DNA of 64,000 bases from Mumia flava (GTDB lineage Bacteria; Actinomycetota; Actinomycetes; Propionibacteriales; Nocardioidaceae), in contig NZ_PGEZ01000002.1 of assembly GCF_002797495.1 (NCBI RefSeq), positions 62,001-126,000 of the forward strand, given 5' to 3'. The position numbers and the translations under genes are program-made. The notes below the pieces were generated by a model. That model was given only the letters and a program-made list of their open reading frames with translations. It ran no database searches and was not told the DNA's origin. Shown here in pieces: positions 1 to 64,000 of this stretch; within the stretch, counting starts at the first letter, position 1, and every line of letters begins with the position of its first letter.

Positions 1-840
1 CGCGGTGTGGGTGTGACACGTCATCCCGACGCCACGAGCACGCTCCACCTCCACGCGCCCGCGGAGCAGGTCGCCGCGGTCTACGCACGACTCGACCACG
101 AGGCGTCGGCGCGGCGTGCGGACGGCGATGCGCGGACCATCACCCAGCTCATGGCTGACGTCGCCGTCGAGGTCCTGACCGGGGCGCCGGTCGGGGCCGA
201 GGGTTGGTGCAGCGTCCCTGCGACAGTCGACGTCGTGATGCGCCCGGAGACGCTGTTCGGCGACGAGGACTCCGCCGGCGTGCTGCTGGGATACGGGCCG
301 GTCCCGGCCGAGCTCGCGCGACGGCTGGCGACGGACGAGCGGGCCTGGTTGCGGCGGTTCTTCACCGACCGCGACGGGACCCGGCTGGTCGACTCCGAGT
401 CGCGCCGGCGGCGGTTCCCCGCGGGTGTCGCGCGGGCGATCCGTGCGACCGACGGCCACTGCACCCGCCCGTGGTGCGACTGCGGCGGGCGCGACCTGGA
501 CCACCAGACACCGTACGCCGCGGGCGGCCTGTCGACCGCAGCGAACGGCGGACCCGTCTGTCGGACGGACAACCTCACGAAGGAAGCGCACGGATGGCGC
601 GTCGACCGCGTGCACACGGACGTCGGAGAGGTGGTGCGGTGGCGCACACCGACCGGGCACTCCTATTCCGCTCCACGCCCGCGGGCGCCCGGTGCGTATC
701 CGGGCACGATCCGGCCCCGGGGATCGGTTCCTGAGCACCAGCTGCGAGGTCTCGTGAACCGCGCGCGGGCGGACGAGCGGGCGGACACGGCTGCCGACGC
801 GCGCGGCCGGCAACGACCCCGGGCACCCCCGACATGCTGA
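1..840 (+). CDS. DUF222/HNH endonuclease-domain protein, 5' end outside window
   Basis: The frame is open at the left edge (the codons before the GTG at 7 are sense), so the N-terminus is missing. The visible part ends the DUF222-type region and then shows an HNH nuclease core at about residues 150-195: CTRPWCD with spaced cysteines, LDHQTPYA, a GG turn, and a closing NLTKEAHGW. Such proteins are multicopy in actinobacteria; their substrate is unknown. The tail after about residue 225 is Arg/Pro-rich and probably disordered. Family assignment is firm, function is not. Confidence 0.8.
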   Translation, partial: RGVGVTRHPDATSTLHLHAPAEQVAAVYARLDHEASARRADGDARTITQLMADVAVEVLTGAPVGAEGWCSVPATVDVVMRPETLFGDEDSAGVLLGYGPVPAELARRLATDERAWLRRFFTDRDGTRLVDSESRRRRFPAGVARAIRATDGHCTRPWCDCGGRDLDHQTPYAAGGLSTAANGGPVCRTDNLTKEAHGWRVDRVHTDVGEVVRWRTPTGHSYSAPRPRAPGAYPGTIRPRGSVPEHQLRGLVNRARADERADTAADARGRQRPRAPPTC

Positions 841-879
841 CCCGCCGCACGAGGACGACCCGCCTGGCACAGTGGAGCC

Positions 880-1890
880 GTGACGACCTCGACCGGTAGC
901 ACTCCGAGCACCTTGCCGAGCCTGTCCGAGATCGAGGAGGCTGCGCGGGAGGTTGCGCGCGCCTTCGGGCCGACGCCGCAGCAGGAGTGGCCGATGCTGT
1001 CGGAGGTGGTCGGCACGACGAGCTGGTTGAAGCACGAGAACCACACGCCGGTCGGTGCCTTCAAGATCCGCGGTGGTCTCGCGTACGTCGCCGGGCTCGT
1101 CGACAGCGGAGCGCTGGAACGCGCCGGCGGTGGGACGAGGGGCCTGGTGTGCGCGACCCGTGGCAACCACGGCCAGTCCCTGGCGTACGCCGCGGCGCGG
1201 CACGGGCTCGAGCTGACGATCGTCGTCCCGCACGGCAACAGCCGGGAGAAGAACGCCGCGATGAACGCGCTGGGCGCACGGCTGATCGAGCACGGGGACG
1301 ACTTCCAGGCGTCGCTCGAGCACGCCGCCGACCTCGCGACCGATCGCGACCTCCATCTCGTCCCCTCGTACGACCGCGGGCTCGTCGCCGGCGTCGCCAC
1401 GTACGGGCTCGAGCTGATGCGTGCCGTGCCCGACCTGGATGCGGTCTACGTGCCGATCGGGCTCGGGTCGGGGATCTGCGGCCTGCTCGCCGCCCGCGAC
1501 GCGCTCGATCGCGACGTCGAGATCGTCGGTGTGGTCTCGGCGCACGCCCCTGCGTACGCCGAGTCCCTCGCCTCCGGTCAGGCGGTGTCCGCGCCGGTCA
1601 GCACCGCGCTCGCCGACGGGATGGCGTGCCGCACCCCGAACGCCCAGGCGTTCGCCGTGATGCGTGCGAAGGTCCGGCGGATCGTTCGCGTGACCGACGA
1701 GCAGGTGGCGGAGGCGATGCGTGTGATCTTCGCGACGACCCACAACGTGGCCGAGGGTGCGGGTGCCGCCGCCGTGGCGGCCGTGCTCGCCGACCGCGAC
1801 CGCGTGCGGGGGCGTACGGTCGCCGCGGTCCTGAGCGGCGGGAACGTCGACTCGGACGTGTTCGCGCGGGTGCTGGCCGGACGCGAGTGA
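880..1890 (+). CDS. PLP-dependent threonine/serine dehydratase
   Basis: This 336-residue protein is a fold-type II PLP enzyme. The Schiff-base lysine is K62 in GAFKIRGG, directly after the substrate-loop residues HENHTPVG. A glycine loop GLGSGICG near residue 193 would hold the PLP phosphate, and SGGNVD near the C-terminus is the usual end motif. No C-terminal ACT domain is present, so it resembles catabolic, non-allosteric enzymes that turn L-threonine or L-serine into a 2-oxo acid and ammonia. The exact substrate cannot be read from sequence. It starts at GTG 880 and stands alone, 39 nt after the HNH gene. Confidence 0.85.
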   Translation: MTTSTGSTPSTLPSLSEIEEAAREVARAFGPTPQQEWPMLSEVVGTTSWLKHENHTPVGAFKIRGGLAYVAGLVDSGALERAGGGTRGLVCATRGNHGQSLAYAAARHGLELTIVVPHGNSREKNAAMNALGARLIEHGDDFQASLEHAADLATDRDLHLVPSYDRGLVAGVATYGLELMRAVPDLDAVYVPIGLGSGICGLLAARDALDRDVEIVGVVSAHAPAYAESLASGQAVSAPVSTALADGMACRTPNAQAFAVMRAKVRRIVRVTDEQVAEAMRVIFATTHNVAEGAGAAAVAAVLADRDRVRGRTVAAVLSGGNVDSDVFARVLAGRE

Positions 1891-1991
1891 GAGGGCCGAG
1901 GGGAGGACCTTAGGTCCCGGACTGTCGCATCGCAGGACCCTGGCCGTTCCCTCCCGCTCCGCGGGACGCTGACCGCGAGGAGGTGGCGGCG

Positions 1992-2825
1992 ATGGGGAGC
2001 CGGACGAGAGGGATGTGCGTGGTCCTGGGCCTCGCGGTCGTGGCCGGGACGCTCCCGGTCCTGGCGATCGAGGGACTCCTGCGCGGCACGGAGGTGATGA
2101 ACGGCTCGGCTCGCGGCACGGCGCTCGTCATGCTCCTGGTGGCCCTGCCGGTCCTGTTCGCGGGGATGCGGGCCGCGGAACGCTCGGTACGCGGGCACGC
2201 GGTCGCGATCGGCGCACTCGCGTACCTGACCTACAACGCGATGCTGCTCGTGTACGCGACTCCGTTCAACGTGCTGTTCCTGGTCTCCGTGGCCACGCTG
2301 GGGCTGGCGTTCTGGACGCTGGTGAGCGCTCTGCTCGACCCGCTGCCGCTGTTCGAGCCCGGGCCCGACATGCCGGTCCGGATGATCGCAGGTTTCATGC
2401 TGGTCGTGGTCACCCTCAACGCGCTCGCCTGGGTGGGCGCGGTGGTCCCGGACCTGGGCGAGCACCCGCCGGCCTTCCTCGAGGGGACCGGCCTGACGAC
2501 CAACCCGATCTACGTGCAGGACCTGGCGTTCTGGCTGCCGGCTCTCGCCGTCGTCGCGGTGCTGCTGTGGCGGCGGACTCCTGCCGGCGGGTTCCTCGCC
2601 GGCGCCGGCCTCGTGTTCTGGCTGCTCGAGGCGATCGGGGTCGCCGTCGACCAGGTGCTCGGGCACGCGGCAGACCCCACGTCACCGGTCGCGACGCTTG
2701 CGGGTGCGTGGATGTTCGTCGTGCTGGCGGCAGTGACCGTGGTGCCGTTGCTCGCCTGGGTGCGGGCCGCGCCTGCGGCACGGACCGCCCGGGACGGGTC
2801 CGCCGTGCCACGATGGCGGGCATGA
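1992..2825 (+). CDS. Multi-pass membrane protein of unknown function
   Basis: This protein of about 277 residues has roughly seven hydrophobic helices, for example GMCVVLGLAVVAGTLPVLAI near the N-terminus and MIAGFMLVVVTLNALAWV in the middle. I recognise no catalytic motif. A GTG at 1983 is in frame, but GAGGAGG at 1977-1983 sits 8 nt before the ATG at 1992, which is the better start. Its last codons overlap the next gene's start (2813 or 2822), suggesting cotranscription. It belongs to a widespread uncharacterised actinobacterial type. Confidence 0.7.
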   Translation: MGSRTRGMCVVLGLAVVAGTLPVLAIEGLLRGTEVMNGSARGTALVMLLVALPVLFAGMRAAERSVRGHAVAIGALAYLTYNAMLLVYATPFNVLFLVSVATLGLAFWTLVSALLDPLPLFEPGPDMPVRMIAGFMLVVVTLNALAWVGAVVPDLGEHPPAFLEGTGLTTNPIYVQDLAFWLPALAVVAVLLWRRTPAGGFLAGAGLVFWLLEAIGVAVDQVLGHAADPTSPVATLAGAWMFVVLAAVTVVPLLAWVRAAPAARTARDGSAVPRWRA

Positions 2826-3223
2826 CGAGCCCCGCCCGCAGCACGAGCAGAGAACGAACGACCCGCTGGACCGCGCCGGTGCGGTACGCCGAGACCGATC
2901 AGCAGGGCGTCGTGTTCAACGCGCACTACCTGACCTACTGCGACGAGGCCCTGGCCGCCTTCTGCATCGAGCGCGGCCTCGGGGCGTTCGCCGAGGACGT
3001 GATGCTGAAGTCGTCGACGCTCACCTGGGCGGCGGGCGTGCGGCACGGGGACCGCGTCGACGTCGACGCGTCGTGCGAGCGGGTCGGTCGGACGAGCCTC
3101 CTGATGCGCTTCGTGATCTCGGTCGAGGGCGCGATCTGCTGCGAGGTCGACACGACGTACGTGTACGCACCGGACGGAGAACCGATGGAGGTGCCGCACG
3201 CTGCCCGTGCCGTGCTAGTATAA
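2813..3223 (+). CDS. Hotdog-fold acyl-CoA thioesterase (4HBT/YbgC-like)
   Basis: This is a 136-residue single-domain hotdog protein. RYAETDQQGVVFNAHYL near the N-terminus is the classic 4-hydroxybenzoyl-CoA/YbgC thioesterase signature: the Asp in TDQQG is catalytic in the family and N/Y follow in the helix. It should hydrolyse an acyl- or aroyl-CoA in the cytoplasm; the acyl group is not predictable. ATG 2813 and ATG 2822 are both possible starts. It overlaps the end of the membrane protein gene. Its stop codon (3221-3223) lies inside the palindromic operator of the next gene. Confidence 0.8.
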   Translation: MAGMTSPARSTSRERTTRWTAPVRYAETDQQGVVFNAHYLTYCDEALAAFCIERGLGAFAEDVMLKSSTLTWAAGVRHGDRVDVDASCERVGRTSLLMRFVISVEGAICCEVDTTYVYAPDGEPMEVPHAARAVLV

Positions 3224-3236
3224 GTTGCGACTTATA
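3219..3236 (+). promoter_or_regulatory. Palindromic operator, probable ArsR site of the SRPBCC-arsR pair
   Basis: TATAAGT-TGCG-ACTTATA is a perfect 7-bp inverted repeat with a 4-bp centre, AT-rich within very GC-rich DNA. A -10-like TAGTAT (3216-3221) overlaps its left arm and the strong ribosome site AAGGAGG (3238-3244) follows it, so a bound repressor would cover the start of transcription. The ArsR gene two positions downstream is the likely binder. The palindrome is seen; the binder is inferred. Confidence 0.7.
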
Positions 3237-3249
3237 TAAGGAGGACGGC

Positions 3250-3897
3250 ATGGCTCTGCTCGAGGACCCGATCGCGACCGCGAGGCTGATGACCCGCGAG
3301 GTCCGCACCGGCGAGCGTGACGGCGTCGCCACCAGGATCGCGGTGGCGCGCCGGACGTACCGGACGGATCAGGCCGACCTGTGGGACGCCCTGACGGACG
3401 CCGAACGGCTGCCGCGGTGGTTCCTGCCGGTCTCGGGGGACCTGAAGGTCGGCGGCCGCTACCAGTTCGAGGGACAGGCGGGCGGCGTCGTCGAGGAGTG
3501 CGACGCGCCGCGGACGCTCGCGGTGACCTGGGAGTTCGGCGGCACGGTGTCGTGGCTGCGGGTGAATCTCCTTCCCGCCGACGACGGCACGACGTTCGAG
3601 CTCGTGCACGAGGCGGTCGTGGACCCGGACATGTGGGCACAGTTCGGACCGGGGGCCGTCGGCATCGGCTGGGACCTCGCGCTGATGGGGCTCGGCCTGC
3701 ACCTGGACAGCGGTGCGGCGGTGGATCCTGCCGAGGGACTCCGCTTCCCGCTGACGCCCGAGGGGCTCGACTTCGTCCGCACGGCCGCAGCCGGCTGGTG
3801 CGACGCGGCGATCGCCGACGGGGACGACCCCGAGGCCGCCCGCGCGTCGGCTCAGGGATCCGTGACGTTCTACACCGTCGAGCCGGACGGAGCCTGA
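3250..3897 (+). CDS. SRPBCC/AHSA1 (START-like) domain protein
   Basis: This is a 215-residue protein. From about residue 30 it shows the AHSA1 pattern: basic strand, then DLWDALTDAERLPRWFLPVSG, GGRYQFEG and a Trp-rich sheet with TWEFGG. The fold makes a hydrophobic pocket; no ligand or reaction is known for this branch. The start ATG 3250 has AAGGAGG 6 nt upstream. The gene is followed after 5 nt by an ArsR regulator and preceded by a palindrome, the standard layout of actinobacterial AHSA1-ArsR pairs. It is probably derepressed by an unknown signal. Confidence 0.8.
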   Translation: MALLEDPIATARLMTREVRTGERDGVATRIAVARRTYRTDQADLWDALTDAERLPRWFLPVSGDLKVGGRYQFEGQAGGVVEECDAPRTLAVTWEFGGTVSWLRVNLLPADDGTTFELVHEAVVDPDMWAQFGPGAVGIGWDLALMGLGLHLDSGAAVDPAEGLRFPLTPEGLDFVRTAAAGWCDAAIADGDDPEAARASAQGSVTFYTVEPDGA

Positions 3898-3902
3898 CTA
3901 TC

Positions 3903-4307
3903 GTGTCCGGGCGGAGCGCAGGTGCGTTGTTCGATGCGCTGGGCGACCCCGTCCGCCGTGTCGTCCTCGGGCTGGTCTCGGCGGGGGAGACCCCGGCGGG
4001 GGAGATCGTCGCCGCCGTCCAGCAGCACGCACCGATGTCCCAACCGGCGGTCTCCCAGCACCTGCGGGTGCTGCGCGATGCCGGACTGGTCTCGGTGCGT
4101 GCCGACGGGACGAAGCGGCTGTACGCCGTCGACCCCGAGGCGGTGTCGCGCGCGCGAGCGTGGCTGGAGTCGCTCGTCGACCCCCTCGCCGGGATCGAGC
4201 AACCGCTCGACGCGCTGGCGACCGAGGTGGCGCGCGGTCGACGCGCGGCACGGCGGGCGGCGCCGGCGGCGACACGGGCTGAGGACGCAGCCGCGGAGGC
4301 CGGCTGA
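3903..4307 (+). CDS. ArsR/SmtB-family transcriptional regulator
   Basis: This 134-residue winged-helix protein starts at GTG 3903, 5 nt after the SRPBCC stop. The helix-turn-helix is MSQPAVSQHLRVLRDAGLV with the wing ADGTKRLYAV. No cysteine/histidine metal site typical of ArsR metal sensors is visible, so it belongs to the metal-independent group paired with SRPBCC proteins. It most likely represses its own operon through the TATAAGT palindrome at 3219-3236. The Arg/Ala-rich C-terminal 30 residues are probably unstructured. Confidence 0.85.
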   Translation: MSGRSAGALFDALGDPVRRVVLGLVSAGETPAGEIVAAVQQHAPMSQPAVSQHLRVLRDAGLVSVRADGTKRLYAVDPEAVSRARAWLESLVDPLAGIEQPLDALATEVARGRRAARRAAPAATRAEDAAAEAG

Positions 4308-4310
4308 CCG

Positions 4311-5183
4311 CTACCGCGACAACGCGGCCTCGACCTCGAGACGACCGAGCTTCTCCGGGTTCCAGATGCCGAAGATCCGGGTGATCCGGCCGCCCTCGAT
4401 CGTGAGGCTCACCGCGCCCGCGAGGTCGTCGCCCACGAGGATCCGCGCCCCCGGCGCCCCGTTGAGCGTCGCCGCGACCGCGGAGACCGGACCGCCGGCC
4501 CGGGCGTGGGCGACGGTGACGAGCTTCGCGATGCGGTCGGCGCCGATGATCGGGTGCCGTGCAGCAGGCGCCACACCGCCGCCGTCGGACAGGATCACCA
4601 CGTCGGGTGCGAGCACGTCCATCAGGCCCTGCACGTCCCCGGTCGTGAACGCAGCGAGGAACTTCTCCACGACCACCTCCTGCTCGTCGCGGTCCACCGC
4701 GACCCGCGGGCGGCGGGCGGCGACGTGCTCGCGGGCGCGCCGCGCGATCTGCCGTACGGCCGCGGGCTTCTTCTCGATCGCCTGGGCGATCTCCTCGTAC
4801 GGCGCGTCGAACACCTCGCGCAGCACGAACACGGCGCGCTCGGTCGGCGACAGGGTCTCGAGCACCGTGAGCATCGCGATCGAGACGTTCTCCGCCAGCT
4901 CGACGTCTTCAGCCACGTCGGGGCTGGTCAGCAGCGGTTCGGGAAGCCACTCGCCGACGTACGTCTCGCGGCGGCGCGACAGCGCACGGAGCCGGTTGAG
5001 CGCCTGGCGGGTGACGATCCGCACGAGGTACGCCCGCGGGTCGCGCACCCCCGACCGGTCGACGCCGTCCCACCGCAGCCAGCTCTCCTGCACCACGTCC
5101 TCGGCGTCGGCGACGGAGCCGAGCATCTCGTACGCGACGGTGAAGAGGAGGCTGCGGTGGGTGACGAACGGGTCGTCGCTCAT
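4311..5183 (-). CDS. sigJ: ECF41-type RNA polymerase sigma factor (SigJ-like)
   Basis: This 290-residue protein has sigma-70 region 2 (about 5-70, AYEMLGSVADAEDVVQESWL), the ECF41 linker signature WLPEP near residue 80, region 4 (about 105-155, LSPTERAVFVLREVFDAPYE) and a C-terminal SnoaL-like domain with the conserved DGGG motif. In ECF41 factors that extension modulates activity in place of an anti-sigma factor. Its ATG overlaps the stop of the CMD-like gene by 4 nt (ATGA), the usual partner arrangement. The inducing signal is unknown in the family. Confidence 0.9.
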   Translation of the reverse strand: MSDDPFVTHRSLLFTVAYEMLGSVADAEDVVQESWLRWDGVDRSGVRDPRAYLVRIVTRQALNRLRALSRRRETYVGEWLPEPLLTSPDVAEDVELAENVSIAMLTVLETLSPTERAVFVLREVFDAPYEEIAQAIEKKPAAVRQIARRAREHVAARRPRVAVDRDEQEVVVEKFLAAFTTGDVQGLMDVLAPDVVILSDGGGVAPAARHPIIGADRIAKLVTVAHARAGGPVSAVAATLNGAPGARILVGDDLAGAVSLTIEGGRITRIFGIWNPEKLGRLEVEAALSR

Positions 5184-5788
5184 GCCTGGGAGAGTACGGC
5201 CAAGGTGACCGGCGCGTCAGGTGCGACCGCGAGGGGCGGGAGACCGCAGGCGCTCGACAGGCCCTGCGCCTCGATCCCCAGGGCGATGTTCATCCGTGTG
5301 GTCAGATTCATCATCCCGATGCGCGCGCTGAGCTCGATCACGGCGGGGATCCCCAGGTCCTCGACGAGCTCGTCCACCATCACGTCGGTGACCGTCAGCG
5401 GCGTCTCGCTCATCGCCTCCGCGAAGGCGAGCACGCGACGCTCCGTCGGCGTGAAGACGTCGGAGTCCCGCCAGCGGGGGACCTCGCGGGCCTTCTCCTC
5501 GTCGAGGTTGTGGTCGTGCGCGAGGTAGTAGTGCAGGTCGAGGCAGAAGCTGCACCCGACGTGGGCCGAGACGGCCATGTTCGCGAAGGTCGCGAGGTTG
5601 GGGTCGACCTGGTCCCAGCCCTCGGCCTTGCGCCCCGCCTTCATCAGATCCTTCAGCACGTCCTGGTGGTGCCACAGCACCCCGAGCGACTCGGGGACCT
5701 GTCCGAGGATCTTGCGGCTCATCGTCTTCGCGAGCCACCCGTACAGTCCGGTGACCTCGGCTGCGGGGATGCGAGCGGTGCTCGTCAT
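5180..5788 (-). CDS. Carboxymuconolactone-decarboxylase/AhpD-like protein, ECF41 partner
   Basis: This protein of about 202 residues contains CSFCLDLHYYLA, the CxxC-x3-His redox motif of the AhpD/CMD fold, at roughly residues 79-90. AhpD-like members can act as peroxidase-coupled disulfide reductases; this one is the partner protein found beside ECF41 sigma factors. ATG 5788 is preceded by AGGAGG. An ECF41-type promoter lies 47 nt upstream and the sigma gene overlaps its 3' end, so the two form an autoregulated operon. The chemistry is unproven. Confidence 0.85.
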   Translation of the reverse strand: MTSTARIPAAEVTGLYGWLAKTMSRKILGQVPESLGVLWHHQDVLKDLMKAGRKAEGWDQVDPNLATFANMAVSAHVGCSFCLDLHYYLAHDHNLDEEKAREVPRWRDSDVFTPTERRVLAFAEAMSETPLTVTDVMVDELVEDLGIPAVIELSARIGMMNLTTRMNIALGIEAQGLSSACGLPPLAVAPDAPVTLAVLSQA

Positions 5789-5834
5789 GTCTCCTCCTGG
5801 TGATCGTGGTCGGCTTCGGTGCCGTTGGCATGAA

Positions 5835-5861
5835 GACACCGGCCGGGCTCGTTCTGTGACA
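5835..5861 (-). promoter_or_regulatory. ECF41-type promoter (TGTCACA-N16-TGTC)
   Basis: On the minus strand TGTCACA (5855-5861) is followed after exactly 16 nt by TGTC (5835-5838), 47 nt before the ATG of the CMD-like gene. From memory, the ECF41 consensus is TGTCACA-N16-CGTC, so only one base differs. It implies that the encoded sigma factor drives its own operon. Confidence 0.75.
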
Positions 5862-5913
5862 CCGGCGCACAGCATCCCGGCAGGTCCGCGCGCAGGTCCC
5901 TACGCTGAGCGTC

Positions 5914-6258
5914 ATGGGGACGGTCGACGACTACCTGGAGACCCTCGACGAACCGCGGCGCGGTGTGATCACGGCGCTGTACGCAGCCGCGCACGACGCC
6001 GTACCGGACGCCGAGCAGGGCAAGGGCTACGGCATGCCGGCGCTGGTGTACCGCGGCAAGCCGCTCGTGAGCGTGATGGCGACGGCGTCGCATCTCGCGC
6101 TCTACCCGTTCAGCGGGGAGATCGTGGGGGAGCTCGCCGACGAGCTGGCGGGGTTCGACGCGTCGAAGGGGACGATCCGGTTCCAGCCGGACGCACCGCT
6201 GCCGACGGACCTCGCCGTACGGATCGTCGAGGCACGCAAGCGGCAGATCGACCGGTAG
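5914..6258 (+). CDS. DUF1801/YdhG-like (iron-chaperone fold) protein
   Basis: This 114-residue protein starts TVDDYLETLDEPRRGVITAL and carries KGYGMPALVYRGKPLVSV, features of the DUF1801 family, which shares the frataxin-like/YdhG fold and is often annotated as an intracellular iron chaperone. No metal ligand cluster is obvious and the role is unproven. The -10 hexamer TACGCT (5901-5906) lies 7 nt before the ATG and there is no ribosome site, so the transcript should be leaderless. Confidence 0.75.
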   Translation: MGTVDDYLETLDEPRRGVITALYAAAHDAVPDAEQGKGYGMPALVYRGKPLVSVMATASHLALYPFSGEIVGELADELAGFDASKGTIRFQPDAPLPTDLAVRIVEARKRQIDR

Positions 6259-6289
6259 AACCGGGGAGACTGCGGTAGAACCGGGGGAG
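6253..6289 (+). repeat. Short 20-bp tandem duplication at a gene end
   Basis: CGGTAGAACCGGGGAG at 6253-6268 recurs as CGGTAGAACCGGGGGAG at 6273-6289, a 20-bp period spanning the stop codon of the DUF1801 gene. It looks like a small slippage duplication with no evident function. Confidence 0.6.
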
Positions 6290-6293
6290 GCTT

Positions 6294-6324
6294 GCGGATT
6301 CGCAACTGATGGTTGCGAATCCGC
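6294..6324 (+). promoter_or_regulatory. Distal palindromic operator of AHSA1-arsR operon
   Basis: GCGGATTCGCAAC and its exact reverse complement flank a 5-bp centre (6307-6311), giving a 31-bp inverted repeat with 13-bp arms. Its core CGCAACTGATGGTTGCGA (6301-6318) recurs 45 bp downstream with one change. It could also end transcription of the preceding gene, but the shared core argues for a regulator site. Confidence 0.65.
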
Positions 6325-6345
6325 GGCTGCGGGCGTACGGTATTA

Positions 6346-6362
6346 CGCAACCGATGGTTGCG
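6346..6362 (+). promoter_or_regulatory. Proximal operator at the AHSA1-arsR promoter
   Basis: CGCAACC-GAT-GGTTGCG is the second copy of the core site, directly after a -10-like TACGGT (6336-6341) and 17 nt before the AHSA1 start. Occupancy would block transcription start; the 45-bp spacing to the first copy places both on nearly the same helix face. The ArsR encoded at 6841 is the likely ligand. Confidence 0.7.
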
Positions 6363-6379
6363 AGTAGCCGGGAGAGCCG

Positions 6380-6844
6380 ATGGAGTACGCCAGCATCGAA
6401 CGCGAGATCCACATCGACGCGCCGCCGGAGGTGGTGTTCGAGGTGGTGACGCAGCCCGAGCACGTGCGCGTCTGGTGGGAGAACGAGACCGACATCCCGC
6501 CGACCCCCGGCGCGACGGGGGAGATGGTCTGGGGCGACGCCGACACCCCGCGGGCCCACGTCACGCCGATGACGGTGGTCGTTGCCGAGCCGCCCCGGCT
6601 CTTCACGTTCCGCTGGACCCATCCGGCGGCGGAGACACCCGTGGACGGCAACTCGCTGCTGGTGACGTTCGAGCTGGTTCCCGTCGGCACCGGGACGCTC
6701 CTGAAGATGACCGAGACCGGGTTTCGGGAGCGCGGATGGGAGACCGCGGTGCTCGAGGAGACGTACGCCGACCACGTGAGCGGCTGGGCCTACTTCGTGC
6801 CCCGCATCGCCGCCCGTGCCGAAGCCCTGGTGGCAGCGCGATGA
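6380..6844 (+). CDS. AHSA1-type SRPBCC protein
   Basis: This 154-residue START-like protein begins with YASIEREIHIDAPPEVVFEV, the first strand and helix of the fold, and has VWWENETDIPP and FTFRWTHP later. Ligand and function are unknown. ATG 6380 has a modest GGGAGAG site. The 3' end overlaps the ArsR start (ATGA), so both are made from one mRNA under the two upstream CGCAAC operators. Confidence 0.8.
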   Translation: MEYASIEREIHIDAPPEVVFEVVTQPEHVRVWWENETDIPPTPGATGEMVWGDADTPRAHVTPMTVVVAEPPRLFTFRWTHPAAETPVDGNSLLVTFELVPVGTGTLLKMTETGFRERGWETAVLEETYADHVSGWAYFVPRIAARAEALVAAR

Positions 6845-7179
6845 GCGAGCCGGTCGACGACGCGCTCTGGTCCGCGATCGGCGACCCGACCCGGCGGCGG
6901 ATGCTCGACCTGCTGCTCGCCGGCGGTCCCGGGACGGCGACGTCTCTGAGCGAGCAGCTCCCGGTGACCCGGCAGGCGGTCGCGAAGCACCTCGGCGTGC
7001 TGGACCGCGTCGGCCTCGTGGAGGCGACGCCGTCCGGGCGGGAGAGGCACTACCACGTCGACGAGGCCCAGCTCGAGCGAGCGGCGGCCCAGCTGAACGC
7101 CGTCGGCCAGACCTGGGACGCCCGCCTGCGGCGGATCAAGACGATCGCGGAGGCGATCCAGCGCGACCGCGAGGCCTGA
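6841..7179 (+). CDS. ArsR-family transcriptional regulator
   Basis: This 112-residue winged helix protein has LWSAIGDPTRRRMLDLLLAG as first helices, recognition region VTRQAVAKHLGVLDRVGLV and wing PSGRERHYHVD. It lacks metal-binding cysteines and so matches the SdpR-like branch linked to AHSA1 genes. It overlaps the upstream gene by 4 nt. The paired CGCAACYGATGGTTGCGA sites upstream are its probable operators. A further AHSA1 gene follows 89 nt downstream with its own ribosome site. Confidence 0.85.
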   Translation: MSEPVDDALWSAIGDPTRRRMLDLLLAGGPGTATSLSEQLPVTRQAVAKHLGVLDRVGLVEATPSGRERHYHVDEAQLERAAAQLNAVGQTWDARLRRIKTIAEAIQRDREA

Positions 7180-7268
7180 GGAGCCCGCTCGCACCACCCC
7201 GTACTGCCCGCCGCGTCCGCGGTGGGAGGAATCCGTGCGCCCTCGCGCACTGACAGGAAGGACATCGG

Positions 7269-7712
7269 ATGCTCAACATCCTGCACCGCGTCGGCGCCAC
7301 GTCGACGTCTCCGGACGCCGCTTTCACGGCGCTGACCACCATCGACGGGCTCGCCGGCTGGTGGACCCGCGACACCACGGGCAGCGCGGACGTCGACGGC
7401 GTGATCGCGTTCCGGTTCCCGCCCGGCGGGTTCGACATGAAGGTGCTCGAGCTCGTCCCGGGCAAGCGCGTCCTCTGGGAGGTCGTCGACGGACCACCGG
7501 AGTGGATCGGCACGCACGTCAGCTTCGACCTCCGCCAGGAGGGGGAGTACACGATCATCCTGTTCGAGCACCGCGGCTGGGCCGAGGAGGTCGAGTTCAT
7601 GTACCACTGCAGCACGAAGTGGGCGTCGTACCTGCTCAGCCTCAAGCAGCTGCTCGAGACAGGGGAGGGAGCCCCGTCGCCCGACGACGTGCAGATCAGC
7701 GACTGGCACTGA
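7269..7712 (+). CDS. AHSA1-type SRPBCC protein
   Basis: This 147-residue protein has STSPDAAFTALTTIDGLAGW near the start, WWTRDTTG, and a late WASYLLSLKQLLETG helix, all typical of AHSA1 proteins that accept an amphipathic ligand between sheet and long C-terminal helix. The ligand is unknown. ATG 7269 follows AGGAAGGA. It probably belongs to the ArsR module before it, either on the same transcript or by gene accretion. Confidence 0.75.
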   Translation: MLNILHRVGATSTSPDAAFTALTTIDGLAGWWTRDTTGSADVDGVIAFRFPPGGFDMKVLELVPGKRVLWEVVDGPPEWIGTHVSFDLRQEGEYTIILFEHRGWAEEVEFMYHCSTKWASYLLSLKQLLETGEGAPSPDDVQISDWH

Positions 7713-7754
7713 CGACGTCCGCGGCTCGCGATCCGCGTCTCGGTCCGCCCGTCA

Positions 7755-7782
7755 CCGATGAGTTCCTGTCCGGGGTCGCGTC
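7755..7782 (+). promoter_or_regulatory. Bipartite CCGATGAGT-N16-GTC promoter, site A
   Basis: CCGATGAGT (7755-7763) and GTC (7780-7782) are separated by 16 nt, about 44 nt before the ATG of the RibD-like gene at 7826, which has its own ribosome site. The same pair at the same spacing occurs upstream of four other genes in the window. It resembles the SigG-type ECF promoter as remembered (CGATGA...CGTC). Confidence 0.65.
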
Positions 7783-7825
7783 GACCTTCGTAGAGACCGA
7801 AGGAATCGACACGGAGGAGGACGGC

Positions 7826-8380
7826 ATGCGCCGACTTCTGCTGAACGAGAACATCACGGCTGACGGGCGGATCGAGATGCTGGACAGCTGGTTCGATCCG
7901 TCTCCGGAGGGCGATGTCGACGACCTGCAGGCGGAGCTCCAGCGGCAGGGCGAGGCGTCCGACGGGGTCCTGCTCGGACGTCAGACGTTCGAGGACTTCC
8001 GTGGGTACTGGCCGCAGCACACCGACGAGCCTGCCGGCGCCCACCTCGATCAGGTCGAGAAGTACGTCGTCTCGTCGTCGATGACCGATCCGCAGTGGCG
8101 GAACTCCACCGTCCTGGGGGGCGATCCTGTCGACGAGGTCCGTCGGCTCAAACTGACCGACGGCGGCGACATCGTGATGTCAGGGAGCATCACCTTGGCG
8201 CACGCTCTGCTGGCGGCAGGCGAGCTGGTCGACGAGATCTGCCTGTTCGTCTACCCGTACGTGCAGGGACGCGGACGCGGCCTGGTCGCGGACGGGACCG
8301 TGCTTCCGCGTCTCGAGCTGCTCGAGGCGCGGGGGTTCCGGTCGGGCGTGGCGATGCTGCGCTACGCGTGCGTGAGCTGA
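7826..8380 (+). CDS. RibD C-terminal/DHFR-like reductase family protein
   Basis: This 184-residue protein has the RibD_C/dihydrofolate-reductase fold: RRLLLNENITADGRIEML at the start, LLGRQTFEDFRGYWP (the LGRxT nucleotide-binding turn), and VMSGSITLAHALL for the dinucleotide phosphate loop. These stand-alone homologues probably bind NADPH; substrates are unknown. The start ATG 7826 follows GGAGGAGG. It is preceded by site A of the shared bipartite promoter. It is one of three such paralogues in the window (also 15811 and 17289). Confidence 0.8.
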   Translation: MRRLLLNENITADGRIEMLDSWFDPSPEGDVDDLQAELQRQGEASDGVLLGRQTFEDFRGYWPQHTDEPAGAHLDQVEKYVVSSSMTDPQWRNSTVLGGDPVDEVRRLKLTDGGDIVMSGSITLAHALLAAGELVDEICLFVYPYVQGRGRGLVADGTVLPRLELLEARGFRSGVAMLRYACVS

Positions 8381-8420
8381 GCCGTGTGGCCCAGGGTGCG
8401 GCGCGTGGTTCGATGGCCCC

Positions 8421-8894
8421 ATGACCGAGGGTGAGGCAGAATCGCGCGTCGTCAGCTCCAGCCGTGACATCGCCGCGGGACCGGCGGAGATCTTCGAGCT
8501 GATCGCCGACCCGGCCCAGCAGCCGCGATGGGACGGCAACGACAACCTGTCCGAGGCTGCACCCGAGCAGCGGGTGCGTGCCGTCGGCGACGTCTTCGAG
8601 ATGACGACGACGAAGGGCCAGCTCCGCGAGAACCACATCGTGGAGTTCGAGGAGGCGCGCCTGATCGCCTGGCGGCCGGCCGAGCCGGGCCGCAAGCCCC
8701 CGGGCCACCTCTGGCGGTGGGAGCTGGAGCCGATCGACGACGCGACGACACGGGTCACCCACACGTACGACTGGTCGCAGCTGACCGACACCAAGCGGCT
8801 TCCGCGGGCGCGCGCGACCACGGCTGACAGCCTGCGCGCGTCGATCGACCGGCTCGCGGGGCTGGTGGAAGAGGGGCCCGACGGGGAGGCGTAG
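8421..8894 (+). CDS. SRPBCC (polyketide cyclase-like) protein
   Basis: This 157-residue START-like protein has SSRDIAAGPAEIFELIADPA as the opening strand and helix, QPRWDGND, and a central RWELEPIDDATTRVTHTYDW strand pair. The branch is annotated polyketide cyclase/dehydrase-like, but no enzyme activity can be inferred. It has no clear Shine-Dalgarno; TTCGAT lies 6 nt before the ATG and could be a weak -10 for a leaderless mRNA. Confidence 0.75.
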   Translation: MTEGEAESRVVSSSRDIAAGPAEIFELIADPAQQPRWDGNDNLSEAAPEQRVRAVGDVFEMTTTKGQLRENHIVEFEEARLIAWRPAEPGRKPPGHLWRWELEPIDDATTRVTHTYDWSQLTDTKRLPRARATTADSLRASIDRLAGLVEEGPDGEA

Positions 8895-8898
8895 CCGA

Positions 8899-8926
8899 CC
8901 GATGAGTTCCGGGCACCGAACGGGTC
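8899..8926 (+). promoter_or_regulatory. Bipartite CCGATGAGT-N16-GTC promoter, site B
   Basis: CCGATGAGT (8899-8907) and GTC (8924-8926) lie 16 nt apart, 48 nt before the preferred start of the maleylpyruvate-isomerase-like gene at 8975. This is the second copy of the shared element. Confidence 0.6.
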
Positions 8927-8974
8927 CGTGTGCCTGGCACCATGGCCGACCCGATCAGACGAGGACTGTGCGCG

Positions 8975-9631
8975 ATGGCACGAGCTGACGACGACCGACT
9001 CTGGGACCTGGCGCGGATCGAGCGCGCGGCGCTCGTGAAGGACCTCGAGACACTGGACGCCGAGCAGTGGCGTCACGCGACGCTGTGCGGGCGGTGGGAC
9101 GTGGAGGAGGTCGTCGCCCACCTCACGGCTTCGGGGAGCGTCGGCTCGTGGCGGTGGTTCCGCAGCATGATCGGCGCCGGCTTCCGGACCGACGTGCACA
9201 ACCAGCGGCGGATGGAGGAGCACCGGGGGAGCGACCCCGCGGAGACGCTCGAACGATTCCGGGCCGTGGTCGACAGCACGACCGCGCCGTCGAGCCACAC
9301 CCCGGCGTACCTCGGCGAGGTCGTCGTGCACGCGCAAGACATCCGTCGGCCCTTGGGACTGGCGCACCGACCGAGCGTCGAGGCGTCCACGCCCGTCGCG
9401 GAGTTCTTCGTCCGGCAGAACTTCACGGTGTCGAGCCGTACGCACGCCGCTGGGCTCCGGTTGAGCGCGGACGACGGGCCGTTCGAGGCAGGGGAGGGGC
9501 CGCTGGTGACCGGGTCCACGCTCGCGCTGGTGATGGGCATGGCAGGTCGCGACGCGTATCTCGACGAGCTCGACGGTCCGGGAGCGGCGCTGCTGCGGTC
9601 GCAGGTGCGGGCGGCCGCAGATCACCGGTAG
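8975..9631 (+). CDS. Maleylpyruvate isomerase-like (DinB/MDMPI fold) protein
   Basis: This 218-residue protein has the TIGR03083/MDMPI layout: LWDLARIERAALVKDLETLD, then CGRWDVEEVVAHLTASG with the conserved Trp-Asp-x2-x-Val-x-His stretch. The His in VVAHL and later His residues (LGEVVVHAQDIRRP) fit the metal-binding triad of DinB-like proteins. Mycothiol is the thiol cofactor of characterised members. ATG 8942 is also in frame, but the promoter position favours 8975. It ends 10 nt inside the convergent S66 gene. Confidence 0.75.
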   Translation: MARADDDRLWDLARIERAALVKDLETLDAEQWRHATLCGRWDVEEVVAHLTASGSVGSWRWFRSMIGAGFRTDVHNQRRMEEHRGSDPAETLERFRAVVDSTTAPSSHTPAYLGEVVVHAQDIRRPLGLAHRPSVEASTPVAEFFVRQNFTVSSRTHAAGLRLSADDGPFEAGEGPLVTGSTLALVMGMAGRDAYLDELDGPGAALLRSQVRAAADHR

Positions 9632-10665
9632 TCGGCGAACAGACGCTGGGTGCTCCCGTCGACGGTCATGAATCCGCCGTACGGCACGATCCACTGCGGG
9701 CGGGTGTGCCCGAACGGTGGTCCGACCACGATGACGGCGTCGGGGTTGTAGCGACTCACGACCGCGATCGCCGCATCGCGCTGCTCGTCCCGTTTCGCGC
9801 GCCGTACCTCGGCAGGCGGCCGTACGACGAAGTCCGACGTCGGCGGACGCGCGACGACCACGGCCTCGACGGCTGCGAGAAGGCCGCGCTCGCCGAGCGA
9901 CCGGAGGATCCAGCCGAACTCGCGGGCCGGCATCAGCTCCTCGGAGGTCTCGACCAGCAGGACCCCGCCGTCGAGGACCGCAGGGTCGGTGGGGAAGCGG
10001 CCCGCGGTGAGGATCCACTGGAGGACGTCGACGCAGCCGCCCCAGGTCCGGCCGGTGACGGTCCGTTCGGGCCCGGCCCAGGTCCACGGCTCGGTCGGTT
10101 CACGCTCACCGAACTCGGACAGCGAGCGAGGATCCTCCCAGTCGATGCCGATGTCCTCGGACTCGCCGGGTTCGACGAGCTCGAGGCGCTCACCCGTGAG
10201 CAGTGCCGCTCGGAGGCTCTGCTCGTGGACCGGATCGACGTGCGGGCCCGCTCCCAGGTGGACCTGGGTCGAACCGCCGTAGAAGCCCGGCACGCCGTGG
10301 CTCCACAGCCAGTTCAGGAGGTTCGTGTTGTCGCTGTAGCCGAGGAAGGGCTTCGGGTCGCGGCTGGCAAGCTGCGCGTCGAGGTGGGGGACGACCGTGA
10401 TCTGGTCCTCGCCGCCGATCGTGGCGAGGACAGCACGGATCTCGGGGTCTCCGAACGCGGCGTTCAAGTCGGCCGCACGGTCCTCGGCTGAGGCGTCCAG
10501 GCGGCGTGTCGTCGGGTACTCGACCGGTACGAGTCCCGTGAGCGCGGCGAGTCGCTCGAGTGCCTGGTCGTGGACGGCCGGTGCCACGGCGGGCGCGGCG
10601 AACGAAGGGGAGAGGACGGCGACCTTGTCGCCAGGCTGGGCCTTCGGAACCGACACGAACTCCAT
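9622..10665 (-). CDS. S66-family peptidase (LD-carboxypeptidase/MccF-like)
   Basis: This 347-residue serine peptidase shows the S66 pattern: AVLSPSFAAP near the N-terminus, ATIGGEDQ, nucleophile S111 in FLGYSDNT, glutamate in LVETSEE near residue 240 and histidine in PPFGHTRPQ near 317. Relatives cleave the L,D-bond of muropeptides during wall recycling or inactivate the nucleotide-peptide antibiotic microcin C (MccF); the length and loop pattern fit MccF-like members at least as well. TACCGT (10672-10677) lies 6 nt before the ATG, so it is probably leaderless. Confidence 0.8.
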   Translation of the reverse strand: MEFVSVPKAQPGDKVAVLSPSFAAPAVAPAVHDQALERLAALTGLVPVEYPTTRRLDASAEDRAADLNAAFGDPEIRAVLATIGGEDQITVVPHLDAQLASRDPKPFLGYSDNTNLLNWLWSHGVPGFYGGSTQVHLGAGPHVDPVHEQSLRAALLTGERLELVEPGESEDIGIDWEDPRSLSEFGEREPTEPWTWAGPERTVTGRTWGGCVDVLQWILTAGRFPTDPAVLDGGVLLVETSEELMPAREFGWILRSLGERGLLAAVEAVVVARPPTSDFVVRPPAEVRRAKRDEQRDAAIAVVSRYNPDAVIVVGPPFGHTRPQWIVPYGGFMTVDGSTQRLFADYR

Positions 10666-10686
10666 GCCTCGACGGTAGGGCGTGTG

Positions 10687-11097
10687 TCACCTGGTTTTCG
10701 GGTCGTCCGCGGCGTCGAGGCGGTCGAGGACGCGAGTGCTGAGACGCTCGTACTCGCGCTCGACGCGGTGAGGGCCGGTCGGTCGTTCGACCATCTGCCT
10801 GCCCGTCACCAGCTCGTCAGCGCCGAACTGCTCGCGAGTCAGATCGATCTCCGTGCCGTCCGCGAGCCGGTTCCACCAGTGGTAATCGACCTGTTGCCCG
10901 CCGACGTGCACCTCGCCGCGTACGAGCTCGCCCCCGAGGAAGTCGTGGACGACGAGCACGGTCGTGATGCACTGACCGCGAGCCGGGTTCTGTGGGCTCC
11001 ACGCCGGACGGTCCTCGGGTGCGCACGTGTCGGCATCCCAGGCGTCGCGCAGTGCGCGAGTGAGCTCCTCGAGGGTTACGGTGCGCGCGGTCGACAC
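10687..11097 (-). CDS. YunG-like small protein of unknown function
   Basis: This 136-residue protein resembles Bacillus YunG: NPARGQCITTVLVVHDFLGG, VDYHWWNRLADG and EIDLTREQF occur in the same order. The conserved Cys, His and Trp residues hint at a cysteine-peptidase-like fold, but no activity is known. It starts at GTG 11097 with TAGACT (11104-11109 on the minus strand) 6 nt away, so it is predicted leaderless. An 11-bp palindrome lies further upstream. Confidence 0.6.
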   Translation of the reverse strand: MSTARTVTLEELTRALRDAWDADTCAPEDRPAWSPQNPARGQCITTVLVVHDFLGGELVRGEVHVGGQQVDYHWWNRLADGTEIDLTREQFGADELVTGRQMVERPTGPHRVEREYERLSTRVLDRLDAADDPKTR

Positions 11098-11149
11098 CGC
11101 GTCAGTCTAGGTGCAGGGAGTTGCGTGCGGTGGTCAGTCGCTACAGAAT

Positions 11150-11160
11150 GACATAATGTC
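11150..11160 (-). promoter_or_regulatory. Palindrome GACATAATGTC upstream of the YunG-like gene
   Basis: This AT-rich perfect palindrome lies 40 nt upstream of the -10 hexamer of the gene at 10687. Position and composition suggest a regulator site, but there is no second copy in the window to support it. The rest of 11110-11289 shows no gene. Confidence 0.35.
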
Positions 11161-11289
11161 GCTTATCGGCGCACCAGGGAGCCCGCGGCGGTGCCTCGCA
11201 CGGCGGGCCCCTCGGTTCGCCATGCGGTCAGCAGGCGTACGTCGCCCGACGCTGCGACGAGGTCGACGTCGCGTACCGAGACTGCGGCC

Positions 11290-11313
11290 GCGCAGCGCCT
11301 TCCGGCGCTGCGC
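11290..11313 (-). terminator. Hairpin directly after the MTHFR-like stop codon
   Basis: GCGCAGCGCC-TTCC-GGCGCTGCGC is a perfect 10-bp stem with a 4-nt loop and begins at the base after the stop codon of the minus-strand gene. There is no T-tract, which is common for actinobacterial terminators. Confidence 0.65.
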
Positions 11314-12234
11314 CTAGCGGCGAAGGTCTCCGCCGATCACGCGAGCGAGGTCCACCGACGCCTCGATCTCCGCACGACGGATCGACACGCTCTCCACGTT
11401 GACCCCGAACGGGACGCCCATGCGTCGGCAGAATCCGATCAGCTCGCGCGCGGCGCCGAGCGCGTGCTCGTACGACGCCTGGAGCGTGTCGTCGGCGTGC
11501 CGCAGGTCGTTCTGGATCCACCTCGGCACGTCGACACCGAGCCAGTCCAGGAACTCCATCGTCTTCAGCGATCCGCACACCGAGAACGTGAACACGATCG
11601 GCACGGGATCGAGGCCGCGCGCGACGCACTCGTACCGATAGTCGGAGACGAGGTTCTTCGCGGCATTGGCGTCGTAGACGACCTGCGTGACGAAGAACGA
11701 GCAGCCGGCTTCCTGCTTCGCGATCAGGCGAAGGTGCTCGTCTCCCCTGCGGGTGTGGCGCTCGGGGATCGCGACTCCCCCGAGCCTCAGGTCGGGTCGG
11801 GTCTGCGCCCACAGCTCCTGAGCGCGTACGAGCGAGGTCGCCGGCTGCGCGTGTCGCGACGACGCGCCGACGAAGACCGTCAGGGCGCGGTCGGCGTCCT
11901 GCGCCTCCAACCACGCACGGAGGTCGTCCTCGTCGTACTTGCCGACCGCCCGGTACACCACGACCGGTGTGGTCACGTCCGTCAGGTGCTGGGCACGGAA
12001 CGCCGCCGGGTCCATCGTGGGCAGGAACGGGAAGGGCCGTTCCGCCGGGTTGCGGTTGCTCTCGTCGTCGATGTCGTAGAGGACGAGCCCGTCGAGGCGC
12101 AGCGGAGCGAGGCGCTCCTGCGTCACGTCGGCGATCTCCCGGGCCCGCTCACGCGTGACCGTGACCCGAGGAGGAGTCACAGCGAAGAACAAGAGCTCGC
12201 TCCCCCGTGCCGCGATCCGTTGCGCCAGGTCCAT
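11314..12234 (-). CDS. Methylenetetrahydrofolate reductase-like protein
   Basis: This 306-residue TIM-barrel protein belongs to the MTHFR/MetF-like superfamily: LLFFAVTPPRV opens the barrel, KQEAGCSFFVTQVVYDAN matches the GA-x-F-x-TQ folate/FAD strand (usually GADFFITQ), and IVFTFSVCGS follows. A canonical MetF reduces 5,10-methylene-THF with FAD. The changes in the N-terminal motif suggest a divergent member, so activity should not be assumed. TACTTT (12241-12246, minus) lies 6 nt before the ATG, and a hairpin follows the stop. Confidence 0.7.
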   Translation of the reverse strand: MDLAQRIAARGSELLFFAVTPPRVTVTRERAREIADVTQERLAPLRLDGLVLYDIDDESNRNPAERPFPFLPTMDPAAFRAQHLTDVTTPVVVYRAVGKYDEDDLRAWLEAQDADRALTVFVGASSRHAQPATSLVRAQELWAQTRPDLRLGGVAIPERHTRRGDEHLRLIAKQEAGCSFFVTQVVYDANAAKNLVSDYRYECVARGLDPVPIVFTFSVCGSLKTMEFLDWLGVDVPRWIQNDLRHADDTLQASYEHALGAARELIGFCRRMGVPFGVNVESVSIRRAEIEASVDLARVIGGDLRR

Positions 12235-12367
12235 GGGCCGAAAGTAGCGGACCGCCGGCCGCTCAGCGCCTTCCGCCGGCGTTCGTGGGCCCTGGTCTCG
12301 TGACGATCGCGGACTACCGGAACACGATGCCCGCGCGGACCCGGCTTCTCATGGCCATGATGGCCTG

Positions 12368-13096
12368 ATGACGGTCTACTCCGGCACTCAGGAGTTCGAG
12401 GGCGCGACCTTCGTTCGAGCAAGCTTCAAGGGAGCCACCATGCGGTTCTCCGACGTCAGCGGTGTCACGATGCGCGGCGTCGACCTGGACGGCCTCGACA
12501 TCGACAGCCACGACCTGGCCTTCGGCAGCCTCGTCGTCAACGGCGTCGACGTCGTGCCGATGGTCGAGGCCGAGCTCAACCGCCGGTTCCCCGGCCGCGA
12601 GCTCCAGTCGGCGCAGACGCCCGAGGGACTCCGCGAGGGCTGGGTGGCCGCGCAGTCCGCGTGGCGCGAGACCGTGACAGGCACGCCGCCCGAGCTCCGC
12701 GACGCTCACGTCGAGGACGAGTGGTCCCTGGCGCAGACGTTGCGGCACCTCGTCCTCGCGACCGACGCCTGGCTCCGTGGCGCGATCCTGCGTCTGCCGC
12801 AGCCGTTCCACGAGATCGGCCAGATCTTCACCGGCGCCGAGCAGATGGGCTTCGACACCTCGATCTTCCGTACGGACCCGGCGTCGTACGACGAGATCCT
12901 CACCGTGCGCGCCGACCGGCAGCAGCAGGTCACCGACTTCCTGGAGTCGGCCACGCCGGAGCTGCTCGCTCAGGAGCGCGACGACCCGTGGGGCAACGAC
13001 TGGCATCCCAGCGTCGGCGACTGCGTACGCGTGATCCTGGAGGAGGAGTGGGCGCACCTGCGCTACGTACGCCGGGATCTCGCGCGTCTGCGCTGA
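12368..13096 (+). CDS. Pentapeptide-like plus DinB-fold protein
   Basis: This 242-residue protein has an N-terminal stretch with pentapeptide-repeat rhythm (ATFVRASFKGATMRFSDVSG, about residues 13-45) followed by a DinB/MDMPI-like four-helix domain with VEDEWSLAQTLRHLVLATDAW and a C-terminal VILEEEWAHLRYVRRDL. The paired His residues fit DinB metal ligands. Function is unknown. A clear paralogue lies at 13675, with a grpB-like gene between them. The 3' end overlaps that gene by 34 nt in convergent orientation. Confidence 0.75.
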   Translation: MTVYSGTQEFEGATFVRASFKGATMRFSDVSGVTMRGVDLDGLDIDSHDLAFGSLVVNGVDVVPMVEAELNRRFPGRELQSAQTPEGLREGWVAAQSAWRETVTGTPPELRDAHVEDEWSLAQTLRHLVLATDAWLRGAILRLPQPFHEIGQIFTGAEQMGFDTSIFRTDPASYDEILTVRADRQQQVTDFLESATPELLAQERDDPWGNDWHPSVGDCVRVILEEEWAHLRYVRRDLARLR

Positions 13097-13656
13097 TCGC
13101 GCGCGCGTGCCTTGATCTCCTCGATGACCGCGGTCTTCGCGTCGGCGTACGCGTTCATGTCCGCCCAGTCGCGCGCGACCAGATCCCGCTTCGTCGCCTC
13201 GTAGAGCCGACGGTCGGCCTCGTCGACCCGAAGGTGGTCCCGCAGCAGCAGGTGGTCGTCGGCGGCCGGGTCGTCCGGCTCGAGGATGTGGACGTGCACG
13301 TCCCGCTCGGTCGTCCGAATCATCCGGTGGCCCGGCTCGCGCACGCGCAGGACGTAACCGGCCGCCAGCAACGGCTCGAGGTAGTCCTCCTCCGCGGTGA
13401 TGTCGGGCACCGTGAGCTGGACGTCGATGATCGGCTTGGCGGCGAGTCCCGGCACCGAGGTCGAGCCGATGTGCTGGACGTCGACCACGCCGCCGCCGAC
13501 CGCGTCGCGCACCCGGGACTCGTGGGTCGCGTACGCGACCGCCCACGCCGGGTCGTGCTCGACCAGGAACAGGTCGCGCCGCTCGACTCCCCCGACGAGC
13601 TCGAGGTCGGTCACGTCGTCGCGACGGCGCGTGCGGGTCTCGCGAGTTTCGTCCAC
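13063..13656 (-). CDS. GrpB/UPF0157-family nucleotidyltransferase-fold protein
   Basis: This 197-residue protein carries the UPF0157 signature VVDVQHIGSTSVPGLAAKP followed by IIDVQLTV, a nucleotidyltransferase core with GS and D-x-D-like residues, and HVHILEP later. The family (GrpB) has no firmly assigned reaction. The chosen start is GTG 13656, because TAGTGT (13664-13669, minus) lies 7 nt before it. Only 18 nt separate it from the divergent DinB paralogue, and its 3' end overlaps the other DinB gene. Confidence 0.75.
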   Translation of the reverse strand: MDETRETRTRRRDDVTDLELVGGVERRDLFLVEHDPAWAVAYATHESRVRDAVGGGVVDVQHIGSTSVPGLAAKPIIDVQLTVPDITAEEDYLEPLLAAGYVLRVREPGHRMIRTTERDVHVHILEPDDPAADDHLLLRDHLRVDEADRRLYEATKRDLVARDWADMNAYADAKTAVIEEIKARARDQRRRARSRRT

Positions 13657-13674
13657 GAGCAGCACACTAGTCAC
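13657..13674. promoter_or_regulatory. 18-bp bidirectional leaderless promoter
   Basis: Two divergent start codons (GTG 13656 minus, GTG 13675 plus) are separated by only 18 bp. TAGTGT serves the minus gene (7-nt gap), and CACACT (13663-13668) on the plus strand sits 6 nt before the other GTG. The two -10 elements overlap on opposite strands, so only one polymerase can open the region at a time. Confidence 0.55.
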
Positions 13675-14439
13675 GTGCCTGACGACGACATCGCTACCGG
13701 CCAGCTCCGTGGCGCACGCATCCACCTGAGCGACCTGGCCGGGCTCGAGATCCGTGACTGCGACGTCAGCGGCCTCAAGATCGTCGACTGCTACGGGGAC
13801 CGCGTCGCACTGAGCGGCGCGTTCGAGCGTGTGCTCGTCAACGACGTCGACGTCACGGCCTACGTCCAGGCCGAGCTCGATCGGGTGGAGCCCGCACGTG
13901 CGCTGGCACGCGACGCCGACTCCCCCGACGACTACCGGTCGACCTGGGACGCACTGGAGTCCGTGTGGGACGCCACGATCGAGCGCGCTCGCCGGTTGCC
14001 CGAGGCCGCGCTGCACGAACGGGTCGACGGCGAGTGGTCGTTCGTCGAGACGCAACGGCACCTGCTGTTCGCGAGCGACGCGTGGCTCGGCAACGCGGTG
14101 CTCGAGGAGCACGCCCCGTACCACCCGCTCGGCTGTCCGGCCGACGGGATGCCCGCCGCGGACACGGCCCGGCTCGGGCTGACGCTCGACGCCGAGCCGA
14201 CGCTCGAGGACGTGCTCGCGCCACGGCGTGCACGCATGGCGACGATGCGCGCGACCGTCGGGCGACTCACGGACGACGAGCTCGACCGGGTGTGCGGCCG
14301 CAAGCCCGCCGACCCGTACCCGGACCAGACCTACGTCGTGCGCCGCTGCCTGAAGGTCGTCCTGAAGGAGGAGGCCGAGCACCATCGGTACGCGGTGCGC
14401 GACCTCGCGGTGCTCGAGGGTCGCCCCGCGCCTGCGTGA
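13675..14439 (+). CDS. Pentapeptide-like plus DinB-fold protein, paralogue
   Basis: This 254-residue protein is a paralogue of 12368-13096: N-terminal five-residue rhythm (ARIHLSDLAGLEIRDCDVSG), then the same VLVNDVDVTAYVQAELDR segment and DinB-like helices with VDGEWSFVETQRHLLFASDAW and VVLKEEAEHHRYAVRDL. Conserved His residues suggest a bound metal. Function is unknown. It shares an 18-bp intergenic region with the divergent grpB-like gene, so the three genes probably act or evolve together. Confidence 0.75.
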   Translation: MPDDDIATGQLRGARIHLSDLAGLEIRDCDVSGLKIVDCYGDRVALSGAFERVLVNDVDVTAYVQAELDRVEPARALARDADSPDDYRSTWDALESVWDATIERARRLPEAALHERVDGEWSFVETQRHLLFASDAWLGNAVLEEHAPYHPLGCPADGMPAADTARLGLTLDAEPTLEDVLAPRRARMATMRATVGRLTDDELDRVCGRKPADPYPDQTYVVRRCLKVVLKEEAEHHRYAVRDLAVLEGRPAPA

Positions 14440-14484
14440 AGGCGTTCCGCGCCGACGTGATCGCCTGACATACGCTTCCAGGCG

Positions 14485-15792
14485 ATGAGCAGGAACACGG
14501 ACTTCGAGGACGAGATCTTCACGGCCCTCGCCGACGGCGTCGACGACGGTGTGGCCGACGACGACGGCGGGCTCTCCGAGTACGCGCTGGAGCGCGAGGC
14601 GGCGAGCTTCACCCGGCACGTCGGGTCGTTGAGCGCGACCAAGGTCGCCGACGGCCTGCTCGATCCCAAGCTCGTGCTCAGCTGGTTGCTGAGCCACCTC
14701 GGCGCCTCCAGCTTCTTCACCGGCCTGCTCGTCCCGCTCCGCGAGGCCGGATCGCTGCTCCCCCAGCTCGTCATCGCGCCACGGGTCCACGCGCTCGCGC
14801 GCCGCAAGTGGGCCTGGGCGGCCGGCTCGCTGGTCCAGGGGCTCGCGTGCGCCGGGATCGTGGTCGCCGCACTCACCCTGGAGGGCAACGCCGCCGGGAT
14901 CGCCGTCTGCGTGCTCCTGACGATCCTCGCCGCCGCCCGCGCGGCCTGTTCGGTCAGCCACAAGGACGTCCTGCGCAAGACCGTCGGCAAGACACGGCGC
15001 GGGTCGTCGACCGGCTTCGCGTCCTCGGCCGCATCGGTCGGCGTGATCGTGTTCGCCGTCCTGCTCATGATCGGCGCTCCCAGCCGGTACGTGCTCGTCG
15101 TCGGAGCGCTGACGCTCGCGTCCGTGCTGTGGATCGGTGCGGCTGCGCTCTTCGCGACCATTCCCGAGGAGGCGTCGCACAGCGAGACCGACCGCGCCGT
15201 GTGGAGCCAGCTGTCGCTGCTGCGCGAGGATCCGCAGCTGCGTCTGTTCATCGTGGTGCGGGGACTGCTGACCGCGACCGCCCTCGCTCCCCCGTACCTC
15301 GTGCTGCTCGCCTCGTCCGGCGCTCGCGACTCGCTCGACCAGCTCGGCGCGCTGGTGCTCGCGTCCGCGCTGGCCTCGCTCGTCAGCAGCTACGTCTGGG
15401 GGCGGCTCAGCGACCGGTCCAGCCGCGCCGTCCTGCAGCGGTCCGGGATCGCCGCGGCCGTCGCGCTCGGCGCCGCGCTCGGGCTCGCCGCCGCCGGCCT
15501 GGCCGACACGCTGTGGGCGATGCCGGTCGCGCTGTTCGTCCTCATGATCGCGTACGAGGGTGTTCGGCAGGGCCGATCGACCTATCTCGTGGACATGGCG
15601 CCCGCCGATCAGACCCCGGCGTACACGGCGGTCGCGAACACGGTGATCGGAGTCGTCCTGCTCGCATCGGGTCTCTTCGGGGCCCTGGCGTCGCTGGCGG
15701 GCGTCGAGGTGACCGTGGCGCTGTTCGCCCTGATGTCGCTCGGCGCTGCGGTCGCGGCGATCCGCCTGCGCGAGGTCGAGCACCGACGCTGA
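14485..15792 (+). CDS. MFS-type transporter
   Basis: This 435-residue protein has about 60 acidic, soluble N-terminal residues followed by roughly ten to twelve membrane helices. VWGRLSDRSSRAVLQ in the middle is an MFS motif-A-like loop between helices, and AYEGVRQGRSTYLVDMAP lies in the C-terminal half. Substrate unknown. TACGCT (14471-14476) lies 8 nt before the ATG without a ribosome site, so it is predicted leaderless. It is convergent with the RibD-like gene at 15811. Confidence 0.75.
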   Translation: MSRNTDFEDEIFTALADGVDDGVADDDGGLSEYALEREAASFTRHVGSLSATKVADGLLDPKLVLSWLLSHLGASSFFTGLLVPLREAGSLLPQLVIAPRVHALARRKWAWAAGSLVQGLACAGIVVAALTLEGNAAGIAVCVLLTILAAARAACSVSHKDVLRKTVGKTRRGSSTGFASSAASVGVIVFAVLLMIGAPSRYVLVVGALTLASVLWIGAAALFATIPEEASHSETDRAVWSQLSLLREDPQLRLFIVVRGLLTATALAPPYLVLLASSGARDSLDQLGALVLASALASLVSSYVWGRLSDRSSRAVLQRSGIAAAVALGAALGLAAAGLADTLWAMPVALFVLMIAYEGVRQGRSTYLVDMAPADQTPAYTAVANTVIGVVLLASGLFGALASLAGVEVTVALFALMSLGAAVAAIRLREVEHRR

Positions 15793-15810
15793 GGCCAGAC
15801 GGCGACGCGA

Positions 15811-16419
15811 TCACGCCGGGTCGGGTGCGCCGCCGGCCTCCGGCGGGCCGTCGAGGCGCCGCAACCGCAGCTCGAGGATGCCGGTGGCGTACGCGCGCGG
15901 CGGCCGGAGCTGCTCGAACCGCGTCGGTGCGGAGCCCTCGGGGAACAACCGCTTGCCGGTCCCGATCACGACCGGGCACACCCACAGGTTCAGCTGGTCG
16001 ACGAGGTCGGCACGGAACAGCGTCCGGAGCAGGTCGGCGCTCCCCCACGTGTGGATCTGCTCGTGCCGGGTCCGCAGCTCCCGGACCTCGGGCTCGACGT
16101 CGCGCAGCTGCGTGCTCGCGCGCCAGGTGAGGTCGGGCGTCCCCCGCGACGCGACGTACTTCGGGATCCGGTCGAACGCCTGTCCGATCGGGTCGGTCTG
16201 CCCGGGCCAGTAGTCACGGAAGATGTCGTACGTCACCCGGCCCAGCAGGAGCGCGTCGGACGCCTGCGCATCGAGCTCGAGCCGGTGGTTGGCCTCGTCG
16301 TCCCAGTACGGCCGCTCCCAGCCGCCGTACGCGAACCCGGCGTCCTGCGGCGTCGGGCCGCCGTTGGCCTGGATCACACCGTCCAGCGTCGAGATGATGT
16401 TGACGTGGAGCTCGCCCAT
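15811..16419 (-). CDS. RibD C-terminal/DHFR-like reductase family protein
   Basis: This 202-residue protein starts ELHVNIISTLDGVIQANGGP, the DHFR/RibD_C opening in which the Asp contacts substrate in true reductases, and has LLLGRVTYDIFRDYWPGQ, TWGSADLLRTLFRADLVDQL and VIGTGKRLFP for the NADPH pocket. Stand-alone members of this type are uncharacterised oxidoreductases. ATG 16419 follows GGGAGGCGG. Site C of the shared promoter element lies about 37 nt before the start. Confidence 0.85.
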   Translation of the reverse strand: MGELHVNIISTLDGVIQANGGPTPQDAGFAYGGWERPYWDDEANHRLELDAQASDALLLGRVTYDIFRDYWPGQTDPIGQAFDRIPKYVASRGTPDLTWRASTQLRDVEPEVRELRTRHEQIHTWGSADLLRTLFRADLVDQLNLWVCPVVIGTGKRLFPEGSAPTRFEQLRPPRAYATGILELRLRRLDGPPEAGGAPDPA

Positions 16420-16455
16420 GGTTCCGCCTCCCGGTCGTCGGATCTCGTCAGGGCT

Positions 16456-16483
16456 GACCCTGCGTGTCCGCCGAACTCATCGG
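16456..16483 (-). promoter_or_regulatory. Bipartite CCGATGAGT-N16-GTC promoter, site C
   Basis: On the minus strand CCGATGAGT (16475-16483) is followed after 16 nt by GTC (16456-16458), 36 nt before the ATG of the RibD-like gene. Its -35 half overlaps the hairpin after the racemase gene. Confidence 0.65.
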
Positions 16484-16497
16484 CCGGCTCTCCGGCC
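16482..16497 (-). terminator. Short hairpin after the racemase gene
   Basis: GGCCGG-CTCT-CCGGCC is a 6-bp GC stem ending 5 nt downstream of the racemase stop on the minus strand. It has no T-tract and overlaps the -35 half of promoter site C by two bases. Confidence 0.4.
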
Positions 16498-16501
16498 CCG
16501 G

Positions 16502-17197
16502 TCACCCGCGCGCGAGGGCGAAGTCGACGGCGGCCACCGCATGGAGCGCGGTCGTCGGGAAGACGGGCACGTCGACGTCGCCCTGCCCGACCAGCAGCTC
16601 GATCTCGGTGCACCCGAGGATCACGCCCTGCGCGCCGCGCTCGACCAGGCGATCGATGACCTCGACGTACGCAGCGCGTGACGCGTCCCGGACGACCCCC
16701 TGGACGAGCTCGTCGTAGATGATGGCGTGGACCGTCTCCCGATCCGCTGCATCCGGCACGATCGTCTCGATCCCGCGGTCGGCGAGACGGTCGGGGTAGA
16801 GCGGGCTGCTCATGGTGTAGCCGGTCGCGAGCAGGGCCACCGTGGTGACGCCGGCCGCCGCGATCGCGTCGGCGGCGACGTCGACGATGTGGAGCAGCGG
16901 GATGCTCACGGCGTCGGTGATCCGGTCGGCGACCAGGTGCATCGTGTTGGTGCAGAGGACCAAGCACTCCGCGCCGCCCGCCTCGAGCGCCGCTGCCTCG
17001 CGGGCGAGGAGCTCCCCCGCGCGGTCCCAGTCGTCGGCGGCCTGGAGCGCCTCGACGTCGTGGAAGTCCACCGACGCCATCGTGCAGAGCGCCGAGTGGA
17101 AGCCACCGAGCCGGTCCCGCACGTGCTCGTTCACGAGCTGGTAGTAGAGCGCCGAGCTCTCCCAGCTCATCCCGCCCACCAGTCCGATCCTGCGCAT
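16502..17197 (-). CDS. Aspartate/glutamate racemase-family protein
   Basis: This 231-residue protein begins RRIGLVGGMSWESSALYYQL, the hallmark of the Asp/Glu racemase family, and carries both catalytic cysteines, in LVLCTNTMH and VILGCTEIEL. PLP-independent members interconvert L- and D-aspartate or glutamate by two-base chemistry; this subgroup (YgeA-like) can have broad or different substrates. TAGGTT on the minus strand lies 7 nt before the ATG (plus 17205-17210), so it is leaderless by prediction. Confidence 0.85.
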   Translation of the reverse strand: MRRIGLVGGMSWESSALYYQLVNEHVRDRLGGFHSALCTMASVDFHDVEALQAADDWDRAGELLAREAAALEAGGAECLVLCTNTMHLVADRITDAVSIPLLHIVDVAADAIAAAGVTTVALLATGYTMSSPLYPDRLADRGIETIVPDAADRETVHAIIYDELVQGVVRDASRAAYVEVIDRLVERGAQGVILGCTEIELLVGQGDVDVPVFPTTALHAVAAVDFALARG

Positions 17198-17223
17198 GGT
17201 CTCGAACCTACCCCGCCGGCGGA

Positions 17224-17251
17224 CCGATGAGTCCGCGACCGCGAGCCGGTC
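17224..17251 (+). promoter_or_regulatory. Bipartite CCGATGAGT-N16-GTC promoter, site D
   Basis: CCGATGAGT (17224-17232) and GTC (17249-17251) are 16 nt apart, 37 nt before the ATG of the RibD-like gene at 17289. Together with sites A and C, all three RibD-like paralogues in the window carry the element. Confidence 0.65.
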
Positions 17252-17288
17252 GGACAGTAGGACGAACGACCCCACGAAGGGAACTGTC

Positions 17289-17867
17289 ATGTCCGACTTG
17301 ATGATCGACTGCATCACGTCTCTCGACGGATTCGGGGCGGCGGAGGGGTGGCCGGGACTGTGGGGGCTGGGCGGACCGGAGTACTTCGAGCTGCTCGAGA
17401 CCGATCCCCACCGCCACGACACGCTGCTCATGGGTGCCACGACGTACCGCCTGTTCGAGGAGTTCCTCCGGACCGGAGAACCGGGGATCGAGGCGCTCGC
17501 GGAGATCCCCAAGGTCGTCTTCTCGAGCACGCTCACCGAGCCGCTCGCATGGGAGCGCACGACGCTCGTCTCCTCGGACGCCACAGAGGCGGTCCGGACG
17601 ATGAAACGGGAGTCCGACGCGGGTCTGCGGACGCTGGGGAGCCCGACGCTGTGCCGCTCGCTGCTCGAAGCCGGGCTGGTCGACCGGTACCGCGTCGTGG
17701 TGTTCCCGGTCGTCAACGGCGCCACAGGTCAGGACCGGATGTACGACGGCTGGCCGGACGTCGCGCTCGACCTGATCGAGTCGCGCACGCTCGACGGGCG
17801 GCTGCAGCTCCTCGAGTACGCACCGACGGTCCTCGACGGCCCGCCGGGGACGGACGCGACCGCATGA
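17289..17867 (+). CDS. RibD C-terminal/DHFR-like reductase family protein
   Basis: This 192-residue protein starts SDLMIDCITSLDGFGAAEG, has TLLMGATTYRLFEEFL (nucleotide loop) and TLGSPTLCRSLLEAGLVDRY, and ends in the small C-terminal sheet of the RibD_C fold. The LGRxT motif is altered to MGATT, which may weaken NADPH binding. Its substrate is unknown. The ATG at 17289 follows CGAAGGGA. It is the third such paralogue and has promoter site D upstream. Confidence 0.8.
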   Translation: MSDLMIDCITSLDGFGAAEGWPGLWGLGGPEYFELLETDPHRHDTLLMGATTYRLFEEFLRTGEPGIEALAEIPKVVFSSTLTEPLAWERTTLVSSDATEAVRTMKRESDAGLRTLGSPTLCRSLLEAGLVDRYRVVVFPVVNGATGQDRMYDGWPDVALDLIESRTLDGRLQLLEYAPTVLDGPPGTDATA

Positions 17868-17890
17868 CGGAAGCGTCCTAGGCTCGGGGC

Positions 17891-18649
17891 GTGGACGTAC
17901 GTCGGATCGCGATGTGGTCGGGGCCCCGCAACCTCTCGACCGCGCTGCTGCGCAGCTTCGAGAACCGTCCCGACTGCTCGGTCGTCGACGAGCCGCTCTA
18001 CGCCGTCTACCTGGCAGCGACCGGGCTCGACCACCCGGGACGCGACGACGTCCTCGCGTCGCAGTCGCAGGATCCGGATGCCGTCCTCGCGGAGCTGACG
18101 CAGGGGCCGGTGGCGACGCCGCTGCAGTACCAGAAGCACATGACGCACCACCTGCTCCCCGGCATCGCGCGCGAGCCGCTCGCCGTGCTCACCCACGCGT
18201 ACCTCGTCCGTGACCCCGAGCGGGTGCTCGTCTCGTACGCGAAGGTGCGCGAGGAGCCCACGCTCGACGACCTCGGGCTCCCCCAACAGGTCGAGCTGTA
18301 CGAGACCTTCGGCGGACCCGTCGTCGACGCCGCCGACGTCCTCGCGGAGCCGCGCGGCACGCTGACAGCACTGTGCGACGCCCTCGGTCTCGCGTTCGAC
18401 GAGGCGATGCTGTCGTGGCCGGCCGGGCCGCGCGACAGCGACGGCGTCTGGGCGCCGCACTGGTACGCGGGGGTGGCGGCCTCGACCGGGTTCGCGACGG
18501 ACTCCCCCGGCTCGGGCGACCCCTTGCCGTCCCGCCTCGAGCCGTTGCTCGAGCAGTGCCGCCCGTACTACGACGCCCTCGCGCCGTACCGCCTCTCCCC
18601 CGCCGACCCTTCCTCCGCCGACCAATTCTCCGCCGACCAGGAGCCCTGA
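17891..18649 (+). CDS. Sulfotransferase-family protein paired with an aminotransferase
   Basis: This 252-residue protein begins RIAMWSGPRNLSTALLRSFE, a P-loop-like start in which SGPRN-S-T replaces the usual PAPS-binding loop, and has YLVRDPERVLVSYAKVRE in the position of the 3'-phosphate-binding strand. Homologues are annotated sulfotransferase or branched-chain-aminotransferase-like. The C-terminus has three PAD/SAD repeats. Start GTG 17891 has TAGGCT (17879-17884) 6 nt upstream, so it is leaderless. Its stop overlaps the aminotransferase start (TGATG). Confidence 0.7.
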   Translation: MDVRRIAMWSGPRNLSTALLRSFENRPDCSVVDEPLYAVYLAATGLDHPGRDDVLASQSQDPDAVLAELTQGPVATPLQYQKHMTHHLLPGIAREPLAVLTHAYLVRDPERVLVSYAKVREEPTLDDLGLPQQVELYETFGGPVVDAADVLAEPRGTLTALCDALGLAFDEAMLSWPAGPRDSDGVWAPHWYAGVAASTGFATDSPGSGDPLPSRLEPLLEQCRPYYDALAPYRLSPADPSSADQFSADQEP

Positions 18650-19548
18650 TGCTGCAGACCTACGACCCGCGCAACGACGATCTGCTGATCGGGATCGACG
18701 ACAGGATCGTGCACCGTGACACCGCCGGTGTGAGCCCGTTCGACTCGGTGGTCCAGGGTGGCGACGCCGTGTGGGAGGGTCTGCGGCTGCACGGTGGGCG
18801 GATCTTCAAGCTCACCGAGCACCTCGACCGCCTGCGCCGGTCCGCGCAGGCTCTGGCGTTCGCCGAGATCCCCGGCCACGACGCGATCACGGCACGGATC
18901 TGCGCGGTGCTCGCCGCGAACGCAATGACCGACGACGTCCACATCCGACTGACCCTCACCCGTGGCGTCAAGCTCACGTCCGGGATGGATCCACGCCTCA
19001 ACACGGGTGGGCCGACGCTGATCGTCCTCGCCGAGTTCAAGTCGCCGGTCTACGACGACACGGGGATCACGCTCGTGACGTCGTCGGTGCGGCGCCACCG
19101 GCCCGACTCGCTCGACCCCAAGATCCACCACAACAACCTCCTCACGTCGATCCTCGCGAAGATCGAGGCGAACGTCGCCGGCGCCGACGACGCGCTGATG
19201 CTCGACGACGACGGGTTCGTGGCCGAGACGAACGCGACCCACGTCTTCCACGTCGGCGGCGGCGTCGTCCGGACGTCGAGCACCCGGGCGTGCCCAGAAG
19301 GCATCACGCGCGAGACCGTGCTCGAGATCTGCGAGGCCGAGGCGATCCCGTACGAGGTCGGCGACTTCTCGCTCCCCCAGGTCTATGCCGCGGACGAGGT
19401 CTTCGTGACCGGCACGATGGGCGGCGTGACGCCGGTGGTCGCGGTCGACGGGCGCACGATCGGCGACGGCACTGCGGGGCCGGTGCTCGCCCGGATCGCC
19501 GAGGCGTACGCCGCGCGGACGGCCGCGGAGGGCACCCCGGTGGTCTGA
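18649..19548 (+). CDS. Class IV PLP aminotransferase (BCAT/DAAT-like)
   Basis: This 299-residue class IV enzyme has the expected landmarks: GDAVWEGLRLHGGRIFKL near residue 38, catalytic lysine probably K158 in LDPKIHHNNLL, ETNATHVF at 193-200 and TGTMGGVTPV near the C-terminus for the PLP phosphate. It probably moves an amino group between a branched-chain or D-amino acid and 2-oxoglutarate; the amino donor is uncertain. Translational coupling to the sulfotransferase-like gene suggests a joint pathway acting on an amino-acid-derived molecule. Confidence 0.85.
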   Translation: MLQTYDPRNDDLLIGIDDRIVHRDTAGVSPFDSVVQGGDAVWEGLRLHGGRIFKLTEHLDRLRRSAQALAFAEIPGHDAITARICAVLAANAMTDDVHIRLTLTRGVKLTSGMDPRLNTGGPTLIVLAEFKSPVYDDTGITLVTSSVRRHRPDSLDPKIHHNNLLTSILAKIEANVAGADDALMLDDDGFVAETNATHVFHVGGGVVRTSSTRACPEGITRETVLEICEAEAIPYEVGDFSLPQVYAADEVFVTGTMGGVTPVVAVDGRTIGDGTAGPVLARIAEAYAARTAAEGTPVV

Positions 19549-19605
19549 CCTGCGCCACACCGGCGTTGCGGGACCTCCCGCCCTTTCCAATGTATAGCCG
19601 ACCCC

Positions 19606-19624
19606 GGGGCTTGAATCAAGCCCC
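19606..19624 (+). promoter_or_regulatory. 19-bp palindrome matching a rifamycin-associated element (RAE)
   Basis: GGGGCTTGAATCAAGCCCC is a perfect inverted repeat (9-bp arms around one base) 25 nt before the HelR-like start codon. From memory, RAEs upstream of rifamycin-resistance genes in actinobacteria are 19-bp repeats with the same GGGGCTTG...CAAGCCCC arms. A -10-like CACAAT (19636-19641) lies 8 nt before the GTG, which places the palindrome over the -35 region. Confidence 0.75.
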
Positions 19625-19649
19625 AGTCCTTGACGCACAATCGTCCTTC

Positions 19650-21893
19650 GTGAGCACCAGCGCCTTCGATCTGCCCGCCCGCCTGGCCGCCAAGACCGAC
19701 CCCGACCTCATCGCCGACGACGAACGACACTTCGCCGCGATCGCCCGCACGATCGACGCCACGATCGCCGACCTGACCGAGCGTCTCGAGACCGAGCGCA
19801 AGCGCCCCGGCGGCACCGGCCAGGAGGTGATGGATCGCGACCTCGAGGTCCACCGCCTCACCTCCCGGCTCCGCACGCTGCGGAGGTTCGGGCTCGACCT
19901 GTGCCTCGGGCGGGTGGTCCCCGCCGACACCGGCCGTGACGGCGACACCGACGGCGAGCCGGTGTACGTGGGCCGCCTCGGCCTCACCGACGCCGACGGG
20001 CGCAGGCTCCTCGTCGACTGGCGCTCGCCTGCTGCCGAGCCCTTCTTCGGCGCGACCCACGCCGATCCGATGGGACTGGCGAGCCGGCGCCGGTACCGGT
20101 GGACCGACGGCCGGATCACCGACTACTGGGACGAGGCGTTCACCGCCGAAGGGCTCGAGCGCGGCATCGCCCTGGACGACGAGTCGGCGTTCGTCGCCAG
20201 CCTCGGCAGCAGCCGGTCGCCGCAGATGCGCGACGTGCTCGGGACCATCCAGGCCGACCAGGACGCGATCATCCGCGCCGGGTCGCGTGGTGCCCTCGTG
20301 GTCGACGGCGGCCCGGGCACCGGCAAGACCGTCGTCGCCCTGCACCGCACCGCGTACCTGCTCTACGCGGACCCTCGGCTCGGGCACCGGCGCGGTGGGG
20401 TGCTGTTCGTCGGCCCGCACCGGCCGTACCTGTCCTACGTCGCCGACGTCCTTCCGAGCCTCGGCGAGGAAGGCGTCCAGACCTGCACGGTGCGCGATCT
20501 CGTTCCCGAGGGTGCCGAGGCCGGGCCCGAGCTCGACCCCGAGGTCGCCCGGCTCAAGGCGTCGGTCGACCTCGTCCGGGCGATCGAGCCCGCGGTCGGG
20601 CTGTACGAGGAGCCGCCGACCCGCACGCTCGTCGTCGAGACCCCGTGGTCGGAGGCCAGGCTGACTGCGGCCGACTGGGCCGAGGCGTTCGACGCGCCCG
20701 ATCCCGGGACGCCGCACAACGAGGCACGCGACGACGTGTGGGAGGCGGTGCTCGACATCCTCGTCGACCAGCACCACGCCGCCACGGACGACGAGCGCGA
20801 GGACGACCGCGAGGCCGGCGACATGTTCGACGCGTACGGGATCGCCGGTGAGGATCCCGACGCCCAGGTCCGGGAGGCGTTCGCGGCGAGCGACGAGCTC
20901 GTCGACGCCTTCGGCCGCGCCTGGCCGCTGATCGAGCCGACGGACCTCGTCGGCGACCTGTGGACGGTGCCCGCGTACCTGCGCCGCTGCGCGCCGTCGC
21001 TGGCGCCGGACGAGGTCGGGGCTCTGCAGCGCGACGACCCGAACGCCTGGACCGTCTCCGACCTGCCCCTGCTCGACGCCGCCCGGCAACGGCTCGGAGA
21101 CCCCGAGGCGTCGCGTCGGCGGCGGCGCCAGGAGGCCGCCGACGCCGCCGAGCGCGCCCGGATGGCCGACGTGATCGGGGACCTGATCGCGTCGGACGAC
21201 TCCGAGATGCACGTGATGTCGATGCTGCGGGGCCAGGACCTGCGCGCCACCCTGGTCGACGAGGACGCGCTCCCGCCCGCCGACCCGGACCTGCTCGCGG
21301 GGCCGTTCGCCCACGTCGTCGTCGACGAGGCCCAGGAGCTGACCGACGCCGAGTGGCAGATGCTGCTGTCCCGCTGCCCGTCGGCCAGCTTCACGATCGT
21401 CGGCGACCGCGCCCAGGCGCGGAACGGGTTCACGGAGTCGTGGGAGGAACGGCTGCAGCGGATCGGGCTCGACCGGGTCGAGCGCACCTCGCTCGGCATC
21501 AACTACCGCACACCCGCGGCCGTGATGGCTGCGGCCGAGCCGGTGATCCGCTCCGTGCTCCCCGACGCCAACGTGCCGACGTCGATCCGGCGCACCGGCG
21601 ACGCCGTCGTCCACGGGTCCAGCGCGGACCTCGACGGGCTGCTGGCGGACTGGCTCGCCGAGCACGCCGAGGGCACCGCCTGCGTGGTGGGACACCCGAC
21701 GTATCCGTCGACCGACGAGCCGACCGGACGGGTCCGGTCGCTCGCGCCGGAGCTCGTGAAGGGCCTCGAGTTCGATCTCGTGGTCCTGGTCGACCCCGAC
21801 CGGTTCGGCGACGGCTACTCCGGCGCCGTCGACCGCTACGTGGCGATGACCCGGGCGACGCAGCGCCTGGTCATCCTCACGAGCACCCGGTGA
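19650..21893 (+). CDS. helR: HelR-type RNA polymerase recycling motor ATPase
   Basis: This 747-residue UvrD/Rep-like superfamily 1 ATPase has the HelD/HelR layout: a long N-terminal coiled-coil region (about 20-90) for the secondary-channel arm, Walker A GGPGTGKT at 220-227, a large insertion, Walker B VVVDEAQELTD near residue 556, and motif VI VAMTRATQRLVIL at the end. HelR proteins displace rifamycin from RNA polymerase and recycle stalled enzyme. Start GTG 19650 has no ribosome site. The RAE-like palindrome upstream supports HelR rather than the housekeeping HelD. Confidence 0.85.
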   Translation: MSTSAFDLPARLAAKTDPDLIADDERHFAAIARTIDATIADLTERLETERKRPGGTGQEVMDRDLEVHRLTSRLRTLRRFGLDLCLGRVVPADTGRDGDTDGEPVYVGRLGLTDADGRRLLVDWRSPAAEPFFGATHADPMGLASRRRYRWTDGRITDYWDEAFTAEGLERGIALDDESAFVASLGSSRSPQMRDVLGTIQADQDAIIRAGSRGALVVDGGPGTGKTVVALHRTAYLLYADPRLGHRRGGVLFVGPHRPYLSYVADVLPSLGEEGVQTCTVRDLVPEGAEAGPELDPEVARLKASVDLVRAIEPAVGLYEEPPTRTLVVETPWSEARLTAADWAEAFDAPDPGTPHNEARDDVWEAVLDILVDQHHAATDDEREDDREAGDMFDAYGIAGEDPDAQVREAFAASDELVDAFGRAWPLIEPTDLVGDLWTVPAYLRRCAPSLAPDEVGALQRDDPNAWTVSDLPLLDAARQRLGDPEASRRRRRQEAADAAERARMADVIGDLIASDDSEMHVMSMLRGQDLRATLVDEDALPPADPDLLAGPFAHVVVDEAQELTDAEWQMLLSRCPSASFTIVGDRAQARNGFTESWEERLQRIGLDRVERTSLGINYRTPAAVMAAAEPVIRSVLPDANVPTSIRRTGDAVVHGSSADLDGLLADWLAEHAEGTACVVGHPTYPSTDEPTGRVRSLAPELVKGLEFDLVVLVDPDRFGDGYSGAVDRYVAMTRATQRLVILTSTR

Positions 21894-21903
21894 GGGTGCG
21901 CTC

Positions 21904-22227
21904 TCAGAGGTGCTTGCGGCGGAGGTCGTAGTGGCGCGAGTGCTCGTCGAAGCGCCGCAGGACCGCCCGCGCCTGCGGCGGGACGACGGAGCCGTGCGGG
22001 TCTCCCCCGGTGAAGCGTGCGACGGCGTCCAGGTCGGCGAAGCGCATCGCGGTGAGGAACTCGCGCTCTCCCCGCTCCTCGTCGGCCCGTCTCGTCCACA
22101 CTTCGAAGCTCTCGAGGCCGCCGAGCCTGCGCGCCACGATGCCGGGGGCCACGTCCTCGTCGAGCACGCGGTCGTAGTCGGCGGCACCCTCGGGGGTGGT
22201 CCAGCCGCTCCAGAGCCTGAGAATCAT
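21904..22227 (-). CDS. Antibiotic-monooxygenase-like (ABM/dimeric alpha-beta barrel) small protein
   Basis: This 107-residue protein starts ILRLWSGWTTPEGAADYDRV and has SFEVWTRRADEERGEREFLT and MRFADLDAVARFTG, the strand-helix pattern of dimeric ferredoxin-like ABM/NIPSNAP-type proteins. Members may bind heme or small aromatics; no function can be fixed. ATG 22227 follows AGGAGA. It is divergent from the MarR gene and has one MarR-type operator 12 nt upstream of its start, so it is the likely regulated target. Confidence 0.65.
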   Translation of the reverse strand: MILRLWSGWTTPEGAADYDRVLDEDVAPGIVARRLGGLESFEVWTRRADEERGEREFLTAMRFADLDAVARFTGGDPHGSVVPPQARAVLRRFDEHSRHYDLRRKHL

Positions 22228-22238
22228 GGGGTCTCCTG

Positions 22239-22256
22239 ATGCCAACATGTTGTCAT
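22239..22256. promoter_or_regulatory. MarR operator site 1
   Basis: ATGCCAACATGTTGTCAT differs from the perfect palindrome at 22281-22298 by one base and lies just upstream of the minus-strand gene's ribosome site. Centre-to-centre distance to site 2 is 42 bp, four helical turns. Confidence 0.75.
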
Positions 22257-22280
22257 TCCATCGACCTCATGGTGCCACAT

Positions 22281-22298
22281 ATGACAACATGTTGTCAT
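22281..22298. promoter_or_regulatory. MarR operator site 2
   Basis: ATGACAACATGTTGTCAT is a perfect 18-bp palindrome whose last two bases begin the MarR start codon (22297). Binding would block the marR promoter, giving autorepression; site 1 would control the divergent gene. Confidence 0.8.
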
Positions 22299-22812
22299 GC
22301 CTCATGACCTCCTGGAGCCCTACCGCCTGCTGATCGCCGACGTGTACGAGCTGGCCGGCGCCTCGCGCAGCACGAGCGAGACCCTCGCCCGTGCCGAGCG
22401 ACGCACGGCTGCCCAGTGGCACGTGCTCAGCGTCCTCCTGGACGGCTCCACGACCGTGCCGCGCATCGCAGCCAGGCTCGGTCTGAGCCGCCAGGCCGTG
22501 CAGCGCGTCGTGCACGACCTGCGCGGCGACGCGCAGGTCGACGTCACGCCGAACTCGCGCGACGCGCGATCGCCCCTCGTCGTACTCACGCCGGCCGGAC
22601 GAGAGACCGTCGATCGGCTCTACGAACGCTCCGCGGCGGACCGCTCGCTCCTGCTCGAGTCTGCGGGCGTCAGCCGTTCCGATCTCGAGCGTGCCCGGGC
22701 TACCGTGCAGGCGCTGGTGACGGCGATCCGCTCGGTTCCGCCGGGCGCGGGGGCGGCTCCGGGACGCGGGTCGACCGGTGGTCGCTCGTCGGCGTCCTCC
22801 GCGGAGGGCTGA
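22297..22812 (+). CDS. MarR-family transcriptional regulator
   Basis: This 171-residue winged helix protein has TAAQWHVLSVLLDGSTTVPR, recognition helix LGLSRQAVQRVVHDLRG and wing VTPNSRDARSPLVVLT. The N- and C-terminal helices form the dimer and ligand pocket in the family. ATG 22297 lies inside operator site 2, with CAACAT 6 nt upstream as a possible -10 and no ribosome site. It probably represses itself and the divergent monooxygenase-like gene and responds to a small, perhaps phenolic, compound. The tail after residue 150 is low complexity. Confidence 0.85.
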   Translation: MPHDLLEPYRLLIADVYELAGASRSTSETLARAERRTAAQWHVLSVLLDGSTTVPRIAARLGLSRQAVQRVVHDLRGDAQVDVTPNSRDARSPLVVLTPAGRETVDRLYERSAADRSLLLESAGVSRSDLERARATVQALVTAIRSVPPGAGAAPGRGSTGGRSSASSAEG

Positions 22813-22827
22813 ACGGCGGGCGGCACA

Positions 22828-23469
22828 TCAGGTCTGGGTGGGCTCGGCGGTGTCGGAGGCCCGCGCGGCCTCCCACGCGAACCCGTCGGGGTCGCTCAAT
22901 GCGCCCAGGCTGCCGGCGATCGCGATCCGGTGCGATCCGCTGCCCTCGACCCCGACGCCCGCGTCCTTCGCGGCAGCCTTCCGGCCGTACAACGACAGCT
23001 CGATCGTGCTGTCGCCGGTGTCCAGCTCGACGTACTTCTTGCCGAAGCTCTTCTGGATCCCCAGCCCCTGCTCGACGTAGAACTCCTTGCTCGCCGCGAC
23101 GTCGTCGACGCCCAGCAGGAGCACCAGCGCCTCGTACGTGCGCTCAGCCGGCCGCTTGTTCTTCTTCGACTGGGTCACGACCTTCCAGAGCGTGCCGTCG
23201 GGCGCCTGGACGACGCCGCCGTAGCCCCACAGGGACTTCGAGGCGGGCTTGATCGTGGTGGCCCCGGCCGCGACCGCGGCGTCGAGGTACGCGTCGGCGT
23301 CGGCGGGCTGCGAGACGATCAGGGAGATCGTGAACCCGCGGAACCCGCTGGTCGCTGCGTCGGACGCACGGACCTGGACGAGGTCGCCGAGGTCGAACGC
23401 CTCGGCGTAGAAGCGCTCGGCGGCGCTCGGGTCGGAGGCTTCGAGGATCAGGGAGTCGATGTGGTTCAT
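22828..23469 (-). CDS. VOC-superfamily (glyoxalase/bleomycin-resistance fold) protein
   Basis: This 213-residue protein has two VOC-like halves: HIDSLILEASDPSAAERFYA...YGGVVQAPDGTLWKVV and YEALVLLLGVDDVAASKEFY...IAIAGSLGALSDPDGFAWEA. Metal ligands of true glyoxalase I (His/Glu) are only partly present, so lyase activity is doubtful; binding or sequestration of a small molecule is as likely. TAGTGT (23477-23482, minus) lies 7 nt before the ATG, so it is leaderless. The conserved 26-bp element shared with the VOC gene at 27099 lies 13 nt upstream of this -10. Confidence 0.75.
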   Translation of the reverse strand: MNHIDSLILEASDPSAAERFYAEAFDLGDLVQVRASDAATSGFRGFTISLIVSQPADADAYLDAAVAAGATTIKPASKSLWGYGGVVQAPDGTLWKVVTQSKKNKRPAERTYEALVLLLGVDDVAASKEFYVEQGLGIQKSFGKKYVELDTGDSTIELSLYGRKAAAKDAGVGVEGSGSHRIAIAGSLGALSDPDGFAWEAARASDTAEPTQT

Positions 23470-23495
23470 GTCGTCCACACTAGGAATCCGGGGCC

Positions 23496-23521
23496 CTCCG
23501 GCGCTTCTCGATTCCTGACCG
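23496..23521 (-). promoter_or_regulatory. 26-bp element upstream of VOC gene 1
   Basis: This segment matches 27535-27560 at 23 of 26 positions, with shared cores CTCCGGCGCTTCT and ATTCCTGA (plus-strand reading). In both cases it ends exactly 13 nt upstream of a leaderless -10 hexamer of a VOC gene, so it covers the -35 region. An AraC-type binding site is the likely reading. Confidence 0.65.
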
Positions 23522-23552
23522 ATGCGCGGCCTCGCGCTCCGCAGGACGGGAG

Positions 23553-24236
23553 TCAGAGACGCCGCACGGTCGCGAGCCAGCCCGGAGCGCCGTCGGGGCC
23601 GTGGAAGCGGGTCTCGATCCGTTCCTCGACGATCCGTACGACCTCCCAGCCGGTCGCCGGCGCGAACGCCGCACGCAGCTCGCCCCGGCTGACCGGGTGG
23701 GGGCCGACGTCCTCCCCTTCGTCGCCGAGGCACAGCACGTGCAGCGTGCCGCCCCGCTCGGTCGCCACCGCGAGGCTCGCGACGTAGCGGGGCCGTTCGT
23801 CGGCGTCGCACGTGTGGAACATGCCGCAGTCGAGCACGGTCGCGAAACGGCGGCCGAGAACGGCCAGGTCGAAGGCGTCGCCGACCTCGAACCGCGCCGT
23901 CGCTCCCTGGGCGCCGCTCCCCCGCGCCGCGGCCTTCGTGCGGGCCTCGGCGATGGCCGTCGGCGCCACGTCGACACCGAGGACCTCGACCCCGAGCGAC
24001 GCGACGTGCAGGGCGTTCTCGCCGGTCCCGCAGCCCGCGTCGAGCACCGGACCGCAGAAGGCGCCGGCCTCGGCCAGGCGTACGATCGCCGGCTGCGGAC
24101 GGCCGAGGTCCCACGGGGCGGGCCCCTGGGTGTACGAGGCGTCCCACGGCACGCCGGACATCCGCTCGTGGCTCGTGGGCTCGCGACCGTCGAACGGGTC
24201 GCGGCCAGAGGGCCCTGCACCGGACGCGTCAGCCAC
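23553..24236 (-). CDS. Class I SAM-dependent methyltransferase
   Basis: This 227-residue Rossmann-fold methyltransferase has motif I PVLDAGCGTGENALHV (about 64-79), acidic motif II VLGVDVAPTA and motif LDCGMFHTCDADER, which is typical of the thiopurine-methyltransferase-like/TehB-like group acting on small molecules. The acceptor is unknown. It starts at GTG 24236, overlapping the UvrA2-like stop by 8 nt, so it is the last gene of the five-gene operon begun by the AraC regulator. Confidence 0.8.
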   Translation of the reverse strand: MADASGAGPSGRDPFDGREPTSHERMSGVPWDASYTQGPAPWDLGRPQPAIVRLAEAGAFCGPVLDAGCGTGENALHVASLGVEVLGVDVAPTAIAEARTKAAARGSGAQGATARFEVGDAFDLAVLGRRFATVLDCGMFHTCDADERPRYVASLAVATERGGTLHVLCLGDEGEDVGPHPVSRGELRAAFAPATGWEVVRIVEERIETRFHGPDGAPGWLATVRRL

Positions 24237-26619
24237 CGACGTACGCCGCCAGGTGCTCGCCGGTCAGGGTGGAGCGCGCCGCGACGAGCTCGGACGGTGT
24301 GCCCTCGAACACGACCGTCCCTCCGTCGTGGCCCGCGCCCGGGCCGAGGTCGATGATCCAGTCCGCGTGCGCCATCACGGCCTGGTGGTGCTCGATCACG
24401 ATCACCGACTTGCCGGACTCGACCAGCCGGTCGAGCAGCCCGAGGAGGTTCTCGACGTCCGCGAGGTGGAGGCCCGTGGTCGGCTCGTCGAGCACGTAGA
24501 CACCGCCCTTCTCCCCCAGGTGCGTCGCCAGCTTGATCCGCTGGCGCTCGCCGCCGGAGAGCGTGGTGAGCGGCTGGCCGAGCTTGAGGTAGCCGAGCCC
24601 GACGTCCGCGAGGCGGTCGAGGATCTTGTGCGCGGCCGGTGTCCGGGCGTCGCCGTCGGCGAAGAACGCCTCCGCCTGGGCCACCGACATCGCGAGGACG
24701 TCCGCGATGTTCTGCCCACCGAGCGTGTACTCGAGCACCGCCGCCTGGAAGCGCTTGCCCTCGCACTCCTCGCACGTCGTCTCGACGGTGTCCATGATCC
24801 CGAGGTCGGTGTAGATCACCCCGGCGCCCTTGCACGCGGGGCAGGCGCCCTCGGAGTTGGAGCTGAACAGGGCCGGCTTCACGCCGTTGGCCTTCGCGAA
24901 CGCCTTGCGGATCGGGTCGAGCAGCCCGGTGTAGGTCGCCGGGTTGCTTCGCCGCGACCCACGGATCGCGCCCTGGTCGATCACGACCACGTCGTCGCGA
25001 TCGGCCAGCTCCCCGTGGATCAACGAGCTCTTGCCGGACCCGGCGACCCCCGTGACGACGCACAGGACCCCGAGCGGGACGTCGACGTCCACGTCGCGGA
25101 GGTTGTGGGTCGAGGCGCCGCGGATCTCGAGGGCGTCGGTCGCCTTGCGGACCTCGTCCTTCAACGACGCCCGGTCCTCGAGGTGCCGCCCCGTGATCGT
25201 GTCGCTGCCGCGCAGCTCGTCGACGCTGCCCTCGAAGCACACCGTCCCGCCGTCGGAGCCGGCACCCGGCCCGAGGTCGACGACGTGGTCGGCGATCGCG
25301 ATCGTCTCCGGCTTGTGCTCCACGACCAGCACCGTGTTGCCCTTGTCGCGCAGCTGCACGAGCAGGGCGTTCATCCGCTCGATGTCGTGCGGGTGCAGGC
25401 CGATCGTGGGCTCGTCGAACACGTAGGTGACGTCGGTCAGGGAGGACCCGAGGTGGCGGATCATCTTCGTACGCTGTGCCTCGCCGCCCGAGAGCGTCCC
25501 GGCCGGACGGTCCAGCGACAGGTAGCCGAGCCCGATCTCGGAGAACGAGTCCAGCAGGTGCTGCAGCCCGCGCAGCAGCGGCGCGACGCTCGGCTCGTCG
25601 AGGTCACGGATCCATGCCGCGAGGTCGGTGATCTGCATCGCGCACAGGTCGGCGATGCTGTGGCCCCGGATCTTCGACGAGCGGGCTTCGGGAGCGAGCC
25701 GTGTCCCCTCGCACTCCGGGCAGGTCTGGAACGTCACCGCACGCTCGACGAACCGTTGGATGTGGGGCTGCAGCGCGTCGACGTCCTTCGACAGCATCGA
25801 CTTCTGGATCGACGGGATGAGACCGCTGTAGGTGAGGTTGATGCCGTCGACCTTGATCTTCGTCGGCTCCCGGTAGAGCAGGTCGTGGAGCTCCTTCTTG
25901 GTGTACTTCGCGATCGGCTTGTCCGGGTCGAAGTAGCCGGCGCCGCGGAAGATCCGCCCGTACCAGCCGTCCATCGAGTAGCCGGGGATCGTCAGCGCAC
26001 CCTCGTTCAACGACTTGGAGTCGTCGTAGAGGGCCGTCAGATCGACGTCGCTGACGCTGCCCATCCCCTCGCACCGGGGGCACATGCCGCCGAGGCGGGT
26101 GAACGTCGCCTTCTCGGCCTTGGTCTTGCTGCCTCGCTCCACGGTGATCGCGCCGCTGGCCCGCACCGTGGGGATGTTGAACGAGTAGGCGTTCGGGGAG
26201 CCGATGTGCGGGTCCCCGAGCCGGCTGAACAGGATCCTCAGCATGGCGTTCGCGTCGGTCGCGGTGCCGACGGTCGAGCGAGGGTTGGACCCCATCCGCT
26301 CCTGGTCGACGATGATCGCCGTCGTGAGGCCCTCGAGCAGGTCCACCTCCGGACGCGCCAGGCTCGGCATGAAGCCCTGCACGAACGCCGGGTACGTCTC
26401 GTTGATCATGCGCTGCGACTCGGCGGCGATCGTCGCGAATACCAACGAGCTCTTGCCCGAGCCGGACACCCCGGTGAACGCGGTCAGCCGCCGCTTCGGG
26501 ATCTCGACCGAGACGTCCTTCAGGTTGTGCACCCGCGCGCCCTGGACGCGGATGAGGTCGTGGCTGTCGGCGAGGTGCGGGGGCGTGCTCGCGGCGTCGG
26601 ACTTCGTCGGCGGGGTCAT
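24229..26619 (-). CDS. UvrA2-type ABC ATPase (excinuclease UvrA-like, drug-resistance class)
   Basis: This 796-residue protein has two ABC ATPase halves: Walker A GVSGSGKSS at 50-58 and GVAGSGKSS in the second half, two LSGGE signatures (GTLSGGEAQRTKM, TTLSGGERQRIKL), and zinc-finger pairs CPRCEGMG/CPECEGTR and CPACKGAG/CEECEGKR. It is shorter than UvrA (about 950), consistent with loss of the UvrB-binding domain. UvrA2/DrrC-like members are tied to resistance to DNA-binding drugs. It overlaps both neighbours by a few bases. ATG 26619. Confidence 0.9.
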   Translation of the reverse strand: MTPPTKSDAASTPPHLADSHDLIRVQGARVHNLKDVSVEIPKRRLTAFTGVSGSGKSSLVFATIAAESQRMINETYPAFVQGFMPSLARPEVDLLEGLTTAIIVDQERMGSNPRSTVGTATDANAMLRILFSRLGDPHIGSPNAYSFNIPTVRASGAITVERGSKTKAEKATFTRLGGMCPRCEGMGSVSDVDLTALYDDSKSLNEGALTIPGYSMDGWYGRIFRGAGYFDPDKPIAKYTKKELHDLLYREPTKIKVDGINLTYSGLIPSIQKSMLSKDVDALQPHIQRFVERAVTFQTCPECEGTRLAPEARSSKIRGHSIADLCAMQITDLAAWIRDLDEPSVAPLLRGLQHLLDSFSEIGLGYLSLDRPAGTLSGGEAQRTKMIRHLGSSLTDVTYVFDEPTIGLHPHDIERMNALLVQLRDKGNTVLVVEHKPETIAIADHVVDLGPGAGSDGGTVCFEGSVDELRGSDTITGRHLEDRASLKDEVRKATDALEIRGASTHNLRDVDVDVPLGVLCVVTGVAGSGKSSLIHGELADRDDVVVIDQGAIRGSRRSNPATYTGLLDPIRKAFAKANGVKPALFSSNSEGACPACKGAGVIYTDLGIMDTVETTCEECEGKRFQAAVLEYTLGGQNIADVLAMSVAQAEAFFADGDARTPAAHKILDRLADVGLGYLKLGQPLTTLSGGERQRIKLATHLGEKGGVYVLDEPTTGLHLADVENLLGLLDRLVESGKSVIVIEHHQAVMAHADWIIDLGPGAGHDGGTVVFEGTPSELVAARSTLTGEHLAAYVGG

Positions 26620-27095
26620 GCGTCCATTGTCTCCTCGGTCGGGTCCAGCCAGCGGCCGCCGCGCATCAGCGTGCGGCCCTCGATCTCGTTCGCCTCGCGC
26701 CACGCCTGCATCCGTACGGGGCGCAGCACGAGGTAGAGGTAGTCGTCGCCGTCGCGCGGATCCCAGTCGGCCTGCGCGGCGTACGCCGCGGCCAGCGCCG
26801 GATCGTCGGTCGCCGTGCCGCTGCGGTCGAGCTCGGCGTCGATCATGACGACGTCGCGGGTCGGCCCGACGCCGAGCCGCGCCGTTCCGGAGGTCAGCAG
26901 GTTGCGAGCGGTCACCGACCTCGCCTGCACCGCGATCACGGCGCGTTCGCCGACCCAGGCCAGCGACACCGGGACCAGGTGCGGTGCCCCGGCTGCGGAG
27001 GCGGTCGCGACCCACACGTCGATCGCCGGGGTGGCGAGCATCACCCGGGCGTCCGCGATGCGGGCCCTGAGCGGACGGGGCGGTGCGGGCGGCAC
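26616..27095 (-). CDS. Pyridoxamine 5'-phosphate oxidase-fold (F420/FMN-binding) protein
   Basis: This 159-residue protein has IDVWVATASAAGAPHLVPVS, the split-beta-barrel start of PNPOx-like flavin/F420-binding proteins, and RSVTARNLLTSGTARLGVG, the strand and turn that contact the cofactor phosphate. F420-dependent actinobacterial members reduce a range of unsaturated compounds; the cofactor here is not provable. Start GTG 27095 lies 3 nt after the VOC gene's stop. Its end overlaps the UvrA2 start (ATGA). Confidence 0.75.
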   Translation of the reverse strand: MPPAPPRPLRARIADARVMLATPAIDVWVATASAAGAPHLVPVSLAWVGERAVIAVQARSVTARNLLTSGTARLGVGPTRDVVMIDAELDRSGTATDDPALAAAYAAQADWDPRDGDDYLYLVLRPVRMQAWREANEIEGRTLMRGGRWLDPTEETMDA

Positions 27096-27098
27096 CGT

Positions 27099-27509
27099 TC
27101 AGCCGGCCTGGTCGATCCGGATGAGGTTGCCCGACGGGTCGCGGAACGCGCAGTCGCGCACGCCGTACGGCTGGTCGGTCGGCTCCTGGACCACCTCGCC
27201 GTTGCCCGCCTGGACCCGCTCGAAGACGGCGTCGAGATCGGGTGTGGCGAGCGTGAGGGCGCCGTAGCTGCCCTTCGCCATCAGCTCGAGGATCGTCTTC
27301 CGTTCCTCGTCGGTGATCCCGGGGTCGGCGGCCGGGGGGTGCAGCACGATCGACGTGCCCGGCTGGTTGGGCGGGCCGACGGTGATCCACCGCATCCCGT
27401 CGTAGCCTACGTCGTTGCGGACCTCGAAGCCGAGGGTGTCGCGATAGAACTCCAGGGCGGCATCGGCGTCGGTGTGCGGCAGGAACGCGTATTGAATCGT
27501 GATGTCCAT
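27099..27509 (-). CDS. VOC-family (glyoxalase-like) protein in AraC-UvrA2 operon
   Basis: This 136-residue single VOC protein has QYAFLPHTDADAALEFYRDT as its first strand and helix, FEVRNDVGYDG and GVRDCAFRDPSGNLIRI, the usual closing strand. The Glu in LIRI and other ligand positions are incomplete for glyoxalase I, so a binding or dioxygenase-like role is open. TAGCGT (27516-27521, minus) lies 6 nt before the ATG, inside the 3' end of the AraC gene, so it has its own leaderless promoter besides read-through from araC. Confidence 0.75.
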   Translation of the reverse strand: MDITIQYAFLPHTDADAALEFYRDTLGFEVRNDVGYDGMRWITVGPPNQPGTSIVLHPPAADPGITDEERKTILELMAKGSYGALTLATPDLDAVFERVQAGNGEVVQEPTDQPYGVRDCAFRDPSGNLIRIDQAG

Positions 27510-27513
27510 GGGC

Positions 27514-27996
27514 TCACGCTAGATGCCGCGCACGCTCCGGCGCTTCTTCATTCCTGATCGGTCGGGTGACCTGCTTGGCGACGCACGCGGGGATCCCGTC
27601 GGTCACCCGCGCCTGGTGGCGGTAGGTGCTCGGCGGCACGCCGACGAGCTCGGTGAACCGCGTGCTGAAGGTCCCCAGCGACGAGCATCCCACCGCGAAG
27701 CAGATGTCGGTCACGCTCATGTCGCCGCGGCGCAGCAGGGCCATCGCACGCTCGATCCGGCGGGTCATGAGGTAGGAGTACGGCGACTCGCCGTAGGCCT
27801 GGCGGAACCGGCGGCTCAGGTGGCCCGAGGACATGCCGACCCCGCGCGCGAGCGCCTCGACGTCGAGCGGCTGCGCGTACTCCCGGTCGATCCGGTCGCG
27901 CACCCGCCGGAGCAGCGCGAGATCGCGCAGCCGCTGCTCGTCGGCCGAGGAGTTCCCCACGTGCCCGATCGTGCCACGCGGCACCGACGGATGCAC
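27514..27996 (-). CDS. AraC-family transcriptional regulator, DNA-binding domain only
   Basis: This 160-residue protein consists almost only of the AraC double helix-turn-helix: RRVRDRIDREYAQPLDVEAL, GMSSGHLSRRFRQAYGESPY, then DICFAVGCSSLGTFSTRFTE with VGVPPSTYR. There is no N-terminal sensor domain, so it may be constitutive or controlled by level. It starts at GTG 27996. The 26-bp element repeated upstream of both VOC genes, one copy inside this gene's own 3' end, is its likely target. It is divergent from a methyltransferase remnant. Confidence 0.85.
   Translation of the reverse strand: MHPSVPRGTIGHVGNSSADEQRLRDLALLRRVRDRIDREYAQPLDVEALARGVGMSSGHLSRRFRQAYGESPYSYLMTRRIERAMALLRRGDMSVTDICFAVGCSSLGTFSTRFTELVGVPPSTYRHQARVTDGIPACVAKQVTRPIRNEEAPERARHLA
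27535..27560 (-). promoter_or_regulatory. 26-bp element upstream of VOC gene 2, inside araC coding end
   Basis: This is the second copy of the 23496-23521 element (23 of 26 identical), again ending 13 nt upstream of the -10 hexamer TAGCGT. It encodes part of the AraC tail (RNEEAPE) as well, so it is both coding and regulatory. Confidence 0.65.
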
Positions 27997-28042
27997 CCGT
28001 ACCCGGTTGCGCGCGACCCGGCGGCCGCGCGAGCATCACGGC

Positions 28043-28540
28043 ATGCGGTCCTTCGAGGAGCTGGTCGCGGAGGCGGAGGCCGCTGACGTCGGCGGGTGGG
28101 ACTTCGGGTGGCTCGACGGCCGCGCGACCGAAGAGCGCCCGCCGTGGGGGTACGCCCGGCGGCTCGCGGGCCGGCTCGCGGAGGTCGGATCTGCGCTGGA
28201 CCTCGACACCGGTGGCGGCGAGGTGCTCGCCCAGGCACCGATCCTGCCGTCTCGCACCTGCGCGACCGAGTCCTGGCCGCCGAACGCGCAACGGGCCCGA
28301 GACCGGCTCGCCCAGCGCGGTGTCGCGGTGGTCGAGACGGCGCCGGGCGAGGCGCTGCCGTTCGCGGACGACGCGTTCGCGCTCGTGTCGTCGCGACACC
28401 CGGTCCGGCCGGCGTGGGGCGAGATCGCCCGCGTCCTCGAACCCGGCGGCCGCTACCTCGCGCAGCACGTCGGTCCGGCGTCGGCGTTCGAGCTGATCGA
28501 GCACTTCCTCGGTCCCCGCCACCCCCAGGCCGAGGCCTGA
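28043..28540 (+). CDS. Class I methyltransferase-like protein, C-terminally short
   Basis: This 165-residue protein has SFEELVAEAEAADVGGWDFG, WLDGRATEERPPWGYARRL, then a degenerate motif I LDLDTGGGEVLA and FALVSSRHPVRPAWGEIARV. As remembered, close relatives run to about 240-250 residues; here the frame stops after EHFLGPRHPQAEA, so the C-terminal third is missing. It may be a decaying gene or a minimal variant. It lies 46 nt from the divergent araC and just before the CTCCCAG repeats. Confidence 0.55.
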   Translation: MRSFEELVAEAEAADVGGWDFGWLDGRATEERPPWGYARRLAGRLAEVGSALDLDTGGGEVLAQAPILPSRTCATESWPPNAQRARDRLAQRGVAVVETAPGEALPFADDAFALVSSRHPVRPAWGEIARVLEPGGRYLAQHVGPASAFELIEHFLGPRHPQAEA

Positions 28541-28561
28541 GCCTCGCCGCGGTCTCCGCGG

Positions 28562-28590
28562 CTCCCAGGAACCTCCCAGCCGGCTCCCAG
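28562..28590 (+). promoter_or_regulatory. Three CTCCCAG direct repeats at 11-bp spacing (OmpR/PhoB-type box)
   Basis: CTCCCAG occurs at 28562, 28573 and 28584, each separated by 4 nt, giving an exact 11-bp period. Tandem 7-mers with 11-bp spacing are the binding pattern of OmpR/PhoB-family response regulators, which dock side by side on one helix face. The box ends 53 nt before the DUF4956 start, where an activator would overlap the -35 region. Confidence 0.7.
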
Positions 28591-28643
28591 CCGGTGCTGC
28601 AGCCTGCGTGGTGATCTGGACTCCGACCGTCACGAAGGAGCTC

Positions 28644-29231
28644 ATGTCCATGTCACTGTCCCTGGCCCACCTGGCCGACCTCGTCGCGATCGCGGTGCTG
28701 GTCGGTGCGCTCTTCCTGCCCCGGCACGGGCGGCGCGAGCTCGTCGTCGCGTACCTCGTCGTGAACGTCGGAGTGATGGCCGTCGCGACCGCGCTCGCGT
28801 CCAGCACCGTCGGTGCAGGCCTCGGGCTCGGGATCTTCGGTGTCCTCTCGATCATCCGGCTGCGCTCCGAGGAGCTGTCGCAGCCCGAGGTCGCGTACTA
28901 CTTCGCCGCGCTCGCGCTCGGGCTCCTCGGCGGTCTCGGCTCGGAGTCGTGGCTCACGCCGGCGCTCATGGCCGCCGTCCTCGTCGTCCTGTGGATCGGC
29001 GACCACCCCCGGCTGACCCACCGCGCCCGTCGGCAGGAGCTCGTGCTCGACCAGGCGTTCACCGACGAGGACACGCTCCGCCACCACCTCACGCAGCTGC
29101 TCGGCGCCGAGCCCACCCGGGTCGACATCCGCAAGACCGACCTCGTCAACGACACGACCGTCGCGACCGTGAGCTATCGGACGTCGGCGACCGCGGTCTC
29201 CCGGCCCGCGACCGTCGGAGGCGACCGGTGA
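28644..29231 (+). CDS. DUF4956 membrane protein
   Basis: This 195-residue protein has four or so transmembrane helices in the first 115 residues (LADLVAIAVLVGALFLPRHG, VVAYLVVNVGVMAVATALAS, GLGLGIFGVLSIIRLRSEEL) and a soluble C-terminal domain. GIFGVLSIIRLRSE is a conserved DUF4956 motif. The family accompanies VTC-domain and CotH/carbohydrate-binding proteins in bacteria; its role is unknown. ATG 28644 has AAGGAG 3 nt upstream. It is first gene of a three-gene operon with overlapping ends. Confidence 0.8.
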   Translation: MSMSLSLAHLADLVAIAVLVGALFLPRHGRRELVVAYLVVNVGVMAVATALASSTVGAGLGLGIFGVLSIIRLRSEELSQPEVAYYFAALALGLLGGLGSESWLTPALMAAVLVVLWIGDHPRLTHRARRQELVLDQAFTDEDTLRHHLTQLLGAEPTRVDIRKTDLVNDTTVATVSYRTSATAVSRPATVGGDR

Positions 29232-30067
29232 ACGCCGCCGTCACGACGGCGCCGGCGGACGTGATCCGCGACGGCCTCGCGCACCTCGCCCCGGTCGCCC
29301 TCGACGCCCTGGTCGACGTCGCCGGCCTGCTCACCCGGGTCGACCGCAAGTACGTGGTCGAGCTACAGCGGGTCCCGGGGCTCCTCGCCGGACTGCCCGA
29401 GGGCGCCCGGGCGCTCGAGATCGACGGCGAGCGCGTGTTCGGATACCGCTCGACGTACCTCGACACGCCGGCGCTCGACGGCTACTTCGCTGCGGGGCAG
29501 GGTCGGCGTCGTCGGTTCAAGGTCCGCACCCGCGCGTACCTCGACACCGGGACGTCGTGGCTCGAGGTCAAGACCCGCGGCAGCCGCGGGACCACGGTCA
29601 AGCAGCGCATGCCGCACCCGGACGCCGAAACGGTGCCGGTCTCTCCCGACGGTCACACCTTCGTGGACGCTGCGCTCGCGTCCGGACGGATCAACCGGGT
29701 GCGGCCACAGGAACTCACCCCGGTCCTGGTGACCGCGTACCGGCGCGCCACCGTGCTGCTGCCCGCGACCGCCAGCCGCGTCACGATCGACGTGGACCTC
29801 GGCTGGACGTCGCTGCGCCCGCGGTGCCCGGGCGAGCTGGCCCGGCCCAGCCTCGCGATCGTCGAGACCAAGACCGGGTCCACCCCCTCGGAGGTCGACC
29901 GGCTGCTGTGGTCTCACGGCCACCGGCCGGTCCGGATCTCCAAGTACGCGGTCGGCATGGCCGCGCTCGACCCCACGCTGCCGCGGCTCAGGTGGGCGCG
30001 CACCCTGCGCCGCGAGCTCGCGATCCCAGCCCCGACCCTCCCCTCGTCCCCCCAGGAGGACCGATGA
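29228..30067 (+). CDS. VTC-domain protein (polyphosphate polymerase-like)
   Basis: This 279-residue protein has the VTC triphosphate-tunnel fold: RVDRKYVVEL with the nucleotide-contacting Arg/Lys, RRRRFKVRTRAYLDTG, WLEVKTRGSRG, and late AIVETKTG with metal-binding glutamate. In yeast Vtc4 this domain makes polyphosphate from ATP; bacterial members beside DUF4956 are uncharacterised. GTG 29228 overlaps the DUF4956 stop, and its own stop overlaps the lipoprotein ATG, so all three are translated from one mRNA. Confidence 0.8.
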   Translation: MNAAVTTAPADVIRDGLAHLAPVALDALVDVAGLLTRVDRKYVVELQRVPGLLAGLPEGARALEIDGERVFGYRSTYLDTPALDGYFAAGQGRRRRFKVRTRAYLDTGTSWLEVKTRGSRGTTVKQRMPHPDAETVPVSPDGHTFVDAALASGRINRVRPQELTPVLVTAYRRATVLLPATASRVTIDVDLGWTSLRPRCPGELARPSLAIVETKTGSTPSEVDRLLWSHGHRPVRISKYAVGMAALDPTLPRLRWARTLRRELAIPAPTLPSSPQEDR

Positions 30068-31989
30068 CCCACCGGATCACCCGAACCCCGACCGCTCCGC
30101 GCCCGGGCGGGCGCCGGCGACGGCGCACGGCGGCGGCGGCCGCTGTCGGCGCGCTCCTGCTGGTGGCCGCGTGCGGCGGCACGTCCGAGGCGAGCTCGGC
30201 CAGCGACGGGACCGGCTCCGACGCCACGGCCGACGCGGTCGCCGCGATGACCGGGGTGACCGGCGCGGAGGCGATGGCGCAGAACGCCGCCCCGCACGCC
30301 GACGCCTCCGACGCCGAGAGCGCGGCGGCGTACGACGCGTCGACGGCCGACACGATCGAGCTCGCCGACGGTGCCTCCTCGACCAGCGCGGACAGCGGCG
30401 TGGACGTCGACGGCGACACCGTGACGATCACCGAGGCCGGGACCTACGTCCTGAGCGGTTCGCTGAGCGACGGCCAGGTCGTCGTGGACAGCGACGTCGA
30501 CGGTGCCGTCCGGGTCGTCCTCGACGGCGTCGACATCACGTCGTCCTCGACCTCTCCCCTGGTGGTGTCGCAGGCCGACGAGACGGTCGTGCTCCTCGCC
30601 GACGGGTCGACGAACAGCCTGAGCGACGGTACGGCGTCGGCCGACGACGACGACGAGACCGAGGACGCGCCGAACGCCACGCTGTGGTCGGCCGACGACC
30701 TCACGATCGTCGGCACCGGGGCGCTGGCGGTGACCTCGCAGGAGGCTGACGGCATCACCAGCAAGGACGGTCTGGTGATCCTCGGCGGCACGATCACGGT
30801 CGACGCCGGCGACGACGGGATCCGCGGCAAGGACGATCTCGTGGTCGACGCGGGGACGGTCACCGTCCGGTCCGGCGGCGACGGGCTGAAGTCCGACCAG
30901 GACGGCGACGAGACCCAGGGCTACGTGGCCGTGACCGGTGGCACGGTGCGCGTCGACGCGCAGGGCGACGGGATCACCGCCGCCACGGACGTGATCGTCC
31001 TCGGGGGCACGGGCGACGTGACCGCGGGCGGCGGGAGCACCGAGGCGGTCGACGAGGACACCTCCACCAAGGGCCTCGAGGGCGGCGTCAGCGTCGTGGT
31101 CTCCGGCGGCGACCTGACCGTGGACGCGTCCGACGACGCCGTGCACTCCGACGGCGCGGTCTCGATCACCGACGGGACGCTCGAGCTCGCGACCGGGGAC
31201 GACGGGATCCACGGCGACGTCGACGCGACGATCGCCGGCGGCTCGGTGGCCGTCACCGGATCCGAGGAGGCCCTGGAGGCACAGACGATCACGATCTCCG
31301 GTGGCGCCGTCGACCTGACGGCGTCCGACGACGGGGTCAACGCCTCGAGCGGGTCGAGCAGCAGCTCCGGCACCGACGGCGGCGGGCCGGGTGCGATGCC
31401 CGACGGCGGGCAGCCGCCCGCCGACGGCGGCGGCATGCCCCAGGGCGGCGGCACGGGCGGCGGCGGCATGGGCGGCGGCGGCATGGGCGGCGGCATGGGC
31501 CAGGCCGAGGACGGTGTCTCCCTGACCATCAGTGGCGGGACCGTGACCGTCGACGCCGGCGGCGACGGGCTCGACTCCAACGGCACCACGACGATCACCG
31601 GGGGCGAGATCACGGTGGACGGGCCGACCAACGACGGCAACGGCGCCCTCGACAGCGCCGGCGGGCTCGTGATGGACGGCGGCACCCTGGTCGCGCTCGG
31701 CAGCGGCGGGATGGCCGAGTCCCCCGACGCCGACTCCGAGCAGGGTTGGCTCCAGGCGGACCTCGGCTCCGCGTCGGCCGGCGACACCGTCACGGTCGTC
31801 TCGGACGACGGGGACGCGATCCTCTCGTACCGGCTCTCGAAGGAGGCCGCCAACCTCGTCCTCGCCTCCGACGACGTCGAGGCCGGCGCGACGTACACCG
31901 TCCAGGTCGACGGCCAGGACGCGGCGACCGTCACGGCCGGCGAGTCGACTGCGGGCGGGATGGGCGGGACGGGCGGCACGGGCGGCTGA
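30064..31989 (+). CDS. Secreted lipoprotein with carbohydrate-binding (DUF4353) repeats
   Basis: This 641-residue protein has a basic N-terminus, hydrophobic core and lipobox LLLVAACGG, so it should be a lipid-anchored extracellular protein. The body is a right-handed beta-helix-like series of repeats of the form ITVDAGDDGI..., LTVDASDDAVHSDGAV, VTVDAGGDGLDSNG, as in DUF4353 carbohydrate-binding proteins that accompany CotH kinases. A Gly/Met-rich linker sits at about 460-480. Unlike many such loci no CotH gene is adjacent. It is last gene of the operon. Confidence 0.8.
   Translation: MTHRITRTPTAPRPGGRRRRRTAAAAAVGALLLVAACGGTSEASSASDGTGSDATADAVAAMTGVTGAEAMAQNAAPHADASDAESAAAYDASTADTIELADGASSTSADSGVDVDGDTVTITEAGTYVLSGSLSDGQVVVDSDVDGAVRVVLDGVDITSSSTSPLVVSQADETVVLLADGSTNSLSDGTASADDDDETEDAPNATLWSADDLTIVGTGALAVTSQEADGITSKDGLVILGGTITVDAGDDGIRGKDDLVVDAGTVTVRSGGDGLKSDQDGDETQGYVAVTGGTVRVDAQGDGITAATDVIVLGGTGDVTAGGGSTEAVDEDTSTKGLEGGVSVVVSGGDLTVDASDDAVHSDGAVSITDGTLELATGDDGIHGDVDATIAGGSVAVTGSEEALEAQTITISGGAVDLTASDDGVNASSGSSSSSGTDGGGPGAMPDGGQPPADGGGMPQGGGTGGGGMGGGGMGGGMGQAEDGVSLTISGGTVTVDAGGDGLDSNGTTTITGGEITVDGPTNDGNGALDSAGGLVMDGGTLVALGSGGMAESPDADSEQGWLQADLGSASAGDTVTVVSDDGDAILSYRLSKEAANLVLASDDVEAGATYTVQVDGQDAATVTAGESTAGGMGGTGGTGG
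31444..31503 (+). repeat. Gly/Met-rich coding repeat in the lipoprotein
   Basis: GGCGGCGGCATGGGC-type units repeat in frame here, encoding GGGGMGGGGMGGGM. It forms a flexible linker between two beta-helix blocks and is a likely site of length variation. Confidence 0.6.
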
Positions 31990-32079
31990 CAGGCCCAGCT
32001 CCCGGCGATGCCGCACCCTCGACCGGTTCCTGCGACGACGTCCACGCCGTCGGGATCGCGGACCGGTAGGGTCACCGCC

Positions 32080-32130
32080 ATGGCGAGGCGCCGCAGACCA
32101 CGGGGGGCCCGGTGGACGCGTCCCTGGTGA
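32080..32130 (+). CDS. Possible 16-residue upstream ORF of the antiporter gene
   Basis: ATG 32080 has the -10 hexamer TAGGGT (32067-32072) 7 nt upstream, the spacing seen before many leaderless genes here. The frame runs MARRRRPRGARWTRPW and stops at 32130, 18 nt inside the antiporter gene, which starts at GTG 32112 in another frame. Translation of this Arg-rich ORF would cross the antiporter start and could couple or attenuate it. No homologues can be checked. Confidence 0.35.
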   Translation: MARRRRPRGARWTRPW

Positions 32131-33395
32131 CGGCGATCGCGGGCCTCGTGCTCGCCTGGTCGCTGCTGTCCGGGGCGCTGTCGCAGCGCGAGGTGACCGG
32201 GCCGATCGTGTTCGTCCTCGCCGGCTACCTGCTCGGCAACCCGGCCTGGGGCCCGTTCCCGGTCGACATCGAGACGGGCGCGGTGCACACCCTCGCCGAG
32301 GTCACCCTCGCTCTCGTGCTGTTCTCGGACGCGTCACGCGTCGACCTGCGGCGCCTGAGGCGCCAGGTCGCGCTCCCGGCGCGGCTGCTCGGGATCGGGC
32401 TCCCGCTGACCCTGCTGCTCGGCGCGGCCGCCGCGTACGTCCTGCTGGACGACCCGGCGTGGTCGCTCGCCCTGTTCGTCGGAGCCGCCCTCGCGCCCAC
32501 GGACGCGGCCCTGAGCGCGCAGGTGATCGGCGACGAGCGGGTCCCCCGTCGCCTGCGTCTCGCGGTCAACGTGGAGAGCGGTCTCAACGATGGCATCGCC
32601 ACCCCGGTCGTCGCCGTCGCCCTGGCGCTCGCGGTCTCCGACCTGGGTCTCGGGCCGGGTGCGGACCACCCGTCGGTCGGCGAGGCGCTTGCCGCCATCG
32701 TGGTCGCGTGCGTGATCGGCGTCGCCCTCGGCGTGCTCGGGGCCGTCGGGGTGAACGTCGCGGGCGCACGCGGCTCCGCACTGCCGGGAGGCCGCCAGCT
32801 CGCTGCGCTGGCCGTCGCGGTCGGCGGCTTCGCCCTCGCCGTCGCGATCGACGGCAACGGGTTCATCGCCGCCTTCGTCGCCGGCCTCGCGTTCGGGCAC
32901 GTGGTCGATCGTTCGCAGACCGAGGACGACGCGGACGGGGACGTCACGGTCCTTCCGGAGCTCGGCGGAGAGCTGCTCGCTCTCGTGGTGTGGTTCCTGT
33001 TCGGCGCGGCGCTCGTGCCGCTCGCGATCGAGGACGGTGGCCCGCTGGCCTGGGTGTACGCGCTCCTCAGCCTGACCCTGCTGCGGATGGTGCCGGTCGC
33101 GGTGGCGCTGGCCGGTGCCGGGCTCCGGCCCCGCGAGGTCCTGTTCCTGGGCTGGTTCGGTCCGCGGGGGTTGGCGTCGGTGGTCTTCGCGCTGCTGGCG
33201 CTGGAGCAGCTCGGCGAGTCCGACCGGGTCGGGTCCGTCGTCGCCGTCGTGGCCACCACGGTGCTGCTCAGCGTGGTGCTGCACGGGGTCTCCGCGGGAC
33301 CGGCCGCTCGCCGGTTCGGCGTGGCGGGCGAGCCGACCCCGACCCGCTCGGGCGAGCGACCCCGGCGGAGCTGGGCGCAGCGGACGCGCCACTGA
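32112..33395 (+). CDS. Cation/proton antiporter (NhaP/CPA1 type)
   Basis: This 427-residue protein has about 12 membrane helices. GAALAPTDAALSAQVIGDERV carries the TD of the CPA1 unwound helix, and VNVESGLNDGIATPVVAV carries the essential ND pair that carries the proton. GWFGPRGLASVVFAL is the conserved late motif. It should exchange Na+ or K+ for H+ at the cell membrane. GTG 32112 has GGGGGG-like sequence upstream and lies inside a possible upstream ORF that begins at a leaderless-type ATG 32080. Confidence 0.85.
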   Translation: MDASLVTAIAGLVLAWSLLSGALSQREVTGPIVFVLAGYLLGNPAWGPFPVDIETGAVHTLAEVTLALVLFSDASRVDLRRLRRQVALPARLLGIGLPLTLLLGAAAAYVLLDDPAWSLALFVGAALAPTDAALSAQVIGDERVPRRLRLAVNVESGLNDGIATPVVAVALALAVSDLGLGPGADHPSVGEALAAIVVACVIGVALGVLGAVGVNVAGARGSALPGGRQLAALAVAVGGFALAVAIDGNGFIAAFVAGLAFGHVVDRSQTEDDADGDVTVLPELGGELLALVVWFLFGAALVPLAIEDGGPLAWVYALLSLTLLRMVPVAVALAGAGLRPREVLFLGWFGPRGLASVVFALLALEQLGESDRVGSVVAVVATTVLLSVVLHGVSAGPAARRFGVAGEPTPTRSGERPRRSWAQRTRH

Positions 33396-33433
33396 GCTGC
33401 GACGCCTGGGCGCTCTCGGTCTGCGGCGGCCGA

Positions 33434-33605
33434 CATGAGTCTCGACATTGACGTGAGCCTCGACATCGCCGCTGTTCGGGCAACGGGATTGTCGAGAATC
33501 GCGTGATCTCGCCGGGGACGGCCGACGTGAGTCTCGACATGGCCGTTGCTCGGGCCACCGCTTTGTCGAGATGCCGGTCCGCAGCGCGGAGATGTCGAGA
33601 CGCGT
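33434..33605. repeat. TGTCGAG/CTCGACA intergenic repeat cluster
   Basis: The 317-bp gap 33396-33712 contains no gene. Within it two 45-bp units (33453-33497 and 33527-33571, 37 of 45 identical, 74 bp apart) each start GTGAGYCTCGACAT and end TTGTCGAGA, so each can fold as a stem. An extra CTCGACA lies at 33441 and an extra TGTCGAG at 33593, six copies in all. It resembles REP/BIME-type extragenic elements. The flank 33606-33712 shows nothing recognisable. Confidence 0.7.
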
Positions 33606-33712
33606 GTCGCTGATCGCTGTGGGCCGGTCCCCGCGGCACACCCCGACCCGGCTGCACTCGGCCACCACGCTGCTGGACGAGCGCCCGTGTGGGTGAAGAC
33701 CGCCGAACGACG

Positions 33713-34324
33713 TCAGGCGTGCGGGATGCCGTGGCCGCCCTTGCCGCGCTGGTACGTGGCGGACAGCCGCGCGTACTCCTCGCCGATCCGCTCGACCCGC
33801 GCCCAGAGATCCGGGTCGCCGCTCCCGCGGACCTCGGCGGCGAGGTCCGAGCTCGTGAAGTACGCGTTCTGCCGGTTGTACAGGTCGCGGTGCGGGTCCG
33901 GTGCGGCGCGATCGGGGTCCGCGACCGCGTAGACGCCCCGCAGGATCGCGATGTCGTACGGGATGGCGAAGCTGTCCGCCGAGTCGGCGTGGCTGAAGAG
34001 GTAGGTGAACAAGGGGAAGCCGCTCCACGCGATCCCGCTGAGGCACAGCGAGCACGGCTCGTGCGTCGTCAGGAACAGGCAGTCGGCCGGCGCCGGGCGC
34101 GCGCCGCCCGGCAGCTCGTAGAACCGCTTGATCGCATGGATCTCCCCGTGCCACAGCGGGTTCTCGACCTCGTTGTTGGTCTCGGCGACCACGAGCGACA
34201 GGTCGTCGGCGCGCAGGATCGCGGCGCCGAAGACCTTGTTGCCGTGCTCCACCCCGACCCGGGTGCGCGGTGCGATGTCGTGCTCGATCACGTCGAGGAG
34301 GCGGGCGAGACGCTCGTGCGGCAT
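33713..34324 (-). CDS. Cytidine/deoxycytidylate deaminase-fold zinc enzyme
   Basis: This 203-residue protein has both zinc motifs: H59 and E61 in WHGEIHAIKRF, and C91/C94 in THEPCSLCLSGI. H59, C91 and C94 bind zinc and E61 is the proton shuttle. The family deaminates nucleosides or bases (guanine, cytosine, or tRNA adenosine); the long region after residue 100 points away from TadA and the substrate is open. TAGTCT (34331-34336, minus) lies 6 nt before the ATG, so it is leaderless by prediction. Confidence 0.8.
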   Translation of the reverse strand: MPHERLARLLDVIEHDIAPRTRVGVEHGNKVFGAAILRADDLSLVVAETNNEVENPLWHGEIHAIKRFYELPGGARPAPADCLFLTTHEPCSLCLSGIAWSGFPLFTYLFSHADSADSFAIPYDIAILRGVYAVADPDRAAPDPHRDLYNRQNAYFTSSDLAAEVRGSGDPDLWARVERIGEEYARLSATYQRGKGGHGIPHA

Positions 34325-34357
34325 GGACGGAGACTACGCGAGCGGTGCCTGCGCGCC

Positions 34358-35236
34358 TCAGCAGTAGCCGTACGGGTCGCCCACCCCGGTCGTGTCTGGC
34401 TCGAGCCCCTGCCCGTCGGTGAACCAGTAGACCGGCGTGTCCTCGGGGACCGCCGTCACGACGAACGGGCCGCCCGGCCCCTGGACCGGGAGCGTCCCGG
34501 TGCCCTCGGTCGTCTCGTAGGCGAGCACGACCTCCCACTGCACGGCCTCCGATCGGCTCGAGCCCTGAACGGTGACCGCTTCCGGCTCGTCGCGGGAGAC
34601 TCGCAGGACGAGCGCGTCGCCGGGCGGATCGCCTTCACCGGTCTCGTAGCTGATCGACACCGGGTCGGTCTCGAAGTCGGCGAGGGCCGTGCGGACCGGC
34701 ATCACGCCGCAGCCGTAGGGCACCTTGACGGCGTAGCTGCCCGGCTCGACCAGGCGGCGCTCGACGACGCGGGGCGTGATCGACGTGACCACGACCGGGT
34801 CGGCCAGGTCGGTGCGGACGACGAGGGTCGCCGCCTCCGCGCCCGCCGCGACCCCGCCGTGCTGACGGGCGAAATCCTCGGGGTCCTCGAGGCGGCGCGG
34901 CCACTCCTCCGGCACGATCGCACCCGGCGGCATCAGGAAGGTGGCGCCGGCGCCCGGGAACCCGCCGAAGCTCTGGGTCACGCTCACGCTCAGGACGTCG
35001 TCCTCGGCGCTCCAGGCCGTCGCGGACGCCGCTGCCGTGACCGGAGCGGTCGAGGGCGGTGCCGACGCGATCGTGGTGGCCGGGGTCGGGTCCGGTCGGT
35101 CGCCGCCTCCGGTGGTCCACACCGTGACGAGCACGCCGACCAGCCCGACGACGGCCGTGGCGAGCGTGATCAGCTGGCCGGTGCTGCTGGCCTCCCAGAA
35201 CCGCCAGAACGGGTGCTCCCCCGTGCGCTCCCCCAT
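34358..35236 (-). CDS. Membrane-anchored extracytoplasmic protein of unknown function
   Basis: This 292-residue protein has one transmembrane helix near residues 20-42 (GQLITLATAVVGLVGVLVTV), a Thr/Pro/Ala-rich linker, and a beta-rich outer domain of about 215 residues with a possible disulfide (VPYGCGVMP with the C-terminal GYC). I recognise no family. TACCCT lies 5 nt before the ATG on the minus strand, slightly closer than usual for a leaderless gene here. Confidence 0.6.
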   Translation of the reverse strand: MGERTGEHPFWRFWEASSTGQLITLATAVVGLVGVLVTVWTTGGGDRPDPTPATTIASAPPSTAPVTAAASATAWSAEDDVLSVSVTQSFGGFPGAGATFLMPPGAIVPEEWPRRLEDPEDFARQHGGVAAGAEAATLVVRTDLADPVVVTSITPRVVERRLVEPGSYAVKVPYGCGVMPVRTALADFETDPVSISYETGEGDPPGDALVLRVSRDEPEAVTVQGSSRSEAVQWEVVLAYETTEGTGTLPVQGPGGPFVVTAVPEDTPVYWFTDGQGLEPDTTGVGDPYGYC

Positions 35237-35331
35237 GCCTCAGGGTACGGCGGCCTCGGGTCGCCGGCGTGAGACCGCGTCTCCCGGCGTAGGAACGTCC
35301 GCGACCCACCGGCGCCGGTAGGGTGCGCCAC

Positions 35332-35703
35332 ATGGCGATCGATCCCCGTGGAGCCGACCTGAAGCGCTACCTGGGTGAGGATCCCGGCGGTCCCGTCGTG
35401 ATGCTCAACCTGCTGCGCTTCGCCGAGGGCGGCCGCGCGACGTACCAGCAGTACGCCGACGCGCTGAACGCGACGTTCCTGCCCCGCTACGGCGGCGAGG
35501 TCCTCTTCGCCGGCGAGGGCTCCACCGCGCTGGTCGCCGAGGACGGGCAGTCCTGGGACGCCGTCGTCCTCGTCCGCTACCCCTCGCGTGAGGCCTTCAG
35601 CCGGATGGTGGCGGACCCCGAGTACCAGCAGGTCACCCACCTGCGGACCGAAGCCCTGAGCGAGGCCGTGCTCCAGGCCACATCGGGTTGGACTCCCGCC
35701 TGA
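35332..35703 (+). CDS. DUF1330-like dimeric alpha-beta barrel protein
   Basis: This 123-residue protein has VVMLNLLRFAEGGRATYQQY and VVLVRYPSREAFSRMVADPE, the two strand-helix units of DUF1330/ferredoxin-like dimers, and is of unknown function. ATG 35332 is preceded by TAGGGT (35319-35324) 7 nt away, so the mRNA should be leaderless. It ends 11 nt before the -10 of the corA leader transcript. Confidence 0.7.
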   Translation: MAIDPRGADLKRYLGEDPGGPVVMLNLLRFAEGGRATYQQYADALNATFLPRYGGEVLFAGEGSTALVAEDGQSWDAVVLVRYPSREAFSRMVADPEYQQVTHLRTEALSEAVLQATSGWTPA

Positions 35704-35717
35704 GGCGGGCCTAGACT
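35688..35717 (+). promoter_or_regulatory. Housekeeping-type promoter of the corA leader
   Basis: TTGGAC (35688-35693) and TAGACT (35712-35717) are 18 nt apart, a good sigma-A-type promoter. Transcription from about 35724 would give a leader of about 186 nt before corA, one of the longest in this mostly leaderless window. Confidence 0.6.
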
Positions 35718-35776
35718 CGTCGCGGCCCCGAGCCGGGCCCGCGAGCGCAGGAGCCACGACCGCAGGAGGTGTCGCC

Positions 35777-35839
35777 ATGTCGAGCGAACCTCCCAGTCGT
35801 CCCTCGGTGGATGACCCCGCGATCCCCCAACCGTCCTGA
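35777..35839 (+). CDS. Proline/acid-rich 20-residue leader peptide upstream of corA
   Basis: The ORF is preceded by AGGAGGTG (35764-35771), the full 8-base complement of the 16S tail, 5 nt before the ATG; it is the strongest ribosome site I see in the window. It encodes MSSEPPSRPSVDDPAIPQPS and stops 70 nt before corA. Six prolines and E-P and D-D-P pairs are the residue classes that stall or destabilise ribosomes in the Mg2+-sensing leader MgtL. CCTCCCAG inside the ORF (35789-35796) can pair with the corA ribosome site. The role is inferred. Confidence 0.5.
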   Translation: MSSEPPSRPSVDDPAIPQPS

Positions 35840-35909
35840 CGCCGCCCGGCACGCTGACCCCCCGGAGCGACCCAGGCGGCCCGTCCGCCCGCGCTCCTTG
35901 GAGGCCGTC

Positions 35910-37049
35910 GTGTCCCAGCACACCCTGCTGCCGTTCTTCTCCCGCCGCCGCTCCACACCCGTCGGCGCCCCTGCGCCCGACGACGCCGGCACCGAGCAGG
36001 CGCTCGCCGAGGCCGAGCGGGCCGCCCGCTCGAGCGTGGTCGACGCCGGCGTCTACGCCGACGGCGTCCGCGTCGCCTCGCCCCGCACCCTCGCCGCGAC
36101 GTACCGCGAGCTGCGCGAACGACCGGGCGCGATGGCGTGGATCGGCCTGTACCGCCCCCGCGAGTCCGAGCTGACGTCGCTCGCGGTCCACTTCGACCTG
36201 CACGAGCTCGCGGTCGAGGACGCGATCGCGGCGCACCAGCGTCCGAAGATCGAGCGGTACGGCGACACGCGGTTCGTGGTCCTGCGCGCCGCCCGCTACG
36301 TCGACGCCGACGAGAAGGTCGAGTTCGGCGAGCTGCACCTGTTCGTCGGCCCGGACTTCGTGATCAGCGTCCGGCACAGCGAGGCGCCCGACCTGACCGA
36401 GGTCCGGCGGCGGGTCGAGTCCGACCCGGACCTGCTGCGCGGCGGCCCGAACGCCGTGCTGCACGCGATCGTCGATGCGGTCGTCGACGGGTACGGCCCG
36501 GTCGTGTCCGGTCTCGAGATCGACATCGACGAGATCGAGTCGGAGGTGTTCGGCGGCGACCCGTACGTCTCCCGCCGGATCTACGAGCTGTCGCGCGAGG
36601 TGATGGAGTTCCAGCGCGCCGTCCGTCCGCTCGACGGTCTGCTCGCGTCCCTGGCCTCGGGCCTGGGGGTCGGCAGCGCGGCCGAGGAGCTGCGGCGCGG
36701 GCTGCGGGACGTGCGCGACCACGTCGTCGAGACCGAGGAGCAGGTCCGCGGGTTCCGCAGCGCGTTGCGCGACATCCTCACGGTGAACGCCACACTGGTG
36801 GCTCAACGCCAGAACGAGGAGATGAAGGCGCTCAGCGAGGCGAGCAACGAGCAGAACGAAGAGGTGAAGAAGATCTCCGCCTGGGCGGCCATCCTGTTCG
36901 CCCCGACGCTCGTCGGCACCGTCTACGGGATGAACTTCGACGCCATGCCCGAGCTGCACTGGCAGCTCGGCTACCCGTTCGCGGTGGCCCTGATGGCCGG
37001 CGTGAGCGTCGCGCTGTTCCTCGTCTTCAAGAGCCGGCGCTGGATCTGA
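35910..37049 (+). CDS. corA: CorA-family Mg2+/Co2+ transport protein
   Basis: This 379-residue protein has a large cytoplasmic N-terminal domain, the long stalk helix (about 220-315), and two C-terminal membrane helices. The CorA signature YGMNF gives GMN at 340-342, and the segment after it (PELHWQLGYP) is the periplasmic loop. It forms pentameric channels for Mg2+ or Co2+. GTG 35910 has GGAGG (35900-35904) 5 nt upstream. It is preceded by a long leader with a proline-rich peptide, suggesting control by Mg2+ or translation. Confidence 0.9.
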   Translation: MSQHTLLPFFSRRRSTPVGAPAPDDAGTEQALAEAERAARSSVVDAGVYADGVRVASPRTLAATYRELRERPGAMAWIGLYRPRESELTSLAVHFDLHELAVEDAIAAHQRPKIERYGDTRFVVLRAARYVDADEKVEFGELHLFVGPDFVISVRHSEAPDLTEVRRRVESDPDLLRGGPNAVLHAIVDAVVDGYGPVVSGLEIDIDEIESEVFGGDPYVSRRIYELSREVMEFQRAVRPLDGLLASLASGLGVGSAAEELRRGLRDVRDHVVETEEQVRGFRSALRDILTVNATLVAQRQNEEMKALSEASNEQNEEVKKISAWAAILFAPTLVGTVYGMNFDAMPELHWQLGYPFAVALMAGVSVALFLVFKSRRWI

Positions 37050-37066
37050 GCGGACGCCCCGTCCGC

Positions 37067-37402
37067 TCAGGCGCTGCGTGGGGCGTACATGATCAGGCCC
37101 ACGCCGACCAGGCACACCAGCGCGCCGCTGACGTCCCAGCGGTCCGGTCGGAAGCCGTCGACGACCATCCCCCACAGCAGCGAGCCGGCGACGAACACGC
37201 CGCCGTACGCGGCGAGGATCCGCCCGAAGTGGGCGTCGGGCTGGAGCGTGGCGACGAAACCGTACGCGCCGAGCGCCAGCACCCCCGCCCCGACCCAGAC
37301 CCAGCCGCGGTGCTCCCGCACGCCCTGCCAGACCAGCCAGGCTCCGCCGATCTCGAGCAGTGCGGCGAGGCCGAACAGCACGATCGAGCGTGACAGCGTC
37401 AT
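37067..37402 (-). CDS. ynfA: YnfA/UPF0060 small multidrug-resistance-like membrane protein
   Basis: This 111-residue protein has four hydrophobic helices and the UPF0060 pattern: [20 protein letters not shown], then [20 protein letters not shown] and [20 protein letters not shown]. YnfA belongs to the drug/metabolite transporter superfamily and resembles SMR efflux pumps; the substrate is unknown here. TAGGCT (37409-37414, minus) lies 6 nt before the ATG, so it is leaderless. Confidence 0.85.
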
Positions 37403-37456
37403 GCGGGGAGCCTACCGACGTGCTGAGGGTGCGGCAGCGGCGGTTTACTGGGGCCC

Positions 37457-38101
37457 ATGAGGATCACCCGCTTCGGACACGCAGCCCTGCTCGTCGAGAC
37501 CGACCGGACCCGGGTGCTGATCGACCCGGGCACGTTCAGCCTCGACGCGGCCTTCGACCTGACGGACCTCGACGCCGTCGTCGTCACCCACCAGCACCCG
37601 GACCACGTCGACCCGACCCGGGTCGGGCGTCTGGTCGGCGCGAACTCCTCGGCCCGCCTGCTGGCCGAGCCGCAGACGGTCGCGTCGCTGCGCGGCTTCG
37701 GCGTGTGGGAGGCGACGGCTGCCGAGGTCACCTACGAGGTCGGCGACGTCACGCTGACCGGGGTGGGCTTCCTGCACGCGGTGATCCACCCCGACATCCC
37801 GACGATCGGCAACGTGGGCGTGCTGGTCGAGCACGACGGCACCCGCCTGCTGCACCCGGGCGACAGCTACGCCAGCGCGCCCCTCGAGGTCGACGCGCTC
37901 GCGGTGCCGCTGAGTGCGCCGTGGGCGAAGGTGAGCGAGACCGTCGACTTCGTGCGCGCGGTCTCCCCGCGCGTGGTGTTCCCGATCCACGACAGCCTGC
38001 TCACCGAGAGCGCGCACGCGATGTACTGGGCCCGGGTGTCGGAGATGTCCGGCGTCGCGGACGCCCGCGCGGTGGCGGCCGACGGCAGCCTGGAGGTCTG
38101 A
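37457..38101 (+). CDS. Metallo-beta-lactamase-fold hydrolase (UlaG-like)
   Basis: This 214-residue protein has ITRFGHAALLVE at the start, the HxHxDH metal motif in VVVTHQHPDHVDP, later HPGDSYASAP and FPIHDSLL with further metal ligands. The layout fits UlaG-like/DUF-type MBL hydrolases that cleave phosphodiester, lactone or N-acyl substrates; the precise substrate is unknown. TTTACT lies 7 nt before the ATG as a possible -10. It is followed after 4 nt by the VIT1 gene. Confidence 0.8.
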   Translation: MRITRFGHAALLVETDRTRVLIDPGTFSLDAAFDLTDLDAVVVTHQHPDHVDPTRVGRLVGANSSARLLAEPQTVASLRGFGVWEATAAEVTYEVGDVTLTGVGFLHAVIHPDIPTIGNVGVLVEHDGTRLLHPGDSYASAPLEVDALAVPLSAPWAKVSETVDFVRAVSPRVVFPIHDSLLTESAHAMYWARVSEMSGVADARAVAADGSLEV

Positions 38102-38105
38102 GCCG

Positions 38106-38822
38106 ATGACGCAGCCGGCGCCGCATCCCGGCGAGCCGCACGACGCCGGGACCTCGGGGCGGCTGAACCAGCTGCGCGCCGGTGTGCTCGGCGCCAATGA
38201 CGGGATCGTCTCGACGGCCGGCATCGTGGTGGGCATGGCGGCGGCGACCACGTCGGGGCCGGTGATCCTGTCGGCCGGTCTGGCCGGCGTGGCCGCGGGC
38301 GCGCTGTCGATGGCCGCCGGGGAGTACGTGTCGGTGAGCACCCAGCGCGACACCGAGAAGGCGATGCTCGCCACCGAGCGGATCGAGCTCCGGGAGGACC
38401 CGGAGGCCGAGCTGGACGAGCTCGCCGGGCTCTACGAGGCGAAGGGGCTCACGCCGGACCTGGCGCACGAGGTCGCGGTCGCACTGACCGAGAAGGACGC
38501 GCTGCGGGCGCACGCGGAGGTGGAGCTGCACATCGACCCGGACGAGCTGACCAGCCCCTGGCAGGCCGCGGTGGCGTCGATCGTCGCGTTCACGATCGGC
38601 GGCGCCCTCCCGCTGCTCGCCGTCCTGCTGGTGCCGACGACGGCCAGGATCCCGGTGACGTTCGTCGCCGTGGTGCTGGCTCTCGCGCTGACCGGCTCGG
38701 TCAGCGCCCGGCTCGGCCAGGCGCCACCGGGTCGTGCGACGGTGCGCACCGTGATCGGCGGCGCACTGGCGATGGGGGTCACGTACGCGCTCGGGTCCGC
38801 GTTCGACGTGTCGGGGATGTAG
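38106..38822 (+). CDS. VIT1/CCC1-family Fe2+/Mn2+ transporter
   Basis: This 238-residue protein has LRAGVLGANDGIVSTAGIVVG, the conserved VIT1 first helix, an AAGEYVSVSTQRDTEKA segment with the metal-binding Glu and long cytoplasmic helices (about 80-140), and further helices after residue 150. Family members export or store Fe2+ or Mn2+ against protons. It probably forms an operon with the MBL hydrolase before it. Confidence 0.85.
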   Translation: MTQPAPHPGEPHDAGTSGRLNQLRAGVLGANDGIVSTAGIVVGMAAATTSGPVILSAGLAGVAAGALSMAAGEYVSVSTQRDTEKAMLATERIELREDPEAELDELAGLYEAKGLTPDLAHEVAVALTEKDALRAHAEVELHIDPDELTSPWQAAVASIVAFTIGGALPLLAVLLVPTTARIPVTFVAVVLALALTGSVSARLGQAPPGRATVRTVIGGALAMGVTYALGSAFDVSGM

Positions 38823-38887
38823 CGAGCCGTGCACGGCTGTTCGGGCCGCCGCGCGGGACCTACCGTGGAACCACGGAGGTGAGGTCC

Positions 38888-39076
38888 ATGCACGCACAGC
38901 CCGGCGAGAAGGTCACGATCCACGGCGGGAAGGTCGGGACTCCGGACCGGCACGGGGAGGTCGTCGAGGTGCACGGCGAGGACGGCGGCCCGCCGTTCCT
39001 GGTGCGCTTCGACGACGGCAGCGAGACGCTGCTCTTCCCCGGACCGGACTGCACGATCGAGCACGCCGGCGGCTGA
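38888..39076 (+). CDS. DUF1918 small protein
   Basis: This 62-residue protein has the DUF1918 pattern: HAQPGEKVTIHGGKVGTPDR, GEVVEVHGEDGGPPFLVRF and DDGSETLLFPGPDC. It is predicted to be a small SH3-like beta barrel. Its function is unknown; it occurs widely in actinobacteria. ATG 38888 follows GGAGGTGAGG. The gene is convergent with the deaminase at 39096. Confidence 0.85.
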   Translation: MHAQPGEKVTIHGGKVGTPDRHGEVVEVHGEDGGPPFLVRFDDGSETLLFPGPDCTIEHAGG

Positions 39077-39095
39077 GCCGACGCTCTCGCGCTCG

Positions 39096-40139
39096 TCACG
39101 ACGTCAGCAGCTGGTCGGCGACGACCTGGTCGATCTCGGTGTGGACGGCGCGCCGGACCTCGGCGGAGGCGAAGGACGCGTCGACGGCCGCGCGGGCGAC
39201 GTCGGCGAGCTCGGCGAGGGTGAGCCCCCAGCGGTCGTGTGCGAGGAGGTACTCCCTCTCGAGCGTCGTGTCGAACATCCCCGGGTCGTCGGAGTTCAGC
39301 GTGACGATCACGCCGGCGTCTCGCAGCGCGAGGAACGGGTGGTGGTCGAGCGAGTCGACGGCCCGGGTCCGCAGGTTGGACGTCGGCGCGACCTCGAGCG
39401 GGATCCGCCGCTCGACCAGCTCGGCGACCAGCGCCGGGTCGTCGACGGCACGGATCCCGTGCCCGACCCGGACGGCGCCGAGGTGCTCGAGCGCGTCACG
39501 CACGGTCTGGGGGCCGGTCGTCTCGCCGGCGTGCGGGACGCTCGCGAGCCCGAGCGCGCGCGCCCGGGCGAACACGTCGGCGAACTGGGGGCGCTCGACC
39601 CCGATCTCCGGACCGCCGAGCCCGAAGCCGACCGTGCCCTCGGGGGCGTGCCGCTCGACCCAGTCGATGGTCCGTTCCCCCGAGACCAGCCCGAGCTCGC
39701 CGGGGATGTCGAAGACCCACGCGAGCTCGACGCCGGTCGCGCGCGCACGGCGCCGTCCCTCGGTCAGGGCCTCGGCCAGCGCCTCGGGTGCGATCCCCAT
39801 CAGGAGCTGGCTGTCCGGCGTGACGGTGAGCTCGGCGTACCGGACGGTCTGGGCCGCCATGTCCTCGGCCACACCGGCGACGAGGTCCGCTACGTCGTCG
39901 GGCGTCGTCACCAGCTGGTTCGTGCGGATGTAGACCTCGATGAAGTGTGCGAAGTCGCGGAACTCGTAGAAGTCGCGCAGCGCGGCCTCGTCGGTCGGGA
40001 CACCCACCTCGGGGTGCCGCCGGGCCAGTCCGAGCACGGTCTCGACCGAGGCGGCCCCGAGCAGGTGGACGTGGATCTCGGCCTTCGGGAGCGCGTGGAC
40101 GAACGCAGCAGCCGGCGACACGGGCGCTGGGGATGTCAT
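39096..40139 (-). CDS. add: Adenosine deaminase-family amidohydrolase
   Basis: This 347-residue TIM-barrel enzyme has zinc ligands H23 and H25 in EIHVHLLGAA, SVPHAGET (catalytic His and Glu), VGHGIRAV and TLNSDDPGMF with the zinc aspartate. It should remove the 6-amino group of adenosine or a related purine. The usual D or E after HVHL is replaced by L (HLLGA rather than HLDG/HLEG), so the substrate may differ from plain adenosine. It is divergent from the HTH-MurA fusion, 128 nt away. Confidence 0.8.
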   Translation of the reverse strand: MTSPAPVSPAAAFVHALPKAEIHVHLLGAASVETVLGLARRHPEVGVPTDEAALRDFYEFRDFAHFIEVYIRTNQLVTTPDDVADLVAGVAEDMAAQTVRYAELTVTPDSQLLMGIAPEALAEALTEGRRRARATGVELAWVFDIPGELGLVSGERTIDWVERHAPEGTVGFGLGGPEIGVERPQFADVFARARALGLASVPHAGETTGPQTVRDALEHLGAVRVGHGIRAVDDPALVAELVERRIPLEVAPTSNLRTRAVDSLDHHPFLALRDAGVIVTLNSDDPGMFDTTLEREYLLAHDRWGLTLAELADVARAAVDASFASAEVRRAVHTEIDQVVADQLLTS

Positions 40140-40238
40140 CGAGACATTGAACCACCGCGTACCGTGGGGCGGGTGCGCGGACTCGGGCCCGCGCGGCGCA
40201 GCGGCGACACGCCGTACGCATCCAACGTCCCGACGATT

Positions 40239-40260
40239 TATCTCAGATATGAGATACGGT
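40239..40260 (+). promoter_or_regulatory. Operator and -10 box of the HTH-MurA fusion
   Basis: TATCTCA-GATA-TGAGATA (40239-40256) is a perfect 7-bp inverted repeat. Its last two bases begin the -10 hexamer TACGGT (40255-40260), which lies 7 nt before the ATG. Binding here would block the polymerase, and the XRE helix-turn-helix of the encoded protein is an obvious candidate. Confidence 0.7.
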
Positions 40261-40267
40261 GGAGTGC

Positions 40268-41797
40268 ATGACCGACGACTACCTGACCCGGATCGGCAAC
40301 CTGATCCGCGACGCGCGCAAGCACCGAGGCCTCACCCAGGCCAAGCTCGCCGACCTGCTGAAGACCAGCCAGAGCGCGATCAACCGGATCGAGCAGGGTC
40401 AGCAGAACCTCTCCCTCGAGATGCTCGCCCGGATCGGCGAGGCGCTCGACTCCGAGTTCGTCTCCCTCGGCACCTCCGGTCCCAGCCACCTCCGCGTGGT
40501 CGGCGAGACCACGCTGTCGGGCTCCATCGACGTCAAGTCGTCGAAGAACGCCGGCGTCGCGCTGCTGTGCGCCGCCCTCCTGAACGAGGGCCGCACCACG
40601 CTGCGCAAGGTCGCCCGGATCGAGGAGGTCAACCGGCTCCTCGAGGTGCTCGGCTCCATCGGCTTCAAGACCCGCTGGATCGGCGACGAGGGTGACCTCG
40701 AGCTGGTGCCCCCGGCCGAGCTCGACCTGGACGCGATCGACGTCGAGGCCGCCAAGCGCACCCGCAGCATCATCATGTTCCTCGGCCCGCTGATGCACCG
40801 CGCGGCGACCTTCGAGATCCCCTACGCCGGCGGCTGCTCGCTCGGCACCCGGACCGTCGAGCCGCACATGACCGCGCTGCGGCCGTTCGGCCTCGAGGTC
40901 AAGGCGACGGAGGGCAGCTACCACGCCACCGTCGACGCCGAGGTCCGTCCGGTGCGCCCGATCGTGCTCACCGAGCGCGGCGACACGGTGACCGAGAACG
41001 CCCTGCTCGCCGCCGCGCGGCACGACGGCGTCACCGTGATCCGCAACGCCAGCCCGAACTACATGGTCCAGGACCTGTGCTTCTTCCTCACCGAGCTCGG
41101 GGTCGAGATCGACGGCATCGGCACGACCACGCTGCGCGTCACGGGGAAGCCGCGGATCGACGTCGACGTCGAGTACGCCCCCAGCGAGGACCCGATCGAG
41201 GCCATGAGCCTGATCACCGCCGCGATCGTCACGGAGTCGAGCATCACGGTGCGGCGCGTGCCGATCGAGTTCATGGAGATCGAGCTCGCGCTGCTCGAGG
41301 AGATGGGCTTCAAGTACGACCGCAGCGAGGAGTACCTCGCCGCGAACGGTCACACCCGGCTGGTCGACATCACCACCTACCCGTCGGTGCTGCACGCCCC
41401 GATCGACAAGATCCACCCGATGCCGTTCCCGGGTCTCAACATCGACAACCTGCCCTTCTTCGCCGTGATCGCGGCGACCGCGTCGGGCGCGACGCTCCTG
41501 CACGACTGGGTCTACGAGAACCGCGCGATCTACCTCACCGACCTCACCAAGCTCGGCGCCGACGTGAAGCTCCTCGACCCGCACCGCGTGCTGATCGAAG
41601 GGCCGACCCGCTGGCGCGCGACCGAGATCGTCTGCCCGCCCGCGCTGCGACCGGCCGTGGTCATCCTGATCGCGATGCTCGCCGCGAAGGGCACCTCGGT
41701 GCTGCGCAGCGTGTACGTCATCAACCGCGGGTACGAGGACCTGGCCGAGCGGCTCAACGCACTCGGCGCGCAGATCGAGACGTTCCGGGACATCTGA
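40268..41797 (+). CDS. XRE-HTH fused to a MurA-like enolpyruvyl transferase
   Basis: This 509-residue protein has an XRE-type helix-turn-helix at about 7-62 (KHRGLTQAKLADLLKTSQSA, INRIEQGQQNLSLEML) joined to a full UDP-GlcNAc enolpyruvyl transferase domain. MurA active-site positions are kept: K93-N94, R166, C190 in YAGGCSLGTR, R195, an Asp in LNIDNLPFF and Arg in YENRAIYL. So it may make enolpyruvyl-UDP-GlcNAc, or sense it, and control transcription. ATG 40268 is leaderless, behind its own palindrome. The unfused housekeeping murA is not in the window. Confidence 0.85.
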   Translation: MTDDYLTRIGNLIRDARKHRGLTQAKLADLLKTSQSAINRIEQGQQNLSLEMLARIGEALDSEFVSLGTSGPSHLRVVGETTLSGSIDVKSSKNAGVALLCAALLNEGRTTLRKVARIEEVNRLLEVLGSIGFKTRWIGDEGDLELVPPAELDLDAIDVEAAKRTRSIIMFLGPLMHRAATFEIPYAGGCSLGTRTVEPHMTALRPFGLEVKATEGSYHATVDAEVRPVRPIVLTERGDTVTENALLAAARHDGVTVIRNASPNYMVQDLCFFLTELGVEIDGIGTTTLRVTGKPRIDVDVEYAPSEDPIEAMSLITAAIVTESSITVRRVPIEFMEIELALLEEMGFKYDRSEEYLAANGHTRLVDITTYPSVLHAPIDKIHPMPFPGLNIDNLPFFAVIAATASGATLLHDWVYENRAIYLTDLTKLGADVKLLDPHRVLIEGPTRWRATEIVCPPALRPAVVILIAMLAAKGTSVLRSVYVINRGYEDLAERLNALGAQIETFRDI

Positions 41798-41813
41798 GCG
41801 CCATACTGAGCGG

Positions 41814-42602
41814 GTGAGACGCCCGAACACCTTCCTCGACTCCCCCGTTCCCCTGGCGTTCGCCCACCGCGGCGGCGTGGCCTACCCGCCCAACGCGGGG
41901 ATCGAGAACTCGCTCGCAGCGTTCGGGAACGCCGTCGACCTCGGGTACCGCTACGTCGAGACCGACGCCCGCGCCAGTGCGGACGGGGTCGTCTACGCGT
42001 TCCACGACGCGCGGCTCGACCGCGTCACCGACAGGACCGGCGCGCTCGCCGAGCTCCGAGCCGAGCAGATCGACGAGGCTCGGATCGGCGGGCGGGAGCC
42101 GATCCCCCGGCTGAGCGAGCTGCTCGCTCGATTCGAGGACCTCCGGGTGAACATCGACGTCAAGGACATGGCCTCGATCGAACCCACCGTCGCGGCGATC
42201 CGCCGGGCCGGAGCCGAGGACCGGGTCTGCCTGGCGTCGTTCTCGCACCGCCGCCTCCGGGAGGTCCGCAGGCTGGCGCCGCGGCTCGCGACCTCGGCGT
42301 CGCCGCCCGAGGTCGCGCGCGTCGTCGCCCACCCGTGGCACGTGCTGCGTCGGGTCCGGGGCCTCGGCGCGTGCTGCGTCCAGGTGCCGGTACGGTCGGG
42401 TCCGCTGCGCGTCGTCACCCGCCGCTTCGTCGACTCCGCCCACGACCTGGGTCTCCAGGTCCACGTGTGGACCGTCGACGATCCGGAGGAGATCGGTCAC
42501 CTGCTCGACCTCGGGGTCGATGGGATCATGACGGACCGGATCGACGTCCTGCGCGACGTGCTCGTCGACCGTGACCAGTGGACCGGAAGGACGCAGGGAT
42601 GA
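41814..42602 (+). CDS. Glycerophosphodiester phosphodiesterase
   Basis: This 262-residue TIM-barrel enzyme has LAFAHRGGVAYPPNAGIENS with the catalytic His-Arg and the ENS glutamate, YVETDARASADGVVYAFHDA with metal-binding Glu/Asp and second His, and VHVWTVDDPEEI and GVDGIMTDRID at the end. It should hydrolyse glycerophosphodiesters to glycerol 3-phosphate and an alcohol. GTG 41814 has CATACT (41802-41807) 6 nt upstream, so it is leaderless. It overlaps the following MFS gene by 4 nt. Confidence 0.9.
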   Translation: MRRPNTFLDSPVPLAFAHRGGVAYPPNAGIENSLAAFGNAVDLGYRYVETDARASADGVVYAFHDARLDRVTDRTGALAELRAEQIDEARIGGREPIPRLSELLARFEDLRVNIDVKDMASIEPTVAAIRRAGAEDRVCLASFSHRRLREVRRLAPRLATSASPPEVARVVAHPWHVLRRVRGLGACCVQVPVRSGPLRVVTRRFVDSAHDLGLQVHVWTVDDPEEIGHLLDLGVDGIMTDRIDVLRDVLVDRDQWTGRTQG

Positions 42603-43960
42603 CCGCAGAGCCCCTCACCGACGCGAGGCGCGCCGAGCAACGCTCGTGGTACTGGTACGACTGGGCGAACTCCGCGTACATCACGAGCGTCGGCACCGTC
42701 CTGATCGGCCCGTACCTCACGTCGGTCGCCGAGCGGGACGCGTGCGGGACGGCCGAGGGCACGTGCACGACCGACCTGTCCGTCCTGGGCGTGGCGATCT
42801 CGCCCGGGTCGCTCGTGTTCTACGTCATCACCTTCGCGACCCTCCTGTCGGCCCTGGTGCTGCCGGTCGTCGGCGCGGTCGCGGACCGCGTCGACTCCAA
42901 GCGGACGCTGATGGCGCGGTTCGCCTGGGCGGGCGCAGCGGCGGCGTGCGGGCTGTTCTTCGTCGCCGGCACGAACTGGCAGCTCGGGGCGCTCCTGCTC
43001 GTGGTCGCGAACCTCTGCATGGCGGCGTCGTTGACGGTCTACGACGCGATCCTCGTCGACGTCGCCGAGCCCGACGACCGCGACCGCGTCTCCTCGCGGG
43101 GATGGGCGTTCGGGTACCTCGGCGGCGGCACGCTGCTCGTCGTCAACCTCGGGATCGTGCTCGGCGGCCCCGCCCTCGGGATCGGGACGGAGATGGCGGT
43201 CCGGATCAGCCTGCTGTCGGCCGGCCTGTGGTGGGGCGGATTCACGATCCGGGCCTTCCGCGGACTGCGCGACCACCCGCCGACGGTGCTGCCCGAGCAG
43301 GACGGCCGGACGCTGATGAGCCGCAGCTTCGGGCAGCTGTGGGCCACGCTGCGCGAGCTGCGCCGCTACCCGCAGACGATGCTCTTCCTGATCGCCTACC
43401 TCTTCTACAACGACGGCATCCAGACCGTCATCTACTCCTCGTCGGTCTACGGGCAGGAGGAGCTCGGCTTCGCCGAGGAGGTCCTGATCGTCACGATCCT
43501 GCTGGTTCAGTTCGTCGCGATCGGCGGGGCCCTGTCGTTCGGGAGGGCCGCGGCACGCTACGGCGCCCGCCGTACGATCATGGTCGGCCTGCTGGGCTGG
43601 ATGGTGATCGTGACCGTCGGCTTCGTGCTCCCCGCCGGCCGGATCGTGCCGTTCCTGCTGCTCGCCGCCGGGATCGGCCTGGTGATGGGGGGAACTCAGG
43701 CGCTGTCCCGGTCGTTCTACTCCCAGATGATCCCGCGTGGCCGGGAGGCCGAGTACTTCAGCCTCTACCAGGCCGTCGAGCGTGGGACCAGCTGGTTCGG
43801 GACACTGGTGTTCGGGCTCGTGCACCAGTTCACGGACTCCTACCGGTACGCGATCGTGGCACTGATCGTGTTCTTCGCCCTCGGGCTCCTCCTGCTGACC
43901 AGGCTGGACGCACCACGGGCGATCCGGGAGGCCGGGAACGTCGTACCCAGACGGGTCTGA
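42599..43960 (+). CDS. MFS transporter, UMF1/Atg22-like
   Basis: This 453-residue protein starts with SWYWYDWANSAYITSVGTVL, the UMF1 signature, and has about 12 membrane helices, with VADRVDSKRTLMARF as motif A loop and FSLYQAVERGTSWFGTLVFG late. The substrate is unknown; relatives are linked to amino acid or peptide efflux. ATG 42599 overlaps the phosphodiesterase stop, so the two probably share a transcript. Confidence 0.85.
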   Translation: MTAEPLTDARRAEQRSWYWYDWANSAYITSVGTVLIGPYLTSVAERDACGTAEGTCTTDLSVLGVAISPGSLVFYVITFATLLSALVLPVVGAVADRVDSKRTLMARFAWAGAAAACGLFFVAGTNWQLGALLLVVANLCMAASLTVYDAILVDVAEPDDRDRVSSRGWAFGYLGGGTLLVVNLGIVLGGPALGIGTEMAVRISLLSAGLWWGGFTIRAFRGLRDHPPTVLPEQDGRTLMSRSFGQLWATLRELRRYPQTMLFLIAYLFYNDGIQTVIYSSSVYGQEELGFAEEVLIVTILLVQFVAIGGALSFGRAAARYGARRTIMVGLLGWMVIVTVGFVLPAGRIVPFLLLAAGIGLVMGGTQALSRSFYSQMIPRGREAEYFSLYQAVERGTSWFGTLVFGLVHQFTDSYRYAIVALIVFFALGLLLLTRLDAPRAIREAGNVVPRRV

Positions 43961-43995
43961 ACCAGCCGTAACGTGTCCGAAGTCTCCCTCTCAGG

Positions 43996-44021
43996 GGAAT
44001 CTCACTCGGGCCCGTTACGTT
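43996..44021 (+). promoter_or_regulatory. SigR-type promoter (GGAAT-N18-GTT) of rbpA
   Basis: GGAAT (43996-44000) and GTT (44019-44021) are exactly 18 nt apart, 48 nt before the rbpA start. This matches the thiol-oxidative-stress sigma-R consensus GGAAT-N18-GTT, and rbpA is a known sigma-R target in Streptomyces. Confidence 0.75.
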
Positions 44022-44068
44022 GGATATTACGTACGGAAACGGACGTGTGACGACATCGGGAGGCAGAC

Positions 44069-44488
44069 ATGGCGGAACGCGCACTCAGGGGGGCGCGCCT
44101 CGGGACGCAGAGCTTCGAGGACGAGCGCGGAGTCGAGATGGCACCCCGCCAGGACGTGACGTACGTCCTGCCCGACGGCAAGGCCTTCACGGTCACCATG
44201 GCCGACGACGCCGAGGTCCCCACCGAGTGGGAGGATCCGCGCACCGGCAAGATCGGGCGCCTCGCCGACGGCGCCGAGCCCGAGACGAAGGACGTGAAGG
44301 CTCCGCGGACGCACTGGGACATGCTCCTGGAGCGCCGCTCCATCCCGGAGCTCGAGGAGATCCTCACCGAGCGGCTGCAGATGCTCCGCGCCGGTGAGAT
44401 CGGGCCGGCGCACCTGCACCGCCCCGCGAAGACGAAGGCCAAGACGAAGTCGACGACGAAGGCGAAGTCCAGCAAGCGGACCGCCTGA
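44069..44488 (+). CDS. rbpA: RNA polymerase-binding protein RbpA
   Basis: This 139-residue protein has RALRGARLGTQSFEDERGVE, APRQDVTYVLPDGKAF, the basic linker APRTHWDMLLERRS and the sigma-interaction helix IPELEEILTERLQMLRAG. RbpA binds RNA polymerase and the principal sigma factors and stabilises open complexes. The core domain lacks the zinc-binding cysteines of Streptomyces RbpA. The Lys/Thr/Ser-rich tail after residue 120 is an extension. ATG 44069 follows GGGAGG. A SigR-type promoter and a T-rich terminator flank it. Confidence 0.95.
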   Translation: MAERALRGARLGTQSFEDERGVEMAPRQDVTYVLPDGKAFTVTMADDAEVPTEWEDPRTGKIGRLADGAEPETKDVKAPRTHWDMLLERRSIPELEEILTERLQMLRAGEIGPAHLHRPAKTKAKTKSTTKAKSSKRTA

Positions 44489-44516
44489 GTCCCCCCGCCC
44501 CAGCGGGCCTCTGCCG

Positions 44517-44553
44517 CCTGGGCCGCATCTCTCCCCCCGTGGTGCGGCTCAGG
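44517..44553 (+). terminator. Intrinsic terminator after rbpA
   Basis: CCTGGGCCGCA and TGCGGCTCAGG form an 11-bp stem with one mismatch around a 15-nt loop, followed by CTTTCGTCTG. It lies between the convergent rbpA and fxsA genes. Confidence 0.65.
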
Positions 44554-44577
44554 CTTTCGTCTGTCCGGGGACGGACC

Positions 44578-45105
44578 CTAGGCCTGGCCGGGTGAACGGG
44601 GGTCGACGATCTCGCCCTCGACCACCGGGCCGTTGCCGCCCGCCTCGTCCACGACCTCACCCGGGACCACGGTCGAGTCGGAGCCGTCCGGACGCCCCGC
44701 CCGGGAGGCGAAGCGCTCCGAGGCCGCGAACGCGCCCGAGCTGACCACCCAGGCGCCCGTCCGGTGCCGTGCGAGCGCGCGGACCGGCGGCAGCAGCAGG
44801 ACCAGCCCGACCAGGGCGGTCAGGAACCCCGGGAGCACCAGGAGGAGTCCGGACAGCGCCAGCAGGCCCCGGTCGCCCGTGCGGGAGCCGACGCCGGGTG
44901 CCGTCCCTGCGGGCGCCCGTGCGGCCTCGCGCAGCTCGCGCCACGCTCGCCGGCTCACGGTGCGCAGGACGACGACCCCGAGCACGGACAGGCCGACGAG
45001 AGCGAGCAGCGTCAGGCCGCCCCCGATCAGGCGCGCCACGGCGAGAGCGACCGCGATCTCGACCACCGGCAGCAGGATCAGACCTGCCGCGACAGCTCGG
45101 CGCAT
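44578..45105 (-). CDS. fxsA: FxsA-family membrane protein
   Basis: This 175-residue protein has the FxsA pattern: AAGLILLPVVEIAVALAVAR as the first helix, further helices to about residue 45, and LLVLPGFLTALVGLVLLLPP before a charged C-terminal tail. E. coli FxsA relieves phage T7 exclusion by F plasmids; its native role is unknown. It lies 21 nt downstream of the mannosyltransferase gene on the same strand, with its own ribosome site (GGAG), and is likely the last gene of that operon. Confidence 0.85.
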   Translation of the reverse strand: MRRAVAAGLILLPVVEIAVALAVARLIGGGLTLLALVGLSVLGVVVLRTVSRRAWRELREAARAPAGTAPGVGSRTGDRGLLALSGLLLVLPGFLTALVGLVLLLPPVRALARHRTGAWVVSSGAFAASERFASRAGRPDGSDSTVVPGEVVDEAGGNGPVVEGEIVDPRSPGQA

Positions 45106-45126
45106 GCTGGTGCTCCTCTCCGGGCC

Positions 45127-45882
45127 TCAGACCTCGCGGGTCCGCTCACGGTTCGAGACTACGCCGCGCAGCCAACGGGTCCGGTCGCGCGCACCCCACA
45201 CGGCGACCCGCCAGACCGCCTCGCGCACGATGTCGCCGGTCATCTTCGAGACCCCGGCCTCGCGCTCGACGAACGTGATCGGGACCTCCCGGACGTCGAG
45301 CCCGGCGCGCACCGTCCGGCGCGCCAGGTCGATCTGGAAGGTGTAGCCGCGCGACGCCACCTCCTCGAGGTCGATCCGCCGCAGCGTCTCGGCGCGGAAC
45401 GCGCGGTAGCCGGCGGTGGCGTCCCGCAGGTGCAGACCGAGCGCCATCCGGACGTACAGGTTGCCGCCGCGCGACAGCAGCTGACGGCGCAGGGGCCAGT
45501 TGCGGACCGCGCCGCCGTCGACCCAGCGCGCACCCAGCACGAGGTCCGCGCCGTCGCCGACGGCCTCGAGCAGCCGCCCGAGCTCCTCCGGCTGGTGCGA
45601 TCCGTCGGCGTCCATCTCGACCAGCACGTCGTAGTCGCGCTGCAGACCCCACGCGAACCCCGCGAGGTACGCGGCGCCGAGCCCGTTCTTGGCGAGCCGG
45701 TGCAGGACGTGCACCCGCGCGTCCTCGACGCTCATCGCGTCCGCGAGCGCGCCCGTACCGTCCGGCGAGCCGTCGTCGACGACGAGGACGTCGGCCGACG
45801 GCACCGACGCGAGGATGCGCTGGACCACCCCCGGCAGCGTCTCGGCCTCGTTGTAGGTCGGCGTCACCACCAGCGTCCTCAT
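45127..45882 (-). CDS. Polyprenol-phosphate mannose synthase (GT2)
   Basis: This 251-residue GT-A enzyme starts [20 protein letters not shown], has nucleotide-binding [13 protein letters not shown], the D-x-D metal site in [18 protein letters not shown], and [12 protein letters not shown] and [12 protein letters not shown] typical of Dpm1/Ppm. It transfers mannose from GDP-Man to polyprenyl phosphate, the donor for lipoglycans and protein O-mannosylation. ATG 45882 overlaps the Lnt stop by 4 nt, the arrangement that in mycobacteria became the fused Ppm1. Confidence 0.9.
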
Positions 45883-47420
45883 CGGGTGTGCCCCGGACGA
45901 CGCACGAGCAGGACGACCGCGGCCACCGTCACCAGCAGAGCCACGAGCTCCAGCCACACCCCGAATCGCGTCCCGGTCGTCACCGAGGTCGCCGCCCGAA
46001 CCTCCTGGGCCAGCCAGGCCGGCTCCTGGGTCGGCGCGACCTGGTCCACCGCGCCGTCCGGGGCGATGAAGCCCGAGATCCCGTTCGTCGACGGCACGGC
46101 GACGTAGCGCCCCGACTCGATTGCGCGCATCCGCGCTACCTCCCACTGCTGGTCCGGCTGTGCGGTGCCGGTGAACGTCGCGTTGTTGGTCTGGACGACG
46201 AGCATCTCCGCCCCGCCGATCACCGCCGAGCGGGCCAGCCGGTCGAAGACCACGTCGAAGCACATCATCGTGCCGACGACGCCGCCGTCGATCCGCAGCT
46301 CGCCGGACTCCTCACCGGGCAGGATGTCCCGGGGGATCTCGTCGGCCAGCCGCGGGACCAGCCACTCGGAGAACGACCGCAGAGGCACGTACTCGCCCCA
46401 CGGCACCAGGTGCTGCTTCACGTACTGCTCCCCCGGTCCGGAGACCGGGTCCCACACGATGCCCGCGTTGTAGGCGGTGCCGTCGTCCGGGCCGTCCAGG
46501 ATCGCCCCGACGAGGATCGGCGCGTCGACGTCCTGGGCCGCGGCACTGATCATGGCGTTCGCGGTGGCATCGGTCAAGGGGTCGATGTCGGAGGCGTTCT
46601 CGGGCCAGAGCACGACATCCGGCTGCGGGCTCTCGCCGGTGCGGACGGCCGAGGCGTACGCCTGGGTCTCACGGACGTGGTTCTCGAGCACCTCGCGCTG
46701 CTCGCCGAGGAACTGGGCCCCCGTGCCCGGGACGTCGCCCTGCACGACGGCGACCTGGATGCTGCGTCCCGACCCCGCCAGGCCGACCGGGAGCACGGCC
46801 GCGATCGTGAAGGTCGCGGCGAGGACGACCGCGGCGGTCGCGAGCCGGCGCCGGCGCCCCACCGCTCCCCGCTGGAACGCCCACACGGCGAGCGCGGCCG
46901 TGCCGAAGACCACCCCGCTCAGCACCGCGACCCCCAGCCAGCGCGCCACGGACGCGAGCGGGGTGTCGACCGCGGCGAAGGCGAGACGTCCCCAGACGAA
47001 CCCACCGAACGGGACGAGGCTGCGCAGCATCTCGGTCGCCATCCACGCGCACGCGCCGAGCAGCGGCCACCACCGGCTGCGGCTCAGCACGGCGAACACG
47101 GCGCCGAAGCCCGCGTAGAACGCCCCTTCGACGAGTGCGAGGGCGACGTAGGCGCCGGGGACGTCGAAGACCAGGACCCAGCGCAGCAGGACCAGCAGGA
47201 AGGCCGACCCGAAGATCCAGCCGATCCACGCCGCGTCCCGCACGCGCGCACCGAGCAGCGCCACCACGAGCAGCACCAGGCCGGGCCACATCAGCGCGGC
47301 GACCCCCACCGGAGGGAACGCGCAGGCCAGCAGGACGCCGCCGACCGCGGCAGCAGCGGCACGCGCCAGCGCGGTCACGAGAGACGTCCGCGACCGCGGC
47401 ACTGCAGAGACGAGAGGCAC
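45879..47420 (-). CDS. lnt: Apolipoprotein N-acyltransferase Lnt
   Basis: This 513-residue protein has about six to eight N-terminal membrane helices and a periplasm-facing nitrilase domain with the catalytic triad: Glu in [12 protein letters not shown], Lys in [13 protein letters not shown] and Cys in [13 protein letters not shown]. It adds the third acyl chain to the N-terminal cysteine of lipoproteins, and the window encodes two predicted lipoproteins. GTG 47420 has TAGCGT (47427-47432, minus) 6 nt away, so it is leaderless. It is translationally coupled to the mannosyltransferase. Confidence 0.9.
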
Positions 47421-47453
47421 GCACCCACGCTACCGGTCCCCGGATTCAGAAAG

Positions 47454-47520
47454 GCCAGGAGCCTGGCACCCATCGGCCCAGCGTTGACGCTGTTATCTAG
47501 CGGGTGCCAGTGCCCCTGGC
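47454..47520. repeat. Long imperfect inverted repeat between lnt and amidohydrolase
   Basis: GCCAGGAGCCTGGCACCC (47454-47471) and GGGTGCCAGTGCCCCTGGC (47502-47520) are near-perfect reverse complements around a 30-nt loop. It lies upstream of the lnt -10 and downstream of the amidohydrolase stop, so it could end transcription or be a small repeat element. I see no gene in 47421-47611. Confidence 0.55.
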
Positions 47521-47611
47521 AGAGAGCCTCTCCCCGTGATGTCTCGCCGGCATCCGAGAGGCGAACAGATACGACAGTGCCGAACCTCGCGGCTGCTGTC
47601 AACCGCTGGCG

Positions 47612-49150
47612 TCAATCGCTCGGCGTGTCGTGCACGACGCGCCCGGAGACGACCGTACGGACGCAGCGCGCACCGCCGGCGAGCGCCGCCGCAGCCGCGT
47701 CGCCGTCGGCGTCGGGGGTCTCCCACAGCGCCAGGTGGGCCGGCGCGCCGGTCCGGAGCCTGCCGGCGGAGGGGTGTCCGCACGCGGCCCAGCCTCCGAC
47801 CGTCGCGGCGGCGACGGCGACGTCGAGCGGGACCCGACGGCCCTGTGCTGCCCCCGTCGCCGCCGCCAGAGCGCCCCACGGGTCGGGCCTGGTGACCGGG
47901 GCGTCGGAGCCGAACGCCATCCGCACCCCGATCGTGGCCATCGTCGCGAACGGGTTCGTGGCCCGGGCCCGCGGCCGGCCGAGCCGCTCGGCGTACATCC
48001 CGTCGTCGCCGCCCCAGGTCGCCTCGAACACCGGCTGCACGCTCGCGGTGACGCCGAGCTGCGCCAGCAGCTCGAGATCGGCCGGCGCCGGCATCTCGAG
48101 GTGCTCCAGCCGGTGCCGTGCCGCGCGCACGCGGCTCGTCCCGAGCTCGTCGCGAGCGCGCCGCAGACCCTCGACCGCGACCGACGCGGCCCGGTCGCCG
48201 ATCACGTGGAAACCGGCCTGCACGCCGGCGCGCGTACAGCCGATCACGTGCTCGGCGACGGCCCCGGCGTCGAGGTACAGGTGCCCGCACGTGCCGGGCG
48301 CGTCGTCGTACGGCTCGTGCAGGGCCGCGGTCCGCGACCCGAGCGAGCCGTCGACGTTCAGGTCGCCCGCGAGCCCGTCCAGCCCCAGCTCCTGGGCGAG
48401 CTCGTAGGCCCCGGGCTCGCCCCAGTACGTCGCCACGTGCGGACGCGGCGACTCGGCTCGGACCTCGCGGATCAGCGAGAAGTCGTCGAGCGGCGACAGC
48501 GACGGCGCGCCCATCTCGTGGACGCTGACGACACCCTGCGCGGCGAAGGCGTCGAGGGCGGTCCGGATCGCCTCCGTGCGCTGCGCCGGCGAACGGTGCT
48601 GGTGGAGCAGGTCCCGAACCCGGTGGTGGGCCGCCCGCTCGACCCGGCCGTCGGCCGACCAGCCGTCGCACCGCTCGATCCGGTCGATCCGGTCGGCCAG
48701 CGCCGACGAGACCACGGCCGAGTGCGCGTCGACCCGCGCCAGGTACACCGCGCGCGACCCGGCGACGCGGTCCAGCGCCGTGCGGGTCGGCGGGCCGTCG
48801 GGCCACGCGGTGTCGTCCCAGCCGTAGCCGTGCACGACGTCGTCGTCGCTGGACGCGAGGTGGGCCCGCAGCCGCTCCAGCGCCTCGGCCAGGCTGGCCG
48901 CGCCGGTCAGGTCGAGCGTGCGCAGCGCCTGGCCCGTCATCGCCAGATGGACGTGCGCGTCGACGAAGCCCGGGGTCAGCAGCGCACCCCGGGCGTGCAC
49001 CGTCTCGTCGGCGTCGTCCAGCCACGACGGGGCGTCGTGCTGGGCGCCGATCCACCCGAGGGTCTCGCCGTTCGTCGCGACGACCGCCGGGGTGTCGCTG
49101 CCGAGCAGCCGGACGTCGCGGTAGACGGTGCGGGTGGTCCGGGCGATCAA
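47612..49150 (-). CDS. Amidohydrolase 3-family metal-dependent hydrolase
   Basis: This 512-residue protein has TPGFVDAHVHLAMTG, the first metal HxH, then VISVHEM-type VVSVHEMGAPS, AGFHVIGDRAASVAVEGL, HRLEHLEMP and AFGSDAPVTRPDP, which follow the YtcJ/amidohydrolase 3 order of ligands. These enzymes hydrolyse amide or imine bonds on cyclic or N-acyl substrates; the actual substrate is unknown. It overlaps the GNAT gene by 4 nt upstream and is probably cotranscribed with it. Confidence 0.85.
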   Translation of the reverse strand: MIARTTRTVYRDVRLLGSDTPAVVATNGETLGWIGAQHDAPSWLDDADETVHARGALLTPGFVDAHVHLAMTGQALRTLDLTGAASLAEALERLRAHLASSDDDVVHGYGWDDTAWPDGPPTRTALDRVAGSRAVYLARVDAHSAVVSSALADRIDRIERCDGWSADGRVERAAHHRVRDLLHQHRSPAQRTEAIRTALDAFAAQGVVSVHEMGAPSLSPLDDFSLIREVRAESPRPHVATYWGEPGAYELAQELGLDGLAGDLNVDGSLGSRTAALHEPYDDAPGTCGHLYLDAGAVAEHVIGCTRAGVQAGFHVIGDRAASVAVEGLRRARDELGTSRVRAARHRLEHLEMPAPADLELLAQLGVTASVQPVFEATWGGDDGMYAERLGRPRARATNPFATMATIGVRMAFGSDAPVTRPDPWGALAAATGAAQGRRVPLDVAVAAATVGGWAACGHPSAGRLRTGAPAHLALWETPDADGDAAAAALAGGARCVRTVVSGRVVHDTPSD

Positions 49151-49746
49151 CGGACCTCGGAGGCCCCCGGCCCCGTCGGGGTGTCGCCGTGCAGCGTCAG
49201 GTCGTGCTCGTCGGGACGCAGGTCGAGCCAGAAGTACACGTTGTCCCAGCGCTGGTCGCCGATCGCGACGAAGTCGGGGATGCGGCCGTACTCGCGGAAC
49301 CCGAGGCGCTCGTACAGCGCCATCGCGGCGTGGTTGTTGCCCCGCACGTCGAGCGTGAGGTACTCGATCCCGGCCTTGCGGGCGTACGAGGTCAGCTCGT
49401 TGACCAGCCGCTTGCCGAGCCCGCCGCCGCGAGACCAGGAGGCCACGGCCACCCGGGGGACGTCGGCGTGCGGCTGCTCGGTCTCGCCCTCGCGGCGGAC
49501 CCAGTACGCGAAGCCGGCGATCTCACCGGCAGCGTTCTGCGCGATCGCGAGGCAGGCATCGTCCAGGTCGCTCTCCTGGACCAGGTCCCCGAGCAGGTCG
49601 CCGACCTCCGAGCGACTCGGTGGGTCGACCCAGCCGAGGGCCGCGCCCTCCTTGACGAGCACGGTGATCAGGTGGTGGAGAGAGTCCAGGAGCTCCGGCT
49701 CCGGCTCGGTGACACGGCGTACGGTGTAGTCGGCCTGCTCGGCCAT
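49147..49746 (-). CDS. GNAT-family N-acetyltransferase
   Basis: This 199-residue GNAT protein has VAVASWSRGGGLGKRLVNEL, the acetyl-CoA pyrophosphate loop (R/Q-x2-G-x-G/A), and MALYERLGFREYGRIPDFVA, the C-terminal strand B-helix end. The acceptor amine is unknown. It lies 6 nt after the stop of the Lrp-family gene and overlaps the amidohydrolase, so regulator, acetyltransferase and hydrolase form an operon possibly for use of an amino compound. Confidence 0.85.
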   Translation of the reverse strand: MAEQADYTVRRVTEPEPELLDSLHHLITVLVKEGAALGWVDPPSRSEVGDLLGDLVQESDLDDACLAIAQNAAGEIAGFAYWVRREGETEQPHADVPRVAVASWSRGGGLGKRLVNELTSYARKAGIEYLTLDVRGNNHAAMALYERLGFREYGRIPDFVAIGDQRWDNVYFWLDLRPDEHDLTLHGDTPTGPGASEVR

Positions 49747-49752
49747 GAAGGG

Positions 49753-50193
49753 TCAGCCTCCGATCGGGCGGTTCTCGTAAGGGGTGGAGAGCACGATGGT
49801 CGTGCGGGTCGAGACGTTGGCGGCCGCCCGGATCTCCGCGAGCAGCGTCTCGAGCGATTGAGGGTCCTTCACCCGGACCTGGAGCAGGTAGCTCTCCTCG
49901 CCGGCGACCGAGTAGCAGGACTCGATCGCGCTGAGGTGCCTGAGCCGTTCCGGCGAGTCGTCGGGCTGGCTCGGGTCGATGGCCCGGATGGCGATGAACG
50001 CGGTCAGCGGGAGGCCGACCTCCTCGTGGTCGACCAACGCTTGGTACCGCCGGATCACGCCCCGTGTCTCCAGCCGCTTCACGCGCTGGTGCACCGCACT
50101 GGTGGACAGTCCGGTGGCGCGCCCCAGCTCGGTGAAGGACATCCGGCCGTCTCCTGAGAGCAGCCGGATGATCTGCGCGTCGGTGTCTTCCAC
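49753..50193 (-). CDS. Lrp/AsnC-family transcriptional regulator
   Basis: This 146-residue protein has an N-terminal helix-turn-helix (MSFTELGRATGLSTSAVHQR, VKRLETRGVIRRY) and a C-terminal RAM ligand-binding domain ending ILSTPYENRPIGG. Lrp-type proteins bind amino acids and oligomerise. GTG 50193 has TATTCT (50201-50206, minus) 7 nt upstream, so it is leaderless. Being first in the operon with a GNAT and an amidohydrolase, it probably controls them in response to an amino acid. Confidence 0.85.
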   Translation of the reverse strand: MEDTDAQIIRLLSGDGRMSFTELGRATGLSTSAVHQRVKRLETRGVIRRYQALVDHEEVGLPLTAFIAIRAIDPSQPDDSPERLRHLSAIESCYSVAGEESYLLQVRVKDPQSLETLLAEIRAAANVSTRTTIVLSTPYENRPIGG

Positions 50194-50276
50194 GGGAGCC
50201 AGAATATCGGCACCCGCCCCGCCGCCGGGAAGGTGTCCGGCGAGGAAGACGACGCGCGTCGACCGGTGGAGGCCGT

Positions 50277-51404
50277 TCAGCCCAGGACGACCAGACCGCG
50301 GTCGGTGCGGTTCAGGCGTTCCAGACCGTCCTCGGTCGTCACCACGATGTCCTCGATGCGCGCGCCGTGACGACCCTCCAGATAGATCCCGGGCTCGATC
50401 GAGAACGCCATGCCCGGCTCGAGCACGAGGTCGTTGCCGGCCACGATGTACGGAGCCTCGTGGGTCTCCAGGCCGATCCCGTGCCCCGTGCGGTGGAGGA
50501 ACGCCTCGCCGTACCCGGCGTCCGCGATCACCTGCCGGCCGACGGCGTCCACGGACTCCGCGGTGACTCCGGGGCGCGCATGGGCGCACTGGGCCTGCTG
50601 AGCAGCCAGGAGGACCTCGTAGTACGCCGCGAAGTCCGCCGGCGCCTCTCCCCCGGCGACGTACGTCCGGGTCGAGTCCGAGCAGTAGCCCGACGGCATC
50701 GTGCCGCCGATGTCGACCACGACCGGCTCACCTGCCTCGATCCGCCGGTCGCTGACCTCGGCGTGCGGCGAGGCGCCGTTCGGACCCGAACCGACGATCA
50801 CGAAGTCGACCGTCGCGTGGCCCTCCGCGAGGATCGCCTCGGCGACGTCGCGCGCCACCTCCCGCTCCGTACGGCCCGGGCGCAGCCACTCCCCCATCCG
50901 GGCGTGCACGCGGTCGATCGTCGCGCCCGCCTCCCGCAGGGACGCGACCTCCTGCGGGGTCTTGCGCATCCGCAGCCCACGCAGGATCGGGCCCGCCAGC
51001 ACCTGCTCGGCGCCGGAGAAGGCCTCCGCGAAGGCGAACACGCGCTCGGCCCACATCTGGTCGTCCACCGCGACGCGCCGTGCGCTTCGGTGGCCGTCGA
51101 CGGCCACCGCGTACGGGTCGTCGGTCTCGTCCCAGGCACGGATCACGATGCCGTGGTTCGGGACGCCCGCCTCCAGGGCCATCGCGAGCTCCATCCGCGG
51201 GACCACCAGCACGGGGTCACCGTCGACGGGGAGCACGAGGCACGTCAGTCGCTCCAGGGGCATCGCGGCGAAGCCGGTGAGGTAGCGCAGGTCGGCGCCG
51301 GGGGTGACGAGGAGGGCGTCCACGCCGGCATCGGCGGCGGCGGCACGGGCCCTCGTCAGGCGGTCGGGGACGTCGGTCGGGACGGAGGTGCTGTGATCGC
51401 TCAT
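50277..51404 (-). CDS. M24-family Xaa-Pro aminopeptidase-like protein
   Basis: This 375-residue pita-bread-fold peptidase has the creatinase-like N-terminal domain, then metal ligands in VVVDIGGTMPSGYCSDSTR (two Asp), HRTGHGIGLETHE (His and Glu region) and EPGMAFSIEPGIYL (Glu), with the final Glu in ARIEDIVV. It should release N-terminal residues before proline in peptides; prolidase activity is equally possible. TAGTCT (51413-51418, minus) is 8 nt before the ATG. It lies 83 nt upstream of the Lrp-family gene. Confidence 0.9.
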   Translation of the reverse strand: MSDHSTSVPTDVPDRLTRARAAAADAGVDALLVTPGADLRYLTGFAAMPLERLTCLVLPVDGDPVLVVPRMELAMALEAGVPNHGIVIRAWDETDDPYAVAVDGHRSARRVAVDDQMWAERVFAFAEAFSGAEQVLAGPILRGLRMRKTPQEVASLREAGATIDRVHARMGEWLRPGRTEREVARDVAEAILAEGHATVDFVIVGSGPNGASPHAEVSDRRIEAGEPVVVDIGGTMPSGYCSDSTRTYVAGGEAPADFAAYYEVLLAAQQAQCAHARPGVTAESVDAVGRQVIADAGYGEAFLHRTGHGIGLETHEAPYIVAGNDLVLEPGMAFSIEPGIYLEGRHGARIEDIVVTTEDGLERLNRTDRGLVVLG

Positions 51405-51449
51405 CGTCGCCCAGACTACGCCGCAGAGGCCCTCGGGCCGTCGCTGCGG

Positions 51450-52382
51450 TCAGGACGTCGCAGCCGCGAGGGCGGACACCGCCCGCTCGACCGAGCTGCC
51501 GAGGCCCCAGCGGCTCCCCAGCTCGGCCAGGGTGCGGACCTGCTCCTCCGACAACGGTCGCAGGAGGGGGTCGTGCTCGGGCAGGGCGAGGTCCCGCACG
51601 ACCTCGACGACGCGCGGAGCGACGTCCAGGTACGCGGCGCACTCCAGCAGGCTGCCCCGCGCGCGGGGCGCCATCCCGACCGTACGGTCCGCTGCGGCCG
51701 CACGGATCCCGGCGAGGTCACCGTGGCTGCGCAGCAGCGACGCGGCGGTCTTCTCGCCGATCCCGGGGACCCCGGGGAGCCCGTCCGACGGGTCGCCCCG
51801 CAGCGCGGCGAAGTCGGCGTACTGGCGCGGCTCGATCGCGTACTTCGCGTGCACCCACGCACCGTCCACGGACTCCAGCCGGCTCATCCCGCGGGCCGGG
51901 TAGAGCACACGGACCCCACGGTCGTCGTCGACGAGCTGGAACAGGTCACGGTCCCCTGTCACCACGTCGACCGGTCCGTCGGCCCAGCGGGTCGCGAGCG
52001 TGCCGATCACGTCGTCCGCCTCGTACCCCGCCTTGCCCACGACCGGGATGCCCAGCGCCGTCAGGCACTCCGCGATGACGGGGACCTGCGGGTCCAGCAG
52101 GTCCGGCGTCTCCTCGACGTCGGAGCCGTCGGGGACCGTCTGCTCGACGCGGTGGGCCTTGTACGACGGGATCAGGTCGACGCGCCACTGCGGGCGCCAG
52201 TCGAAGTCCCACGCGGCGACGACCGCGTCCGGCTCGTGGTCGGAGACGAGCCGCGCGACGAAGTCGAGCATCCCGCGGACGGCGTTGACGACGGTGCCGT
52301 CGGGTGCCTTGAGCGAGTCCGGCATCCCGTAGAACGCCCGGAAGTAGAGCGAGGCCGAGTCCAGCAGCATGAGGCGCGCCAT
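51450..52382 (-). CDS. 5'-3' exonuclease (PolA exonuclease-domain type)
   Basis: This 310-residue protein has LMLLDSASLYFRAFYGMP, AAWDFDWRPQWRVDLIPSYK, GYEADDVIGTLATR and VVTGDRDLFQLVDDD with the acidic metal-binding residues, then the helix-hairpin-helix DGLPGVPGIGEKTAASLL. It is a stand-alone version of the flap/5' exonuclease domain of DNA polymerase I and probably acts on RNA primers or flaps. TAGGGT (52389-52394, minus) is 6 nt before the ATG. Its -35 region falls in the first unit of a tandem repeat array. Confidence 0.9.
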   Translation of the reverse strand: MARLMLLDSASLYFRAFYGMPDSLKAPDGTVVNAVRGMLDFVARLVSDHEPDAVVAAWDFDWRPQWRVDLIPSYKAHRVEQTVPDGSDVEETPDLLDPQVPVIAECLTALGIPVVGKAGYEADDVIGTLATRWADGPVDVVTGDRDLFQLVDDDRGVRVLYPARGMSRLESVDGAWVHAKYAIEPRQYADFAALRGDPSDGLPGVPGIGEKTAASLLRSHGDLAGIRAAAADRTVGMAPRARGSLLECAAYLDVAPRVVEVVRDLALPEHDPLLRPLSEEQVRTLAELGSRWGLGSSVERAVSALAAATS

Positions 52383-52400
52383 GCCCGCACCCTATCCACC

Positions 52401-52517
52401 GCGAGTCATGTGTGGCGGGCTCGCGAGTCGCGTGTGGCGTGCTCGCGAGTCGCGTGTGGCGGGGTCGCGAGTCGCGTGTGGCGGGGTCGCGAGTCGCGTG
52501 TGGCGGGCTCGCGAGTC
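52401..52517 (+). repeat. 22-bp tandem repeat array, five units plus a partial
   Basis: Units starting at 52401, 52423, 52445, 52467 and 52489 begin GCGAGTC(G/A) and run on as GTGTGGCGKGSTC; a partial GCGAGTC follows at 52511. Units differ by one to three bases. The array fills the gap between the exonuclease promoter and the stop codon of the thiamine-binding-like gene. A similar sequence in inverted orientation is on the other side of that gene. Confidence 0.85.
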
Positions 52518-52818
52518 AGTCCCGGTCGAGGAGCTCGTCGATCCGCTGCACCTTGCCGTGCAGCATGCCGGTGTGGCCGTACCGGATGTCGGCCTTGAGC
52601 ACCAACGAGACCCGGGGGGACACCGCCGCGACGGCTTCGACCGCTTCGCGGATCACGGTCATCACCTCGTCCCACTCCCCCTCGATGTTCGTGAACATCG
52701 CGTTGGTCTCGTACGGCAGCCCGCTCGCGCGTACGACGCTGACCGCGCGAGCGACCGCCTCGGCGACGCCGCCGTCCGCGCCGGCCGTGGCGGGGCTGAT
52801 GCTGAACGCTGCGAGCAT
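52516..52818 (-). CDS. MTH1187/YkoF-type thiamine-binding-fold protein
   Basis: This 100-residue protein starts LAAFSISPATAGADGGVAEA, has VRASGLPYETNAMFTNIEGEWDE and VSLVLKADIRYG, as in MTH1187/ThiS-like (DUF77) proteins with a ferredoxin-like fold that bind thiamine or HMP. TAGGCT (52825-52830, minus) is 6 nt before the ATG, so it is leaderless. The gene is bracketed by the 22-bp repeat family: five-plus units on one side and one inverted unit on the other; its stop codon overlaps the last partial unit. Confidence 0.8.
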   Translation of the reverse strand: MLAAFSISPATAGADGGVAEAVARAVSVVRASGLPYETNAMFTNIEGEWDEVMTVIREAVEAVAAVSPRVSLVLKADIRYGHTGMLHGKVQRIDELLDRD

Positions 52819-52847
52819 GCCGCCAGCCTACGCCGTACGCACGGGAC

Positions 52848-52876
52848 GACTCGCGGCCCCGCCACGCGCGACTCGC
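52848..52876 (-). repeat. Inverted copy of the 22-bp repeat
   Basis: GACTCGC (52848-52854) and a full unit (52855-52876, 20 of 22 positions matching the inverse of the array unit) lie between the thiamine-binding-like gene and helY. The single gene is thus flanked by this family in opposite orientation. Confidence 0.75.
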
Positions 52877-52880
52877 GAGG

Positions 52881-55625
52881 CTATTCGGTGAGGGAGGAGT
52901 AGTCGACGACGCCGCGGCGCAGGAGGTCGGCGGCCTGGCGGGCCTTCCTGCGGAGCTCGGGCTGCGTCGCGGCGACGGCGACCTGCTCGATCAGGTCGAG
53001 CAGCTGCTTGACCGTCCGGACGAAGTCGCCGGCGGCGAGGCCGTTCGTCTCGAGCACGACATCGAGGTCCATCCCGGAGGCCCACTGCCAGGTGGGCCAG
53101 GCGAACCCGAAGTCCGGTCGGCGCAGGAACGACAGCCGGTGCGCGCGCTCGACCGACTCCAGCTCGGCCCAGATCCGGCTCATCTCCTCGGCGGTCTGCG
53201 CCGAGCGCCCGCGGGGGAACCGCGGCGGTCCGGCCTCCTCCGGGTTGCGCGACTCGTACGTCAGGCCGCTGAGGACGCACGCCAGGTCCACGGGGTCGAG
53301 ATCGTCCCAGGTGTCGCGCCGCAGGCACTCTCCGGCCAGCAGGTCCAGCTCGGAGTACAGCCGCTGCAGCCGGCGCCCGTCGACCGTCACGTCGTCGCCG
53401 TCGAGGTAGCCCAGCTCGTCGAGCACCTCGCAGACCCGGTCGAACTGCCGCGCGACCGTGTTGGTGCGCTGCTCGATCCTGCGGCGCTGGTTGCCGGTGT
53501 CCCGATCGAGTCGGAGGTAGCGCTCGGCCCAACGGGCGTGCTCCTCGCGGTCCGGGCACGCGTGGCAGGGATGCTCCTGCAGCGCGTTCCGCAGGCGGTC
53601 GATCTCGGGATCGTGGACGACCCCGCCGCGCTGGCGCCGTGCCGACGGGAGATCGAGGTGCTGGGTCTTGGTCCGCACGGCCGACGCCAGGTCGCGGCGT
53701 GCCTGGGCGTTGCGGGAGTGGAAGCCCTTCGGGATCCGCAGCCGCCCGACCGGCTCGACGATCCCCGGGAAGTCGACCAGCCCCAGCCGACGCGCGTGCC
53801 GGTCCTCGGTGACCACGAGCGGCCGGGGCGCGCCGCGGTCGGGCTGCGCGCCCGGGTCGATCACCACGGCCCAGCCCGCCCACCGGCCCGCCGGGACGGC
53901 GATCAGGTCACCCGGACGCAGCTTCGCCAGCGACGCGGCCACGTCGTCGGCGTGCGCGGAACGGCGCTTCTTGGACGCGGACTTCTCCCGGTCCTTGATC
54001 TCGCGTCGCAGCGCGGCGTACTCCAGGAAGTCGCCACGGTCGCAGGTCGCCGCCTCGGCGTAGCCCGCGAGGGCCTCCTCCGCCTTGTGCACCTGCCGGG
54101 CGAGCCCGACCACCTGACGGTCGGCCTGGAACTGCGCGAACGACTGCTCGAGCATCTCGCGTGCCGTCGCGCGCCCCACCTGGTCGACCAGATTGACGGC
54201 CATGTTGTACGAGGGGTGGAACGACGAGCGCAGAGGGTAGGTCCGGGTGGAGGCCAGGCCCGCGACGTGCTTCGGGTCGAGCCCAGGCTGCCACAGCACC
54301 ACCCCGTGGCCCTCGACGTCGATCCCGCGACGTCCGGCGCGGCCCGTGAGCTGGGTGTACTCGCCCGGCGTGATCTCGGCGTGCGTCTCGCCGTTCCACT
54401 TCGTCAGCCGCTCGATGACCACCGACCGGGCCGGCATGTTGATCCCCAGGGCCAGCGTCTCGGTCGCGAACACCGCCTTCACCAGACCCTCGCTGAACAA
54501 GTGCTCCACGACCTCCTTGAAGGTCGGCAGCATGCCCGCGTGGTGCGCGGCGACGCCCCGGGCCAGGCCGTCGGCGAAGTCGCGGTAGCCCAGTGCCTCC
54601 AGGTCGGCGTCCGGCAGCGCCCGCGTCGCGTCCTCGACGTACGCGCGGATCTCGCGGGCCTCCTCCGGCGTGGTGAGCCGGAGGTTGGACGCGAGGCACT
54701 GCTCGACCGCGGCCGTGCAGCCGGCGCGGCTGAAGATGAAGGTGATCGCCGGGAGGAGGCCCGCGGCATCCAGCCGGTCGAGGACCTCGACGCGGTTCGG
54801 GGTGAAGAACCGCGAGCGGTGGCGGTGCGCGCCGTAGGACTGGCCGCGCTTGTTGCGCCGCCCGGGGCCGCCGCCCGCCCGACCGACCTGACGCATCCGC
54901 CACTCGTCGCGCGCGATCCGCTCCAGCTCGGCGTTGACCCGGCCCTCACCACGGGAGTCGAACAGGTCGTACATGCGGCGGCCGGCCAGCACGTGCTGGT
55001 AGAGCGGGACGGGGCGGCGCTCGGAGACCACGGTCACCACCTCGCCGCGGACCTCGCTCAACCAGTCCCCGAACTCCTCGGCGTTCGAGACCGTCGCCGA
55101 CAGCGCCACCACCTGCACCGACTCCGGGAGGTGGATGATCACCTCTTCCCAGACCGCACCGCGGAACCGGTCGGCGAGGTAGTGCACCTCGTCCATCACG
55201 ACGTAGCCGAGACCGGTCAGCGTCCGCGACCCGGCGTACAGCATGTTGCGGAGCACCTCGGTCGTCATCACGATGATCGGGGCCTCGCCGTTGACGGAGT
55301 TGTCGCCGGTCAGCAGGCCGACGCGCTCCGCGCCGTAGCGCTCGACGAGGTCGTGGAACTTCTGGTTGCTCAGCGCCTTGATCGGTGTGGTGTAGAAGCA
55401 CTTGCGGCCCTCGGCGAGCGCGAGGTGCACCGCGAACTCGCCGACCAAGGTCTTGCCGGACCCCGTCGGGGCGGCGACGAGCACGCCCTGGCCGGCCTCG
55501 AGAGCGCGACACGCGTCGACCTGGAAGTCGTCCGGCTCGAAGGCGTAGAGACTGGTGAACTCGGTCAGAGCAGGGCTCGCCTGGCCCGCCCGGAACTGGG
55601 CGTAGCGCTGCGCCGGGGAGGTCAT
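52881..55625 (-). CDS. helY: Ski2-like DEAD/DEAH-box helicase HelY
   Basis: This 914-residue protein has Walker A VAAPTGSGKTLVGE at about 50-63, motif Ia TTPIKALSNQKF, DEVH in VVMDEVHYLADRF, SAT in ALSATVSNAEEF, and motif VI QLTGRAGRRGID. Long C-terminal helices with a CHACPDREEH cysteine pair follow, as in the Ski2/Mtr4-like HelY proteins of actinobacteria, presumably RNA helicases in turnover. TACGCT is 6 nt before the ATG (minus), with GGAGG in the same gap. It follows tatC by 86 nt. Confidence 0.9.
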   Translation of the reverse strand: MTSPAQRYAQFRAGQASPALTEFTSLYAFEPDDFQVDACRALEAGQGVLVAAPTGSGKTLVGEFAVHLALAEGRKCFYTTPIKALSNQKFHDLVERYGAERVGLLTGDNSVNGEAPIIVMTTEVLRNMLYAGSRTLTGLGYVVMDEVHYLADRFRGAVWEEVIIHLPESVQVVALSATVSNAEEFGDWLSEVRGEVVTVVSERRPVPLYQHVLAGRRMYDLFDSRGEGRVNAELERIARDEWRMRQVGRAGGGPGRRNKRGQSYGAHRHRSRFFTPNRVEVLDRLDAAGLLPAITFIFSRAGCTAAVEQCLASNLRLTTPEEAREIRAYVEDATRALPDADLEALGYRDFADGLARGVAAHHAGMLPTFKEVVEHLFSEGLVKAVFATETLALGINMPARSVVIERLTKWNGETHAEITPGEYTQLTGRAGRRGIDVEGHGVVLWQPGLDPKHVAGLASTRTYPLRSSFHPSYNMAVNLVDQVGRATAREMLEQSFAQFQADRQVVGLARQVHKAEEALAGYAEAATCDRGDFLEYAALRREIKDREKSASKKRRSAHADDVAASLAKLRPGDLIAVPAGRWAGWAVVIDPGAQPDRGAPRPLVVTEDRHARRLGLVDFPGIVEPVGRLRIPKGFHSRNAQARRDLASAVRTKTQHLDLPSARRQRGGVVHDPEIDRLRNALQEHPCHACPDREEHARWAERYLRLDRDTGNQRRRIEQRTNTVARQFDRVCEVLDELGYLDGDDVTVDGRRLQRLYSELDLLAGECLRRDTWDDLDPVDLACVLSGLTYESRNPEEAGPPRFPRGRSAQTAEEMSRIWAELESVERAHRLSFLRRPDFGFAWPTWQWASGMDLDVVLETNGLAAGDFVRTVKQLLDLIEQVAVAATQPELRRKARQAADLLRRGVVDYSSLTE

Positions 55626-55711
55626 GCCTCCAGCGTACGGGCAGAGGCCGACGCGTGGCCCGCGGTGACGCGGGCCACGCGTCCGCCCGTCCGGGCGCCC
55701 GGGGCTGCGGG

Positions 55712-56608
55712 TCAGTCGTCGTCGAGCCGGCTCGGCCGCTCGTCCTCCGGGTCGCGCTCGATCGTGATCTCGGACATCTCGTCGTCGTCGTACCGGCCGA
55801 ACTCGCTCGCCGCCCGGTCCCGGGCGCGTCGTCGGTCGACGAGCCAGGCGATTCCTTCGGCGATCCCGAACAGCACCGTCATCGGCACCGCGAGGAACAG
55901 CATCGTGATCGGGTCGGTCGACGGGGTGGCCATCGCGGCGAAGATGAACGTCGCGATGACGATCCAGGCCCGCGCACCCGCGAGCTGCTTGGCGGAGACC
56001 GCACCCATCGCGTTGAGGAGGATCACGAACAGCGGGATCTCGAACGCGACGCCGAACACCAGCAGGATCCGCAGGACGAAGCTGAGGTAGTCCGGGAGCG
56101 TGTTGAAGTTCGAGACGCCGTCGGGGGTGAAGGAGATCAGGATCTCGATCGCCTTCGGCAGCACGTAGTAGCCGGTGACGAAGCCGATGATGAACAGCGG
56201 GCCCGCGATCGCGCTGAACAGCAGGGTCCACTTGCGCTCGTTGCGGTGCAGCGCCGGCACCACGAACGACCAGATCTGGTACAGCCAGATCGGGCTGGAG
56301 GCCACGATCCCTGCCACCAGCGAGATCTTGATCGCGAACGTGAACGGGTCGGCGATGCCGGAGAAGGTCAGCTTGGCGTCGACCTCGTGCCCAGCCGCCT
56401 GCAGCCGCTCGACGGCGTCGAGGTACGGGCCGGTGAGCAGGTCGAGGAGCTGGTCGTAGAAGAACGCGGCGACGATGGTCGCCAGAACGATCGCGAGGAC
56501 GGCTCGCAGCAGCCGGTCCCGCAGCTCACGAAGGTGCTCTGCGAGCGGCATCGAGCCGTCCGGGGAGACGGCCGGACGGGGCCGTTTTCCCCGGAACAGG
56601 AGCGCCAC
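55712..56608 (-). CDS. tatC: Sec-independent protein translocase TatC
   Basis: This 298-residue protein has the TatC signature near residue 20, PLAEHLRELRDRLLRAVLAI, and FVVPALHRNERKWTL later, with six membrane helices and a charged cytoplasmic tail rich in Asp/Glu. The conserved Glu in AEHLREL binds the twin-arginine signal. GTG 56608 lies 7 nt after the tatA stop, so tatA-tatC are one unit downstream of pafBC. No tatB is adjacent. Confidence 0.95.
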   Translation of the reverse strand: MALLFRGKRPRPAVSPDGSMPLAEHLRELRDRLLRAVLAIVLATIVAAFFYDQLLDLLTGPYLDAVERLQAAGHEVDAKLTFSGIADPFTFAIKISLVAGIVASSPIWLYQIWSFVVPALHRNERKWTLLFSAIAGPLFIIGFVTGYYVLPKAIEILISFTPDGVSNFNTLPDYLSFVLRILLVFGVAFEIPLFVILLNAMGAVSAKQLAGARAWIVIATFIFAAMATPSTDPITMLFLAVPMTVLFGIAEGIAWLVDRRRARDRAASEFGRYDDDEMSEITIERDPEDERPSRLDDD

Positions 56609-56615
56609 CTGCCCG

Positions 56616-56900
56616 TCAGGAGGGCTCGGAGCGGTACTCGTCCTTGCGCTGCGACTGCACGGCGTCGGACGACGGCAGCACCGTCGCCTCGCCCTGCGTC
56701 ACCTGGCGCGGGCGGGATGCCTCGGACTTGTCGTCGTCCTCGTCCTTGTCCTCGTCCATCAGACCTTTGGTCTCGGACTTGAAGATCCGCAGCGCACGGC
56801 CGCTGCCCCGGGCCAGGTCGGGCAGCTTCTTGGCACCGAACAGCAGCACCAGCACAGCCAGGATGAGGATGATCTCCATCGGGCCGATCTGTCGGAACAT
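56616..56900 (-). CDS. tatA: Sec-independent protein translocase TatA
   Basis: This 94-residue protein has one N-terminal membrane helix ([20 protein letters not shown]), the F-G-x-K-K-L-P hinge, an amphipathic helix [19 protein letters not shown] and an acidic tail. It forms the Tat pore with TatC. It starts 9 nt after the pafC stop and is in the pafB-pafC-tatA-tatC operon. Length and motif leave TatA rather than TatB as the best call. Confidence 0.95.
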
Positions 56901-56909
56901 AGGGTGACC

Positions 56910-57905
56910 TCACGATCTCGAAGGGGCGGCCGCCTCTTGGTCATCATCGTACGCTGCCAACGCGTCCCGGGTCTTGCGGGCCACGCGCTCGGCCAGCCAG
57001 CCGGGCTCCACGACCCGCACGACACCGTCCGCTCGGAGGACGAACCGGGTCAGCCAGTCCGCGTCGCCGGCCTGCACCCGCAGCAGGGCCCAGCCGCGCT
57101 CGTCGGCGCCGATCTCCTCGTGCTGGAGGTACTCGCGCACCCACGACGCGCGCGGGTCCAGCGCCACGACCGCCGACTGCGCGTCGTCGCCCGGGTGGAA
57201 GATCCGCGGCCCGTACTCGCGCCGCTCCACCCCCGGGTGCGGCTCCGCGGGCTCGTCGAGGACCCGCACGTGCTCGATCCGGTCCAGACGGAACAGCCGC
57301 AGCCCCTCGGCCGCGAGGCACCAGCCCTCGAGGTACAGGCGCCCCTCGGCGGTGATCAGGCGCAGCGGGTCGACGTCGCGCTCGGTGCGCTCGTCGCGCG
57401 AGGGCACGACGTACGAGAGGTGCAGGCGTCGTCCGTCGCGCAGCGCGCGGGCGATCTGCTCACGGACCGGGGTCTCGTCGTCCTCGACCATGACCTCGAC
57501 GACGTTGGCGACCGAGGCGTCTGCTCCGAGCGCCGCGGTCAGCTTCGCCGTCGCCGACTCCAGCGCCCGGCGGTCCTCCTCCGCGACCGACTCGCGCAGC
57601 GTCCGCAGGGCGGTCACCAGCGACGCAGCCTCGTACGCGTTGAAGCGCAGAGGGCGCGGGAGGAAGTCGGCGTTGTCGATGAAGACGACGCCCTCGGACT
57701 CGAGCGCATCCATGTCGATGTCGATCATCTCGCCCGTGACGGCCTCGGGGAGCCCGCAGAACCACAGGACGTTCAGGTCACCGACGATCTTCGCGGGCGA
57801 GACGCCGAACAGGCGCGCCACCTGCTCGACCGGGATGCCCTCGTTCGACTGGAGGTACGGGACGAGCGCCAGCATCCGCTCGATCTGCTCCCCCGAGGTG
57901 CTCAT
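56910..57905 (-). CDS. pafC: PafC, WYL-domain subunit of the DNA-damage regulator PafBC
   Basis: This 331-residue protein has an N-terminal helix-turn-helix (about 10-60, GIPVEQVARLFGVSPAKIVG) and a WYL-type sensor domain with RRLHLSYVVPSRDERTERDV and LYLEGWCLAAEGLRLFRLDR. PafBC activates most DNA-damage genes in mycobacteria and relatives, responding to single-stranded DNA through the WYL domain. Its ATG overlaps the pafB stop by 4 nt, so the heterodimer is made coupled. Confidence 0.95.
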   Translation of the reverse strand: MSTSGEQIERMLALVPYLQSNEGIPVEQVARLFGVSPAKIVGDLNVLWFCGLPEAVTGEMIDIDMDALESEGVVFIDNADFLPRPLRFNAYEAASLVTALRTLRESVAEEDRRALESATAKLTAALGADASVANVVEVMVEDDETPVREQIARALRDGRRLHLSYVVPSRDERTERDVDPLRLITAEGRLYLEGWCLAAEGLRLFRLDRIEHVRVLDEPAEPHPGVERREYGPRIFHPGDDAQSAVVALDPRASWVREYLQHEEIGADERGWALLRVQAGDADWLTRFVLRADGVVRVVEPGWLAERVARKTRDALAAYDDDQEAAAPSRS

Positions 57906-58864
57906 CGGGTGCTCACCTCCAGCACGGCGCGCAGCCGCTCCCTCACGGTCGCCCGCAGGTCGTCGGGCGAGACGGCCACGGCGTCGGGGCCGTACGACGC
58001 GATCTCCGCGGCGAGCTCGTTCAGGGAGGCGTACGGCAGCGTCAGCTCGTCCCACCCCTGCCCCAGCGGCTGCTCCTCGCTGGCGCGCCGCCGCAGGCCG
58101 AGGCCGCGGCCCGCACGCACCCGGACCCGGGCCTGGGCGCTCGGAGGTGCGGGGAACAGCGCAGCAGCCAGCTCGCGCACGTCGGCCTCGTCGGGCACGT
58201 CGGCCTCCCCCGGCGCGCCGGCGTCCTCGACCTCGCCGATCACTCGGCTCAGCCGGAACAGCCGCGGCGCCTCCCGGTCACGGTCCAGCCCCACGAGATA
58301 CCAGCGGCCGTGCCACGACAGCAGCCGCCAGGGCTCGACGTGGCGCTGGGACTGGGCGCCGTCCGCGCGCCGGTAGTCGAAGCGGACGGGCGTGCGGGTG
58401 AGCGCGGCCTCCCAGAACCGGTCGAACGACGGCTCCGTCACCGCGACCCTCGGCTCGATCCCGGACAGCGACTCGGGGTCGATGGGGATCCCGACGGCGG
58501 TGAGCTTGCGCAGCGCGTGGGCGGTGTCGGCGGCCAGCCGGGCGTCCTGCCAGACCCGCGCGGCCACGCCGATGACGGCGGCCTCGTCGGCCTCGAAGGT
58601 GATCGGCGGCAGCTCGAAGTCGTCACGTCGGATCCGGTAGCCGGTCTCGGGTCCCCCGAACGTGTTGGTACTGCCGACCTCGATCCGTACGCCGATCTGC
58701 CGCAACTCGTCCTTGTCGCGCTCGAACATGCGCTCGAAGGCGGCGTCGCTCTGCTCGCGATAGGGCTCGATGACCTCGCGGATCCGTGACTTGGTGAGGT
58801 ACGTCGGTGTCACCAGCAGGGCGATGAGCAGATTCATCAGCCGCTCGGTCTTGCGAGGTGCCAC
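57902..58864 (-). CDS. pafB: PafB, WYL-domain subunit of the DNA-damage regulator PafBC
   Basis: This 320-residue paralogue of PafC starts KTERLMNLLIALLVTPTYLT with the winged-helix region to about residue 90, and a WYL domain with TPVRFDYRRADGAQSQRHVE and WRLLSWHGRWYLVGLDRDRE. It pairs with PafC to recruit RNA polymerase at RecA-independent damage promoters. Start GTG 58864 follows GAGGAGATCACGAG. Its promoter -10 TAGGTT (58902-58907, minus) lies in the loop of an inverted repeat. Confidence 0.95.
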   Translation of the reverse strand: MAPRKTERLMNLLIALLVTPTYLTKSRIREVIEPYREQSDAAFERMFERDKDELRQIGVRIEVGSTNTFGGPETGYRIRRDDFELPPITFEADEAAVIGVAARVWQDARLAADTAHALRKLTAVGIPIDPESLSGIEPRVAVTEPSFDRFWEAALTRTPVRFDYRRADGAQSQRHVEPWRLLSWHGRWYLVGLDRDREAPRLFRLSRVIGEVEDAGAPGEADVPDEADVRELAAALFPAPPSAQARVRVRAGRGLGLRRRASEEQPLGQGWDELTLPYASLNELAAEIASYGPDAVAVSPDDLRATVRERLRAVLEVSTR

Positions 58865-58881
58865 CTCGTGATCTCCTCAGG

Positions 58882-58920
58882 CGTTCGGCGCGTGCAGGGC
58901 TAACCTACACGCGCCGAACG
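58882..58920 (-). terminator. 13-bp inverted repeat between the FKBP gene and pafB
   Basis: CGTTCGGCGCGTG and CACGCGCCGAACG are exact reverse complements around a 13-nt loop, starting 15 nt after the FKBP stop. It probably ends FKBP transcription, but the loop contains TAGGTT, the apparent -10 of pafB, so both functions overlap. Confidence 0.6.
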
Positions 58921-58935
58921 ACCTGCGGGCGTACG

Positions 58936-59901
58936 TCAGCCGTTGCCCTTGGCCGGCTTCACCAGGTCCACGACGAACACCAGGCTGTCGCCGGCCTGGA
59001 TGCCGGCCCCGGCGCTGCCGCCGGTCCCGTAGCCGTCGGTGTAGGGCATCGAGATCAGGACGCGGCTGCCGATGGTCTGGCCGACCAGGCCCTCGACGAA
59101 GCCCGGGATCATCTGTCCCGAGGTGATCGGGAAGTCGGTGGTGTCGCCGTCCTCGCCGCCCCACGAGGTGTCGAACTCCTTGCCGTCGCGGCCGTTGACG
59201 CCGAGATAGCGCACCGTCACGGTGTCGCCGTCCTTGACCTTCGCGCCCTTGCCCTTGACGAGGACCTTCGACTGGGTGTCCTTGACGACCAGCGGCTTCT
59301 CGGACAGCGTGATCGTCGGCTTCTTCTTCAGCGGACCGTCGGAGACCTTCACGTCGGCGATCGTGCCGGTGACCTTCGGCGGCTCCCAGGCGGAGACGAG
59401 GTCGGCGACGACGAGCAGGGTGTCGTCGGCTGCCTCGCCGGCCTCCTGGCCCGCGATGTCCGACGTACGCAGGCCGATGAGGACGCGGGTGCCGATCTTC
59501 TGACCGACGAGGTTCGCGGCCAGGACGGGGTCGGTCTCGGAGTCGAGCGTGGTGGTCGTCCCGCTCTCCTGGCCGAAGGTGCTGCCCATCTCGGTGTCGT
59601 CCTTCGCCTGGATCAGGACGTAGCGGATGTCGACGGTGTCGCCGTCGGCGACCTCCTCGCCGTCGCCCTCGACCAGGACCTTCGTGGTGATCTCGTCGAC
59701 GGTGACGCCCTCGGCGCCCTCGATGGTGGGCTTCTTCCCGACGTCACCGGACACCGTGACGTCGTCGAACGAACCGCCCGAGGCGGAGTCGTCGTTCGAG
59801 TCCTCGCCGCCGCAGGCAGCGAGGAAGAGCAGCGGGACGAGCAGGAGCGCGAGCAGACGGCGCACGGCGGGAGCCACCAATCGGATCGAGGATCGGACCA
59901 A
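58936..59901 (-). CDS. Lipoprotein FKBP-type peptidyl-prolyl isomerase
   Basis: This 321-residue protein has an Arg-rich start, hydrophobic core and lipobox LFLAACGG, so it is a secreted lipoprotein. Two FKBP domains follow: a divergent one (about 60-165, without the full active-site aromatics) and a canonical one with VTVRYLGVNGRDGKEFDTSW, GQMIPGFVEGLVGQTIGSRV and ISMPYTDGYG. It should catalyse prolyl isomerisation outside the membrane. TTG 59901 is leaderless by position (TACGGT 8 nt upstream); GTG 59877 is an alternative start. Confidence 0.85.
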   Translation of the reverse strand: MVRSSIRLVAPAVRRLLALLLVPLLFLAACGGEDSNDDSASGGSFDDVTVSGDVGKKPTIEGAEGVTVDEITTKVLVEGDGEEVADGDTVDIRYVLIQAKDDTEMGSTFGQESGTTTTLDSETDPVLAANLVGQKIGTRVLIGLRTSDIAGQEAGEAADDTLLVVADLVSAWEPPKVTGTIADVKVSDGPLKKKPTITLSEKPLVVKDTQSKVLVKGKGAKVKDGDTVTVRYLGVNGRDGKEFDTSWGGEDGDTTDFPITSGQMIPGFVEGLVGQTIGSRVLISMPYTDGYGTGGSAGAGIQAGDSLVFVVDLVKPAKGNG

Positions 59902-59961
59902 CGTCGGACACCGTAGCCGAGGAACCGTAGAAAACCCTGAGGGCCCCTGCGGCGGCGACGG

Positions 59962-61323
59962 TCACATCCCGTCGATGAGCTTCTGCACCCGCTCGTCGTG
60001 GGAGCGGAACGGGTCCTTGCAGAGCACGGTCCGCTGCGCCTGGTCGTTGAGCTTCAGGTGGACCCAGTCCACCGTGAAGTCGCGACGTCGTTCCTGGGCC
60101 TTCTTGATGAACTCGCCACGGAGCCGCGCGCGAGTCGTCTGGGGCGGCGTCGCCTTGGCCTCGAAGATGCTCGGGTCGTCGGTCACCCGCGCCACCGCGC
60201 CCTGCCGCTCCAGCAGGTAGTACAGGCCTCGCTCCCGGTGGATGTCGTGGTACGCGAGGTCCATCTGCGCGATCCGGGGGTGGCTCCAGGTGAGGTTGTG
60301 CTTGGCGCGGTAGCGCTCGAGCAGGGTGTACTTGATCACCCAGTCGATCTCGCGCTCGACCAGCGAGAGGTCCTCGGACTCGACTGCCTTGAGCGTGCGC
60401 TCCCACAGCTCGAGCGCGCGCTGGCTGGTGGGGTCGTCGGGTGCGTGGCGGTCCACGAAGCCGCGGGCCTTGGTGAGGTACTCGGACTGGATCTCGAGCG
60501 CGGACAGCTCGCGGCCGTTCGCGAGTGCGACCTTGCGCCGGCCCGTCATGTCGTGCGAGATCTCCCGGATCGCCCGGATCGGGTTGTCGAGGGTCATGTC
60601 GCGCATGGCCACGCCGGTCTCGATCATCTGGAGGACGAGGTGGGTGCTCGCCACCTTGAGCAGGGCCGTGGTCTCGCTCATGTTCGAGTCGCCGACGATC
60701 ACGTGGAGGCGGCGGTAGCGCTCCGCGTCGGCGTGCGGCTCGTCGCGGGTGTTGATGATCGGCCGCGAGCGGGTCGTGGCGCTGGACACGCCCTCCCAGA
60801 TGTGCTCGGCACGCTGGCTGACCGAGAACATCGCGCCGCGCGGGGTGTGCTGGACCTTGCCGGCACCGCAGATGATCTGCCGCGAGACCAGGAACGGGAT
60901 GAGGACGTCGGCGATCCGGTTGAACTCGCCGTCGCGGCTGACCAGGTAGTTCTCGTGGCACCCGTAGGAGTTGCCGGCCGAGTCGGTGTTGTTCTTGAAG
61001 AGGTAGATGTCGCCGAGGATCCCGTCCTCGCGCAGCCGCTGCTGGGCATCGACCAGCAGGCCCTCGAGGACCCGCTCCCCCGCCTTGTCGTGCGTGACGA
61101 GCTCCACGACGTCGTCGCACTCCGGGGTGGCGTACTCGGGGTGGCTGCCCACGTCGAGGTACAACCGTGCGCCGTTGCGCAGGAAGACGTTGCTGCTGCG
61201 CCCCCACGACACGACCCGCCGGAACAGGTAGCGCGCGACCTCGTCCGGGGACAGGCGCCGCTGCCCACGGAACGTGCACGTGACGCCGTACTCGTTCTCG
61301 ATGCCGAAGATCCGTCGCTCCAC
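59962..61323 (-). CDS. pafA: Pup-protein ligase PafA
   Basis: This 453-residue protein starts [18 protein letters not shown] with the catalytic glutamates of the carboxylate-amine ligase fold, and has [20 protein letters not shown] with the active-site Asp, [19 protein letters not shown] and [11 protein letters not shown] at the end. It attaches the prokaryotic ubiquitin-like protein Pup to lysines for proteasomal degradation. GTG 61323 has TAGGGT 6 nt away on the minus strand, so it is leaderless. Pup and the ATPase are outside the window. Confidence 0.95.
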
Positions 61324-61373
61324 GTCCCCACCCTATGCCGGAAGTGGGGCCGTCACCCGCTCTCCGAACGCCA

Positions 61374-61401
61374 CCGATGAGTATTTCGCTCGAATCCTGT
61401 C
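61374..61401 (+). promoter_or_regulatory. Bipartite CCGATGAGT-N16-GTC promoter, site E
   Basis: CCGATGAGT (61374-61382) and GTC (61399-61401) are 16 nt apart, 64 nt before the ATG of the ABC transporter gene. Exact spacing matches sites A-D in the first 18 kb of the window, 44 kb away. Confidence 0.65.
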
Positions 61402-61465
61402 ACCCCTGCGTGACACGATCCAGAAGAAGAGTCCGAGACGGTGTGCGAGAGCCTGGGGAGGCACC

Positions 61466-62461
61466 ATGCTGACGAGCGCGGGTCCCGCGATCGAGACCGA
61501 GGGTCTGGTGAAGACCTTCGGCGACAAACGTGCGGTCGACGGGATCGACCTGGTGGTGCCGCAGGGCGGTGTGTACGGGTTCCTGGGCCCCAACGGCGCC
61601 GGGAAGACGACCACGATCCAGATGCTGGCCACGCTCCTGCGGCCCGACGGCGGCAGCGCCCGCGTCCTCGGCCACGACGTGGAGAGCGATCCCGACGGCG
61701 TCCGCAGCGTCGTCAGCCTGACGGGACAGTACTCCTCGGTCGACGAGGACCTGACGGGCCGCGAGAACCTCCTGCTCCTCGGGCGTGTCCTCGGGTTCTC
61801 CCGGGCACAGGCGCGGCAGCGGTGCGACGACCTGCTGGAGGCGTTCGACCTGACCGACGCCGCCAACAAGCAGGTGAAGCGCTACTCGGGCGGGATGCGC
61901 AGACGGCTCGACATCGCCGCGAGCATCGTCGTCACGCCCCAGCTGCTCTTCCTCGACGAGCCCACGACCGGCCTCGATCCTCGCAGCCGCAACCAGGTCT
62001 GGGAGATCGTCCGTGCGCTGACCGCGCGCGGGACGACCGTGCTGCTGACGACGCAGTACCTCGACGAGGCCGACCAGCTGGCGGAGCGGATCGCGGTGAT
62101 CGACTCGGGGCGGGTGATCGCCGAGGGCACGAGCAGCCAGCTCAAGGCCTCCGTGGGGTCCGGGTCGTTGCACGTCCATCTGCACGACCCCGGCGACCAG
62201 GCCCGTGCGATCGACGTTCTGACCCGCGCGTTCGGCGAGGAGGTCTTCGCCGGGTCCGACCCGGCCGACGTGGTCGCCCGGGTGGACGACCGGACGAAGG
62301 TTCCACCGGCGCTCGCGACGCTGTCGGCCGACGGCGTCGAGCTGGCCGGCTTCAGCTACGGACAGCCCACCCTCGACGAGGTGTTCCTCTCCCTGACCGG
62401 ACGGTCGGCCGAGGACGCCGCCGAGGAGCCGGAAGCGGAGCACGAAGGAGTGCGAGCATGA
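61466..62461 (+). CDS. DrrA-type ABC exporter ATPase
   Basis: This 331-residue ATPase has Walker [10 protein letters not shown] near residue 43, signature [18 protein letters not shown], Walker [14 protein letters not shown] and a switch His replaced by Gln in [11 protein letters not shown], as in daunorubicin-resistance DrrA proteins. The C-terminal extension ends [12 protein letters not shown], also a DrrA feature. With the downstream permease it should export a drug or lipid. ATG 61466 follows GGGGAGG. Promoter site E lies upstream, so induction by the shared sigma factor is likely. Confidence 0.9.
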
Positions 62462-63291
62462 CCACCACAGCGACACCGCAGACGACGGCGGACAAGCTCG
62501 ACTCGGTCCTCGCGGCCGGTCCGCGACCCAGCAGGCCCGGCGGCGTCACCACCTCGCTCGCGTTCGGGTGGCGGGCGATCCTGCGGATCAAGCACGTGCC
62601 GGAGCAGCTGTTCGACGTCACGCTGTTCCCGGTGATGTCCGTCCTGCTGTTCACCTACCTGTTCGGCGGCGCGATCGCCGGCTCCACCGACGCGTACCTC
62701 CAGTACGTGCTGCCCGGGATCCTCGTGCAGACGATCGTGATGATCACGATGTACACCGGCGTCGCCTTGAACACCGACATCGAGAAGGGCGTGTACGACC
62801 GCATCCGGACGCTGCCGGTGTGGCGTCCGTCGGCGCTGGTCGGTGCGCTGCTCGGAGACGCGGTTCGCTACACGCTGGCGTCGGTCTTCGTGGTCGTGCT
62901 CGGTCTCGTGCTCGGCTACCGACCGGACGGTGGCCTGCCGGGCGTCGTGGCCGGCGTCGCGCTGCTCATGGTGTTCTGCTTCGGGTTCTCGTGGATCTGG
63001 ACGTTCCTCGGTCTGCTCGCCCGCAGTCCGCAGTCCGTGATGGGGATCAGCATGATGATCCTCTTCCCGGCGGCCTTCCTCAGCCCGGTCTTCGTGGACC
63101 CCGAGACGATGCCGGGGTGGCTGCAGGTGTTCGTCGAGATCAACCCGATCTCCCACGTCGTCTATGCCGTGCGCGGTCTGATGGCCGGCGACGCGGTCGG
63201 CGACGAGGTGATGTGGACGCTGGTCGCCGCCGCCGTGATCACAGCGATCTTCGCGCCGCTGACCATGAGCCGGTTCGGCAAGCGTCGCTGA
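62458..63291 (+). CDS. ABC-2 type permease (DrrB-like)
   Basis: This 277-residue protein has a soluble N-terminus and six membrane helices: [60 protein letters not shown] and later ones. [20 protein letters not shown] is the conserved DrrB coupling segment. ATG 62458 overlaps the ATPase stop by 4 nt, so the two are translationally coupled. It is convergent with prcA. Confidence 0.9.
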
Positions 63292-63313
63292 GGCCGGACG
63301 TACGGGCGAGGCC

Positions 63314-63354
63314 GACCTCAGGCTGCGAGCGCGTCGCGCACGCGGCCTGAGGTC
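63314..63354. terminator. Inverted repeat at the prcA/ABC permease convergent junction
   Basis: GACCTCAGGC and GCCTGAGGTC are exact reverse complements around 21 nt and include the prcA stop codon, so the repeat is partly coding. Lying 22 nt after the permease stop, it may end that transcript. Confidence 0.45.
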
Positions 63355-64000
63355 AGGCGCTTGAACTTGCGCGGCAGCGCGCGCGTCCGGTCGAGGACCG
63401 CCACCTCGAGCGCGTCCGCATCGATCGTCCGCGGGGTGGTCTCGTCGTGGCCGAGGGCCTTCGCCGCCAGGGCGATCGCCGCGTCCAGGCCGAGACCGGT
63501 TTCGAAGTGCTCCGAGAGGTAGGCCTCCGTCGCCTCCGCCTGGCCACCCATCACCGCGTGACCCTGGATGTCGGCGACCGAGCCGTCGTAGGTCAATCGA
63601 TAGATCTGGTCCGCGTCTGCGGTCGCGCCGACCTCGGCGACGAAGATCTCGACCTCGTACGGCTTCTCCGCGCCCGACGAGAAGATCGTCCCGAGCGTCT
63701 GGGCGTACGCGTTGGCGAGGCCGCGGCCGGTGACGTCGCTGCGGTCGTAGGAGTAGCCACGCAGGTCCGCGAGCCGCACACCGGCGATCCGCAGGTTCTC
63801 GAACTCGTTGTACCGGCCGACGGCGGCGAAGGCGATCCGGTCGTAGATCTCGCTGATCTTGTGCAGTGCCTGCGACTGGTTCTCGGCGACGAACAGGATC
63901 CCGTCGGCGTACTGGACGACCACGACGCTGCGGCCGCGGGCGATCCCCTTCCGCGCGAAGTCCGCGCGGTCCTTCATCAGCTGCTCGGGCGAGACGTAGA
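63318..64000 (-). CDS. prcA: Proteasome alpha subunit PrcA, N-terminus outside window
   Basis: The reading frame extends past the right edge: upstream of the first ATG it continues [20 protein letters not shown], matching the N-terminal activation region of PrcA. The rest has [40 protein letters not shown] and [11 protein letters not shown]. Alpha subunits form the outer rings of the 20S proteasome and gate entry of pupylated proteins. Only a few residues at the start are missing. prcB and the ATPase should lie beyond the edge. Confidence 0.95.

Follow-up and report, generated by a model that had tools for sequence, protein, structure and literature searches.

The window (the whole 64-kb stretch of Mumia DNA that was analysed) contains five exact copies of a two-part element, CCGATGAGT-N16-GTC, each lying a short distance upstream of a predicted gene. 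On the forward strand, the copy at 7755..7782 ends 43 nt before the ATG (7826) of a RibD_C/DHFR-like reductase (7826..8380; PF01872, 66.2 bits), and that at 8899..8926 ends 48 nt before the ATG (8975) of a mycothiol maleylpyruvate isomerase-like protein (8975..9631; MDMPI_N, PF11716, 38.8 bits). The third copy is on the reverse strand (16456..16483), 36 nt before the ATG (16419) of a second RibD_C/DHFR-like reductase (15811..16419, reverse strand; PF01872, 61.2 bits). The fourth (17224..17251, forward) precedes by 37 nt the ATG (17289) of a third such reductase (17289..17867, forward; PF01872, 78.4 bits), and also lies 27 nt before the ATG (17197) of a divergent gene. The last (61374..61401, forward) is 64 nt upstream of the ATG (61466) of a DrrA-type ABC exporter ATPase (61466..62461, forward; PF00005, 99.4 bits); a similar gene (at least 45% identity) in another Mumia genome (L394) is also preceded by the motif. 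Behind the ATPase gene, a membrane-protein-like ORF ending at 63291 was called by eye. The window also encodes an ECF41/SigJ-type sigma factor on the reverse strand (4311..5183; TIGR02957, 354.7 bits).

The original prediction had placed all five copies exactly, and the gene products it named behind them were confirmed by the profile matches. Its gap of 36-48 nt from GTC to start codon fits the four sites of the interval it described, but not the site at 61374. Its claim that no copy falls inside a gene holds with the start codons chosen here, although longer ORFs do overlap the site at 17224. That five copies exceed chance was also borne out: shuffled sequences gave an expectation of 0.01, and none of 100 shuffles reached five. 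However, the form of the SigG promoter that it gave, CGATGA-N(15-19)-CGTC, showed no excess in the window (4 copies versus 3.5 expected).

The motif in the whole genome

Across the genome the core motif, CGATGAGT-N16-GTC, occurs 14 times, compared with no occurrences of a reversed control. As the original prediction proposed, we searched at 16 ± 1 nt: each of the 14 N16 sites is followed at 23-64 nt by a predicted gene start, whereas the single N15 match and the single N17 match both lie inside ORFs. Spacings of 15 and 17 were also found before none of 150 SigG-like sigma genes from related genomes (see below), and were rejected; other spacings from 10 to 23 occurred before 0-4 of these genes each. 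The 9-mer put forward as the motif unit was right in its core only: we take the core to be CGATGAGT because the first C of CCGATGAGT is kept at only 11 of the 14 sites (79%). The spacers of the 14 sites are all different.

The genes behind the 14 exact copies encode five RibD/DHFR-like reductases, two MDMPI-type proteins, a glyoxalase-superfamily protein (L001, with a PF00903 match), an acyl-CoA dehydrogenase, a DUF4287 protein, an ABC exporter ATPase, an MMPL transporter, a LigD primase-polymerase and a BNR-repeat protein. Across six Mumia genomes the motif again stands before RibD/DHFR-like, hydrolase, DUF4287, MDMPI, LigD-polymerase and exporter genes, and 60 of the 81 downstream genes fall into 19 clusters common to at least two genomes.

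Both halves of the motif, and their spacing, are the same as in the SigG promoter of Mycobacterium tuberculosis, published as CGATGA(N18)GTCNNTA (Gaudion et al. 2013, PMC3776920). The 14 sites show no conservation of the TA in GTCNNTA (C43/A36/T14, then C50/G29/A14 percent), which is partly kept (T51, A47 percent) in the promoters of 49 sigma genes described below.

The SigG-like sigma factor and its relatives

By its profile match, the genome encodes one sigma factor of the SigG-like (TIGR02960; ECF56-type) kind, at G000:C1:2138621, on a contig other than that of the window. Its TIGR02960 score is 398 bits (cut-off 264.75), and no other gene of this genome matches at E ≤ 1e-60. The protein (L132), of ECF size, carries sigma regions 2 and 4 (PF04542, 77.2 bits; PF08281, 56.1 bits) and a C-terminal SnoaL_2 domain (PF12680, 38.3 bits; cut-off 27). 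The nearest solved sequence is PDB 7qh5 chain A ("RNA polymerase sigma factor"; E = 6e-56), in which the recognition helix reads VASVKSALQRAR, as against VASVNSALQRAR in the Mumia protein. The original prediction, in placing the sigma factor outside the window, was thus right for the SigG-like protein, but it missed the ECF41/SigJ-type gene at 4311-5183.

To name clades, sigma factors were assigned by best match to one of three reference sigmas, by which the sigma of this genome belongs to clade 2; the placing of two genomes, G153 and G185, in that clade is probably wrong. In a tree of 71 sigmas plus the window's ECF41 protein, clades 2 and 3 were well supported, clade 1 was unresolved at the base of the tree, and there was uncertainty about several long branches. 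The sigma set left out about ten weaker TIGR02960 matches, including all those of six genomes. Loci L145, L146, L186 and L250 were left out of the dyad counts (leaving 71 clade 1, 20 clade 2 and 55 clade 3 members), of the covariation test (together with L159b) and of the clade consensus (together with L159b and L169).

The number of motifs in a genome follows the type of sigma factor. Among 197 genomes of the family, in tests that ignore shared ancestry, the median number was 7 with a clade 1 sigma, 5.5 with clade 2 and 1 without either. The 93 genomes with clade 1 or 2 sigmas held 694 motifs versus 13 reversed ones; the other 104 held 140 versus 14, and were thus still above the control. Within one genus (g7) the medians were 7 with a clade 1 or 2 sigma and 0 without. 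There were exceptions in both directions: six genomes without TIGR02960 carried 4-8 copies, and 12 of the 71 genomes with a clade 1 sigma, like 8 of the 22 with a clade 2 sigma, had fewer than four.

The motif is also found at the sigma genes themselves, CGATGAGT-N16-GTC occurring no more than 180 nt upstream in 49 of the 150. Among 80 loci taken from titled records, two of which duplicate family loci, there were 28 motifs versus 0 reversed, 20 of them no further than 450 nt from the sigma gene. Putative autoregulation, the strongest link between motif and sigma, is seen for clade 1 and not for the Mumia sigma: CGATGA-N18-GTC lies upstream of the own gene in 62 of 73 clade 1 cases, whereas only 1 of 22 clade 2 genes has an upstream motif, and no strict copy was found upstream of sigG in any of six Mumia genomes, so that autoregulation through the strict motif was rejected for them. 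In 6 of 22 clade 2 cases the motif does lie beside the sigma gene, five times before genes with Pfam Glyoxalase (PF00903) matches. All six Mumia genomes have a box, TGTCNGNTGCGTACG, upstream of sigG, which we take to bear only a partial likeness to the RecA_NDp box. The sigG gene of M. tuberculosis responds to DNA damage through a promoter that does not depend on RecA.

In clade 3 a variant, TGATGAGT-N16-GTC, precedes the own sigma gene in 40 of 55 cases. It is conceivable, at a little under even odds, that SigG-like sigmas use two promoter codes differing at the first base of the -35 element: CGATGAGT-N16-GTC in clades 1 and 2, with scattered detoxification-type regulons, and GTGATGAGTTC-N14-GTCATA in clade 3, chiefly at the own gene. 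Which code is used would depend mainly on a single residue where the recognition helix begins (residue 172 in the Mumia protein), Ala going with C and Asn or His with T. Two of the three clade 3 sigmas with a C-type own promoter do have Ala172 (L224 and L231), and CGATCA-type elements occur in three further clade 3 members with Ala172, by a looser pattern applied after the fact. However, L235 (Asn with C) and L169 (Ala with neither) run counter to this code, many other alignment columns also separate the clades, and residue and base have changed independently only two to three times (2 of 2 concordant, p = 0.5). Two codes with a candidate residue would make promoter choice by SnoaL-tailed ECF sigmas directly testable.

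Interpretation and comparison with known systems

We consider it highly probable (roughly 0.87) that the motif is a promoter of RNA polymerase carrying the SigG-like sigma encoded once in this genome. In this model the -35 element, CCGATGAGTTC, is the target of region 4 of the sigma and the -10 element, GTC, that of region 2, with the spacing fixed as in CGATGAGT-N16-GTC. The motif as observed, together with its spacing, placement, conservation and occurrence alongside the sigma type, would then mark where this sigma binds and where transcription starts. One sigma would thereby turn on together a number of dispersed genes, most of them of detoxification type (14 exact promoters), the trigger being sensed probably through the C-terminal SnoaL_2 domain. 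The SigG-type reading of the original prediction, in which the stress role and direct dependence on the sigma are putative, is supported by the published half-sites and spacing, by the single SigG-like sigma, by motif numbers that follow sigma type and by the motif upstream of sigma genes in a sister clade.

A different ECF sigma as the reader is unlikely. The genome has 24 above-cut-off matches to sigma region 2, and the gene of the window's ECF41/SigJ protein is only some 2.6 kb away from the first site. However, motif number did not rise with the presence of ECF41 (negative control, p = 0.29) and, in genomes lacking clade 1 or 2 sigmas, the median was 0 with ECF41 versus 1 without it, so that ECF41 was rejected as the reader. 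ECF41 sigmas use a different promoter, presumably of the form TGTCACA-N16-CGTC, and that form is found downstream of sigG, before an oxidoreductase gene and a second ECF41 gene. At the 25 sigma region-2 loci of the genome, strict CGATGAGT-GTC occurred only once, antisense within an ECF gene and at N15. The window's ECF41/SigJ-type sigma is thus probably not the reader.

It is less likely still that the motif is the operator of a conventional transcription factor: the 9-mer is long and strongly conserved, and operators too are often near gene starts, but the element is asymmetric, two-part, of fixed spacing and at promoter distance; moreover, it matches the SigG promoter that was worked out from a mapped transcription start (PMC3776920), and its occurrence across genomes goes with that of a sigma gene. 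An origin by chance or through a mobile repeat has very little to recommend it. One relative (G064) does have an identical 27-mer at 3 of its 21 sites, and another genome (G105) three tandem copies, but in the genome studied here the 14 different spacers, the near-zero counts of shuffled and reversed patterns and the recurrence of the downstream genes across species refute it.

With the motif read as a SigG promoter, the 694 sites in 93 genomes would fix both the promoter and its spacing and describe a regulon found repeatedly within one genus. Its content suggests that SigG serves to modify and export compounds that are reactive or foreign, possibly with a link to DNA damage. A literature search for a link between SigG and RibD returned no match, and the matches listed in a search by motif sequence words were unrelated.

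Among known sigmas, the ECF41/SigJ type likewise ends in a SnoaL-like extension, which scores below the cut-off in the window's copy (23.7 bits; cut-off 27), but this type falls in TIGR02957, not TIGR02960. SigG1 of Streptomyces tsukubaensis (ECF56), co-transcribed with its anti-sigma factor RsfG, shares with the Mumia protein an ECF core and a C-terminal SnoaL_2 domain; however, the motif reported for it, CCG-17-CCCTCC, differs from and conflicts with that described here (PMC7730460). The closest likeness is to M. tuberculosis. According to the part of PMC3776920 available, the promoter there was derived from two genes, the two top targets are glyoxalase-like, the own promoter was unaffected by SigG overexpression, and a sigG mutant had no phenotype in the reported assays. 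Promoter halves and spacing are identical, glyoxalase-superfamily targets occur in both, and the own promoter unaffected by SigG has its counterpart in a Mumia sigG without the strict motif. The two differ in the TA of GTCNNTA, not kept at the Mumia sites, and in extent, with six genes reported as SigG-dependent in M. tuberculosis as against 14 exact sites in Mumia, where RibD_C reductases are the largest class.

The two-part element in the window, the genome and the genus

The original prediction had placed five exact copies of CCGATGAGT-N16-GTC in the 64-kb window (at 7755, 8899, 16483 on the minus strand, 17224 and 61374), and all five were recovered, against a mean of 0.01 expected by chance; none of 100 dinucleotide shuffles contained five. 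The GTC-to-ATG gaps of the five sites were 43, 48, 36, 37 and 64 nt, and the genes behind them encode, as had been claimed, three RibD_C (DHFR-like) reductases, one MDMPI_N protein and one DrrA-type ABC ATPase. The looser promoter form given in that prediction was, taken alone, not enriched in the window (4 found versus 3.5 expected). A cluster of small enzymes (AHSA1/polyketide-cyclase-like, RibD_C, MDMPI-like and others) occupies 4000-19000, and only part of it carries the motif.

The genome-wide search that had been proposed as a check (4.40 Mb, seven contigs) gave 16 matches versus 1 with the reversed pattern when spacers of 15-17 were allowed, and 14 versus 0 with N16 alone. All 14 N16 sites had a coding-like ORF whose chosen start lay 23-64 nt downstream, although individual start positions may be off, because the choice of start codon relied on codon-position GC and on a Shine-Dalgarno-like sequence. 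The sole N15 site lay antisense within an ECF gene, and the sole N17 site within an ORF. The logo of the 14 sites was (A)CCGATGAGTTC-N14-GTC; 79% of them have the leading C and 86% the trailing one. RibD_C was the most frequent target domain (five), followed by MDMPI_N (two); single copies were a glyoxalase superfamily protein, an acyl-CoA dehydrogenase, DUF4287, an ABC ATPase, a LigD primase-polymerase, an MMPL transporter and a BNR-repeat protein.

Six Mumia genomes held 83 motif places (14 in the window's genome + 21 + 28 + 20). Downstream genes were called at 81 and at two there was no call; a few calls are doubtful, i.e., three G064 copies of one repeated stretch with weak coding signal, and a short ORF 155 nt away at L348. 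The commonest domains behind the 81 were RibD_C (21) and Abhydrolase_6 (9), followed by Beta-lactamase and FAD_binding_4 with BBE (5 each), DUF4287, MDMPI_N and YCII (4 each), LigD_Prim-Pol and DUF1905 (3 each), and MMPL, ABC_tran and 3-dmu-9_3-mt (2 each), the last of which we take to be a glyoxalase-related fold. Sixty of the 81 genes, including 6 of the 14 targets in the window's genome, fell into 19 clusters (at least 45% identity) spanning at least two genomes; the sites are not all independent, since certain promoters do not differ at all between closely related species (e.g., L338 and L356). The three G064 copies (L331, L332, L351) are identical 27-mers with the motif and the same ORF behind, and are possibly a mobile repeat.

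Sigma factors and co-occurrence with the motif

The window's genome has 24 sigma region-2 matches above cut-off, and a single match to TIGR02960 (SigX5) at E <= 1e-60, at G000:C1:2138621 (398 bits; cut-off 264.75), with a SnoaL_2 tail. The prediction that the sigma factor lies outside the window thus holds for this SigG-like protein, but had overlooked an ECF41/SigJ-type sigma inside the window (4311-5183, minus strand, profile match). The latter adjoins a carboxymuconolactone decarboxylase-family gene, and the two (4311-5875) presumably form a typical ECF41 pair. At the sigG locus (L132:5677-7406), TGTCACA-N16-CGTC, which we take to be an ECF41-type promoter form, stands directly 3' of sigG; behind it come genes for a NAD(P)-binding protein and another SigJ-like sigma. 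At least three further Mumia loci (L111, L113, L118) also show this element after sigG, as judged by eye. Upstream of sigG, a box, TGTCNGNTGCGTACG (L132:4573-4587), is conserved in 6/6 Mumia genomes, which together hold seven copies, six at sigG and one elsewhere.

In the family set, 197 genomes were scanned for the motif and TIGR02960, and 150 extracted sigmas were assigned to three clades by best hit; a careful tree comprised 71 sigmas and the window's ECF41, with clade 1 poorly resolved. The median number of motifs per genome was 7 with clade 1 (n = 71), 5.5 with clade 2 (n = 22), 1 with clade 3 only (n = 31), 1 without TIGR02960 (n = 67) and 0.5 where TIGR02960 matches had no listed places (n = 6). 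Within genus g7 alone, it was 7 (n = 45) versus 0 (n = 26). The 93 clade 1/2 genomes held 694 motifs (13 reversed), and the other 104 held 140 (14 reversed). Against this association, six genomes without TIGR02960 had 4-8 motifs (one being 77% complete and one having a tandem repeat), one clade-3-only genome had four, and fewer than four were present in 20 of the 93 genomes with a clade 1/2 sigma.

Another ECF sigma, e.g., ECF41, might instead read the motif. However, ECF41 (TIGR02957 at E <= 1e-90, 81 genomes) was not associated with motif number (p = 0.29, in a test that, like that for the SigG-like sigmas, ignores shared ancestry of the genomes), and among genomes without a clade 1/2 sigma there were fewer motifs where ECF41 was present. 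We consider this reading very improbable, if marginally less so than we might have, because ECF41 was the sole other ECF group tested across genomes.

Promoters of the sigma genes and a possible second code in clade 3

Of the 150 sigma genes, 49 had the C-type promoter, CGATGAGT-N16-GTC, in the 180 nt before them; spacings of N15 and N17 did not occur there, and each other spacing from 10 to 23 gave 0-4. By clade, it preceded 46/73 sigma genes in clade 1, 1/22 in clade 2 and 2/55 in clade 3, and CGATGA-N18-GTC preceded 62/73, 1/22 and 3/55. From these clade 1 frequencies, clade 1 sigma genes are very probably autoregulated through the C-type promoter, and those of clade 2, to which the Mumia sigma belongs, are mostly not.

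In clade 2, the motif flanked the sigma gene in 6/22 loci, in five of them preceding a Pfam Glyoxalase gene (L109, L124, L167, L173, L217). Of 499 clade-2-like loci in titled records, the best 80 contained 28 motifs versus 0 reversed, 20 of them, in 18 loci, at no more than 450 nt from the sigma gene; the two locus sets overlap slightly, L253 and L258 holding the same motif copies as the family loci L109 and L124. Pfam searches of 11 downstream genes of these extra loci gave Glyoxalase four times (L267, L271, L272, L280), AHSA1 (L312, L319) and STAS (L286, L327) twice, and DrrA-type ABC (L306) and MDMPI_N (L330) once each; the L322 gene had no Pfam match. In several Streptomyces and other loci (L286, L327 and similar), the motif stands at a short gene that encodes a STAS domain and converges on a clade-2-type sigG; the STAS protein is perhaps a feedback partner.

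The best dyad ahead of the clade 3 sigma genes was GATGAG-17-GTC (44/55), and a T-type element, TGATGAGT-N16-GTC, occurred in 40/55 (consensus GTGATGAGTTC-N14-GTCATA). The 197 genomes held 105 T-type elements versus 23 reversed, at 0-3 per genome, and the window's genome held none. Of the 52 genomes with an extracted clade 3 sigma, 43 carried them (59 sites), as did 38 of the remaining 145 (46 sites). Since 40 of those 59 sites belong to the clade 3 sigma genes themselves, clade 3 sigmas may act chiefly on their own genes.

Residue 172 (Mumia numbering) was Ala in 60/62 C-type clade 1 sigmas and Asn or His in 43/43 T-type sigmas; the three C-type clade 3 sigmas had Ala (L224, L231) or Asn (L235). 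As a candidate determinant of C- versus T-type recognition it remains a lead, because many other alignment columns also separate the clades and only 2-3 tree-independent comparisons are available (2/2 concordant on supported branches, p = 0.5). A SigW structure paper (PMC6713349) describes residues with purine-specific hydrogen bonds; these align by eye to positions 175, 176 and 180, so that 172 adjoins the purine contacts and is not among them.

Proposed role and the M. tuberculosis SigG promoter

The element keeps its spacing and its location ahead of genes, is conserved, and co-occurs with the sigma. SigG holoenzyme would start transcription a few nucleotides after GTC, and the SnoaL_2 tail might sense or gate. 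The target classes, among which stands one DNA end-joining polymerase, suggest that reactive or foreign compounds are chemically modified, hydrolysed, exported or handled in mycothiol-linked ways.

Within our literature search, whose coverage was partial and excluded most subscription journals, we found no description of the wide regulon, its conservation or the second code, which is possibly a new specificity code. The promoter type itself is already known, from two M. tuberculosis genes. According to Gaudion et al., 2013 (PMC3776920), the transcription start of Rv0887c was mapped, and CGATGA(N18)GTCNNTA was proposed for SigG from its alignment with Rv0911, both genes being glyoxalase-like. 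CGATGA-N18-GTC and CGATGAGT-N16-GTC are the same promoter, with halves and spacing identical, whereas the TA after GTCNN is kept no more than partly in the 49 sigma promoters, and not in the 14 sites of the window's genome.
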